A DNA stretch of 42,430 nucleotides from Bacteroidales bacterium (GTDB lineage Bacteria > Bacteroidota > Bacteroidia > Bacteroidales > P3). This document shows positions 1-42,430 of the stretch, one piece after another; the first letter of the stretch is position 1, and each line of letters opens with the position of its first letter. The stretch spans positions 1-42,430 of the forward strand of contig JAFRRK010000056.1 in assembly GCA_017428115.1 (NCBI GenBank), written 5' to 3'. The translations under genes were made by a program, and so were the position numbers. The notes below the pieces were generated by a model. The model did not search any database. It worked only from the letters and a program-made list of their open reading frames with translations, and was not told the DNA's origin.

Positions 1-2708
1 TCGGTGTTGCCGTCCCACTTGAAGTGGAGGTCGTTGGAGGCGAACACCTGCCTGCCCATGCGGTCGTAGATGAACACGGAGAAGTTCTCCTGCTCGTTGG
101 CTGTGAAGATTTGGAAGTGGCTGTTGTCGGGTCTCTCCGGGGTGAAGACGTTGGGTGCGAAGAAGGTGAACTGTGTGACGGGCAGCCTGAAGGCGAGGGT
201 GTCGGAGCAGTCGAGGTCGTTGTAGGCGACCAGGGTGATGTCGACCGAGTCGGACGAGACCTCGCCGAAGTTGTGGCTGCAAGGCGAGACGGTTTCCTCG
301 GCCACGCCGTCGTTGAAGTGCCACACGCGCCTTACGCTGTGGGGTGAGGCGTCGGTGAGGGTGACGACGGGGTTGTCGGAGTCGACGAAGGAGGGGTAGT
401 ATTCCACAGAGGCCACTGGGACGGGGTGCACGGTGATGGTCTCGGAGAGCGGCGAGGCGTTGCACTCGTTGGTGCCGTGGCCCACCAGGGTGTAGGTGGT
501 GGTCTGTTTTGGAGTGACGGTGATAAAGGCAGGGCCGTGGCCGTTCTCGTCAAGGAGAGCGTCGAGCGAGGAGTCCTGCGGGGAGGCAGTCCATGAGTAG
601 GAGTAGGCGGCCTCGGCGGTGAGGGAGACGGCGTCGCCCTCGCACATGTCGTGGCGGGAGATGGAGAGGCGTGGGTTGACGCGGTAGGCGTTGACGCTGT
701 CCCAGGCCACGCACTGCTTGCGGCTGATGACCTTGACGTAGTACTTGCAGGTGTCGTCGTAGGGGAGGACGCGGAGGGTCTGACCCTCGGCTATCTGGTT
801 GGTGCCTTCCAGCTGGCGGTACCAGCGGTAGTTGCAGCCCTCGGTCTCGGTGGCGACGGTGATGTCGGTCTGCTGGCCGTTGCACACGACGGTGTCGCCC
901 GTGACGAGGAGCTCTGGGTGCTGGAATACCTCGATGGTGTCGAATGCGCTGCGGGTGCACCAGAGGGTGTCGTAGATGTTGGAGCCGACGCGTGTGAAGA
1001 GGCCGTTGTAGGCCCTCAGCTCCACGACGTTCTTATAGTTCTGGAATATTCTCCTAAGCTCGCGGTATTCGTTGTTGCGGCCGGAGACGGAGTCGTTGCT
1101 GAACGTGCCGTCGTCGTTGCGGATGAAGTCGTGCAGTATCCAGTCCCTGCGGCGCGAGTTGTGTGTGCGGTCGTAGAGTACGACGGTCTCCGAGTCGCAG
1201 ACCTCCCTGGCGGAGGGCTCGATTACCGTGTTGGGGCGGCCGAGAGCATAGATGGGGTAGACCACGTCGCTGAAGCAGGTGTGGTCGTCGCCGTTGAAGG
1301 AGCGCATCTTTACTGCGTAGGTGGCGGCTGAGTCGTACATGTGGTAGGCACTGCCGCCCACGGCTGAGTCGACGACGACGGTGTTGGTGTCGGAGCCGGA
1401 GTAGAACCACCACTTGGTGATGGAGGTGTCCACGCCCTCAGGGACGTTGGGCACGTAGCTCCTGTCGGTGAGCGTCAGTTCGCTGTCGCACGACTTCACG
1501 CTGTCGATGGCCAGGAGCGGTTTGGTGTTGATGACGCGCACGTAGACGTTAGAGGTGAAGGGCTTGGCGGGGTCCATGGCGGAGGTCATGTCGCAGCGGA
1601 ACACCATGTTGTTGGTGTAGTATCCGGTGTCGGGGCCCTGGGTGACGCGGAAGTGTTGGATTTCGCAGTTAAGGGAGTCGCGGGTGGGGCCGTTGTTGTC
1701 TGTGAGCTGTGTCCATTGCACGGTGTCGTGGATGTTGGCGAGGTTGCCTATATACTGGCCGTCCACATTGCTGCGGTACCACACATAGTTGTCCAGTCCC
1801 TTGGGTGCGTATAGTGTCTGCACCGTGGTGGTCGCGCCGGCGGGGCAGCCCGAGGTGCCGATGTCCATGGCCTGGCAGTCGCCCGCAATGTAGCAGTAGC
1901 CATAGTGGCCACCAGCTCCACAATCGCCAATGAACATCTCCACGCGCACCTGCTCGTAGATATACCTCGTCAGGTTGATGGCCACCTTGTTCCAATCGCG
2001 GTAGAATATGGTTCCTCCGCTGCCACTGGTGCTATGCCAGCCATCCACACCATTTGATGCACTATTACTGGAGATGGCGTAGCATAGTGTGTCGGAAATC
2101 TGCACCCACTGGTTGCTGCTATTTTTCTTTGAGATGCGGATAACGAATGACGGGTCTTTACCTATACCATGTCCGGGTGCTTGTACAACAATGCTGTAAT
2201 ACACAAACAGTAATGCATTCTGAACGCGTACATTCATTGTATAATACAATGCTTCTGCATGGTAGGAGTATTGGCAGTTGCCCAAACGTATTGACTTGTT
2301 GAAGCCGTTGGGGCAATATGGTAAGGCATAGTTGACCAATGGGTCTCTGCCCATGTTATTCCCTGTGCCGGGACCTTCAACACTCGACATGATACGGAAC
2401 TCGTTGCTTGCTCCTAGCGACGACCCACAATATGCAGCACCACCATTGTCGGTTATATCTGCTAATTGGTTGGCAGGGATGATCTCACTGGTCATATTTA
2501 CTCCCGTGACACCAGTCATAGAGTTTGGTGGGTAGTCGTAGCCAGGCTTAGTGCCTGTCTGTCCCGAATAGTATCCTACATACTGGCCCGACGTGGACCC
2601 AGAGGTAAACGACGAGGGGTTCTTTAATCCTGGGCAAGGATTGTCGAACTGGGCGAATGCTATTGAGCAATACAATATTGCACCAATAATTACAACTATC
2701 TTTTTCAT
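1..2708 (-). CDS. T9SS type-B cargo protein, Ig/PKD-like, C-terminus cut by window edge
   Basis: An open frame runs from the ATG at 2708 to the left edge without a stop, giving 902 visible codons; the last tens of residues lie outside. The N-terminus is a signal peptide (MKK, hydrophobic core, then SIAFAQ). The first 240 or so residues look like a lectin or jelly-roll-like beta domain. Later parts are Ig/PKD-like, with WYR and YSWTA core strands and a TTTYTLVG strand near residues 640-830. From about residue 848 the sequence FAPNVFTPERPDNS, then FSVFIYDRMGRQVF and WDGN, is the gliding-motility/T9SS type-B C-terminal domain (CHU_C). Such proteins are exported through the outer membrane by the PorSS and often act as adhesins. 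Function beyond secretion is unknown. Base composition changes inside the gene: the first 240 codons are AT-richer, while the rest uses mostly GAC, ACC, GTC and CGC. No T9SS machinery gene is visible nearby. Confidence 0.85.
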   Translation of the reverse strand, partial: MKKIVVIIGAILYCSIAFAQFDNPCPGLKNPSSFTSGSTSGQYVGYYSGQTGTKPGYDYPPNSMTGVTGVNMTSEIIPANQLADITDNGGAAYCGSSLGASNEFRIMSSVEGPGTGNNMGRDPLVNYALPYCPNGFNKSIRLGNCQYSYHAEALYYTMNVRVQNALLFVYYSIVVQAPGHGIGKDPSFVIRISKKNSSNQWVQISDTLCYAISSNSASNGVDGWHSTSGSGGTIFYRDWNKVAINLTRYIYEQVRVEMFIGDCGAGGHYGYCYIAGDCQAMDIGTSGCPAGATTTVQTLYAPKGLDNYVWYRSNVDGQYIGNLANIHDTVQWTQLTDNNGPTRDSLNCEIQHFRVTQGPDTGYYTNNMVFRCDMTSAMDPAKPFTSNVYVRVINTKPLLAIDSVKSCDSELTLTDRSYVPNVPEGVDTSITKWWFYSGSDTNTVVVDSAVGGSAYHMYDSAATYAVKMRSFNGDDHTCFSDVVYPIYALGRPNTVIEPSAREVCDSETVVLYDRTHNSRRRDWILHDFIRNDDGTFSNDSVSGRNNEYRELRRIFQNYKNVVELRAYNGLFTRVGSNIYDTLWCTRSAFDTIEVFQHPELLVTGDTVVCNGQQTDITVATETEGCNYRWYRQLEGTNQIAEGQTLRVLPYDDTCKYYVKVISRKQCVAWDSVNAYRVNPRLSISRHDMCEGDAVSLTAEAAYSYSWTASPQDSSLDALLDENGHGPAFITVTPKQTTTYTLVGHGTNECNASPLSETITVHPVPVASVEYYPSFVDSDNPVVTLTDASPHSVRRVWHFNDGVAEETVSPCSHNFGEVSSDSVDITLVAYNDLDCSDTLAFRLPVTQFTFFAPNVFTPERPDNSHFQIFTANEQENFSVFIYDRMGRQVFASNDLHFKWDGNT

Positions 2709-2748
2709 ATCAAAAACTTTTTATTCTTTAGGGACGTTTTCTTTGTCT

Positions 2749-2769
2749 TTATTGACACCTTATTGACAC
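2749..2769. repeat. Tandem direct repeat TTATTGACAC, 11-bp period
   Basis: The 10-mer TTATTGACAC occurs at 2749-2758 and again at 2760-2769, one helical turn apart, 41-61 bp upstream of the type-B cargo start codon. The arrangement resembles paired half-sites for a response regulator. Binding is inferred, and no clear -7 box was recognised for this gene. Confidence 0.5.
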
Positions 2770-2921
2770 GCACGAACCAATTTTGTTGCAGTTAATGTGT
2801 TGTAAATTTGTTAAACTATCTTAATTCTATTGTAGCTTCTTGAATATTACTATAATTGGGATTTACAACTGAAGAATGTGCCGACCTCCTAGAACGTTAT
2901 ATCCAACTTAATTATTACAAT

Positions 2922-2953
2922 AAAGCCAGCAGGTATGGCGGGCTGCTGGCTTT
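2922..2953 (-). terminator. Intrinsic terminator after tRNA-Val
   Basis: An 11-bp GC-rich stem (2922-2932 with 2943-2953) lies just 3' of the tRNA in the minus direction. The lower stem ends in T residues on that strand (GGCTTTATTG). It probably ends the tRNA transcript before the type-B cargo gene. Confidence 0.7.
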
Positions 2954-2955
2954 GG

Positions 2956-3030
2956 TGGGAGTAATTGGGTTCGAACCAATGACCTTCTGCTTGTAAGGCA
3001 GACGCTCTGAACCAACTGAGCTATACTCCC
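2956..3030 (-). tRNA. tRNA-Val (anticodon UAC)
   Basis: Read on the minus strand, this is a full 75-nt cloverleaf. The acceptor GGGAGTA pairs with TACTCCC. The D arm is GCTC/GAGC, the anticodon stem TCTGC/GCAGA with loop CTTACAA (anticodon TAC), and the T arm ATTGG/CCAAT with loop TTCGAAC. The discriminator is A and CCA is not encoded. It stands alone, with its own promoter upstream and a terminator downstream. Confidence 0.96.
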
Positions 3031-3073
3031 TTATGTGCATTATCAACGATTATTTCTCTCTCGTTACGATTTG

Positions 3074-3104
3074 CAAAGATACAATTATTTTGCGACATGG
3101 CAAG
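3074..3104 (-). promoter_or_regulatory. Bacteroidales-type promoter for tRNA-Val
   Basis: On the minus strand TATCTTTG (3081-3074) matches the -7 consensus TAnnTTTG, and CTTG (3104-3101) sits 19 bp upstream as a near match to the -33 TTTG. The predicted start lies about 35 nt before the mature tRNA 5' end. It is divergent from the promoter of the DUF4296 gene. Confidence 0.65.
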
Positions 3105-3110
3105 TTTTTT

Positions 3111-3141
3111 TTTCAACTTTGCGAAAAATATTGTACTTTTG
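3111..3141 (+). promoter_or_regulatory. Bacteroidales-type promoter for DUF4296 lipoprotein
   Basis: TACTTTTG at 3134-3141 fits TAnnTTTG and is followed by CA. A T-rich TTTC lies 19 bp upstream, where the -33 box should be. The start codon at 3170 is about 25 nt beyond the expected transcription start. Confidence 0.55.
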
Positions 3142-3169
3142 CATTCTGATAACGCTCAACATATAGTCT

Positions 3170-3523
3170 ATGATAACAACTAGAAACTTCACTCTCTCAG
3201 CTATTTTAATTCTCTTTTTAGGAGTAGTGGGTTGCTCGCACGAGGCCAGACCTCCCCACGATGTGATGACAGAAACCGCCATGGTCGACTTCCTCGAACA
3301 GGCCTATCTTCTTGAAGGCTTTTACGCCGTGGAAACTGGCTACCATTACGACACCCTGCATCCCGAGATGCTTGCCTCCTACGACAGCCTCCTTGCCTCC
3401 TCCGGCATCACCCGCGACGACTTCGAGCGCAGCATCGGCTGGTACGGTCGCCACCCCGACATCTATGCACGTGTACACGACTCTGTGTTAGCCCGCATCG
3501 ACTCCGCCCTGGTGGAGGAATAG
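3170..3523 (+). CDS. DUF4296 domain lipoprotein
   Basis: The protein has 117 residues. A lipoprotein signal ends in the lipobox VVGC (Cys22), so the mature protein is predicted to be anchored to a membrane by lipid. The rest matches my recollection of DUF4296, a small helical family of Bacteroidetes. The features are an early PP and M-T segment, a helix with FLEQAYLLEG, then GITRDDFERSIGWYGRHPD and a final helix around RVHDSVLARIDSAL. The family has no established biochemical role. Its stop codon abuts the stop of the convergent lipoprotein gene (shared TAGCTA at 3521-3526), and no terminator fits between them. Confidence 0.85.
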   Translation: MITTRNFTLSAILILFLGVVGCSHEARPPHDVMTETAMVDFLEQAYLLEGFYAVETGYHYDTLHPEMLASYDSLLASSGITRDDFERSIGWYGRHPDIYARVHDSVLARIDSALVEE

Positions 3524-3973
3524 CTACTCTTCCCTGCTACCGACTTGGCTGACGGTGCCGTTCCTTCCGTCGATGAGTATGCCCTCAGGCAGCACTAGAG
3601 GTACGTACACCAACCATTTTCCTTCCTCCTTCACTACCATTATTTCGTTCTCCAGTTTTTTGATAGGCGTTGTTTTTGTATATTTTACCACGGCGGTATC
3701 GTCCTCTATTGCTATATCGCCCAGCACGATGGTGGCCGGCGTGTTCGACTCCATATACTCTTTTGGGGTCATCGGTATCAGCACGTCGCGCAGGTAGGTG
3801 AGCGTCTTCTCGCGCGTCTCTTGGTTGGCGTAGGGCATAGCCTCGTCAATTAGGTAGTTGCCCGTCGCGTCCAGATAGCCTTGTGCCACATTGGCTATCT
3901 CCTTTTTGTCGTTGTTGCAGGCGGCAAAGAGGCTCATCAGGCATGCCGTCGCCATAATTGCATAATACTTCAT
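3524..3973 (-). CDS. Small lipoprotein, possibly DUF4878-like
   Basis: From the ATG at 3973 the product is 149 residues with a lipoprotein signal (LFAAC, Cys19). This start is chosen over the in-frame ATG at 4036 because it opens directly on the signal peptide, whereas the longer version would prepend 21 polar residues read through the upstream terminator. The mature part is one alpha+beta domain: a helix beginning IANVAQGYLDATGNYLIDEAMPYA, then strands with AVVKYTKTT, EIMVVKEEGKWLVYVPL. That layout recalls NTF2-like DUF4878 lipoproteins. The similarity is by eye only and no active site is visible. It ends one base from the convergent DUF4296 gene. Confidence 0.75.
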   Translation of the reverse strand: MKYYAIMATACLMSLFAACNNDKKEIANVAQGYLDATGNYLIDEAMPYANQETREKTLTYLRDVLIPMTPKEYMESNTPATIVLGDIAIEDDTAVVKYTKTTPIKKLENEIMVVKEEGKWLVYVPLVLPEGILIDGRNGTVSQVGSREE

Positions 3974-3994
3974 TCTACTCGTTTTGTAATTAAA

Positions 3995-4023
3995 AAGAGT
4001 CTGGGACGTACTCCCAGACTCTT
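3995..4023 (-). terminator. Intrinsic terminator, minus direction
   Basis: A perfect 11-bp inverted repeat (3995-4005 with 4013-4023) has a 7-nt loop. Read on the minus strand it is followed by TTTAATTAC. It lies 23 bp after the stop of the repeat-containing lipoprotein at 4046-4468 and should separate it from the next lipoprotein gene. Confidence 0.8.
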
Positions 4024-4045
4024 CTTTTAACGTCATGAAATGGTG

Positions 4046-4468
4046 TTAGTTTTTCTTGATGGAAACACCACCATTGCCAACGGATACAGAACCTCCGTTG
4101 GTGTTCACAGACATCTTGCTGGCATCCACCTTGCCCTCACCGCCCTTGGTGCTGACAGTGGCGCCACCCTGCTTGTTGATGGACACGTTTGTGCCAGAAG
4201 CAGTGTTTACAGACATCTTGCTTGCATCAACCTTGACTTCAGTCTTAGGCTCTTCCTTCTTGGTGGCCTTTTTCTTGGGAGTAGCCTTTTTGACGGGCTC
4301 TTCCACTACAACCTCCTCAACGGGGGTGGTGTCAATGACTTCCTCGACTACGGTGTCGATGGGGACGATGGTGTCAACCAACTCCTCGGCAGGGGTGTTG
4401 TTGTTGCAAGCAACAGTAAGACCCATAACAGCCAATGCAAAGGCTAATATCTTTACAGACTTTTTCAT
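4046..4468 (-). CDS. Low-complexity lipoprotein with duplicated VDASKMSVNT segment
   Basis: The product has 140 residues, with a lipoprotein signal (LTVAC, Cys21). It then has an acidic valine/glutamate/threonine stretch, a lysine-rich patch (KKATPKKKATKK, about residues 60-72), and a C-terminal part in which KVDASKMSVNT occurs twice around a glycine/serine/valine-rich spacer (STKGGEG, GGSVSVGNGG). The regular alternation of small and beta-forming residues suggests a short beta-rich or amyloid-like tail. I do not recognise a family. It starts 18 bp after the stop of the preceding InlB-like lipoprotein gene and is followed by a terminator, so the two are probably one operon of surface lipoproteins. 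Confidence 0.8.
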   Translation of the reverse strand: MKKSVKILAFALAVMGLTVACNNNTPAEELVDTIVPIDTVVEEVIDTTPVEEVVVEEPVKKATPKKKATKKEEPKTEVKVDASKMSVNTASGTNVSINKQGGATVSTKGGEGKVDASKMSVNTNGGSVSVGNGGVSIKKN

Positions 4469-4486
4469 TGTTTAGAAATATAAATG

Positions 4487-5341
4487 TTATTTCATTCTAG
4501 CCACAGCAGTGGAAACTTTGTTCATACCCTTAGCAGCAGTGAGGGTCTGATTCACGATATTGGCGGTGAGGCTCTTGGTACTCAGAGCAGGATCGTTGAA
4601 GTCAATAGTCGTGAGGTAGCCATCAGAATTTACCATCTCGGTGACATGAACCATCTCGGCGTTCACCACGGCACTCATCGTCATAGCATCGGCATCAAGA
4701 GCAGTGATGTTGTAGGTCAGGCTCTTTGCCCACCAATCGCCAGTACGGTTCTGTTCGCTCAAGTCCCAAGAGGTGCTTTCGTAGTACCACAGCCAAGCTT
4801 GTTGACCAAAATGAATGTTTACCATATTGTTATCACCTTCTTCCATCCAAGGACCATCAGTGATTGTGCCAGTGGTGGGAGCACCGCTAAAGTAGCACAT
4901 GAGGTAGAAAAGAGGATAAGATGAGGGGTTTTCACTCTGGGTAGCAGCAAGGAGGATGGCGTTGGAACCCATGGAACCATTAGTGTAACCAGCAGTCCAA
5001 GTGTTAGTACCGAAGGTGACGTTCACGCCTGCAATCTCTGCGAAGTTGGCGGTGTAGGTGGCGTTGGCGGTAACGTTGACGAGGCGGGGATTGCTCTCGT
5101 TGCCATCGCTCCAGTTGACGAATCTGTAGCCCTCGTTGGGGGTAGCGGTCAGGGTGGCAGTAGCTGCAGAGTCGTAGGTGCCGCCGCCGGTCACGGTGCC
5201 ATAAGCGTCGTTGTTGGCAGTCACAGTGATGGTGTACTGGGGAGTGCTGGGTTCAGGGGTCACATTCTCAGGTTCGCAGCTGGCAAACATCATTGCACCA
5301 GCAGCAAACATCATGCTAAGAAATTTAACAGTGTTTTTCAT
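4487..5341 (-). CDS. Lipoprotein with InlB-type B-repeat domain
   Basis: The product has 284 residues with a lipoprotein signal (MFASC, Cys22). Residues about 36-98 form a divergent InlB B-repeat, seen as YTITVTANNDAYGTVTGGG, then ATLTATPNEGYRFVNWSDGN and the closing YTANF. This beta-grasp-like repeat is common in secreted Bacteroidetes and Firmicutes proteins and is presumed to mediate contacts. Residues 105-284 form an unidentified beta-rich domain with many aromatics (WLWYYEST, GDWWAK). Its end, from about residue 250 (DFNDPALSTKSLTANIVNQT), may be a short helix-rich tail. The gene is probably first in a two-gene operon with 4046-4468. Confidence 0.85.
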   Translation of the reverse strand: MKNTVKFLSMMFAAGAMMFASCEPENVTPEPSTPQYTITVTANNDAYGTVTGGGTYDSAATATLTATPNEGYRFVNWSDGNESNPRLVNVTANATYTANFAEIAGVNVTFGTNTWTAGYTNGSMGSNAILLAATQSENPSSYPLFYLMCYFSGAPTTGTITDGPWMEEGDNNMVNIHFGQQAWLWYYESTSWDLSEQNRTGDWWAKSLTYNITALDADAMTMSAVVNAEMVHVTEMVNSDGYLTTIDFNDPALSTKSLTANIVNQTLTAAKGMNKVSTAVARMK

Positions 5342-5765
5342 GTTTTTTGTTGATTTTTAATTGTTTATAAAGTTATTTTTTTGTTATCTACCTTTTTAAT
5401 AATTTGCAAATGTACGACTTTTTTTGTGATTGCGATGCTTTTCGCTTTTTTTTTAGATTTTTTTTGATTGTCAGCCACTCTGCTCACTTCCCATCTATTA
5501 TTCTTCTCACGTGTGTGTGCGTGTACGTGTAAAGAATTATGAATAGGCTATGGCTCTCTGTGTTGTGGCTTTTGTAGGTGATTGTCGTTTGTGGCTTGTT
5601 GTTAGGGCATGATACGTAAAGATTCTTCTTCTTGCCGCTTGCTACCGATTGGCGGGTGCATGCCGCTCATATAACAGCAAGGGTTTGGCATGGTGGTAGC
5701 AAACGACTGGGTGAATGGCGTTGGTGCGATGAGTATAAGGTGGCGGCGAATAAGGGTTGGGATGA
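5342..5765. other. Intergenic stretch without a recognisable gene
   Basis: This 424-bp interval separates the DppC-type permease stop from the InlB-type lipoprotein start. Near 5407-5414 the minus strand has TACATTTG, a TAnnTTTG -7 box followed by CA, likely the promoter of the lipoprotein operon. A GT-rich run lies near 5510-5530 and a short CATGCC/GGCATG inverted repeat near 5658-5695. The open frames that cross it are shadows, and no terminator for the permease operon was recognised. Confidence 0.6.
5407..5414 (-). promoter_or_regulatory. Promoter -7 box for InlB-type lipoprotein operon
   Basis: The minus strand reads G-TACATTTG-CA, matching TAnnTTTG with the flanking G and CA seen at other promoters here. 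It lies 66 bp upstream of the start codon. No good -33 box was found. Confidence 0.45.
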
Positions 5766-6899
5766 CTATTTGACGTCGAGAGCGTCGCGGATTCCATTGC
5801 CTAGTAGCATGAATGCCAGCACAAGCAGCATGATGGCGGCACCTGGAAGGATGGCTAGGTAGGCGTTGTCGAGCAGGATGTAGCTGTAGTTTTCTTTGAC
5901 CATGGTGCCCCATGAGGGCATGGGGGGCTGCACGCCGATGCCGAGGAAGCTGAGACCGGCCTCGAGGAGTATGGCACTGGCGAAGTTGGAGGCTGCCACC
6001 ACGATGACGGCTCCGGTGATGTTGGGCAGTATGTGGCGGAAGATGGTGCGGAATGTGCTGTAGCCTAGGGCGCGGGCGGCTTCGACATATTCTTTTTCTT
6101 TGACGCTGTAGACTTGGCCGCGCACTACGCGCGCAATGTCGACCCACATGGTGAGGCCTACGGCTACGAAGACCTGCCAGAAACCTTTGCCGAGCGCGAA
6201 GGTGATGGCGATAACGAGGAGTACGGTGGGTATGGACCATACGACGTTGATAAGCCATGAGACGAGGTTGTCGACCCAGCCGCCGTGGTAGGCGGCGAGC
6301 GCGCCGAGGGTGATGCCGATGAGTAGGGCGATGAGCAGGGCGATGAAGCCGACGGAAAGGCTCACGCGGCTGCCTATCATGAGCATGCTGAGCATGTCGC
6401 GCCCGTAGGCATCGGTGCCGAGCAGGAAGGTGCGGTTGGCGGTGCGTACTACCTGCGACTGTGCCACGCGACGCACGGGGCCGTCGTTGGGTGTGGAGCC
6501 GGTATAGCCTTCGATGTCGAGGCTGTCGCCTACGGGGGTGGTGCGGTAGGTGGGTATGGCCGTGTAGGCCAAGGGTTCGCCTACAAGCATGCGGCGCAGG
6601 GGATTGCGGCGGGGTTGGGGCAGGCCGTCGTCGATGTAGGTGAATTGTATTTTGGTGAATGGTTTGAGGGTGGCGAGTTCGAGGTATTGCTGGTTGCAGT
6701 GGGGTGTGTGGTCGGGGGTGATAAGGTAGCCGAGGAGTGCCACGAGGGCGAATGCGCCAATGACTACTAGGCTGGCGACCGACAAGCGGTTGCGGCAGAA
6801 GCGGTGCCATGCCAAGGCTGAAAGTGAGGCGCCTTGGGAGGGAGCCTGTTGGCGGACAAAATGGCGGTGGCGATGAGAGAGGATGTCGTGGAGACGCAT
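5766..6899 (-). CDS. Peptide-type ABC transporter permease, DppC/OppC family
   Basis: From the ATG at 6899 the product is 377 residues; an in-frame ATG at 6926 overlaps the upstream gene and is less likely. The N-terminus has the OppC_N pattern, a basic cytoplasmic stretch, LAWHRFCRNRLSVAS and a first membrane helix. A long periplasmic insertion follows. The conserved LLGTDAYGRDMLS then opens the permease core, and EYVEAARALG with PNITGAVIVVAASNFASAILLEAGLSFLG forms the EAA coupling region that contacts the ATPase. Such proteins pair with a DppB permease and ATPases to import peptides or related substrates. None of those partners is in the window. It is last in the mutA-lptF/G-sufE-sufT string, 5 bp after the sufT-like stop. 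Confidence 0.88.
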   Translation of the reverse strand: MRLHDILSHRHRHFVRQQAPSQGASLSALAWHRFCRNRLSVASLVVIGAFALVALLGYLITPDHTPHCNQQYLELATLKPFTKIQFTYIDDGLPQPRRNPLRRMLVGEPLAYTAIPTYRTTPVGDSLDIEGYTGSTPNDGPVRRVAQSQVVRTANRTFLLGTDAYGRDMLSMLMIGSRVSLSVGFIALLIALLIGITLGALAAYHGGWVDNLVSWLINVVWSIPTVLLVIAITFALGKGFWQVFVAVGLTMWVDIARVVRGQVYSVKEKEYVEAARALGYSTFRTIFRHILPNITGAVIVVAASNFASAILLEAGLSFLGIGVQPPMPSWGTMVKENYSYILLDNAYLAILPGAAIMLLVLAFMLLGNGIRDALDVK

Positions 6900-6904
6900 G
6901 GCGT

Positions 6905-7222
6905 TCAGAGGAGTCCGAGTTCGCACTTTACCTCATCGCTGAGGTTGTTCCAGTCCCATGGTGGGTCGAAGGTGAGTTCGACATCGACGTTTTTGATGCC
7001 TTGTATGTAGCTGACCATTTGTCGCACTTCCATGAACATGTATTCGGCCTCGGGGCAGTCGGGCGCGGTCATGGTCATGAGGATGCGGACGTTGAAGTTG
7101 TCGTCGATGTCGATGTTGTAGATGAGCCCGAGGTCGTAGATGTTGACTGGGATTTCGGGGTCGTAGATGTTGCGCAGGCAGTTGACGATGGCGTCGCGAA
7201 GGGTTTCTTTGGTGGGGGTCAT
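6905..7222 (-). CDS. SufT-like / MIP18 (DUF59) iron-sulfur assembly protein
   Basis: From the ATG at 7222 the product has 105 residues, the normal length for a stand-alone DUF59 protein. The fold markers are present: DAIVNCLRNIYDPEIPVNIYD and LGLIYNIDI at the start, MTMTAPDCPEAE with the conserved cysteine, and a C-terminal VELTFDPPWDW. Family members help deliver Fe-S clusters to target proteins (SufT, MIP18, PaaD). It lies 11 bp after sufE, which supports a cluster-assembly role, although sufBCDS are not nearby. A longer upstream frame exists but only overlaps sufE. Confidence 0.9.
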   Translation of the reverse strand: MTPTKETLRDAIVNCLRNIYDPEIPVNIYDLGLIYNIDIDDNFNVRILMTMTAPDCPEAEYMFMEVRQMVSYIQGIKNVDVELTFDPPWDWNNLSDEVKCELGLL

Positions 7223-7233
7223 GGGTGGATGGG

Positions 7234-7662
7234 TTAGGTGTTTTGTTGTGTTTGGGAATAGGCCAGGGCGTATAGTTTTATTTGTTTGACCATAGATGTG
7301 AGGCCGTTGGAACGGGTGGGGGAGAGGTGCTCTTTGAGGCCTATTTGGTCGATGAAGGCGAGGTTGGCGGCAAGGATGTCCTGCGGGGTTTGTCCGTCGA
7401 GGGCGCGGATGAGGAGGCTGATGATGCCTTTGGTGATGACGGCATCGCTGTCGGCTCGGAACCAGAGCCGGCCGTCGCGGTGTTCGCAGCTGAGCCATAC
7501 GCGGCTTTGGCAGCCTTTGATGAGGTTGCTTTCGGTTTTGTCTTTTTCGTCGATGACGGGGCATTCTTTGCCGAGGTCGATGATGTAGGCGTATTTGTCG
7601 AGCCAGTCGTCGTAGCAGGCGAATTCGTTGATGATGTTTTGTTCTATTTCTTGTATGGTCAT
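7234..7662 (-). CDS. sufE: Cysteine desulfuration protein SufE
   Basis: The product has 142 residues, the usual SufE size. The catalytic cysteine is Cys51 in IKGCQSRVWL; it accepts the persulfide from SufS and passes sulfur to SufBCD. Other family marks are the early DDWLDKYAYIIDLGKECP and the C-terminal GLKEHLSPTRSNGLTSMVKQIK. It is followed 11 bp later by the DUF59 gene and preceded by an LptF/G-type permease at 16 bp, so all are probably one transcript. Confidence 0.93.
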   Translation of the reverse strand: MTIQEIEQNIINEFACYDDWLDKYAYIIDLGKECPVIDEKDKTESNLIKGCQSRVWLSCEHRDGRLWFRADSDAVITKGIISLLIRALDGQTPQDILAANLAFIDQIGLKEHLSPTRSNGLTSMVKQIKLYALAYSQTQQNT

Positions 7663-7678
7663 AATGTTAGTTTTTGGG

Positions 7679-8770
7679 TTATTTGGGTGCGGTGCGTATG
7701 ACGTAGTATGCGATTATGCCGAATATGAATTGGGGGAGGAGGACGGCCAGGAAGGGGTTGAGGGTGCCGAAGACGGCGTAGACGGTGGAGATTTTCATAA
7801 AGACGATGAATCCGAAGGCCAGGGTGATGCCTATGGCTAGGTGGACGCCGATGCCGCCGCGTGTTTTGCGGCTGGAGACGCCGACGCCGATGAAGGTCAT
7901 GACAAGGATGGCCAAGGGGTTGAGCAGGCGTTGGTAGAGTTCTATTTTGGCTGCGATGACGGCGGAGGATCCGCGCATTTTCTCACGGTTGATGTGGTTG
8001 TAGAGCTCGATGGAGTTCATGGTGGCTATGTTGGCAGAGGAGGAGTTGAAGTCGTCGGGGGTGACATCGAGGTTGCGCAGAGATGTGCCTTCGTCGCGGG
8101 CAATGTGCTCTTTGCGCCCGTCGATGGTGTGGTGGACGAAGCCTTCGCAGTTCCATTTGCCGCTGGCGGTGTCGTAGGTGATGGTGCGGCAGGTGATACG
8201 GTCGGTGAGGTGGAGGTCCTCGTCGTAAACGTCGCGGTGAAAGTTGTTGACGCGCATGGTTTTGGTGTCGTAGCTTTCGGCATATACCTGTACGCCTGGT
8301 CGTTGTTGGAAGTGCATGTTGCTAAAGTAGTTGGGGCGATGGAGGTAGATATAGGTGTTTTCGAATTCGGCCAGCGAACGATTGTTGACGGGTATGAGGA
8401 AGTTGCCAAAGGCCAGAACGATGAGGGCGACGATGATGGAGCCGTAGAGATATGGGCGTAGGAGACGGCGGTAGCTGATGCCGCTGCTGAGAATGGCTAT
8501 TATCTCGGTGTTGCCCGCCATCTTGGAGGTGAAGAAGATGACGCTGATGAATATGAAGAGGGGGCTGTATAGGTTGACGAAACCTGGGATGAAGTTGAGG
8601 TAGTATTTAAAGACGATTTCCTTGAACGGAGCGTGTCCGCCAAGGAAATCGTCTAGTTTTTCTGAAACGTCGAATGTGATTACAATGACGATGATAAGTG
8701 CCATCGCCAACAGGAATGTCTTGAGGTACTTGGCGAGAATGTATCTGTCAAGTTTTGGAAAGGTGTTCAC
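7679..8770 (-). CDS. LptF/LptG family (YjgP/YjgQ) LPS-export permease
   Basis: The product has 363 residues and a GTG start at 8770; no ATG lies in frame near the conserved opening PKLDRYILAKYLKTFLLAMALI. Three membrane helices lie in the first 120 residues and three in the last 90. Between them a beta-rich periplasmic domain (about 125-265) matches the beta-jellyroll of LptF/G. Family members form the inner-membrane part of the Lpt machine that extracts lipopolysaccharide. The gene starts 2 bp after the mutA stop, so translational coupling is likely. I cannot separate LptF from LptG by sequence alone. Confidence 0.9.
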   Translation of the reverse strand: MNTFPKLDRYILAKYLKTFLLAMALIIVIVITFDVSEKLDDFLGGHAPFKEIVFKYYLNFIPGFVNLYSPLFIFISVIFFTSKMAGNTEIIAILSSGISYRRLLRPYLYGSIIVALIVLAFGNFLIPVNNRSLAEFENTYIYLHRPNYFSNMHFQQRPGVQVYAESYDTKTMRVNNFHRDVYDEDLHLTDRITCRTITYDTASGKWNCEGFVHHTIDGRKEHIARDEGTSLRNLDVTPDDFNSSSANIATMNSIELYNHINREKMRGSSAVIAAKIELYQRLLNPLAILVMTFIGVGVSSRKTRGGIGVHLAIGITLAFGFIVFMKISTVYAVFGTLNPFLAVLLPQFIFGIIAYYVIRTAPK

Positions 8771-8772
8771 CT

Positions 8773-10641
8773 TTATTCGATGCCGAAGAGTTTCTGGAAC
8801 TTGGTGAGACAGTCGAGGACATTGGTCTTTACGTGGATAAACTCGTCGATGCCGTATTGTTGGTAGGTTTCGACCATTTCCTTGGGGTAGCCGGCGAGGA
8901 CGATGCTCTTGACCTTGCCTTTGAGACCTTGGCAGGCAGGCTGGGTGATTTCGGCATATTCGTCGTCGCTGGAGCAGAGGACCACAATGTCGGCGTTGGC
9001 GTTGAGGGCGGCGGCAACGCCTTCTTCGACGGTCTTGAAACCGGGGTTGTCTATGATTTCATAGCCGGCCACGCCGAAGAAGTTGGTGGCAAATCCGCTG
9101 CGTGCCTTGCGCATGGCCAAGTTGCCATAGGTGAGTAGGAATACTTTGGGGCGGATGCCGCTGTGTTCGGTGGCTAGGCGTAGGTGCTCGAATGCTTCGG
9201 CTCCACGGTAGAGGCGCAGGGTTTTAAACTCGGGTGCGGAGTCGCAGCAGCATGTTTTTTTGTCGGCAGCAGGGAGATTGATTTTGTCGCCCATGCGTTC
9301 GGTGAGGTTGGGGTATTGGTTGGTGCCGAGTATGGTTGTGCGGCGGGTGGCGATGTCCATATCGCGCTGCTGGGCTATCTTGGCCACTTCGTCCTGCACG
9401 TAGCCTTCGCGGATGGCTTTGGCCATGCCGCCATGTTGTTCGACGGTAAGGAATAGCTGCCAGGCATACTGGGCGATGCTGTCGGTGAGGTTTTCGATGT
9501 AGTAGCTGCCGCCGGCGGGGTCGACAATTTTGTCCATATAGCTCTCTTCTTTGAGAAGGAGTTGTTGGTTGCGGCCGATGCGGTAGCCAAAGCTGTCGCT
9601 CTTTTCAAAGGCTATGTCGAATGGGTTGGTGGTGATGCTGTCGGCACCGGCGATGGCGGCGCTCATAGTTTCGGTGGTGGTGCGGAGCATGTTGACGTAG
9701 GGGTCGTAGACTGACTTGTTCCAGAGTGAGCTGGTGGCGTTGATGAAGACTTTGAGGCAGCAGTCGCAGTCGGGGTGGTATTGTTCCACAATTTTGCTCC
9801 ACAGCAGGCGAGCGGCACGGATTTTGGCAATTTCCATGAAGTAGTTGCTGCCGGTGGCGAAATTGAATACTAGGCGGGGTGCGATGTCTTTGACGCTGAG
9901 GCCTAGGTCGGTGAGGTGTGCCATGAGGTCGTTGGCGGCGGCCAGGGTGAAGCCGAGTTCTTGCACGATGTTGGAACCGGCGTTGTGGATATGGCGTCCG
10001 TTGATGGAGAGGACGCGGAACTTGGGTAGGTTGGCCTTGGCAAATTCGATGATTTCTTTGGCCTCTTGATAGCAGTGTTCTTCGCCACCTTTGAAGGTGC
10101 CGTGGAGCAGGGCGTGGCCGTAGATGTCGTAGTTGCAGCTGCCCTCAACCTTTTGGGGGTCGTAGCCGCCTTGTTTTACCACATCGAGGAAGAGTTTGAG
10201 TGTCGCCAAGGTATGTTTGCTGCAGGTGAAGTTGACTTTGCAGGCTTCGAGGTGTATGTCTTTGAGAAGACGTTGCATGTCTTCGAGGCTGTCGACCTTG
10301 CATGTGCATAGGCCGATGCTGTTGGCACCGCGTGCGAGGGCCTCAAGGGCGAGGGCATTGGCTTCCTCGACATTATCAGAGCTGATGTCCTGGCGGATGT
10401 CCCAGACGTTGTTGTCAGCTTGTTTGCCACGTGTGAAAGGGGCCTGGCTGGGGTTGCTGTCGAGGTACTCGATGTGTTCGAGGTCTTCAGCACGGTAGTA
10501 GGGCTTTACTTTGAAGCCTTCGATGGTTTTCCAGACTAGTTTCTTTTCGTAGTCGGCTCCTTTGAGGTCTTTGTTGATGACTTCCTCCCATTTCTCGGTG
10601 GATACTGGTGGGAATTCGCTGAACAATTTGTTGTCTTCCAT
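8773..10641 (-). CDS. mutA: Methylmalonyl-CoA mutase small (beta) subunit
   Basis: The product has 622 residues, typical for MutA. The TIM-barrel part has the mutase-like opening (FPPVSTEKWEEVINKDLKGADYEKKLVWKT) and GLCTCKVDSLED; the C-terminal Rossmann-like part starts around residue 500. The B12-binding motif DxHxxG of the catalytic subunit is absent there, as expected for the non-catalytic partner. The holoenzyme converts succinyl-CoA and methylmalonyl-CoA in the propionate pathway of Bacteroidetes. The catalytic gene mutB, usually next to mutA, is not found here; the permease gene follows after 2 bp. A -7 box lies at 10677-10684. Confidence 0.93.
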   Translation of the reverse strand: MEDNKLFSEFPPVSTEKWEEVINKDLKGADYEKKLVWKTIEGFKVKPYYRAEDLEHIEYLDSNPSQAPFTRGKQADNNVWDIRQDISSDNVEEANALALEALARGANSIGLCTCKVDSLEDMQRLLKDIHLEACKVNFTCSKHTLATLKLFLDVVKQGGYDPQKVEGSCNYDIYGHALLHGTFKGGEEHCYQEAKEIIEFAKANLPKFRVLSINGRHIHNAGSNIVQELGFTLAAANDLMAHLTDLGLSVKDIAPRLVFNFATGSNYFMEIAKIRAARLLWSKIVEQYHPDCDCCLKVFINATSSLWNKSVYDPYVNMLRTTTETMSAAIAGADSITTNPFDIAFEKSDSFGYRIGRNQQLLLKEESYMDKIVDPAGGSYYIENLTDSIAQYAWQLFLTVEQHGGMAKAIREGYVQDEVAKIAQQRDMDIATRRTTILGTNQYPNLTERMGDKINLPAADKKTCCCDSAPEFKTLRLYRGAEAFEHLRLATEHSGIRPKVFLLTYGNLAMRKARSGFATNFFGVAGYEIIDNPGFKTVEEGVAAALNANADIVVLCSSDDEYAEITQPACQGLKGKVKSIVLAGYPKEMVETYQQYGIDEFIHVKTNVLDCLTKFQKLFGIE

Positions 10642-10676
10642 TATGTTGTGTATTTTTGTTTGCTGTGTTTAAAAAG

Positions 10677-10684
10677 CAAAGATA
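10677..10684 (-). promoter_or_regulatory. Promoter -7 box for mutA operon
   Basis: The minus strand reads G-TATCTTTG, identical to the -7 boxes of tRNA-Val and lysS promoters, 36 bp upstream of the mutA start. No TTTG-like -33 box is found at 19-21 bp. Confidence 0.5.
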
Positions 10685-10819
10685 CAACTTTTTTCCTAAT
10701 TTGTGCTTTTTTTTTCGTTTCGATTATCAGAAATATCTGTTTGCTAAGGGGGGAAATGTGCTGATAGACATGACAATTCGGGTGGTTTTGGGGTTGAGAT
10801 GGTATGATGAGGTCGGGAT

Positions 10820-10981
10820 ATGAGGCTGATGATGCGTTTGGCATTGGTGGCCATCGTTATAGTGTTGATTGCTATGGTCACTGTGTCGCAGAATCAGTCG
10901 TATTATCAGGAGATAGCGGATACGCTATGTAAAAGGGCTGTGCTCACACACACGACCGGCTGTCTGCAACTGGTGTGGTAA
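10820..10981 (+). CDS. Possible 53-residue single-span membrane protein
   Basis: A short plus-strand frame (ATG 10820, stop TAA 10979-10981) encodes a hydrophobic segment, MRLMMRLALVAIVIVLIAMV, followed by a soluble tail with QNQSYYQEIADTLCKRAV and ending LQLVW. It lies in the only gene-free gap between mutA and the helicase gene, divergent from the first and convergent with the second. Small size, no recognised family and no obvious ribosome site keep this uncertain. Its hydrophobic N-terminus followed by a polar tail is unlike random translation. The 12-bp direct repeat ACTGGTGTGGTA (10969-10980 and 10983-10994) straddles its stop. Confidence 0.35.
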   Translation: MRLMMRLALVAIVIVLIAMVTVSQNQSYYQEIADTLCKRAVLTHTTGCLQLVW

Positions 10982-10997
10982 CACTGGTGTGGTAGCT

Positions 10998-13900
10998 CTA
11001 TTGGCAGGGCAGCACTTGGCAGTGGTCGGCATCTATGTACAGGAGATATCCTTTCACATTTTCAGAATGGGTGATGGCGGCAACGGCCTGGCAGTAGCGA
11101 GACACCTGGCTGCTGTGTTCGTTGCGGCGTGAACCAGTCTTGAAGTCTATCACCCAGATTTCTGTGGGAGTGTACACGATACGGTCAGGGCGCAATACTT
11201 CGCCTTGCCACACTAGGCTGCTTTCGTTCATACAGCGGTAGTCGGGGTTGAAGAATTGGGCTACCTCAGGCTGTTGCATCATGTGTTGCAGAGTGGTGGC
11301 TAGCAGGTTGCGTTCTTCTTCATCTATGGGATACAGCTGAAGATAGTGTTCCAATACTGTGTCTACTTCATTGCGGTGACGAATATGTGACAATAGTTCG
11401 TGTAGCTGGTTGCCACGGCGTTTGGCTGTTTCGTCCAGCTCGCCAAAAAGGGCGGAGGATTGGTCGGCAATGGCAATGCGTGATGCCCAGTCGGGGTAGC
11501 TCAAGGTTTGCAGCTGTATGTTTTGGGCAGTGGTTGTGGATTCTGCTGACTGTTGTTTAGGGTTATTGTCGCCCAAAGCATATACTTGTGGGCAAAGCTC
11601 GGTGACATCGCTGCGGGTGTTGATATAGTCGTGTATGAGGGCGGGATAGTCTGTGCCCCCCTCTTTCTTCGGCTGCTCGCAGTAGACGAGTAGTTTTTCG
11701 CGTGGTCGGGTGAGGGCTACGTAGAGCACATTGATGCTGTCCATGTCGCATTTGCGTAGTTCGTCGTTGTTTTCTTCGTCGAAAAGTGAGTGCTGGTCTT
11801 TAGTGGGGCGCACTAGGCTGGCAGGGAGCGGCAGGCCACAGCTTTCGTCGATGTGTACCCATAGGCTGTCGGTGTTGTTTTTGTGGTAGACGATAGGGTA
11901 AATGATGATGGGTGCCTCAAGTCCTTTGGCTTTGTGAATGGTCATCAGTTGCACGGCGTCGAGGTCGGTGGCAGTGCTGGTGGAGAGCTTATCTTTCTGC
12001 TCATCGAACCATTCGAGGAATTCGGTCATGTTTTGACGGTGGTTGGTACAATATTTTGCCACCACGTTGAGGAATGTTCCGGTGTAGGCGGTCTCGAGGC
12101 CGTCGAGGTGGAGCATTCTCAATGCCTCCTCGCAGCAGTCGTAAAGACCCATTTGGCGAAGTCGGTCGCAACGAAGATGTATATCCTCATTGTTTAATAG
12201 CTCGTCGAGACTGGGCAATGGGTTGGCGCGGTTGCTGAGGAAGTGGGGTGAAAAGTCGCGTCGGACTATTCCTAAGTTGCGTAGATAGATTATGACCCGT
12301 GCGGCAGCAACGCGGTCGTTGCTGTCTACGAGGTATTGTAGAAGGCTGCGTAACAGCATTACCACTTGACTTTGTGAGAGTAGGAAGGACTCGCTCGACA
12401 CCACGGGTACTCCGGCGGAGGTCAGAAAGGCAGAAATATCTGAAAGGGTGCTCTTGTTGCGAGCTAATAGCTTTATGTCGCGATAGCGGTAGCCCAATTT
12501 GTCGACTTGAAGTCGAATGTCTTGTAGCATGGCATCCCAGAGGATGGTGTACTCCTTATTCAAATCCCAGAACCCTATTTGTAGGTATCCTCCTTCGTGA
12601 ACGGGGATTTGTGCTAAGTCGGGACTATTGCCATGGCCTAGATATATCTGTTGTAGTTGGGCATTGTCGGCAAAACGGTTGCGGATGGCCCATTCGAAGA
12701 AGTTGTTGTTGAATTCTACCAGGGTGCGGCCGGTGCGGAAATTGCGGTTTAGCAATGTGAGGTCGCTAATGCCAGGATGTTCGAATATGGCTCCATGCAG
12801 CGGGTTGTCAATATGGGGCAGCGACATGAATTGGTCTACATCTCCCTGGCGAAAACGATATATGGCCTGCTTGCCATCGCCCACAACAAGAGAGGTGTGG
12901 TCGGAGGCAACGCCGTTTTCTACAAGTGGCACTAGGTTTAGCCATTGCATACGGGAGGTGTCTTGGAACTCGTCGATAAGGTAGTTCCAATAACGGTTGC
13001 CAAGCCGCTCATAGATGAATGGGGTAGGCTCTTCGCGCACTACGTCGGCGATACGTTTGTTGAATTCTGATATGTGTACTATCTCGTTGTCGTGGGCATA
13101 GTTTTCTACGAGCTCGCCCAACTTGTTGAGTAGGGCAAGAGAATAGATGTTTTTGAGCAATAGGCGACGGGTGTTGTAGAGCAGCCCCTCGCTGTTGTAG
13201 AGCTGTTGAAAGTGTTGGTATACCTCCTGGAGGCTAGGCTTTACCATCGAAAGCTTGTCGCGGGTGGCAGGGCTGCATTTGCCACCGCCTAGTTTGTCGC
13301 CTTCAAGATAGGCGGTGGCATAGCTGTTGGGCGGTTCGGTCGACCCCTCGGTCAGTTTGCGGAAGAAAGCTCCCGCCCCTTTACTGCCATAATAGAAATC
13401 TTCTATTGCCAGACCGGCACGGCTGATAATCTCAAGGGCTTTGCTGCCCAAAGATTGCAGCTGTTGCTCGTAGTGCCTGTTGGCTGCAATCATTTGGTGT
13501 TGGATGTCGCGGAATTGTGCCGTGTCGAGGTGTTTGAGTACCTCGAGGTATTCTTCAGATTGTTCTTTGAACAACTCTTCCGAAAGGGTTGCCAATTCGT
13601 GTTCCACAAGATAGCTCTTTCCATCGTTCATTCGACTTTCGGCAAACTCGCACAGCATTTCGGTCAGCTCATCCTGTCCTTCGGTGCCTGCCAACGCCAT
13701 CAACTCGTCCACAGCGCTCTGCACCAAGTCGTCTTTATCAATGTGTACGTCGAAGTTGAGCGGTAGGTTGAGGTCGTGGGCAAAGGTTCTTACTATACGA
13801 TGCATAAAGCTGTCGATAGTGCATACGGCAAAGTCGGAATAATTGTGTAGGATAGACCGCCTGACGATATCGGCATGATGACGCAAGGTGTCATCAGTTA

Positions 13901-14159
13901 TATTAAGACGCTGAGAAAGGTCGTTGCCCATGGCACTGTCGCAGCCTTGAGTAGCGATGTTGTCGAGTTCGTGAAGAATGCGTTCCTTCATCTCGTTGGC
14001 GGCCTTGTTGGTAAAGGTGATGGCGAGTATGTGGGTGAAACGTTGTGACAACTGGCTCTCGGTAGCTGAGAATGCCAGTTGGAGGTATTGGCGTACTAGG
14101 GTGTAGGTTTTGCCGGAACCGGCGGCTGCACGACAGATGATAAAACGACTATTGTCCAT
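10998..14159 (-). CDS. UvrD-type helicase with C-terminal nuclease (AddA/RecB-like)
   Basis: From the ATG at 14159 the product is 1053 residues; the in-frame longer start at 14198 lies in the tilS terminator and promoter. Superfamily 1 motifs appear in order: Walker A AAAGSGKTYT (11-20), motif II DEFQDT (about 393), motif III GDGKQAIYRFRQGD (about 430), motif IV NRNFRTG (about 470), motif V IHKAKGLEAP (about 740) and motif VI YVALTRPREKL (about 812). The last 75 residues hold a PD-(D/E)XK nuclease core, LRPDRIVYTPTEIWVIDFKTG with a following SRYCQAV helix. This is the subunit that unwinds and degrades double-strand breaks before recombination. The AddB-like partner is not in the window. Confidence 0.92.
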   Translation of the reverse strand: MDNSRFIICRAAAGSGKTYTLVRQYLQLAFSATESQLSQRFTHILAITFTNKAANEMKERILHELDNIATQGCDSAMGNDLSQRLNITDDTLRHHADIVRRSILHNYSDFAVCTIDSFMHRIVRTFAHDLNLPLNFDVHIDKDDLVQSAVDELMALAGTEGQDELTEMLCEFAESRMNDGKSYLVEHELATLSEELFKEQSEEYLEVLKHLDTAQFRDIQHQMIAANRHYEQQLQSLGSKALEIISRAGLAIEDFYYGSKGAGAFFRKLTEGSTEPPNSYATAYLEGDKLGGGKCSPATRDKLSMVKPSLQEVYQHFQQLYNSEGLLYNTRRLLLKNIYSLALLNKLGELVENYAHDNEIVHISEFNKRIADVVREEPTPFIYERLGNRYWNYLIDEFQDTSRMQWLNLVPLVENGVASDHTSLVVGDGKQAIYRFRQGDVDQFMSLPHIDNPLHGAIFEHPGISDLTLLNRNFRTGRTLVEFNNNFFEWAIRNRFADNAQLQQIYLGHGNSPDLAQIPVHEGGYLQIGFWDLNKEYTILWDAMLQDIRLQVDKLGYRYRDIKLLARNKSTLSDISAFLTSAGVPVVSSESFLLSQSQVVMLLRSLLQYLVDSNDRVAAARVIIYLRNLGIVRRDFSPHFLSNRANPLPSLDELLNNEDIHLRCDRLRQMGLYDCCEEALRMLHLDGLETAYTGTFLNVVAKYCTNHRQNMTEFLEWFDEQKDKLSTSTATDLDAVQLMTIHKAKGLEAPIIIYPIVYHKNNTDSLWVHIDESCGLPLPASLVRPTKDQHSLFDEENNDELRKCDMDSINVLYVALTRPREKLLVYCEQPKKEGGTDYPALIHDYINTRSDVTELCPQVYALGDNNPKQQSAESTTTAQNIQLQTLSYPDWASRIAIADQSSALFGELDETAKRRGNQLHELLSHIRHRNEVDTVLEHYLQLYPIDEEERNLLATTLQHMMQQPEVAQFFNPDYRCMNESSLVWQGEVLRPDRIVYTPTEIWVIDFKTGSRRNEHSSQVSRYCQAVAAITHSENVKGYLLYIDADHCQVLPCQ

Positions 14160-14168
14160 AACAATTTG

Positions 14169-14199
14169 CAAAAATACAAAAAAAAAACAACATACCAAT
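14169..14199 (-). promoter_or_regulatory. Promoter of the helicase-nuclease gene
   Basis: Minus-strand TATTTTTG (14176-14169) fits TAnnTTTG, with the G before and CA after seen elsewhere, and ATTG (14199-14196) lies 19 bp upstream as -33 box. The start codon at 14159 is only about 10 nt past the -7 box, so the mRNA would have almost no leader. The -33 box touches the left arm of the tilS terminator. Confidence 0.6.
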
Positions 14200-14225
14200 G
14201 GTTATGCCGAAAAAAGGTATGTTGT
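14178..14225 (-). terminator. Intrinsic terminator after tilS
   Basis: On the minus strand a perfect 10-bp stem (14216-14225 with 14187-14196, loop 19 nt) is followed directly by ten T residues (14187-14178). It lies 26 bp after the tilS stop. Its T-run is also the spacer of the helicase promoter. Confidence 0.85.
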
Positions 14226-14250
14226 CGGATTTGCTGATGTGCGATGTGGA

Positions 14251-15561
14251 CTAGATGATTTCAGCTGTGATGATGTGGCTTGTTTCGGAAGTGATGCGGT
14301 GGGGATGGCTGGTGCGTCGTCCTACAATCCAAAGGATGCTGTCGGTGGCATCGACTAGTATTAGCTGTGACTGCTTTTCTGGTTGGCTGTAGTGGTGATC
14401 GGAGAAGTAGTCACTAATAAGTTGTGTTCCATGAGCCATTCCCAGAGGTTGGAAGCGGTCGCCGGGTTTCCAATGACGTAAGTGGAGTGGGAGTGTGATG
14501 GTGTCGGCATCGAATGCCGCACGATAAGGGGGTAGCTGTTTGGGGTCGAATCCTTGGGGAGAGATTGTGCTAATGATGAGCGAGGGTATAGCGGTTGGGT
14601 GGTTTTGGGTGGGACAGATGAGGAGGTAACCGCGATTGAGATAGGCGGTATGTGTGGAAGAATAGAATGTTTTGCCAGGTTGGGTGGCGGCAAGGATGTT
14701 GGCTACCGTTGAGGCATTGAAGCTATAGGGTTTAAGTATTTCGTAATAGAGCTGTTGTCGTAGTTGTGGGGAGTTGGTGTGATGCAGAGGGGCGGGTAAG
14801 GGGTTGCAAAGGGAGATGCGGATAGTGTTATCGGGTTGAAACTGTACTAGCTGTTGCCGTAGTGGATTTATGAGTGTTTGGTATAGTTGTTCAACCGATT
14901 GAAGATGCGAGACGGTTTGTTGTATAGTGCGGTCGGCGGCAGGCTGTAGTTGACGTAATAGCGGCATCAGTTGGTGACGTACCTGGTTGCGTAGATAATC
15001 GAGAGAGGCGTTGGTAGAGTCTTCAACGTGAGGGAGGTGCTGTTGGGAAGCGTATGCCACAATTTCGGTTCGGCTAAATGGTAGGAGTGGGCGAACGATA
15101 TGTCCTTGTATAGGTAGAATGCCGTGGAGGCCAGATAATCCTGTGCCTCGGAGTAGGTTGAGGAAAAGGGTCTCGTTTGAATCGTCGCGATGATGAGCGG
15201 TGATGATTGCAGCATAAGAGTATTTGCAGCGAAGTTGTTCGAAGTATTCGTATCGCAGTTGCCGCGCGGCCTGCTCGATACTCTGGTGGCTGTTAGTAGC
15301 ATGGGACATGGTGTCGAACTGAGCCACATGTATTGGTACGCCATAGGAGCTGGCAAGTTGACGTACGAATGTCTCGTCGCGGTCGCATTCGGAAGGTCGC
15401 AAGTGAAAGTTGCAATGGGCTATGGCGAAGGGGTAGCCGGCAGAGTGCATGAGGTGGGTTAATACGACGGAGTCTATACCACCGCTAACAGCAAGCAGCA
15501 CCTGCTGCCCTGTGGGGAAGAGGTGCTGCTGCTGAATGTGTGCTATGAACTCTTTTAGCAC
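14251..15561 (-). CDS. tilS: tRNA(Ile)-lysidine synthase
   Basis: The product has 436 residues, the usual TilS length, starting at GTG 15561. The PP-loop motif SGGIDS (26-31) activates tRNA-Ile with ATP; downstream are HCNFHLR, ITAHHRDDSNETLFLNLLRGTGLSGLHG and RPLLPFSRTEI, all TilS hallmarks. A C-terminal TilS_C region (about 350-436) has LRHWKPGDRFQPLGM and DYFSDH. The enzyme changes the wobble cytidine of one tRNA-Ile to lysidine, which is essential for AUA decoding. The GTG overlaps the TAG stop of the giant cargo gene by one base (TAGTG), so it is probably translated by coupling. A terminator follows its stop. Confidence 0.94.
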   Translation of the reverse strand: MLKEFIAHIQQQHLFPTGQQVLLAVSGGIDSVVLTHLMHSAGYPFAIAHCNFHLRPSECDRDETFVRQLASSYGVPIHVAQFDTMSHATNSHQSIEQAARQLRYEYFEQLRCKYSYAAIITAHHRDDSNETLFLNLLRGTGLSGLHGILPIQGHIVRPLLPFSRTEIVAYASQQHLPHVEDSTNASLDYLRNQVRHQLMPLLRQLQPAADRTIQQTVSHLQSVEQLYQTLINPLRQQLVQFQPDNTIRISLCNPLPAPLHHTNSPQLRQQLYYEILKPYSFNASTVANILAATQPGKTFYSSTHTAYLNRGYLLICPTQNHPTAIPSLIISTISPQGFDPKQLPPYRAAFDADTITLPLHLRHWKPGDRFQPLGMAHGTQLISDYFSDHHYSQPEKQSQLILVDATDSILWIVGRRTSHPHRITSETSHIITAEII

Positions 15562-18500
15562 TAGCGGATAATCATCTTGTGCATACGACGTTGACCATCG
15601 AATTCTAGGCCATAGTAGTATACGCCGCTGGGCAGAGAGCCTTTGTTGAAGGTGATGGTGTGACGACCTTGGCTGTAGTAGTTGGTCTGTTCGTTGACAA
15701 GGCGTCCTACCACATCTGTGACAAAGAATCGTGTTTTGCCGCTGTAGGGTAGCGAGAATTCAATGCGAGTAGAACCGTCATAGGGGTTGGGGTAGTTCTG
15801 TTCGAGTACAAAGTTAGGTTCGTCCACCTCTGGTATGTTCTCGAAATAGTTGAGTACTTCAATGTGGGTAGTTTGGTTATTATTGGGATTGATATCGACG
15901 GTCGGCGTAGTGAATGAACCACTTCCAATGTATTCGCGAGTGCGGCTCTTAGGAATCTTTTTGTTAAGCAATACGTGGCGTTCTTCGCCGGGCTCGAATA
16001 ACATTGTGCCCTCTTCGATGATGTTGCGTTGGCGTTGGCCTCCATTGATGGTATAGTCTAGTGTGATACGTCTAAAGAATTGGACGTTACCATCGTTGCG
16101 AATGACAGCACGCACACGACAGGAGTCGGACATGTTTTCTTCAACTTGGATTTTGACAAATTCCATGTCGTATTGGTATTCTTGGATGACAATGGAGGTA
16201 TCGTTGCGATGGTTGGTATCGCCGGGTACGCTGCAATAGACGGTGAGATAGTTCCAAGGATTTGAGCGAGAGGGTTCTCTACGGCTAAAGCGGTGGACGG
16301 CACGGCCTCCAGATGCAAGTGGCAATGCTCGGTAGAAGGTCTCTTCGAAGCGCGTTGAAGTGTCGCGGTCGATGTAGTATCCTACGGTGAAGCTGTTGGC
16401 CGCAAGGGCACCCACATTGTCGAGGATGGCACAGATGTGGATGTCATTCTGGTCACGTTCGTCGATCATACCTGCTGTGGCTTGGATGTCGGTGATGGCA
16501 GCTATGCCTGCGACTTGCTTGGAGACGGTGTCGTTGTATGGATAGACATCGTTTTCGTAGGTGCACCAAGTGGTGAGGCGCATGGTGCCCATGGTGGCAC
16601 GTTCGCGATGGCGGAAGGTATAGTTGAAGAATTCAGTAGAGCCGAGGTTGCGGCCAAGGTAGTCGGTAAAACGTATGTGCTCCGAAACGGTGTCGTTGTC
16701 ATTGTAGAGGTAGTGTACGTCGCATTCTTCGATTTCGTTCTGTCCAAAGTTACGTAGGAGGACGGTGATGTTGATGCTGTCGCCTGCAACGGCACTGGCT
16801 AGCGGTGAAGTGATGTCGTAGAGGTAAAGGTCGTTGGCGAGTGGCGCCAGTCCAAATGTTTTGCAAGTAGTGTCGTTGTCGCGATAGTAGTCGGACTGTA
16901 CCTTTGTGAAGGCGCAGATGTCAAAGGTGTCGGGGAATGCGCTAGTGATGACGAAAGGTGTCGGGAATTCGAATTCGATGTCTTCGCCTGACGGTATCTC
17001 GGTAGTGCAGATGGCTTCGTGTGGTAGGTAGGTGCCATAGGGTTGATAGCATACAGTGAAGTCGCTGATGTTGTCGTAGCCGTAGTTGTGGATACGGACA
17101 CGTGGATAAATGGTCTGACCAAACTGCGGAGAGGTGGGATACAGAATTTCGCGAACGCCTACATCTACAGAGCGCTGTGCGCGGCCAATAACCATATTGT
17201 CGATGGCAACACCATCGCCAAAGTTGGCGGCAGGTGAGGTTGAGACGGGTGTTGTGAATACAAAGCGGAATTGTACCCTCTGTGCAAATTCACCGCTGAT
17301 ACGTGAAGTTGGGAAGGAAAGGAATTCGTAAGCCCCATTGATAGAGGAGCCAGACCAACCTTCTTCCTGAGTGTACCAACTGCCAGCATCCTCTCCTGTT
17401 TGGCCGGCCTCCCAACGAATATCAGGATCCTCTACTTTTTCCCATTTTCCTAGGTAGTCGAGGTACTCCATCTTGAGGAGTGCGCCTTCGGCCATATTCT
17501 TACTGAGGAGGAAGGTGATGGTGTCGGGACGAATTTGTTGGATGTTGATTATAGGTGTGTAAAGCACGCTGCGGTTGCCATGTTTGCCAGAGACAACGGA
17601 TTCGGTGGTACTGGTGATATAAACGTTCGGTTGAGAGTAGGCTGACGAGATGTTGGTCTTGGCAGGCATGCCACGCTCAAAATAGTTGCGGGTGAAGTTG
17701 TTGTATCCAACTGGTGCATACCATTTGTCAATTGTTTGGTCGAAACTATCGATGAAACGTGGTTCGACTACAAAGAAGCGATGGTATTGATATTGTAGTG
17801 TGTTGTTGGTGGTGTGGAAAGTATCACCTTCTGCTTCAACGGTGCAGGTGAGGTTGGTGGTACCCTCAACGAAGTATACGGAGTCGATGGTGACGGGCGT
17901 GCTCATGCCGGGATCAAGGAGACCGGTCCAATTGATGGCGCCTCTGTAGTAGGGTTCGGCACTGTTGACACTCATGAATCGATAGTTGATGGTGGCTTGA
18001 GTGAGTGGTTCGGAGCCCTTGTTTGCCAACATGATAGTGACATGGTTGTCGGTATCGGTGACGATGTGTTTGCGTGGGTATGCGACACGTGTAAGTGCTG
18101 CATCTACTGTATCGAGCATGCAGTCCTCTTGTACATAAAGTAGGTATTGTTGTAGTTGTCCATTATCATGGGCTGTGGCAGTGTAGGGTCCATTGATGTT
18201 GAGCGTGGAGTCGCCATGTACCCAAACAAGCATTCTCATGTAACCGTAGTGGGCATAGTCAGGAATGGTGAGAGGTAGTTTGAATTCCCGACGGCTGCGT
18301 ACCTTGACTGCATTGGAAATAGAAGCACGACGGGTAAGATTCTCATTGCTATTGAAGTCGTATTGTCCATCGCGGTTGTAGTCGATTGCGATGCATAGGG
18401 TGGCTGCGGTGTTGGAATCCATTTCGTCAAAAGTGTTGGCCACCTCGACGGTAAGTGTGTCTTGAGTACCTCGACGGATATATAGGGTTGGTACTTCGGC

Positions 18501-21500
18501 GTAAGTTGGGTTGTAGGATCCCAGCCACAGATTGTCGTAGCCGATAAGGTCGGGCATTTGGTTGTCAAGTTCGTTGAAGGAGACGTGTGTGATGTTGAAT
18601 CCATCGACACTGCTAGGAGTGTATTTGTTGATAGTGTCGTAGATGGTTTCTGCCAATGAACGGAAGGTGTGGAGGGTTCGTAGCGTGTCGTTGCCATGTT
18701 GCTGGTCATCGGGATGATAAACCCAGGCATTAAGTGTGAATGTGGTATTCGAGAGAGGCTGATTGATTTGTAGCATGGCTGTGTCGTCGAGACAGCCTCC
18801 GAATGTGTGGTCATAGTATGAGACATTGTCCCCCACACGTCCAGGAATAGTGGCACGGACGGTATCGTGAACTTCGAGATAGGTGATACGGCCATTGGCA
18901 TTCATGAACTTGAATGCGATGGGTATGTTGGAAATGGGTTGGCTACCATAGTTGACAACACGGAGTGTGACGGTGTCTTTTTCAAGATACACACGACCAC
19001 TGCCTCGCGGCGAGCGTACTTCTGATATGGAGACATCATAGGTGAGCGGCATGTTGATTCCAACGTTGATGTTTGAGTAGTAGCTTGTGCAGTTGCGCGA
19101 GCTGAGGCAGTAGAGGTAGTAGAGCGAGTCGTGGAAGTATTGAGGTGTGTTGCTCCAGTGGGTGGAACGGTTGTAATTGTTGTTGCCGTTGTAGAAGAAA
19201 CTGCCATCAGTTGTGTCGCGAGTCCAACGGATGACGCGTGATTCGCCCTGAGTGGCCCAGAGGTTGCCATACGTACCATAGTCTACCATGGTGTCGTGGG
19301 CGATAGGGGCATCGGGTGTGTGGTTGGATGTGATATTGATATAGCTGGATGTGTCGTTATGCTGCTTGATGTCGTATTGTGCCGTTACGAATCCACGGAG
19401 GCGGGCGGTGATGTCAAGTAGTGTGCCTGTGGGGTATAGGTTGGGCTCATAGGTGGGTGTAAGGGTCACCTCACGTTGAGTGCCTACGGGAAGAGCTGTG
19501 CCGGCAAATGTCTGGATATCGAGGCTGCTGCTTCCAGGGAAGTTGGGGAAGCTCTGCGTGGAGGGTTGGTGGCAATAGTAATCGTAGCCGAGAGTGAAGT
19601 TGAAGTCGCCGGGGAAGTCTTTCTTACCAGCATTCTTGAGGGTGTAGCGTAGTGGCACACTGAACATACGGCAGTGGTTAGGGTCGCAGGTGCTGTCAAC
19701 AGCCACCGAGACAACCTGGAGATCATAGGCAGGATAGATGAATACTTGAGCCGTGTCTACGTTGTCTTCGGGACGTTGGTCTGTTGCAGAGTTGCCCAAA
19801 TTGAGGACAACAACTATGTTTTGTGTGTCAACAATGCCAAGAGGCGATTCGAGAAGTACGGAGTCTTCAACAAATGATTGGGCGGCCAGACGATTAATGG
19901 TACGTGTCACAGACTGAACCAGAGGATATGTGTCAGCCATATAGCAATACCAAGTGAGGTTGCTCTCAACAGCTGTTCCGTTGTTGAATAATTTTACACG
20001 CACCATGATAGAATCGGTTTCGATGTTGAGCACGGTGGGGTTGGCTCCAGTGGTTATAGCCGGGACATAAGGTTCTGTAATCTCGGCAATGGCAACATCG
20101 TGAGTCTGTCGTATGCAGTTGAATTCGTAAGCACCGATAGTGGGTTTAGGAATCTGTGGACGGATGCATCCTCTAATGTCTGTGATGACATCAGGATTGT
20201 ACTGAGCACGGTCGGCATATTGCGCCAAGAGGGTTTGCAGATTATATATGCTATCAATAAAGTAAGGATAACTTTGGTAAGAGTTATTGTCAGTGTGGTT
20301 TATCAGCCGCAGGCTATCGAGGTTGTTGCAGTTCACACCCCAATAGGCAAATTTGATGACACCTGTAGTGGCATGGGTATCGGCATTGGTCCAATATACA
20401 TTGTAATTGGAGCTCGACATGCAAGTATCGATAGCCACATAGTAGGCGAAGCCCTTACTCTCGTTCTTGAAGATGTTGTTCAACGTATGAATGTACGAAG
20501 AGTTTTGGCAGCTAAATGTACGTGTGGCTGATTGGTTAGGACCGGCATAAAGGTTACAGGTATTATAGTAGACGCTTACGTGTTTAGAGAGTGAGTCGAC
20601 CCAGATGCCAGAAGAAGATAAAGAGGCCACGCCCGTACCATATAATGATACCATATTGTTATAAACGGTAACACGGTCGATGTTGGTGCCTCGGCAATTG
20701 AAAAGGGCAATACCACGCTTGCCGCCATTTCTGTTATCTATCAGGTGCACGTAGTTGCGCTGAATACTGGCGTGGTGTGCCCCTGCAATATAGATGCCTG
20801 TAAGGGGTTTGCTTGCAACTGTCACACCTGAAGCAATGCTGTCGCCATTAACAACAACGGTGTCAGTATTGCGGATATATACGCCCTGGTACCAGAAGTT
20901 CAAAATGTCGGAATTGATAATGGAGATATTGTCGCTATAGCTGTTGCCAACCGAACGAACCGAGTAATATCCACTATCAAGCAGGCAGTTGTTGACAGTG
21001 ATAAAGTGGTTGTTGTCGCCTAGCAGCAGTACGTTGGCATTGGTTGACGAGGCAGTCGTTTTCTTGGAGCGAAGTACACAATTGTGGAAAGTGACGAAGT
21101 TTGATGATTCTACTTTGGCCACATTGGCGAAAATGTTGTTGCCCGAACCAGAAGTGTAGTTGGCGTAGAAAAAGATGCTGTCGAAGTTGATGTATTCAGC
21201 ACCAGAAATATTGATAACATAGTTGCTGGCATTAGTAGGTGTGTGGGTGATTGTTGCCATCCCGCCGGCGCCAGACTCAGTCTTGAATGTGATCGTGTTG
21301 TTGGCATCAGCGCCATCGATATGTTCGAAATTGAGTTGCTCGTTAAAGGTCTGCTCGCATAGCTCGAATACTACGGGCCCTGCAACACCAGCGTTGTGGA
21401 GTGTATCAAGGGCTGTTGAAACATCGGCATAGTCGCTGCCGCATGATCCAATTGTATATGTGCCTGCACAGAAGCGGACATTGAAAGTGCGTATAATGGT

Positions 21501-24500
21501 GTCGTTGGTTGGGACTGTGTCACCTGAAATATTGACCACAGCGGTGACTGTGTGGCGTCCAGGAGTGAAATGTGTGCTCAACAGTGGCACCGTACGTGTG
21601 TAACCCAGTGGCAGATTGTTGGCATTGCCAGTTATTTGCTGCCAACTGCCGTTGTCTATCTTATAACGTAGTGTGTAGTTGGATATATCGTAGTTGCCCC
21701 TATTCTCCAGCACCACACTCAGATTTGTAGTGTCGCACGAGGCAATAACTGTTGTGTCAAGTTCTGCTGTCCAATGGATAGAGGCATCGTTGTCGGGAAT
21801 GTTGGTGACATTAATGTAGATGGGGGAAGTGGGACTTTCGCAGCCAACAGGCTCAAGGAATCCGAAGAGGATGTCGGGACGGTTGTTGCCCTTAGTGCCC
21901 GATGTCTGAGAGGCTTGGTCGGTGGTGGCGTGTTGTTTCGTGATGACAGTGTTGGCTTGAGCGGTATAGCGTGTCTTTACGCCGTTGGTGGGTCCTGCTG
22001 CATTCAGACCACGGGTTATTTCGATGACAATATTGGACGTGCCATCCCATGCAAAAAGTGTGTCAAGAGTATGTTTTATCCATCCAAGATTGTCGTTTGT
22101 AAATGTGTAGTTTGTTCTATTGTACACCTGTGTCAGTCCCGTGATGAAGGTGCCGTTAGCAAAGGTGCTTTGGCTAACAGTGCCCATCTTAATGGTGAAG
22201 TAGTCAAAAGTGAACGTGGTCACATTGGCACCAAACTCTTCCATATAGAATGAAAGTGAGCTCATATCACCTGCCCCGTGGCCTGCGTCTTGTAGCTGTT
22301 GTGCGGTAATGAGATACTGCTCCTTCACATACCTCTGTTTTGGATTGTAGGGTGAAGGATAGCTGTTGTTTGATACCATTGCCAGGGTGCCGATATGTGT
22401 GGTAGCAACATCCTTAAGTGCCACTGAGCGGACATACATGGTGTCGCGGCGGTATATGTAGTTGGTAGTGTACGACCCCGGTGTGGTGGCAAGAGCGTTC
22501 ATATTGATATCGTACCAAATGGTGTGGTCGGAAGCGGGCAGGTCAGTGGCAGTCATTGTGAGGCGTTCGCCATAGCTGACTGTTTGAATTGAGTCAATCT
22601 GTGGGATGGAGGGGGTGTAGTAAGCATTAAAGTAGCCTTGGTTAGTATCGTTCAAGTGGTTGACATCACCGCTTACAGCGTCCACCCATGCCTTTATATG
22701 AAACACGGTGTCGTGGCTGGTCAGCATATTGATGGGTACGCTGAATGTATGGTATATCTCTGAGCGGACTCCTAACCCCGAAGCAATGGTGTCGCTACAG
22801 GCTATGGTGGCACCACCGTCAAGGCTGTACTTTATCACCACAGATGGAACAGGGTTAGAACCATAGTTGTGCACCAGCACAGAGACAGCCTCTGCTGCCG
22901 TGAGGTTACATCCGGTGTCTACTACTGGTTCCTCAACGTATAGGTCGGTGCTGGGTATGCCTGTTACGTGAATGTTCACAGCCGAACGGAATCCCTCGCA
23001 TCCATTGTCGTAATAGCGGATGAGATTCTCTTCGGTCTCACCGATGTGCATGCGTAGCGAGTCGGTGGCCACTTGCCATAGCGAGGCACTTGCTGTGGGC
23101 GATGCATTGGCGGCATTGGTAGGCCATGCAATGCGGCGTGCTCCGGCGGTAGCTGTGTTGGCGGTATTGCCATTGCGGGCTAGATCGATAGCACTTCCCT
23201 GCCATACGGCTGCGGGTATCTGTTGATTGCTCCAGTTGATGGCCTGGCTTGATGGGGTGGATATGACACCATTGAAAGCTACGGCATCAGCTACGCCATT
23301 GCCATCACGGTAAATAACACCAAAATTGGCGGTATATGCAGGTGCCACAACTGTTGAGCTCGGCGCATAAATGGTACGGGTCGAGTCGCTGCCTGTAGAG
23401 ACTGCTCTATATTGTAGTACCAGATTGTCTCCGGGTTGAATAGTGACGTTGGGAAGCTCCCATATCTTGGCTGCGCTGTTGCTCTGCACAATCAGGATGC
23501 TGTCGCCTTCCAGATTGGCTGGATAATCTCCACAGTTTGTCAGCTCAATGGCAAATGCGGTCTGGGTGTTCATCCACGATGGCATGGGATATGTGGCACC
23601 AGCAGCCGTGCGGTTCACCTGCACCTCGGTAATCTTTACCAATGGCAGGTTTCGCTTCTGTGAGATATAGAAGGTCGTATCGTCATACAGCGGTGTGGTG
23701 GTCAGTGTAGGACCGTAGAAGAAGGCTGCGGTGTCTTCCATGCTGTGGTACCATGAGATGCCGGAACGCTGTTGGCGGCCGTTGCCTGAGGTGTAGTAGC
23801 TCACAGGCCATGTGTTCACTCCGGCTGTCGGAGTGATGCTGGCCGTCGTGTTGTAAGCCACATTCTGATTGATGACCGTTGGAGCGGGGGCCGCATATCT
23901 CGAAATCACCGTCCAGATGGCAGTGTCATTCAAGTCGTCAGGGTCAAGATTGCATTTCACCCACCACTTAATAATATATGTGCGGTCGGTATTGCCAGCA
24001 CCGCTGGGTAGCGACATTGTGCGGGTGGATAAGAAATGTATCGTGTCGTTAGGACCACAGTTACGGTTCACCACAAACGATTGTACTGGCCCGTTGTCAA
24101 TGCTATAATATACTGTCATGGGCGATGCGCTACTGGCCGTGTAGGTGCCATTACCAGTGTTTCTGACAGCCACTTCCACAGGTATGCTTGCCGGCGCGCC
24201 GCAATAGTCTTCCATGGGAGTTACAAATTCTTCAGGTTTGAAGTCCACCGACAGAGCTGTCACCTCATAGGCACCTAGGCTGGGAGCTGTGGCAGAACGG
24301 GTAGAACCGAAAAGGTCTATAGTCACCTCTGGTACGGGTACACCCACGTTACGAAGCAGTGCGTTGAACGAGCGTAGGTCAACCCGGCTCACCGAGCCGT
24401 TGGTATAGTTGGGGTTGCCGCTTACCGAGCCTACATCGCCCGGCACTGCGGAGCGCCAACCATTCAGGTTGTTGTAGTTCGAACCGCTCAACTTGTTAAG

Positions 24501-27500
24501 CACACCACTAATAGAATAGTAGCAGTTGTGGTCCACATGCAGATTGGCTGTGTTGTCGCCAGGTATGAACGAGAAGGAATAATTCGAGGTGTCGAACGTG
24601 GCTATTACATTATTTTGGAAATAGCTGTTGCTTATAATGTCGCCACCAAAGGTTGCAGCTGCCACATTCACACGTGTTGGGGCATTCATCCTCACCGAGT
24701 TGAACACCGTCTTTATATACGACCCCTTAATAATGTTCAGGGGCGTGGTCAACATATTGCTCGTCCCATCGTCAACCGAAACCAACATGTTGTTGGCAAC
24801 TATACAGTAGTTGTCGGCATTACCGTGCATGTCTGAAACACCGATACAGCAGGTTCCCTTCGAAGAATAGACTCTGTTACGGGTTATCTGTGTACCGTTG
24901 TAGCAATACTGTCCAAGAATGATATAGCTGGCATTGGTCAGCACGTCGTTGGCAAAATTACTGTCGATAATGGCAGCATCTTGGTTAACAATGCGTATGG
25001 CGGTGTTGACCTGATTGCTAAAGTTGTTAAGGGCCACACGGTTGTATCTGGCGCGTACGTCAGGTGCAGGACCCGTCACATCAACACCTATCGTACCACC
25101 GTAGAAGGTGCAGTTCGCAATCAGCACCGAGTCGGCATCGCCAGTGTTAATCAGCGATTGTGCTGAATTGTTGATGGTGTTACTATCAGCAAACATACAG
25201 TTGAGGAACTGGCAGTGTGCACTGTTTTCGCCCAACTGGACCAACACATCGCAGCGGTTGTCGGCGTAGCGGCCATTCGAAAATCTGATATTATTAAAAC
25301 GAATGCCGCGGGCCTCAGTCATGTCTACCAAGGCTGGCACGTTCTCCGTAAAGCCCCTACGGGTACGGCGGAATGTTACTGTTCCCGCGGGTGTGGCAGG
25401 CTCAAATAGTACGTAGCAGCTGTCCGATGTGCCGGGAATATAGGGGAACTTAGTCACATCATATATTCCAGCAGGCAACTTAATGGTGAGAGGTCCGTTA
25501 ATACCACAGCGGCTCAGCACATACAGGCAGTTCTCCAGCGAGCTGAAATTAGCACTCGAACCTGTGCCCACAGTGCGCACACCGTTGTACGGCCCGTCGC
25601 AGGCAGCAAAGGGGGTGAAGAGTGTGTCGTTGTATGGCTCGTGGTCGCGCATACGTAGTGTGTCGATTGTAATCGTATCGTCCACCCATGCTCTGATGGT
25701 ATGGTAGCCAACGGTGAACAACTGGGAGTCGCACACATGCACACGCACACTGTCGCCGCCGTTTAGCGTACCCGTCCAATCATAGTGTATAAAGTTGCCG
25801 TTATCAACACGATACCATATACGCACCGCATTCATAGGGCTTACTCCATAGTTCTTCAGCCACACAACCACAGAGTCTGTTCCTGTGTTGCAAGGTGTAT
25901 TGTAACTCGGGTAGGCCATCGCTGAAATACCGCAGTCGTACACCAGCGGAATATTCTTTGTCTCAAAAAACTGCATCCAAGGACGAGATGTGGCATTCTC
26001 GCCTACACTTATTCTCGCCAAGTCTGAGCCGAATAACGAAAGATGATACGATGCTTCAGCAACGTCCGAATATATCGATTGTTTGTCGGTGGGGGTGGGA
26101 ACATGCTTAATTTCGTGCCCATAAGGCATATTGTAGTTGTCGTCATATATCACCTGTATTACAACGTCAGAGCCCGAGTAGAAGAAGGTGTCCTGCAGGT
26201 TGACAGTCTTATATGAGCCTGCTGCTGCCTGTTCTATGGTAAATGCCGAATCGTATACAATCTGCATCTCCGATGTGGTAAAGACTCCATTTGTCCCCGT
26301 GCGTATTTGTGAGTATGGGGCATTCATCATGCGGAATTGCAGTCTGGCTCGGGTCACCGTACTAGGCGATGATCTGAGTATAAATCGGAAACTGTTGATA
26401 TATCCTGGCCCAAACCCCATCTCAGCCATTGTCACACTGTCGTATATCCATTCCGACCGGTTGTCTGCCATCCAGGGGAACGGGAATACGTAGCTATTGG
26501 TTTGTGGGCCTTGTGGAGTGCCTGTGTTTGTTCGCCCTCGCACGCATCGGTAAGTCTTCCATTGGTTCGAGTTCTTGGGGAAATATGCAGTGTTGTTGTT
26601 TCTTGTCGAGTCTTTCGCTATTACGTGATAGTGAATCAACGTGTCGTAGCCGTACATCGGTATGCGGCCTTCGAAACGGTTGGTACCACTACGGCGAGTC
26701 ATTGGAATCCTGTGCTCTGTCGGGTTGTTGCCAACACGGTACACTACATACACCGAGTCACTGTTGATGCCTTGTGTCACAGTGGTCGTCACATCGGCCA
26801 TTATCTTTGCGCCACGGCTGCTAGGATAGTCCAGATGGTCAGGGAATGAGCGCATCGTAATCGTAGGTGTCACCATCTGCTGGCTGGACGCCCTGATTCG
26901 TATGTCGTCAATATACCAACCCGCTGTGCTAGTGGCCAATTGGCGAGCACCTAGCTTGAAACGTATTTGCAACTTCAAATATTGGGGATCCAACACACCG
27001 CGGAGCAGCGTTTCCAAATTAAAACGCTCCTTTTTCCACAGAGTATTGTTTGCTGATGGGGCCGACTCCCAGTCATAGTACGAGTTTGTACTGAACGACG
27101 CTGTACTAGAGAACTCGGCACTACCTCCTTCTCGTGTGTCATAGTGCGTACTACCCAGCTGCGTCCACAACGTCTGGTCTATTCGTTTTGCCTCAATCAT
27201 ACACACCTCCATTCGCGTACCCTCTGGTTGGTGTAGTGGGTTGACAAATGCAATGTGCATGAATTCAAGAGTGAAATAGTTGAAGTCCGTGTTGAACGAA
27301 AAGTCAATGGTGTCCAACAACACTTCAACCGTCTGACTCTGCGTGTGCGTCATCTTCAAAGCGCGGTTGCCGCCCGACACGATGCTTGTCTGGGTGGCTG
27401 CTTGTGTACTTGATGCCGTATAGGTGGCAGGTGTTCCTGTCTCAAAATCCTGTGAGTAGATTTCATAGATTTGGGCATGGGACACAACTGCCGTTAAGGC

Positions 27501-27536
27501 AAAAATCAGTCCTAAGAGCAAAAACCTTTTTTTCAT
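15561..27536 (-). CDS. Giant T9SS type-A cargo protein, multimodular (3991 residues)
   Basis: One uninterrupted frame encodes 3991 residues. A signal peptide ends at VVSHAQ. The layout, with approximate residues, is: jelly-roll/MAM-like domain 25-220; beta-sandwich module 345-540; CARDB-like domain about 550; beta-helix 645-1092 ending GAYEV; CARDB about 1097; a lamin-tail-like domain about 1250-1450 (ITEVQVN, FAIELTN); CARDB about 1540; a second beta-sandwich module about 1720-1860; CARDB about 1925; second beta-helix 2022-2472 ending GAYEFNC. Then come CARDB-like repeats, a GEVED-like domain about 2993-3105 (AIDYNRDGQYDFN), a second MAM-like domain 3260-3450, further CARDB-like repeats, and a type-A sorting tail at 3905-3991 (NYPNPYDGSTRIEFSLP, FVTDVVGRLV, PSGVYYYGLE). 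It is predicted to be secreted and attached at the cell surface. No enzyme motif was found, so adhesion is inferred. Confidence 0.93.
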   Translation of the reverse strand: MKKRFLLLGLIFALTAVVSHAQIYEIYSQDFETGTPATYTASSTQAATQTSIVSGGNRALKMTHTQSQTVEVLLDTIDFSFNTDFNYFTLEFMHIAFVNPLHQPEGTRMEVCMIEAKRIDQTLWTQLGSTHYDTREGGSAEFSSTASFSTNSYYDWESAPSANNTLWKKERFNLETLLRGVLDPQYLKLQIRFKLGARQLATSTAGWYIDDIRIRASSQQMVTPTITMRSFPDHLDYPSSRGAKIMADVTTTVTQGINSDSVYVVYRVGNNPTEHRIPMTRRSGTNRFEGRIPMYGYDTLIHYHVIAKDSTRNNNTAYFPKNSNQWKTYRCVRGRTNTGTPQGPQTNSYVFPFPWMADNRSEWIYDSVTMAEMGFGPGYINSFRFILRSSPSTVTRARLQFRMMNAPYSQIRTGTNGVFTTSEMQIVYDSAFTIEQAAAGSYKTVNLQDTFFYSGSDVVIQVIYDDNYNMPYGHEIKHVPTPTDKQSIYSDVAEASYHLSLFGSDLARISVGENATSRPWMQFFETKNIPLVYDCGISAMAYPSYNTPCNTGTDSVVVWLKNYGVSPMNAVRIWYRVDNGNFIHYDWTGTLNGGDSVRVHVCDSQLFTVGYHTIRAWVDDTITIDTLRMRDHEPYNDTLFTPFAACDGPYNGVRTVGTGSSANFSSLENCLYVLSRCGINGPLTIKLPAGIYDVTKFPYIPGTSDSCYVLFEPATPAGTVTFRRTRRGFTENVPALVDMTEARGIRFNNIRFSNGRYADNRCDVLVQLGENSAHCQFLNCMFADSNTINNSAQSLINTGDADSVLIANCTFYGGTIGVDVTGPAPDVRARYNRVALNNFSNQVNTAIRIVNQDAAIIDSNFANDVLTNASYIILGQYCYNGTQITRNRVYSSKGTCCIGVSDMHGNADNYCIVANNMLVSVDDGTSNMLTTPLNIIKGSYIKTVFNSVRMNAPTRVNVAAATFGGDIISNSYFQNNVIATFDTSNYSFSFIPGDNTANLHVDHNCYYSISGVLNKLSGSNYNNLNGWRSAVPGDVGSVSGNPNYTNGSVSRVDLRSFNALLRNVGVPVPEVTIDLFGSTRSATAPSLGAYEVTALSVDFKPEEFVTPMEDYCGAPASIPVEVAVRNTGNGTYTASSASPMTVYYSIDNGPVQSFVVNRNCGPNDTIHFLSTRTMSLPSGAGNTDRTYIIKWWVKCNLDPDDLNDTAIWTVISRYAAPAPTVINQNVAYNTTASITPTAGVNTWPVSYYTSGNGRQQRSGISWYHSMEDTAAFFYGPTLTTTPLYDDTTFYISQKRNLPLVKITEVQVNRTAAGATYPMPSWMNTQTAFAIELTNCGDYPANLEGDSILIVQSNSAAKIWELPNVTIQPGDNLVLQYRAVSTGSDSTRTIYAPSSTVVAPAYTANFGVIYRDGNGVADAVAFNGVISTPSSQAINWSNQQIPAAVWQGSAIDLARNGNTANTATAGARRIAWPTNAANASPTASASLWQVATDSLRMHIGETEENLIRYYDNGCEGFRSAVNIHVTGIPSTDLYVEEPVVDTGCNLTAAEAVSVLVHNYGSNPVPSVVIKYSLDGGATIACSDTIASGLGVRSEIYHTFSVPINMLTSHDTVFHIKAWVDAVSGDVNHLNDTNQGYFNAYYTPSIPQIDSIQTVSYGERLTMTATDLPASDHTIWYDINMNALATTPGSYTTNYIYRRDTMYVRSVALKDVATTHIGTLAMVSNNSYPSPYNPKQRYVKEQYLITAQQLQDAGHGAGDMSSLSFYMEEFGANVTTFTFDYFTIKMGTVSQSTFANGTFITGLTQVYNRTNYTFTNDNLGWIKHTLDTLFAWDGTSNIVIEITRGLNAAGPTNGVKTRYTAQANTVITKQHATTDQASQTSGTKGNNRPDILFGFLEPVGCESPTSPIYINVTNIPDNDASIHWTAELDTTVIASCDTTNLSVVLENRGNYDISNYTLRYKIDNGSWQQITGNANNLPLGYTRTVPLLSTHFTPGRHTVTAVVNISGDTVPTNDTIIRTFNVRFCAGTYTIGSCGSDYADVSTALDTLHNAGVAGPVVFELCEQTFNEQLNFEHIDGADANNTITFKTESGAGGMATITHTPTNASNYVINISGAEYINFDSIFFYANYTSGSGNNIFANVAKVESSNFVTFHNCVLRSKKTTASSTNANVLLLGDNNHFITVNNCLLDSGYYSVRSVGNSYSDNISIINSDILNFWYQGVYIRNTDTVVVNGDSIASGVTVASKPLTGIYIAGAHHASIQRNYVHLIDNRNGGKRGIALFNCRGTNIDRVTVYNNMVSLYGTGVASLSSSGIWVDSLSKHVSVYYNTCNLYAGPNQSATRTFSCQNSSYIHTLNNIFKNESKGFAYYVAIDTCMSSSNYNVYWTNADTHATTGVIKFAYWGVNCNNLDSLRLINHTDNNSYQSYPYFIDSIYNLQTLLAQYADRAQYNPDVITDIRGCIRPQIPKPTIGAYEFNCIRQTHDVAIAEITEPYVPAITTGANPTVLNIETDSIMVRVKLFNNGTAVESNLTWYCYMADTYPLVQSVTRTINRLAAQSFVEDSVLLESPLGIVDTQNIVVVLNLGNSATDQRPEDNVDTAQVFIYPAYDLQVVSVAVDSTCDPNHCRMFSVPLRYTLKNAGKKDFPGDFNFTLGYDYYCHQPSTQSFPNFPGSSSLDIQTFAGTALPVGTQREVTLTPTYEPNLYPTGTLLDITARLRGFVTAQYDIKQHNDTSSYINITSNHTPDAPIAHDTMVDYGTYGNLWATQGESRVIRWTRDTTDGSFFYNGNNNYNRSTHWSNTPQYFHDSLYYLYCLSSRNCTSYYSNINVGINMPLTYDVSISEVRSPRGSGRVYLEKDTVTLRVVNYGSQPISNIPIAFKFMNANGRITYLEVHDTVRATIPGRVGDNVSYYDHTFGGCLDDTAMLQINQPLSNTTFTLNAWVYHPDDQQHGNDTLRTLHTFRSLAETIYDTINKYTPSSVDGFNITHVSFNELDNQMPDLIGYDNLWLGSYNPTYAEVPTLYIRRGTQDTLTVEVANTFDEMDSNTAATLCIAIDYNRDGQYDFNSNENLTRRASISNAVKVRSRREFKLPLTIPDYAHYGYMRMLVWVHGDSTLNINGPYTATAHDNGQLQQYLLYVQEDCMLDTVDAALTRVAYPRKHIVTDTDNHVTIMLANKGSEPLTQATINYRFMSVNSAEPYYRGAINWTGLLDPGMSTPVTIDSVYFVEGTTNLTCTVEAEGDTFHTTNNTLQYQYHRFFVVEPRFIDSFDQTIDKWYAPVGYNNFTRNYFERGMPAKTNISSAYSQPNVYITSTTESVVSGKHGNRSVLYTPIINIQQIRPDTITFLLSKNMAEGALLKMEYLDYLGKWEKVEDPDIRWEAGQTGEDAGSWYTQEEGWSGSSINGAYEFLSFPTSRISGEFAQRVQFRFVFTTPVSTSPAANFGDGVAIDNMVIGRAQRSVDVGVREILYPTSPQFGQTIYPRVRIHNYGYDNISDFTVCYQPYGTYLPHEAICTTEIPSGEDIEFEFPTPFVITSAFPDTFDICAFTKVQSDYYRDNDTTCKTFGLAPLANDLYLYDITSPLASAVAGDSINITVLLRNFGQNEIEECDVHYLYNDNDTVSEHIRFTDYLGRNLGSTEFFNYTFRHRERATMGTMRLTTWCTYENDVYPYNDTVSKQVAGIAAITDIQATAGMIDERDQNDIHICAILDNVGALAANSFTVGYYIDRDTSTRFEETFYRALPLASGGRAVHRFSRREPSRSNPWNYLTVYCSVPGDTNHRNDTSIVIQEYQYDMEFVKIQVEENMSDSCRVRAVIRNDGNVQFFRRITLDYTINGGQRQRNIIEEGTMLFEPGEERHVLLNKKIPKSRTREYIGSGSFTTPTVDINPNNNQTTHIEVLNYFENIPEVDEPNFVLEQNYPNPYDGSTRIEFSLPYSGKTRFFVTDVVGRLVNEQTNYYSQGRHTITFNKGSLPSGVYYYGLEFDGQRRMHKMIIR

Positions 27537-27623
27537 TTGTATTATTGTATTTTATTTGTTATCAGTGTTTTTTAAATATAATATATCGGCTTTTTCGCAG
27601 AAAAAGCTATTTTTTTCAATCTA

Positions 27624-27654
27624 CAAAGATACGAAGAAAAAATGAATCACCAAT
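27624..27654 (-). promoter_or_regulatory. Promoter of the giant cargo gene
   Basis: Minus-strand TATCTTTG (27631-27624), preceded by G, matches the -7 consensus; ATTG (27654-27651) is 19 bp upstream as -33 box. It lies 87 bp before the start codon, leaving a leader of roughly 80 nt. Confidence 0.65.
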
Positions 27655-28134
27655 TTTTTTTTATTTTTTATATTTATATAGTTCACTTTTTTCCCCCTCT
27701 TTGTCTCTCCGCATTCCGCACTCACTTTGTTTCTCTCTCATGTCGATAATCCCAATATCCCCCCATACTATATACTGTCAAATCTGCTCAAATCGTCACC
27801 CTTTCCTCTATTCTTTTATGATTTTTTATGAAATTGTTTAGGTTTGACTGGCGAGGTTTGTTATAGACAATAGTTTGACAAGTAAAAGTAAAATGATAAG
27901 TGAAACCAGACATACATTCCGACTTGATTTTTGTCATACGCTTTTGTTTCCCTTTTCACGGTCATCGGTCGGGTTGTTTAGTGCTGGAGGTGGCCTGCCT
28001 TGTTCATGCCTTCGCCCTGTTTCCGTCTCTGGAATCGAAGGCACGACGAAGACACGATGAAGTCGTGGCGTGTGATTGCAGTGTGTGCTACCGACCGTCT
28101 GATATAATTATACCGAAAAAGGCAAAAAATTAGG

Positions 28135-28164
28135 GTGCCACTTTTCGAAAAAAAAAAGTGGCAC
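28135..28164 (-). terminator. Hairpin, possible terminator
   Basis: A perfect 11-bp inverted repeat, GTGCCACTTTT paired with AAAAGTGGCAC. On the minus strand it is followed by CCTAATTTTTTGCC. It lies about 355 bp after the rlmB stop, which makes terminator function possible but not certain; it could also be part of a repeat element. Confidence 0.4.
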
Positions 28165-28519
28165 AACGTTGTGCGAAGCGTGAAAGCACGCTTTCATTGC
28201 CAAGCCAAAGAAACGTCACGGAGTAAAGTGGCACATGATGACGATGACAATGACAATGGGGATGGATGCGCGTATCACTTTTTTGAAGAAAAAATGACTC
28301 GTCAAACTTTAGTAAGATGAGTTATAGTAATTCGATTTTGAGAGCGCGTGCCTTCGGCACGCTGAGATGTATTCGACTGATATGCCCCACACTATAAGTG
28401 CGGGGTTGTTGAAAGTGTGCCCCTCCTGGGCGGTTAATAGAAGTCTCCGTAAGTATAGCCCACAATGGTCCGACCCTAATTGCTCCGACCATTGGCTAAC
28501 TGTCTTTGATGCACTGACG

Positions 28520-29287
28520 CTATCTGCGTTGGCGTAACACCTCGTAGAGGAACACTCCTGCTGCCACGCTGACGTTGAGCGACTGTATTTGCCCTAATAA
28601 GGGTAGTTTGGCACGTGTGTCGGCAAGTTTCAGTAGTTCAGGGCTGATGCCTGTCTCTTCCGCACCCATTATTAGCAGGGTGGGTAGCCTGAAATCAACA
28701 TCGATATAGTCGGTTGCTCCCTTCTCAGTGGCGGCAACCACCTGTAGCCCGCATTGCTTGGCTAGGTTCAGCACTGTCTTCAAGTTCCCCTCCCTACAGA
28801 TAGGCATCCGCAGCAGTGCTCCCGAAGAGGTCTTTACTGCATCGTCCCCCACCTGTGCGCTGCCGTGGTCGGGTATTACGACGGCATCCACGCCTGTACA
28901 TTCGGCCGTACGTACTATGGCACCAAAGTTGCGTACATCCGTTACATGGTCAAGCATCAGCAGTAGTGGGGCTTTTTTTTCTTCCATCAGCTTGGGTATC
29001 ATCTCTATTGCCGAGTGGTAGCGTATTGGGGCAATCAGTGCTACTACGCCTTGGTGATTGCCTTTCGTGAGTCGGTTCAGCTTCTCGATAGGGACGAATT
29101 GGAAGGGTATGCCCTTGTCGTGTATACGGCTCTTCAGCTCGCTGGCCAGTGTGCCCGTCAGCCCGTTTTGGAGTAGCACTCGGTCTATCTGCACGTCTCC
29201 CTCTATCGCTTCCATCACCGGCCTCAGGCCGCATATCGGCAGTGTGGATGTGCCGCTGGTCTGTTTGTTTTTATCGGTTTGTATCAT
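28520..29287 (-). CDS. rlmB: 23S rRNA (guanosine-2'-O-)-methyltransferase RlmB-type (SpoU)
   Basis: The product has 255 residues: a small N-terminal substrate-binding part (CGLRPVMEAIEG, then FVPIEKLNRLTKGNHQGVVA) and a SpoU knotted methyltransferase domain. Three SpoU motifs are clear: LDHVTDVRNFGAIVRTAE, LLIMGAEETGIS and QSLNVSVAAGVFLYEV, which together bind S-adenosylmethionine. The family methylates a ribose in 23S rRNA; RlmB (G2251) fits best, but a related TrmH-like tRNA enzyme cannot be excluded. It starts 10 bp after the lolD-like gene and is probably the last gene of the ruvB-hutI-lolD string. Confidence 0.88.
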   Translation of the reverse strand: MIQTDKNKQTSGTSTLPICGLRPVMEAIEGDVQIDRVLLQNGLTGTLASELKSRIHDKGIPFQFVPIEKLNRLTKGNHQGVVALIAPIRYHSAIEMIPKLMEEKKAPLLLMLDHVTDVRNFGAIVRTAECTGVDAVVIPDHGSAQVGDDAVKTSSGALLRMPICREGNLKTVLNLAKQCGLQVVAATEKGATDYIDVDFRLPTLLIMGAEETGISPELLKLADTRAKLPLLGQIQSLNVSVAAGVFLYEVLRQRR

Positions 29288-29297
29288 GTTCTGTGTT

Positions 29298-29963
29298 TTA
29301 TACTATTGTCCCGTCTTTCAGCATTATCTGCCGGTCGGCCTTTTGTGCCAATGTGGTGTTATGTGTAACAATGACAAAGGTCTGCCGATACTGGTCGCGC
29401 AGCTGGAAAAAGAGGTCGTGCAGTTCTTCTGCATGGTGTGTGTCTAGGTTGCCCGAAGGCTCGTCGGCAAGCACCACCGCCGGGTGGTTGATAAGTGCTC
29501 TGGCCACGGCAAAACGTTGCTGCTCACCGCCCGACAGCTGGGCTGGTTTGTGGCTGGCTCTTGCCTCGACATTCAGAAAACGTAGCAGCGGCATCGCCTC
29601 TTCGGTGGCTTGTGCCATGCTGCGCCCTGCGATGAGGGCAGGCAGGCACACATTTTCCAATGCTGTGAATTCTGGCAGCAGGTTATGGAATTGGAACACA
29701 AAGCCTATATGCTGGTTGCGAAAGTGTGCCAAAGCCTTTTCGTCAAGCCTTGTCACGTCCACCGCCGCTCCCTCTTGGGTGTCGTATAGTATTCGGCCGC
29801 TGTTGGGTCTGTCAAGGGTGCCCAGTAGTTGCAGCAGGGTGGTCTTACCCGCCCCCGATGCGCCTACTACGCTCACCACCTCACCTTCACCTATCGTAAG
29901 GTTGATGTCGTTCAGCACTTGCAGCGAGCCATACGACTTGTTGATATGCTCAGCCTTTATCAT
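29298..29963 (-). CDS. LolD/MacB-like ABC transporter ATP-binding protein
   Basis: From the ATG at 29963 the product has 221 residues. This start forms an ATGA overlap with the hutI stop; an in-frame ATG at 29993 lies inside hutI. Walker A is GASGAGKT (34-41), the Q-loop follows as [19 protein letters not shown], the signature is [15 protein letters not shown] and Walker B is [12 protein letters not shown]. The [10 protein letters not shown] and SGNLD sequences are typical of the LolD/MacB/FtsE group that drives lipoprotein release or mechanical export. A partner permease of the LolC/E or MacB kind is not in the window. Confidence 0.88.
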
Positions 29964-31195
29964 ACTTCTCGGCCGTTCAAGAATGCCTTCCACACCTTGT
30001 TCTCTCCGTAGGCGTAGGGCAGGTATTCGTATGTGGGTATCTCCGTGGTGAGATAGAAGTTGGCACGTTTGCCTATGGCTATCGACCCCAGCTGGTCGCT
30101 CACCCCCATAGCATAGCCGCTATTGATAGTGGTTGCGTTGATGGCCTCCTCGGGCAGCATACGGTAATTCACACAGGCAAAGGAAAGTACCAGCTGCATG
30201 TTGCCTGAAGGCGACGAGCCTGGGTTGTAGTCCGATGCCATGGCTACTGCCAATCCGGCTTCCATCATCTTGCGCACGGGTGCGTGCTGCATATTTAGGA
30301 AGAATGCTGCGCCGGGTAGCACGGTGGGCATCGTCTCCGAACCTAGCAGACACTCTATCTCCGCATCTCCGGTATATTCCAAATGGTCGCAACTCAACGC
30401 GTTGTATTTCACTGCGCATTGTATTCCCCCGCTGCATGCCATTTCGTTGGCATGTATCTTAGGCCGCATGCCATAGCGGGCACCGGCTTCAAGCATCCTT
30501 TCGGTATCTTCAACGGTGAAGAATCCTTCGTCGCAAAACACGTCGATATAGTCGGCCAAACCCTCTTCTGCGGCTTGGGGTATCATGCGTTCAATGACCA
30601 TGTCGACAAACTTTTCTTGCCTCCCTCTGAATTCCATCGGTATCCCATGGGCCCCTAGCAGGGTGCTCTTAATGGTCAGGGGGCTGTTCTCTTTCAGTCG
30701 GCGTATCACACGCAGCATTTTCAACTCTGCCTCGGGCGTCATGCCGTAGCCCGACTTAATCTCCACCGCACCGGTACCGTAGCGGATTATATTCTCCAGT
30801 CGTGACATGGCATCGTCATAGAGCTTCTGCTCTGAGGCCTCCTGCACTCGTTTGGCACTGTTGAGTATGCCGCCGCCACGCTTGGCAATCTCGTCATACG
30901 ATAGGCCGCGTATCTTGTCGATATACTCAATCTCACGACTGCCCGCATACACCAGGTGGGTGTGCGAGTCGCAAAACGAGGGCATCACCATTCTTCCTCT
31001 GGCGTCAACCTCCTTGTCGAAGGTCTCTTCCTTCAACTCGCTCATGGGGCCATAGGCGGCAAACTTGTCGTCCTCTACTATCAGGTAGGCGTTTTCAATA
31101 TGGTCTATGTGTGCCATGTCGGCACCACACACACGCTGCCGCGGAGCCTCCTCCACCTGCAACAGCGATTTGATATTCTTTACCAGTGTTCTCAT
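29960..31195 (-). CDS. hutI: Imidazolonepropionase
   Basis: From the ATG at 31195 the product is 411 residues, the normal HutI length; a longer in-frame start at 31240 adds an unlike N-terminus. It is an amidohydrolase: the metal-binding HxH is [11 protein letters not shown] (His78, His80), followed by [22 protein letters not shown], the histidine in KIHANE, and the aspartate in [10 protein letters not shown]. The enzyme opens the imidazolone ring in histidine degradation. Other hut genes (hutH, hutU, ftcD) are not present in the window, which is unusual for a catabolic gene. It sits between ruvB (86 bp) and the lolD-like gene, which it overlaps by 4 bp. Confidence 0.94.
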
Positions 31196-31281
31196 TGGTC
31201 GTTGTGTGTTTTTTTCTTTGATGATTATCATTTCCGGCAAGTCCGGCTACAATATGCTTTGTCCACCAGCCACGTTCCTAC

Positions 31282-32307
31282 TTACAAAAACAGCTCAGGC
31301 TGCTCGCCAGGCTTTGTCCTGCCTATCAACTGGTAGGCTAGGGGAGTGGCCTCACGCCCACGGGGGGTGCGTTGCAGATACCCTTCTTGTATCAAGTAGG
31401 GCTCGTACACCTCCTCCACAGTGCCGCTGTCCTCGCCCACTGCGGTGGCAATATTGTTTATTCCCACAGGCCCACCATGAAATTTGTCGATGATGGTGCT
31501 CAATATCCGCAGGTCCATCTCGTCCAGTCCGTTGCTGTCCACATTAAGCGCCTTGAGGGCATAGCGCGCTATATCCAACGTGATGGTGCCGTCACCTTTC
31601 ACCTGCGCAAAATCGCGCACTCGGCGCAACAGCAGGTTGGCAATACGCGGGGTGCCGCGGCTGCGGCGGGCTATCTCGTAGGCCGATTCCGAAGTGATTT
31701 TCACCTGCAGCAGCCCTGCCGAGCGGTTCACTATGCTTGCCAGCGTCTCTGCGTCGTAGTATTGCAGCCGGCAGTTGATGCCGAAGCGGGCTCGCAAAGG
31801 GGCTGTCAGCATACCCGACCGGGTGGTGGCTCCAATAAGGGTAAAGGGTTTCAGCTTTATCTGCACACTTCGGGCTGCAGGACCCGACTCGATGAGGATG
31901 TCTATCTTATAGTCTTCCATCGCAGAGTAGAGGTACTCCTCCACCACTGGCGACAGACGGTGTATCTCATCAATAAACAGCACATCGTTAGCCTCCAGCG
32001 AGGTCAGCATGCCCGCCAAGTCGCCGGGCTTGTCCAGCACCGGCCCCGATGTCATGCGGATATTCACCCCCAGCTCGTTGGCAATGATGTATGATAGGGT
32101 GGTCTTGCCCAAGCCTGGCGGACCGTGCAGCAGCACATGGTCCAGTGGCTCGCCCCGCTGCTTGGCGGCACCCACAAACACACGCAAATTGTCCAGCACC
32201 TTCTGTTGCCCGGCAAAACTGTCGAACCCCTTAGGGCGCAGTGCGCGTTCTACCTCTCGCTCCTGAGCCGTCTGTCCACGGCCTGTGGCATCTAGATTAT
32301 TGTTCAT
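31282..32307 (-). CDS. ruvB: Holliday junction branch-migration ATPase RuvB
   Basis: The product has 341 residues, standard for RuvB. Walker A is GPPGLGKT (62-69), Walker B is FIDEIHRL (111-118), sensor 1 is [11 protein letters not shown] and the arginine-finger region is [11 protein letters not shown]-terminal winged helix follows ([31 protein letters not shown]). With RuvA and RuvC it moves and resolves recombination junctions. It is the first gene of the ruvB-hutI-lolD-rlmB string; a -7 box at 32328-32335 stands 20 bp before the start. Confidence 0.97.
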
Positions 32308-32327
32308 TCCTATACTCTTTGAGTTTG

Positions 32328-32335
32328 CAAAAATA
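32328..32335 (-). promoter_or_regulatory. Promoter -7 box for ruvB operon
   Basis: The minus strand reads G-TATTTTTG-CA, the same extended box as at the helicase gene. No -33 box was recognised. Confidence 0.5.
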
Positions 32336-32441
32336 CAAAAAAAACATCATATATTGATTTTTTCTTTGCACTACTCATACTAAAATACTTTTTATGGCGT
32401 TACTATCCCATTAATTATAGCATAAAAAACCAGTATATAGC

Positions 32442-33278
32442 ATGAAATCTATCATCGTGGGTACCGACTTCTCCAAGGGGTCTTATGTTGCCTTGGAGTT
32501 GGCAGTCGACATCGCCAACAAGTTGGAATGTGGTATTAAAATCATCTGGGCCAAACGCGAAAAACTGCTCATGGACGAGGAGCAGCTTACCGTCATGACC
32601 CACCTGGCAGAGGAAAAGTTGGAAATGCTCTGCGAGCAGCATCGCCCCAATCTCCACTCGGGCGATATCCGTTGGGAGATATGCTCCGGCAAGGTCGGCG
32701 CCGTCATCTCACGTCAGGCTCAGCACGAGAATGCCCCGCTTATCGTCATCGGCACCAATGGTGCTTCGGGTTTTGAGAAATATTGGATGGGCAGCACCGC
32801 TGTGCGCATCGTCCAGGAGGCTCCCGTGCCTGTGCTCACCGTCCGCCAGGGCTACGACTTCCACAAGGCACTGGAACGTATCGTTGTGCCTATCCGCGTC
32901 AATATCAATTCCCGGCAGAAAGTGCCCCCTGCAGCCTCCATGGCCCGTTTCTTTGGCTCCGAAATCCACATCCTCGGCCTCATGGACTCCCCCGACCAAG
33001 CCTCGCAGCTCCGCGCCTATATGGTGCAGACGGCCGAATTCCTTGCCACCGAGGGCGTCAAGTTCAAGTCGGTCGTGAAGAAATACAGCAACTATAGCGA
33101 TGCCGTGCTCTCCTATGCCGATTCTATCAAGGCCGACCTCGTGGTCATCAACACCGAGCAGGACCGCCTCATCTCTCAATTCTTCTTGGGCACCAACGCA
33201 CAGCAGATTGTCCACAACTCTCAAATCCCTGTGCTCTGCGTCCATCCTGCCGACATCTTTTATCTCTCCAAAACCTGA
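32442..33278 (+). CDS. Universal stress protein, tandem Usp domains
   Basis: The product has 278 residues: two Usp domains. The first (1-140) has SIIVGTDFSKGS and the ATP-binding pattern G-x2-G-x9-G-S/T, seen as GTNGASGFEKYWMGST. The second (about 145-278) starts RIVVPIRVN and ends LCVHPADIFYLSKT; its nucleotide motif is degenerate (NTEQDRLISQFFLGT), so only the first may bind ATP. Usp proteins respond to stress by mechanisms that are poorly defined. The TGA stop overlaps the next gene's ATG (TGATG at 33276-33280). A weak -7-like TTTCTTTG-CA at 32361-32368 may be the promoter. Confidence 0.9.
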   Translation: MKSIIVGTDFSKGSYVALELAVDIANKLECGIKIIWAKREKLLMDEEQLTVMTHLAEEKLEMLCEQHRPNLHSGDIRWEICSGKVGAVISRQAQHENAPLIVIGTNGASGFEKYWMGSTAVRIVQEAPVPVLTVRQGYDFHKALERIVVPIRVNINSRQKVPPAASMARFFGSEIHILGLMDSPDQASQLRAYMVQTAEFLATEGVKFKSVVKKYSNYSDAVLSYADSIKADLVVINTEQDRLISQFFLGTNAQQIVHNSQIPVLCVHPADIFYLSKT

Positions 33279-34519
33279 TGAACAAAGTTGTTATCGTCGG
33301 TGCTGGTGCGGCAGGCATGATGGCTGCCGTTGCCGCCGCCAGCCAAGGAGCCCAGGTGGTGCTCATCGAGAAGATGGACCAGCCTGGCCGCAAACTACGT
33401 ATCACCGGCAAGGGCCGTTGCAATCTCACCAACACCGCCTCTATCAAGGATACCCTCACTCATATCGGCCCCGACCATCAGTGGATGCGCAACTGCTTCG
33501 CTCAGTTCTCCAACAGCCAGCTCATGGAGTTCTTCGAACAGCGGGGAGTGCCCCTGGTCGAAGAGCGGGGCGGACGAGTGTTCCCCAGAAGCGGCAAGTC
33601 GCTCGACATCTTCCTTGCCCTCATCAACGACCTTGAGCGTAGGTCCAATGTGGAAATCCGCCGCAATTGTGCTGTCAAGTCCCTCACCGAAGATTGTCGT
33701 GGCGTACGTCTACAGGACGGCTCCACCGTCCGGGGCAACGCCCTCATCATAGCCACAGGCGGACTCTCTTATCCCACCACCGGCTCCACCGGCATCGGCT
33801 ATCGCCTGGCCCAAGAGGCAGGCCACACCGTCATACCCCAGGTGCCATCATTGGTCTCCCTCACCTGTGAGGAGGAGATACCCGCAGAGCTCGAAGGTTT
33901 TGCGCTGAAAAATGTGTCGCTCTCTGTTACCCGCCCCGACGGCAAGCGCCTTTTCGAGGCTTTTGGCGAAATGACCTTTGCCGACCATCGCCTTGATGGC
34001 CCCATCGTCCTATCCGCCAGCCGCCAGGTGAGCCGCCTGCTCAACAGCGGCGAGCATCTTGTGGCACATATCGACCTCAAGCCCGCCGTTGCTGCCGATA
34101 CGCTCGACCGTCGCCTTATATCCGACCTCAACAGCAATGGCACCCGCCTGTTTCACGATGCTTTGCGCCTCTGGCTCCCCGCCGAGGTGATACCCCTTGC
34201 GCTTAAACGGTTGCATATCGAGTACTACAAGCGCCTCCACCAAATCAATGCCGCCGAGCGCAAGCGTCTGCTCTCTTTCCTCAAAAATGTCGAGTTTACC
34301 CTTGTCGGAACAGGCGAATACGATACCGCCATCATCACCCAGGGTGGTGTCAGCACCAAAGAGATTAACCCCAAAACCATGGAGTCGCGCCTAGTGCCAG
34401 GCCTCTATTTTGTGGGCGAACTGCTCGACCTCGATGCCGACACGGGTGGCTACAACCTGCAGATAGCCTTCTCCACAGGCCATGCCGCCGGCCTCGCTGC
34501 CGCCAGCCAGCCCTCATAG
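33278..34519 (+). CDS. HI0933/YhiN-family FAD-dependent oxidoreductase
   Basis: The product has 413 residues. The N-terminal FAD motif is VVIVGAGAAGMMAA (GxGxxG at 8-13). The hallmark of this family is GRKLRITGKGRCNLTN (about 43-58). The C-terminal TQGGVSTKEINPKTMESRLVPGLYFVGELLDLDADTGGYNLQIAFSTG completes the FAD site. Members have been called aminoacetone oxidases or flavoproteins of unknown substrate (BaiN-type members act on bile acids). The substrate here is not known. It is coupled to the Usp gene by a one-base overlap and ends 2 bp from the convergent ABC-F gene. Confidence 0.9.
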   Translation: MNKVVIVGAGAAGMMAAVAAASQGAQVVLIEKMDQPGRKLRITGKGRCNLTNTASIKDTLTHIGPDHQWMRNCFAQFSNSQLMEFFEQRGVPLVEERGGRVFPRSGKSLDIFLALINDLERRSNVEIRRNCAVKSLTEDCRGVRLQDGSTVRGNALIIATGGLSYPTTGSTGIGYRLAQEAGHTVIPQVPSLVSLTCEEEIPAELEGFALKNVSLSVTRPDGKRLFEAFGEMTFADHRLDGPIVLSASRQVSRLLNSGEHLVAHIDLKPAVAADTLDRRLISDLNSNGTRLFHDALRLWLPAEVIPLALKRLHIEYYKRLHQINAAERKRLLSFLKNVEFTLVGTGEYDTAIITQGGVSTKEINPKTMESRLVPGLYFVGELLDLDADTGGYNLQIAFSTGHAAGLAAASQPS

Positions 34520-34521
34520 CC

Positions 34522-36435
34522 TCAATTGCCAAACTCATCAACCGCTATGGTGGCATCCTCCCATGCCTCCATACGTTCGTCGAGGCGGTCTTTCAGCGAC
34601 TGGTATTCGGCATAGAACTCTGCATCCTGTGCGTTGCCCGCGGCCAGCACACCTTCCTTGGCAGCTATCTGCTCCTCTAGGTCGCTTATCTCTTTCTCTA
34701 TCTTATCCACCGCATTACGCAGCTTCCGAAGCTCCCTCTCTCGGTCTTTGCTCTGTTCGTAGCTCAGGCGTCCCTGGGTCTTGCTCTCTGTGGGGGCTGC
34801 GGCCTTTTGCTGGGCTGTCTGCTGGCGTGCGTTCATACTCTCCATAAATTCGAAGATGTCGCCCCTGAACTCGTGCACCGCCCCGTCGCGAAACTCGTAT
34901 AGCTCGTCGGTCAGCCCCTGGAGAAAGTCCCTGTCGTGCGACACCACTATCAGTGTGCCCGTGTATTGCAATAGCGCATTCTTCAATATGTCCTTCGAGT
35001 CCATGTCCAGGTGGTTGGTCGGCTCGTCCAATACCAGCAGGTTCGACGGCGTTAGCAGCAGTTTGGCCAGTGCCAGACGCGCCTTCTCGCCGCCCGACAG
35101 CACCTTTACCTTTTTGTCGCAATCCTCGCTGTCGAAAAGAAAACTGCCCAATATGTTGCGTATCTTGGGCCGGATGTCGCCCACGGCTATATCGTCGATG
35201 GTCTGAAACACCGTCCGCTCTCCGTCGAGCATTGCTGCCTGGTTCTGTGCGTAGTATCCCACCTGTACATTGGCCCCCAGCTTAAATGTGCCGCTGTAGT
35301 CCTTAATGTCGCCTACCAGTATCTTGGCCATTGTGCTCTTGCCCTCGCCGTTTTTCCCCACGAAGGCAATACGCTTGCCCGACGTAATCAGCATGTCCAC
35401 CCCCTCAAACACCTTCAAGTCGCCATAGCTCTTGCCCAATCCTTGCGTCTCCACCACTATCTTGCCACTGTGGGGTGCCGGCTGAAAACGGAAGTGGATG
35501 CTCTCGGTGCTCACTTCGTCCAGCTGCACAGTCTCCATACGCTCCAACATCTTCACCCTCGACTGCACCTGCTTCGCCTTTGTGGCCTTGTAGCGAAACC
35601 GCTCAATAAACGCCTCTATCTGCGCCACCTGCCTTTGCTGTGCCGTCAGTTGCGCCATCTGCGATGCGCGCCGCTCCTGCATCTGCACCACATAATCCGA
35701 GTAGGGGCACTTGTAGTCGTATATCCTCCCCGCGGTTATCTCTATTGTCCTCTTGGTGATATTGTCGAGAAAAGTCCTGTCGTGCGACACCAGCACCACC
35801 GCGCCGGCATAGCCTTGCAGAAAGTTCTCAAGCCATTGTATCGACTCTATGTCCAGGTGGTTGGTGGGCTCGTCCAGCAGCAGGAAGTCGGGCTGCCTGA
35901 GCAGCAGCTTGGCAAGCTCTACCCGCATCTGCCACCCACCGCTGAATTCCGCCACGCTCCGACCAAAGTCGCTATGCTTAAATCCCAGGCCTAGCAACAC
36001 CTTCTCGCTCTTCTCCTGCCGGCTGTCGGCACCCAGCATGGCCACCTGCTCCGTCACCTCGTTGTGGCGGTTCAGCAGCCGAGTATACTCCGCCGACTCA
36101 TAGTCCGTGCGTTCGGCTATCTCCTCCGTGAGCCGCTGTTGTAGTGCCAGCAGCTCGTCGATGCGGCTGAAGGCCGTCAGGGCCTCGTCGATGACGCTGC
36201 GCCGTGTGTCGGGCACCATCTCCTGTGGCAGATAGCCCACCTCCTGGCCCGAGGCTATCACCATCGTGCCCGTCTCGGGCTGCTGCCAGCCGCAGAGTAT
36301 CTTCAGCAGTGTCGACTTGCCAGCCCCGTTCTTGCCCACCAGACCTATGCGGTCGTGGTCGCCGATATTAAAGGTAACATTGTCAAAAAGATTGGTGCCT
36401 GTAAACTGCACCGACATATTGTTTACTGCCAGCAT
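34522..36435 (-). CDS. ABC-F family ATPase (Uup/EttA-type)
   Basis: The product has 637 residues with two ABC domains and no membrane helix. First domain: Walker A GKNGAGKS (34-41), signature FSGGWQMRVELAKLLL, Walker B LLLDEPTNHLD and SHDRTFLDN. The inter-domain linker is charged (QERRASQMAQLTAQQRQ, RYKATKAKQVQSRVKMLERM). Second domain: Walker A GKNGEGKS (about 367), LSGGEKARLALAKLLL, LVLDEPTNHLD. A C-terminal coiled coil (about 545-637) resembles Uup and may touch nucleic acid. ABC-F proteins act on the ribosome, some giving antibiotic protection. The subfamily is not certain; Uup or the common Bacteroidetes ABC-F fits. Confidence 0.93.
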   Translation of the reverse strand: MLAVNNMSVQFTGTNLFDNVTFNIGDHDRIGLVGKNGAGKSTLLKILCGWQQPETGTMVIASGQEVGYLPQEMVPDTRRSVIDEALTAFSRIDELLALQQRLTEEIAERTDYESAEYTRLLNRHNEVTEQVAMLGADSRQEKSEKVLLGLGFKHSDFGRSVAEFSGGWQMRVELAKLLLRQPDFLLLDEPTNHLDIESIQWLENFLQGYAGAVVLVSHDRTFLDNITKRTIEITAGRIYDYKCPYSDYVVQMQERRASQMAQLTAQQRQVAQIEAFIERFRYKATKAKQVQSRVKMLERMETVQLDEVSTESIHFRFQPAPHSGKIVVETQGLGKSYGDLKVFEGVDMLITSGKRIAFVGKNGEGKSTMAKILVGDIKDYSGTFKLGANVQVGYYAQNQAAMLDGERTVFQTIDDIAVGDIRPKIRNILGSFLFDSEDCDKKVKVLSGGEKARLALAKLLLTPSNLLVLDEPTNHLDMDSKDILKNALLQYTGTLIVVSHDRDFLQGLTDELYEFRDGAVHEFRGDIFEFMESMNARQQTAQQKAAAPTESKTQGRLSYEQSKDRERELRKLRNAVDKIEKEISDLEEQIAAKEGVLAAGNAQDAEFYAEYQSLKDRLDERMEAWEDATIAVDEFGN

Positions 36436-36482
36436 ATTATTTCTCTAGTTCTTGTAGGGGTAGTGATTACAGTAGTTCTAGT

Positions 36483-36513
36483 AAAAAAGGGCTGCCCTCT
36501 GGCAGCCCTTTTT
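36483..36513. terminator. Bidirectional intrinsic terminator between tonB and ABC-F gene
   Basis: An 8-bp GC stem, GGGCTGCC (36489-36496) with GGCAGCCC (36501-36508), has loop CTCT. It is flanked by six A on the left and five T on the right, so it can work on both strands. In the minus direction it ends the tonB transcript. Confidence 0.88.
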
Positions 36514-36533
36514 CTCAGCCAATGCAGATTGTT

Positions 36534-37223
36534 TTACTGCAGGTCGAAATTGACAGGCAGGTTGAACTGCGTACGCACGGGTTTGCCGCGCTGCTTGCCG
36601 GGCTTCCACTTAGGCATCGACTTCACGACGCGCACAGCTTCGGCACCGCAACCGCCGCCAATGTCGCGCAGCACCTTCACCTGGCCCACGCTGCCGTCCT
36701 TCTCAACCACGAAGGATACGAACACCTTACCGGTGATGTTGTTCTCCTTGGCAAGCTGCGGGTACTTGATGTTGTCGGCGATAAACTGCGACAGGGCTCC
36801 AAGGCCGCCGGGGAACTCGGGGTCTTCCTCCACAACGAGGAACACCTCCTCTTCCTCTGCCACGTCCTCTTCTTCAATCTCCACTTTGGTGAATTCTTCC
36901 TGAGCCTTGTTGGCGTTGTCTTCGGCATTGATGATGCCTACTTCGTTGGTCAGCTCAGCGTCGTTCTCCACCACGGTCAGGTCTGTTACAACCTGCTCGG
37001 GCTCTTCGGGTGGTGGTGGCGGTTCGTCGGGTTGATCGGTTTGGATGATGTCGGCATCAATCTCCATGTCGGCAGCACGCATGTTCACCTCCTTTACTTC
37101 CTTCTCGTATGAACGTACGTTGAACGCGACTAGAGCGGCAGCCAAAATCACCACCAATCCGATTTCCAGATACAGTCCTCTGCGATTTTCGAGGTCTGCC
37201 TTGGGGGTTTTCTTTGCTTCCAT
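36534..37223 (-). CDS. Energy transducer TonB
   Basis: From the ATG at 37223 the product has 229 residues; an in-frame ATG at 37283 is preceded by promoter-like sequence and its extra residues are not TonB-like. A cytoplasmic basic start and one membrane helix (about 16-36) are followed by a proline-rich PPPPPEEPE segment and a long acidic stretch. The C-terminal TonB domain (about 140-229) has DPEFPGGLGALSQFIADNIKYPQ, GKVFVSFVVEKDGSV and PKWKPGKQRGKPVRTQFNLPVNF. TonB couples the inner-membrane proton gradient to outer-membrane receptors. ExbB/ExbD are not adjacent. Terminated by the hairpin at 36483-36513. Confidence 0.93.
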   Translation of the reverse strand: MEAKKTPKADLENRRGLYLEIGLVVILAAALVAFNVRSYEKEVKEVNMRAADMEIDADIIQTDQPDEPPPPPEEPEQVVTDLTVVENDAELTNEVGIINAEDNANKAQEEFTKVEIEEEDVAEEEEVFLVVEEDPEFPGGLGALSQFIADNIKYPQLAKENNITGKVFVSFVVEKDGSVGQVKVLRDIGGGCGAEAVRVVKSMPKWKPGKQRGKPVRTQFNLPVNFDLQ

Positions 37224-37286
37224 ATTATTGAACTTTAAATTGTTGTTTATACTTTTTGGTGCTTTTAGGGCATCTTTTTTCAACCG

Positions 37287-37317
37287 CTAAATTACGATTT
37301 TTTCTTCAATTATCAAC
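37287..37317 (-). promoter_or_regulatory. Weak promoter candidate for tonB
   Basis: Minus-strand TAATTTAG (37294-37287) is one base off the -7 consensus, with GTTG (37317-37314) 19 bp upstream. The spacing fits the promoters seen elsewhere in this window. Confidence 0.35.
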
Positions 37318-37375
37318 ATTCCGTTGTAAAAAAAACGAATTTTCAACGATTTTTAACATTTGTTTTTCCCTCATT

Positions 37376-37720
37376 TCCCGCGCCTCTTGGACGTCGTTTT
37401 TCGGCTCTTCTTTCCCCCTTATGTTCCTCCCTTTTTTGCCTTATTTCATGCCCGCCACCCTTGCCTCCCTTGGCCCACCTTTTCTTGCCCTCCTAGGCAG
37501 CCTCTCCCTCTCAGGATTCCTCCTTCCCCTGCCGTCGCTGCCCCTTTGCATCTTCATACCTATGCTTGCTAGCTGTTCTGCCCCCATACGCTTGCCGTTC
37601 AGCGGTGGGCAGCAGGCCGGCTGGCAAACCTTGTTGGGTAGCAAGCGGTACTTATCGGCAGCCTAGTGTCATATTAAGTAAAATGTAGTAGCTACCGGCT
37701 GTCGGCGTAGTTTTTTTTAT
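37376..37720. other. GC-rich gene-poor segment ending in terminator-like hairpin
   Basis: This stretch is richer in C and G than the intergenic DNA around it, yet none of its frames resembles a known protein; a 67-residue minus-strand frame is arginine-rich and looks spurious. CGGCAGCC at 37656-37663 can pair with GGCTGTCG at 37697-37704 (one G-T pair), and eight T follow at 37711-37718, as in a plus-strand terminator. It could hold an unrecognised RNA gene or a decayed gene; I saw no tmRNA, RNase P or SRP signatures. Confidence 0.3.
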
Positions 37721-37851
37721 ATGGCCAATATCTTTCCATTAATAAATGTATCAATATTTGGGGTGTGTTAATAATGTGACACGTTGTGTTAAATATCTAT
37801 AATATTGCATGCGTTGTCTCATTTCGGTGTGCGCTATTTGGAAAAAGATAG

Positions 37852-37859
37852 TACTTTTG
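37852..37859 (+). promoter_or_regulatory. Promoter -7 box upstream of nested stem-loop
   Basis: G-TACTTTTG-CA matches the extended -7 box seen at 3134-3141. The predicted transcript begins just before the nested inverted repeats at 37874-37938. Confidence 0.5.
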
Positions 37860-37873
37860 CAGGTTGAAAATTA

Positions 37874-37966
37874 ATCCTCAGTATTGTATAAGATATTGGT
37901 CTGTAAGACGTTATCTTAAAATGGGACATCTTGAGGATGCTTTATTTTCCCTAACTGCCCCATTTT
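37874..37966 (+). ncRNA. Candidate structured leader or small RNA
   Basis: Three inverted repeats are nested: ATCCTCA/TGAGGAT (37874-37880 with 37932-37938), TAAGATA/TATCTTA (37889-37895 with 37912-37918) and GTCT/AGAC (37899-37902 with 37906-37909). A second pairing, AAAATGGG (37918-37925) with CCCATTTT (37959-37966), crosses the outer stem and is followed by more T. The first set and the second cannot form together except as a pseudoknot, as in attenuators. A promoter box lies just upstream, and the truncated FISUMP-like frame starts about 100 nt later. No known RNA family was recognised. Confidence 0.35.
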
Positions 37967-38062
37967 TATATGCAAACACTGAGCGGTGAATGTTTCATCC
38001 TTGAATTCGAAAAGATTTGTTAAATAGTAGTAAAAAGAAAAAACATATTGTAATAAGGCATT

Positions 38063-38446
38063 ATGCTTTTCCCTGACGACTGGAGTATGGAAGACGATGT
38101 GCCAAGTGGTATAACATTGACAACAAGTGGCGTGAATACCATCACTGCTGCTAATTGGCACCGACTGGAGGCTGTGGGCGCAGTGTTTCTGCCTGCTGCA
38201 GGCTACCGTATTGCTACTGAATCTGTGAATATTTGGCAAGATTTTGAGGGTAATTATAAGGTTGGTTATTATTGGACTAATCTGCGTGCCGGCGGTTCGA
38301 GCGAGGCAAAATATATGCAGTATAGTTTCTATTCAGATCGTTATGCAGCCACGTTATCGTCAGCTGATGCTCAGACACATTTTGGCCATTCGGTGCGTTT
38401 GGTTAAGTCGGCTCCCGGCTATAATATGACCGGACGCTGGAATTAA
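38063..38446 (+). pseudogene. C-terminal fragment of FISUMP-like surface protein
   Basis: The 127-residue frame begins at the LFPDDW motif and continues through ANWHRLEAVGAVFLPAAGYR, then YYWTNLRAGGSSEAKYMQYSF and FGHSVRLVK. This matches, from memory, the C-terminal half of the Fibrobacter-succinogenes-major-paralogous-like domain found in many Bacteroidetes lipoproteins. The N-terminal half and the signal peptide are missing: an in-frame stop lies three codons before the ATG, and nothing upstream encodes the missing part. It may be a gene remnant or a silent recombination cassette. A strong terminator follows at 38483-38520. Confidence 0.6.
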
Positions 38447-38482
38447 AAGAGATATAAGTGTTTCATCGTAATGCTTTTTTGG

Positions 38483-38520
38483 GCGGGCGGCCTTTGTTCT
38501 TAGGGCTGCCCGCTTTTTTT
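38483..38520 (+). terminator. Strong intrinsic terminator
   Basis: A 10-bp GC-rich stem (38483-38492 with 38504-38513, one G-T pair) is followed by seven T (38514-38520). Six T also precede it on the left, so weak action on the other strand is possible. Confidence 0.85.
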
Positions 38521-38532
38521 AGCGCAGTTTTT

Positions 38533-38564
38533 TTTCGCCATGTGGGGAAAAAGTACTATCTTTG
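38533..38564 (+). promoter_or_regulatory. Promoter of fimbrillin-like lipoprotein gene
   Basis: TATCTTTG-CA at 38557-38564 is a good -7 box; a T-rich TTTC lies 20 bp upstream in the -33 position. The start codon is 20 bp downstream, so the leader is short. Confidence 0.6.
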
Positions 38565-38584
38565 CACATCAATTCTTTTTTATT

Positions 38585-39373
38585 ATGAAACGTAGAGTAC
38601 TTGTTTTTCTGTCGCTTGCCACTGCGGTGGCGGGCTTGGCGTTGGGTGGCTGCAAGCAGTCGTCGCCCTGTGTGTTCAAAGCTATTGTTGAGGAGTTGCC
38701 GGGTGACATCGTCACTCCGCCACTCGACATGGAGCAGCCCCTAGCCTTGTGGGACGACGGCCTGGCCCTGAGCCAGTGTGCCATCACCGCCATGAATGAG
38801 GGGCTATACACCATTGAACGTGCCGACAGCACGCTCTTGTCGGGCGTGGCCCGTATGGTCTATCCTGCCATGGCAGCTGTGGAGGCCGAGTATGTGCGCC
38901 TCGACACGCTGCAGCGTTCTCTGCCCATGGGCGAGGGAATGGTACGCTATGGCGAAACTACCGTGGAGGAGCCCAATAAGGTGGTGCTGAAGGCCGTGAG
39001 CGGCATGTTGCGCCTTGATCTGACCACCGACGTGCCGTTGAAGAGTGTGACCCTCAGCACCGACGACAGCAACCGCTTTATGACTGGTCTCTTTTCGGTG
39101 ACGAACTATCCCTTCCCGGTGCTCACCGCCACCGACGAGTCGTGTCGCCATCTGACCCTTACGGGCCTTGAGGGCATCGCTTTTGACGAAGGCGGAGAGG
39201 TGTGCTGCTATCTGGCACCGGGCTGCTATAAGACCTTCACTGTGCTGCTCACCGCCATCGACGGCCGTAGCTGCACCAAGAGCCTTAAGGAGGACAAAGA
39301 GGTGGTGGTGGACCGCAACCGTGTAGTCACCATCCATCTCGGCTCCACCGAGGAGCCCCTGGTGTTTGAATAG
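38585..39373 (+). CDS. Lipoprotein, possibly fimbrillin-like
   Basis: From the ATG at 38585 the product is 262 residues; the in-frame ATG at 38540 lies before the promoter's -7 box. A lipoprotein signal ends LALGGC (Cys23). The mature protein has two beta-rich parts. The second (about 130-255) has VLKAVSGMLRLDL, KSVTLSTDDSNRFMTGLFSV, GGEVCCYLAPGCYKTFTVLLTAIDG and a final RNRVVTIHLG, a layout that recalls Mfa/FimA-type fimbrillins and their relatives in Bacteroidales. If so, it would be a surface fimbrial or related protein. The family assignment is by eye only. Confidence 0.75.
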   Translation: MKRRVLVFLSLATAVAGLALGGCKQSSPCVFKAIVEELPGDIVTPPLDMEQPLALWDDGLALSQCAITAMNEGLYTIERADSTLLSGVARMVYPAMAAVEAEYVRLDTLQRSLPMGEGMVRYGETTVEEPNKVVLKAVSGMLRLDLTTDVPLKSVTLSTDDSNRFMTGLFSVTNYPFPVLTATDESCRHLTLTGLEGIAFDEGGEVCCYLAPGCYKTFTVLLTAIDGRSCTKSLKEDKEVVVDRNRVVTIHLGSTEEPLVFE

Positions 39374-39485
39374 CTTGGCCGCCCGCTTCCCCTGTCAGTG
39401 TGGTACCACCATGGGGGGGCTCAGCCCTGCTCCCGTCCTTGCAGGGCAGGAGTGAGCGTCGGCACTTGTGGCAGGCATGTCGAGA

Positions 39486-39522
39486 AATATTGAAGGAAGA
39501 ACGAGTAATATTGAAGGAAGAA
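39486..39522. repeat. 16-bp direct repeat, 21-bp period, upstream of tRNA-Gln/lysS promoter
   Basis: AATATTGAAGGAAGAA stands at 39486-39501 and again at 39507-39522, exactly two helical turns apart. The second copy ends 11 bp before the -33 box at 39534, a position suited to an activator or repressor site. Confidence 0.55.
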
Positions 39523-39533
39523 AAAATATTTTT

Positions 39534-39564
39534 TTTGATGGTTTAAAAAAAAGTTGTATCTTTG
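39534..39564 (+). promoter_or_regulatory. Promoter of tRNA-Gln (and possibly lysS)
   Basis: This is the best promoter in the window: TTTG (39534-39537), a 19-bp spacer, then TATCTTTG (39557-39564) preceded by G and followed by CA. It lies about 88 bp upstream of the tRNA 5' end. Confidence 0.8.
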
Positions 39565-39652
39565 CATCCTCAAAATATGAGTCACGGCTGTGCTTTTTTA
39601 GCTCTTAGTGATTGTGCCTCATGTTTTTTGCAAGATTTGGTTACTTGATGAT

Positions 39653-39723
39653 TGTCCAATGGTGTAATGGCAGCACTCCAGATTTTGGTTCTGTCAGTCC
39701 AGGTTCGAGTCCTGGTTGGACAA
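39653..39723 (+). tRNA. tRNA-Gln (anticodon UUG)
   Basis: A 71-nt cloverleaf. The acceptor TGTCCAA pairs with TTGGACA, the D arm is GTGT/GCAC, the anticodon loop TTTTGGT has anticodon TTG, and the T arm is CCAGG/CCTGG with loop TTCGAGT. Discriminator A; CCA is not encoded. The anticodon stem CCAGA/TCTGT has a C-T mismatch at its base (27-43). It shares a likely transcript with lysS, 113 bp downstream. Confidence 0.93.
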
Positions 39724-39736
39724 CAAAAAAAGTAGG

Positions 39737-39798
39737 AAATTGAGAATTGAGAATTGCATATTATGGTGCCACACCGCATGATTCTCAATTCTCAATTT
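39737..39798. repeat. 18-bp perfect inverted repeat between tRNA-Gln and lysS
   Basis: The left arm (39737-39754, AAATTGAGAATTGAGAAT) and right arm (39781-39798) are perfect reverse complements with a 26-nt spacer. The arms themselves contain the duplicated ATTGAGA unit, a type of repeat often seen between genes in Bacteroidetes. It could fold as a long hairpin in a tRNA-lysS readthrough transcript and act as a processing site or attenuator. Confidence 0.7.
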
Positions 39799-39835
39799 TG
39801 CATTCTCACGATAAAGAAAGATAATACAAAGCATC

Positions 39836-41554
39836 ATGGCAGAACTGACCGAACAAGAACAAATACGCAGAAACTCGCTCAACGAGCTGAAGAAACTGGG
39901 CATCGACCCCTATCCCGCAGCATTGTACGAGGTGAACGCCAAGTCGAACGAGATATTGGAACGCTATCCCCAGGACAATACGCTCTATCAGGACGTCAGC
40001 ATCGCCGGCCGTATCATGAGCCGCCGCATCATGGGCGCCGCATCGTTTGTGGAGCTGCAGGACTCCTATGGCCGCATACAGCTCTATGTGAAGCGCGACG
40101 AGATTTGCCCGGGCGAGGACAAGGCAATGTACAACACGGTGTTTAAACGCCTGTTGGACATTGGCGACATCATCGGGGTGAAAGGCTATGTGTTTGTTAC
40201 CCAGATGGGTGAGACTTCGATACATGTCAAGAGCCTCACGGTGCTGAGTAAGAGCCTCCGTCCGCTGCCTATCGTGAAGGAGAAGGACGGCGTGGTCTAT
40301 GACGCTTTTAGCGACCCCGAGCAACGCTACAGAATGCGCTATGTGGACCTGATAGTGAATCCGCAGGTGCGCAAGGTGTTTGAACAACGTGCCGTGATAG
40401 TGAACACCATGCGCGAGTATTTCAACGAGCAGGGCTATCTCGAGGTGGATACCCCCGTGCTGCAGAGCATCCCCGGCGGCGCGGCGGCACGCCCCTTTGT
40501 GACCCATCACAACGCCCTGGACATCGACCTCTATCTGCGTATAGCCAACGAGCTCTATCTGAAACGCCTTATTGTGGGCGGATACGCGGGCGTGTATGAG
40601 TTCAGCCGCAACTTCCGCAACGAGGGCATGGACCGCACACACAACCCCGAGTTCACCTGCATGGAAATATATGTCGCCTACAAGGACTACAACTGGATGA
40701 TGACCTTTGTGGAGACTATGCTGAACAAGATAGCCATGCGCCTACACGGCACCACCAAGGTAATGGTGTGGGGCAACGAAATAGATTTCAAGGCCCCCTT
40801 CCGTCGTGTGCCCATGTGCGAGCTCATCAAGGAGCAGACGGGCTACGACGTGGCCGAGATGGACGAGCAGCAGCTGCGCGACACCTGTAAGGCCTTGGGC
40901 GTGGAGACTGACGAGACGATGGGCAAGGGCAAGCTGGTGGATGCTATCTTCGGCGAGAAGTGCGAGCATACCCTCATTCAGCCCACTTTTGTTACCGACT
41001 ACCCCATTGAGATGTCGCCCCTCTGCAAGCGTCATCGCAACAACCCCAATCTCACCGAGCGTTTTGAGCTGTTTGTCAACGGTAAGGAGCTGGCAAACGC
41101 CTATAGCGAGCTGAATGACCCTATCGACCAGCTGGGCCGCTTCCAAGAGCAGCTGCGCCTGAGCGAGAAGGGCGACGACGAGGCAATGTTTATCGACATG
41201 GACTTTGTGCGCGCCCTGGAGTTCGGCATGCCTCCCACCTCGGGTATGGGCATCGGCATAGACCGTTTGGTGATGATGATGACCGGCGAGCAGAGCATAC
41301 AGGATGTGCTGCTCTTCCCCCAAATGAAGCCCGAAAAGAAAGCCGTGGTCACTACCGACGATGAGTTTGTGCAGCATGGTGTGGCGGCCGAGTGGGTGCC
41401 CATGCTCCGCAAGGCCGGCATTAATACCCTGGCCCAACTGAAAGAGGCCAACCCCAACAAGCTCTACAACGACCTCAACGGCTTGAGAAAGAAAAACAAG
41501 CTGGATATCCCACCCGTCCAGAAAGAGGCAGTGGAAAGCTGGATTAACGGCTGA
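39836..41554 (+). CDS. lysS: Lysyl-tRNA synthetase, class II
   Basis: The product has 572 residues. An N-terminal OB fold (about 55-165) is followed by the class II core: motif 2 [20 protein letters not shown] and motif 3 [15 protein letters not shown], with [22 protein letters not shown] between them. After motif 3 an extra tail of about 70 residues is seen, with [31 protein letters not shown], a helical module like a helix-hairpin-helix. Most LysRS are near 500 residues; I recall that the longer form is common in Bacteroidetes. The stop TGA overlaps the next gene's ATG. Confidence 0.97.
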
Positions 41555-42207
41555 TGGCGGCTATGGAAGTAAAGCAGTTTGTATTCAACCATTTTATGGT
41601 TAATTGTTATCTGCTCTGGGACGAGGAGACGAAGCAGTGTGCGATAGTAGACCCCAGCGCCGAGGCAACGTATGAGGATGAACGCCTGGCTCAGTTTGTC
41701 GACAAGCAGGGGCTGAAAGTGGTGAAGGTGCTGCTGACCCATGCTCATGTCGACCACATAGCCGGGCTGCGCCAGGTGTGCGAACGCTATAAGCTGCCCG
41801 TCACCATGCACCGCGACGGGCTGAAACTGCTGAAACAGGCCGAGGCCTACGGCTCGATGATGGGCTTTATGGTGTCGGCCATGGACGACCTGCCCACCCA
41901 GTTTGTGGAAGATAACCAGGTGCTGAAAATAGGGACTGGCTCGGAGATAGAATGCAGGTATGTGCCGGGCCATTGTCCGGGCAGTATGGCCTTTGTGCTG
42001 CACAACGAGAAGATGGTGATTACGGGCGACGCCTTGTTCCACGGCAGCATAGGGCGCACCGACCTTCCCGGTGGCGACTACCCCTTGCTGATAGAAAAAA
42101 TACGCAGCCGCATAATGGTGCTGCCCGACGACTATATGGTGCTGCCCGGCCACGACGACCATAGCACCATTGGCGAGGAGCGCCGATACAATGGTTTTCT
42201 AGTCTAG
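41554..42207 (+). CDS. MBL-fold metallohydrolase, glyoxalase II-like (YcbL type)
   Basis: The product has 217 residues. The metal ligands are all present: HAHVDH (63-68), His140 in PGHCPGSM, Asp159 in TGDALF, and His200 in PGHDDHST. This group includes hydroxyacylglutathione hydrolase-like enzymes; in organisms without glutathione the substrate may be another thioester. ATG 41554 overlaps the lysS stop; an alternative ATG at 41563 gives MEVKQF. The two genes are probably co-transcribed. The end of the gene (TAG at 42205-42207) lies inside the first degenerate repeat of the right-edge repeat array. Confidence 0.92.
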   Translation: MAAMEVKQFVFNHFMVNCYLLWDEETKQCAIVDPSAEATYEDERLAQFVDKQGLKVVKVLLTHAHVDHIAGLRQVCERYKLPVTMHRDGLKLLKQAEAYGSMMGFMVSAMDDLPTQFVEDNQVLKIGTGSEIECRYVPGHCPGSMAFVLHNEKMVITGDALFHGSIGRTDLPGGDYPLLIEKIRSRIMVLPDDYMVLPGHDDHSTIGEERRYNGFLV

Positions 42208-42300
42208 AAGCTCTATTAAGAGGACGCCTAGTAACTGCCTTGCAATTAAAGTCTTTAAAGTGGGTTCTATTAATTGCTTGCAATTATAGTCTTAGAAGCT
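42201..42300. repeat. Degenerate tandem repeats at right edge
   Basis: AGTCT followed by (T)(A/T)GAAGCT or similar begins at 42201, 42250 and 42288. The segments before the second and third copies both end with CTTGCAATTA. The first copy overlaps the stop codon of the MBL-fold gene. The third copy reads into GAAGCTGTTTAAATTTG, which looks like an insertion-sequence end. Confidence 0.45.
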
Positions 42301-42430
42301 GTTTAAATTTGATTGATGAAGTTTATTATGGACATGAACGAGCAGGTTTTTCTTCTTTTCGATTGCGCAATGGGGTTCCATTGTAATTGAGAAAAGAAGA
42401 AAAAGATGCCGTTCAGGTGCTTTAAGAAAA
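42295..42430. mobile_element. Possible insertion-sequence end with long hairpin, cut by window edge
   Basis: TTCTTCTTTTC (42350-42360) pairs with GAAAAGAAGAA (42391-42401), and inside it CAATGG pairs with CCATTG (about 42368-42383). Outer bases also match in an imperfect way: GAACGAGCAG near 42336 against TGCCGTTC near 42407. The preceding GAAGCTGTTTAAATTTG resembles terminal repeats of Bacteroidetes insertion elements, but no transposase is visible before the window ends. It could equally be a terminator of lysS-MBL. Confidence 0.3.

What the first reader, a model, noticed from the sequence alone, without database searches (positions are those of the whole stretch)
15561..27536. 12-kb giant cargo gene with an internally duplicated architecture
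The order beta-sandwich module, CARDB-like domain, beta-helix ending GAYE appears twice, around residues 345-1092 and 1720-2472. At least twelve CARDB-like repeats, two MAM-like domains, a lamin-tail-like part and a GEVED-like domain are strung with a type-A sorting tail. This points to growth by duplication. Secretion by T9SS follows from the tail; adhesion is inferred.
Basis: partly seen in the sequence, partly recalled or inferred. Interest (0 to 1): 0.7.

Follow-up and report, generated by a model that had tools for sequence, protein, structure and literature searches.

The report
Giant surface protein with frozen architecture
A 12-kb gene in an uncultured Bacteroidales bacterium with relatives in the rumen encodes a 3,991-residue exported surface protein whose repeated parts are very old; its length and layout stay almost constant across the genus, unlike other giant surface proteins checked in the same genome.

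Summary
Window 15561-27536 (minus strand) is one open 3,991-aa gene. Blocks at residues 335-1096 and 1710-2475 are homologous end to end (profile E 2.5e-52; 21-23% identity; nothing at DNA level). Twelve CARDB-like segments, a type-A T9SS tail and a GEVED-like region are supported; MAM and lamin-tail labels are weak.
Growth by duplication needs correcting: it is not recent. The gene occurs, whole or in part, in 37 of 41 genus genomes and in both sister-genus genomes seen; 30 intact copies measure 3889-4036 aa. Both blocks therefore predate the genus split. The sandwich-CARDB-helix block is common in Bacteroidales cargo, and each block scores higher on some outside blocks than on the other. Whether A and B are sisters is unresolved (AU p 0.16 and 0.29).
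New: the gene is frozen. It has one copy, about 1% length variation, purifying selection and a fixed place before tilS. Of two other giants checked, one is a multi-copy mosaic and one is intermediate. A two-species clade lacks the gene. Best reading: an anchored long rod or adhesin.

The parts
15561..27536 (-). giant T9SS type-A cargo gene, 3991 aa
   Evidence: single open reading frame; 29 of 31 orthologous stretches fetched hold it as one closed ORF
27474..27536 (-). apparent Sec signal peptide, residues 1-21, with Q22 as likely mature N-terminus
   Evidence: by eye; no predictor run. Q22 in 30 of 30 orthologues; fits the Bacteroidetes Q-rule (PMC5837995, start of abstract seen)
26871..27473 (-).
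   Evidence: conserved in orthologues and at the N-terminus of many outside giants; weak Pfam hints; weak PDB match to xylanase C, E 0.0074
26535..26870 (-). conserved linker domain N2, residues 223-334
24249..26534 (-). block A: beta-sandwich (335-530), CARDB-like (531-645), helix module (646-1096)
   Evidence: one clade of 12 helices and of 10 whole blocks
23892..24248 (-). CARDB-like C1, residues 1097-1215
   Evidence: hhalign 99% with C2
23646..23891 (-). Ig_7-like repeat 1, residues 1216-1297
   Evidence: hhalign 95% with Ig2 and Ig3; Pfam Ig_7 in 9 of 12 orthologues
23007..23645 (-). lamin-tail-like region, residues 1298-1510 (label weak)
   Evidence: Pfam LTD in 1 of 12 orthologues
22617..23006 (-). 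CARDB-like C2, residues 1511-1640, best Pfam CARDB match
   Evidence: (stretch 1530-1634)
22410..22616 (-). Ig_7-like repeat 2, residues 1641-1709
20112..22409 (-). block B: beta-sandwich (1710-1900), CARDB-like (1901-2022), helix module (2023-2475)
   Evidence: one clade of 12 helices and of 10 whole blocks
19323..20111 (-). CARDB-like C3 and C4, residues 2476-2738
   Evidence: C3-C6 95%, C4-C1 96%
19059..19322 (-). Ig_7-like repeat 3, residues 2739-2826
18672..19058 (-). CARDB-like C5, residues 2827-2955
18117..18671 (-). GEVED-like domain, residues 2956-3140
17781..18116 (-). CARDB-like C6, residues 3141-3252
17169..17780 (-). C-terminal domain (CMAM; jelly-roll-like only by guess), residues 3253-3456, identity not established
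   Evidence: conserved near the C-terminus of many outside giants; no PDB match and no consistent Pfam match
15822..17168 (-). four CARDB-like segments C7-C10, residues 3457-3905
15564..15821 (-). type-A T9SS sorting domain, residues 3906-3991
14251..15561 (-). tilS directly downstream, same strand
   Evidence: Pfam ATP_bind_3; downstream on the same strand in 29 of 29 genus orthologues tested
28520..29287 (-). SpoU-type rRNA methylase, upstream neighbour
   Evidence: upstream in 24 of 29

Best explanation
The gene encodes a very long, many-domain surface rod. It is exported by Sec (apparent signal peptide, mature N-terminal Gln), carried across the outer membrane by T9SS, cut at its C-terminal domain by PorU and left attached to the cell surface. 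Most of its length is a string of CARDB-like and Ig-like units that act as a stalk. The two sandwich-CARDB-helix blocks and the N- and C-terminal domains are the likely ligand-contact parts, for plant polysaccharide, another cell or host glycan. The architecture was put together long ago from cassettes shared by a Bacteroidales-wide group of giant T9SS cargo. In this family it then became fixed: one orthologue per genome, constant order and length. SHOWN: gene, homology of the blocks, family-wide conservation, tail and sortase, conserved place before tilS in the genus, purifying selection. INFERRED: surface anchoring, rod shape, ligand contact, adhesion.
For: Tail over the cut-offs; PorU present; 82 Por_Secre_tail matches at E <= 0.001 in the genome; Q22 invariant in 30 of 30. 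Thirty intact copies of 3889-4036 aa, mean 3960, sd 39, with identity to the window down to 34.5%. All 25 segments in order in 4 of 4 named orthologues, three of which were not used to build the models (L062 is the contig of G005, which was). Same order of domain types in both sister-genus proteins. dN/dS about 0.1 over the whole gene for one unsaturated pair (dN 0.038, dS 0.40). Contrast: a 2923-aa giant of the same genome matches 41 of 41 genus genomes only by partial pieces outside its own genome, and a 2226-aa one mostly so. Order-wide group with common end parts and variable interior. A weak match of the N-terminal domain to a xylanase (E 0.0074) is a faint hint of carbohydrate contact. 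[quoted passage not shown]
Against: No structure could be predicted, so the rod shape and the helices rest on sequence. No ligand-binding family is matched over a cut-off beyond CARDB, whose link to adhesion is its recalled name. A clade of two species lacks the gene with neighbours in place, so it is dispensable. Only two other giants served as contrast, and the 2226-aa one is intermediate: 4 of 40 other genomes have over 90% coverage and 7 more have 76-80% in ORFs of 2157-2436 aa. The window gene was searched with residues 1-2492 only, the other two whole. The order-wide modules occur in proteins of unknown role.
Confidence: 0.55

Rival explanations
1. Recent growth by duplication inside this gene: the block was copied in this lineage and the gene is still growing.
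For: End-to-end homology of A and B.
Against: About 23% identity and no DNA repeat; both blocks in the 30 intact copies and in the sister genus; length sd about 1%; each block's profile scores higher on some outside modules than on the other block.
Confidence: 0.02
2. Ancient tandem duplication within an ancestor of this protein, with A and B as sister modules that later diverged (against separate recruitment from a pool of cassettes).
For: Not rejected by AU tests: p 0.155 on 66 helices and p 0.286 on 55 whole blocks.
Against: Best trees place them apart: A plus B form one side in 0% and 2% of 200 bootstrap trees. Ten of 15 outside second helices, from four families, cluster together (100/96), which points to old, position-linked copies.
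Confidence: 0.35
3. Structural coat: it is a surface-layer-like or matrix protein that covers the cell rather than a ligand-binding adhesin.
For: One conserved copy, fixed length, T9SS export; T9SS mutants of Tannerella forsythia lack their S-layer (PMC4175972, start of abstract seen).
Against: No match to S-layer families in Pfam or NCBIfam for the window protein or 12 orthologues; two species do without the gene.
Confidence: 0.12
4. Polysaccharide-active enzyme: one or both helix blocks are lyase- or epimerase-like catalytic units.
For: Weak matches of block B to alginate C5-epimerase 4 (E 0.018) and of 1 of 30 members to GH28 (E 2e-4); rumen Bacteroidetes do export multi-modular CAZymes by T9SS (PMC5831590, passages seen).
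Against: The matches are weak and consistent with a shared helical fold alone. Many invariant block residues are Gly, Asn, Pro and Cys; I recognised no catalytic motif, but ran no active-site search.
Confidence: 0.1
5. Polymorphic toxin or contact-killing filament.
For: Large T9SS-linked polymorphic toxins exist in the phylum (TANFOR class, PMC7073777, passages seen). One of 30 block-B members matches a pre-toxin domain (PT-VENN) at E 0.04.
Against: No TANFOR, toxin or immunity match for the window protein or its neighbours; the PT-VENN match is weak and single; the C-terminus is a T9SS tail in 12 of 12 orthologues scanned with Pfam and 11 of 12 with NCBIfam. The defence-system library was not searched.
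Confidence: 0.02

Closest known systems
CARDB/beta-helix T9SS type-A cargo of Bacteroidales (uncharacterised order-wide group mapped here)
   Same: N-terminal domain, sandwich-CARDB-helix blocks, CARDB-Ig_7 cassettes, GEVED, C-terminal domain, CARDB pair, Por_Secre_tail
   Different: Outside this family interior order and copy number vary and several paralogues share a genome (six mapped in G122); here order and length are fixed, with one orthologue per genome
SprB of Flavobacterium johnsoniae (giant mobile adhesin; size and type-B tail recalled)
   Same: Very long repetitive T9SS-exported surface protein
   Different: Type-A tail here; no SprB repeat matched in Pfam; gliding genes were not searched for
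TANFOR polymorphic toxins (PMC7073777, passages seen)
   Same: Large Bacteroidetes proteins linked to T9SS
   Different: No TANFOR domain, no toxin C-terminus, no immunity gene matched
T9SS multi-modular cellulases of rumen Bacteroidetes (PMC5831590, passages seen)
   Same: Long, modular T9SS cargo in rumen bacteria
   Different: No glycoside hydrolase domain matched in the window protein

Membership tests
T9SS type-A cargo | C-terminal Por_Secre_tail / TIGR04183 over curated cut-off | tested here: met
   31.6 vs 27 bits; 28.6 vs 23 bits
T9SS type-A cargo | Sec signal peptide at the N-terminus | tested here: inconclusive
   Looks like one by eye and Q22 is present in 30 of 30, but no signal-peptide predictor was run
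T9SS type-A cargo | PorU sortase in the genome | tested here: met
   NF033707 949.5 bits, cut-off 420
T9SS type-A cargo | Export, cleavage and surface attachment shown | not testable with these tools
   needs a culture
CARDB-domain protein | Pfam CARDB over curated cut-off | tested here: met
   41.6 vs 22.7 bits; 12 of 12 orthologues match
GEVED-domain protein | Pfam GEVED over curated cut-off | tested here: inconclusive
   23.2 vs 24.4 bits in the window protein; E <= 0.01 in 11 of 12 orthologues
MAM-domain protein | Pfam MAM family match | tested here: not met
   0 of 25 C-terminal; 1 of 25 N-terminal (InhA-like MAM, E 0.084)
Lamin tail domain protein | Pfam LTD match | tested here: inconclusive
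   1 of 12, E 5.1e-4
Right-handed beta-helix protein | Pfam Beta_helix match; coil periodicity; structure | tested here: inconclusive
   8 of 30 block-B members, the window's own not among them; no 22-25-residue periodicity; structure not available
Recent internal duplication | blocks closer to each other than to outside modules | tested here: not met
   profile scores
SprB-type gliding adhesin | SprB repeats and type-B tail | tested here: not met
   type-A tail; no SprB repeat matched; CHU_C only 15.4 vs 27 bits

The most novel reading that the evidence does not exclude
A fixed-length surface ruler: within a genus where at least one other giant T9SS protein is constantly reshuffled, this giant is held to 3960 +/- 39 residues and a set order of 25 domains because its reach matters. 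Its length would set a standard distance from the outer membrane at which end or helix domains meet a partner, and its placement before tilS would tie it to growth. Species without it (two of 41 genomes, one clade) would be natural knock-outs.
Probability: 0.13. Interest if true: 0.65.

Novelty: new member of a known kind. Interest (0 to 1): 0.4.

Why it matters
Giant repetitive surface genes are usually treated as fast-changing. This one is a 12-kb gene, nearly universal in its genus, whose length and order are fixed while its sequence falls to 35% identity, beside giants that change more. It gives a contrast for asking which surface proteins are under length constraint, and a naturally lacking clade for comparison. 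It also maps a Bacteroidales-wide group of giant T9SS cargo with common end parts and interchangeable interior cassettes.

Tried and rejected
Self-BLAST of the whole protein gave no off-diagonal rows, so blocks were compared directly and by profile.

Recent duplication was rejected. A firm claim that A and B were separately recruited was also dropped: AU tests do not reject A plus B as one clade.

Frameshift or assembly artefact was rejected. The one broken copy seen is G025 (L050), split by one in-frame TGA in helix A; it was left as two pieces and dropped from the alignments, as was L059 (runs off its contig). L036 was also left out of A1 (29 rows), and five of 30 rows out of A7 and A8 (25 rows each).

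MAM and lamin-tail labels were tested and not upheld. A search for coil periodicity gave nothing clear; one peak above shuffles (Asn, 30.5 residues, in helix B) was not followed. Phage, plasmid and E. coli collections were not searched.

The genus name UBA1711 is a guess from L060, a relative with 56% identity in its best segment. Two papers place UBA1711 in rumen Bacteroidales (PMC11542596, PMC11156634; passages seen).

In one search a greedy count of own-named segments gave 24 of 25 (L199) and 19 of 25 (L200). One search, by best non-overlapping hit, shows the same order of domain types in both. I use for those two and take the shortfall as a limit of the greedy script.

Paper searches for this family or its architecture listed nothing whose title or abstract start describes it. 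Only PMC open papers are held, and most listed papers were not opened, including PMC10266427, which holds the word CARDB.

Full report
WHAT IS THERE. Window 15561-27536 is one minus-strand ORF of 3991 aa with an ATG start. The window is contig C50 of an incomplete 2.78-Mb genome (80% complete) that carries 82 Por_Secre_tail matches at E <= 0.001 and a PorU sortase. Housekeeping genes flank the ORF: tilS, a UvrD-type helicase and methylmalonyl-CoA mutase on one side; a SpoU methylase, an ABC transporter, an amidohydrolase and RuvB on the other.

THE REPEAT. Residues 335-1100 and 1710-2480 align end to end (23% identity, E 7e-14; SW 264 against a maximum of 110 in 300 shuffles). With profiles from 30 orthologues the match is E 2.5e-52 over 704 columns. 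An all-against-all profile comparison of 25 segments, cut by me, recovers 12 CARDB-like segments, 3 Ig_7-like repeats, 2 sandwiches and 2 helices; the two end domains called MAM-like are not shown to be related to each other. At DNA level there is no repeat.

CONSERVATION. A search with residues 1-2492 found the gene in 33 of 37 genus genomes, the window's own included; G008 and G033 are partial there and G025 has an in-frame TGA. A C-terminal piece in G013 and orthologues in G283, G285 and G286 make 37 of the 41 genus genomes seen. Of the four without it, G010 and G032 (82% and 73% complete) also lack a tilS match and a close SpoU match, so the locus is probably missing from the assemblies. 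G014 and G284 (97% and 92% complete) have SpoU and tilS directly adjacent and only partial, weak block-B matches; they form one clade in a TilS tree (SH-aLRT 99). In a TilS tree without G284, G014 branches first in the genus (88/85, not starred). Both sister-genus genomes seen have the gene (stop-to-stop ORFs of 3907 and 3912 aa). There it lies on a different contig from tilS, with no match to the window's tilS or SpoU in the 1.8-3.2 kb fetched on either side. The simplest reading is a family-old gene that moved in front of tilS in most of the genus and is absent from one clade, by loss or because it never settled there.

Thirty intact copies (window plus 29; L050 and L059 dropped) are 3889-4036 aa long, mean 3960, sd 39, with identity to the window down to 34.5%. 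All 25 segments are found in order in L060-L063 (4 of 4); L062 is the same contig as G005, which was used to build the models, so three are independent. TilS lies downstream on the same strand in 29 of 29; by tblastn ends the gap is 6 nt or less, or overlapping, in 23 of 29. SpoU lies upstream in 24 of 29; three of the other five have under 1 kb of upstream sequence, two (L037, L042) have about 4.9 kb without it. The unsaturated pair L035/L036 gives dN 0.038 and dS 0.40 over the whole gene; window/L029 is saturated at synonymous sites.

CONTRAST. Two other giant cargo genes of the same genome were searched in 41 genus genomes. The 2923-aa one matches in 41 of 41 but by many pieces; no single listed match in another genome covers more than about 65% of it, and the ORFs that hold listed pieces run from 601 to 6806 aa. 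The 2226-aa one also matches 41 of 41 and is intermediate. Four other genomes (G283, G028, G020, G006) have over 90% coverage with ORFs of 2196-2236 aa; seven more (G017, G030, G027, G021, G032, G018, G011) have single pieces of 76-80% in ORFs of 2157-2436 aa; the other listed pieces are shorter. Both lists are cut, best first. So the window gene is clearly unlike the first and somewhat unlike the second; other giants were not tested, and the window gene was searched with its first 2492 residues only (the rest was read from the fetched stretches).

THE WIDER GROUP. Profiles of block A and B match 136 and 152 of 247 genomes drawn from the order. In a phylum sample block B matches 96 of 296, and the listed matches outside the order are partial. 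I mapped the 25 segments on 28 ORFs of 1000 aa or more from outside-family stretches chosen for their block matches. Sixteen of 28 have the N-terminal domain, the C-terminal domain and the tail; several others are cut by contig or stretch ends, and some intact ones lack a part (for example L212, L213, L226, L228). The common plan is: N-terminal domain, linker, sandwich-CARDB-helix, then interchangeable CARDB-Ig_7 cassettes with sandwich, lamin-tail-like, GEVED or helix parts, then the C-terminal domain, two CARDBs and the tail. The interior varies.

ARE A AND B SISTERS? In a tree of 66 helices A (12 rows) and B (12 rows) are each one clade and are separated by outside rows; in a tree of 55 whole blocks likewise (10 rows each, 100/99). 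The AU test does not reject joining them (p 0.155; p 0.286). What is firm is age: both blocks predate the split from the sister genus. By profile score each block finds outside blocks that it matches better than it matches the other (B: up to 405 bits outside, 118-201 on A; A: up to 261 outside, 111-153 on B, in four orthologues). The outside figure is a best of many, and A's longer branch may account for part of the difference.

HOW IT PROBABLY WORKS. Sec export, Q22 exposed (30 of 30), T9SS passage, PorU cleavage, LPS-type anchoring. These follow from the tail and sortase and from established T9SS biology (PMC9143113 and PMC5837995, starts of abstracts seen). The chain of 12 CARDB-like and 3 Ig-like units suggests a long stalk; the helix blocks and end domains are the candidates for ligand contact. 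Three of the four named relatives come from sheep rumen, goat rumen and goat reticulum MAGs, so plant fibre or other rumen cells are the likely partners. That is inference. Matches of block B to alginate epimerase (E 0.018) and of the N-terminal domain to a xylanase (E 0.0074) are weak.

VERDICT. A real, old, conserved giant T9SS cargo gene. The repeat is genuine but ancient, and its unit is a widespread cassette. The new point is fixity of length and order beside giants that change more.

Noticed in passing
G121:C35 (L214, L215, L216): An 11,871-aa open frame in another Bacteroidales family holds about 26 tandem copies of a roughly 436-aa module that matches the block-B helix: a giant made almost only of this module.
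   Followed up: partly
L255 15442-17548 (G014) and L259 238-2217 (G284): SpoU and tilS are adjacent without the giant gene in two sister species, a natural empty site.
   Followed up: yes
L050 4924-16797 (G025): The orthologue is split by one in-frame TGA into 823 and 3134 aa pieces; true break or sequence error is not known.
   Followed up: no
window 3-2708 (-): A second likely T9SS cargo with Ig_7 and CHU_C domains (902 aa in the window) runs off the window edge.
   Followed up: no
window 4487-5341 (-): 284-aa protein with a divergent InlB B-repeat domain (Flg_new_2), perhaps another surface protein.
   Followed up: no
window 27537-28519: 983-nt intergenic stretch before the giant gene; near the start is TATCTTTG, like the recalled Bacteroidota -7 promoter motif, followed by a hairpin-like repeat in the leader (sequence).
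   Followed up: no
block A residues 646, 677, 780, 809: Four cysteines are invariant in all 30 rows of block A; disulphides are possible.
   Followed up: no
G285:C25, G011:C4, G010:C53: ORFs of 6806, 6805 and 6124 aa in the same genus hold partial matches to the queries; not examined.
   Followed up: no
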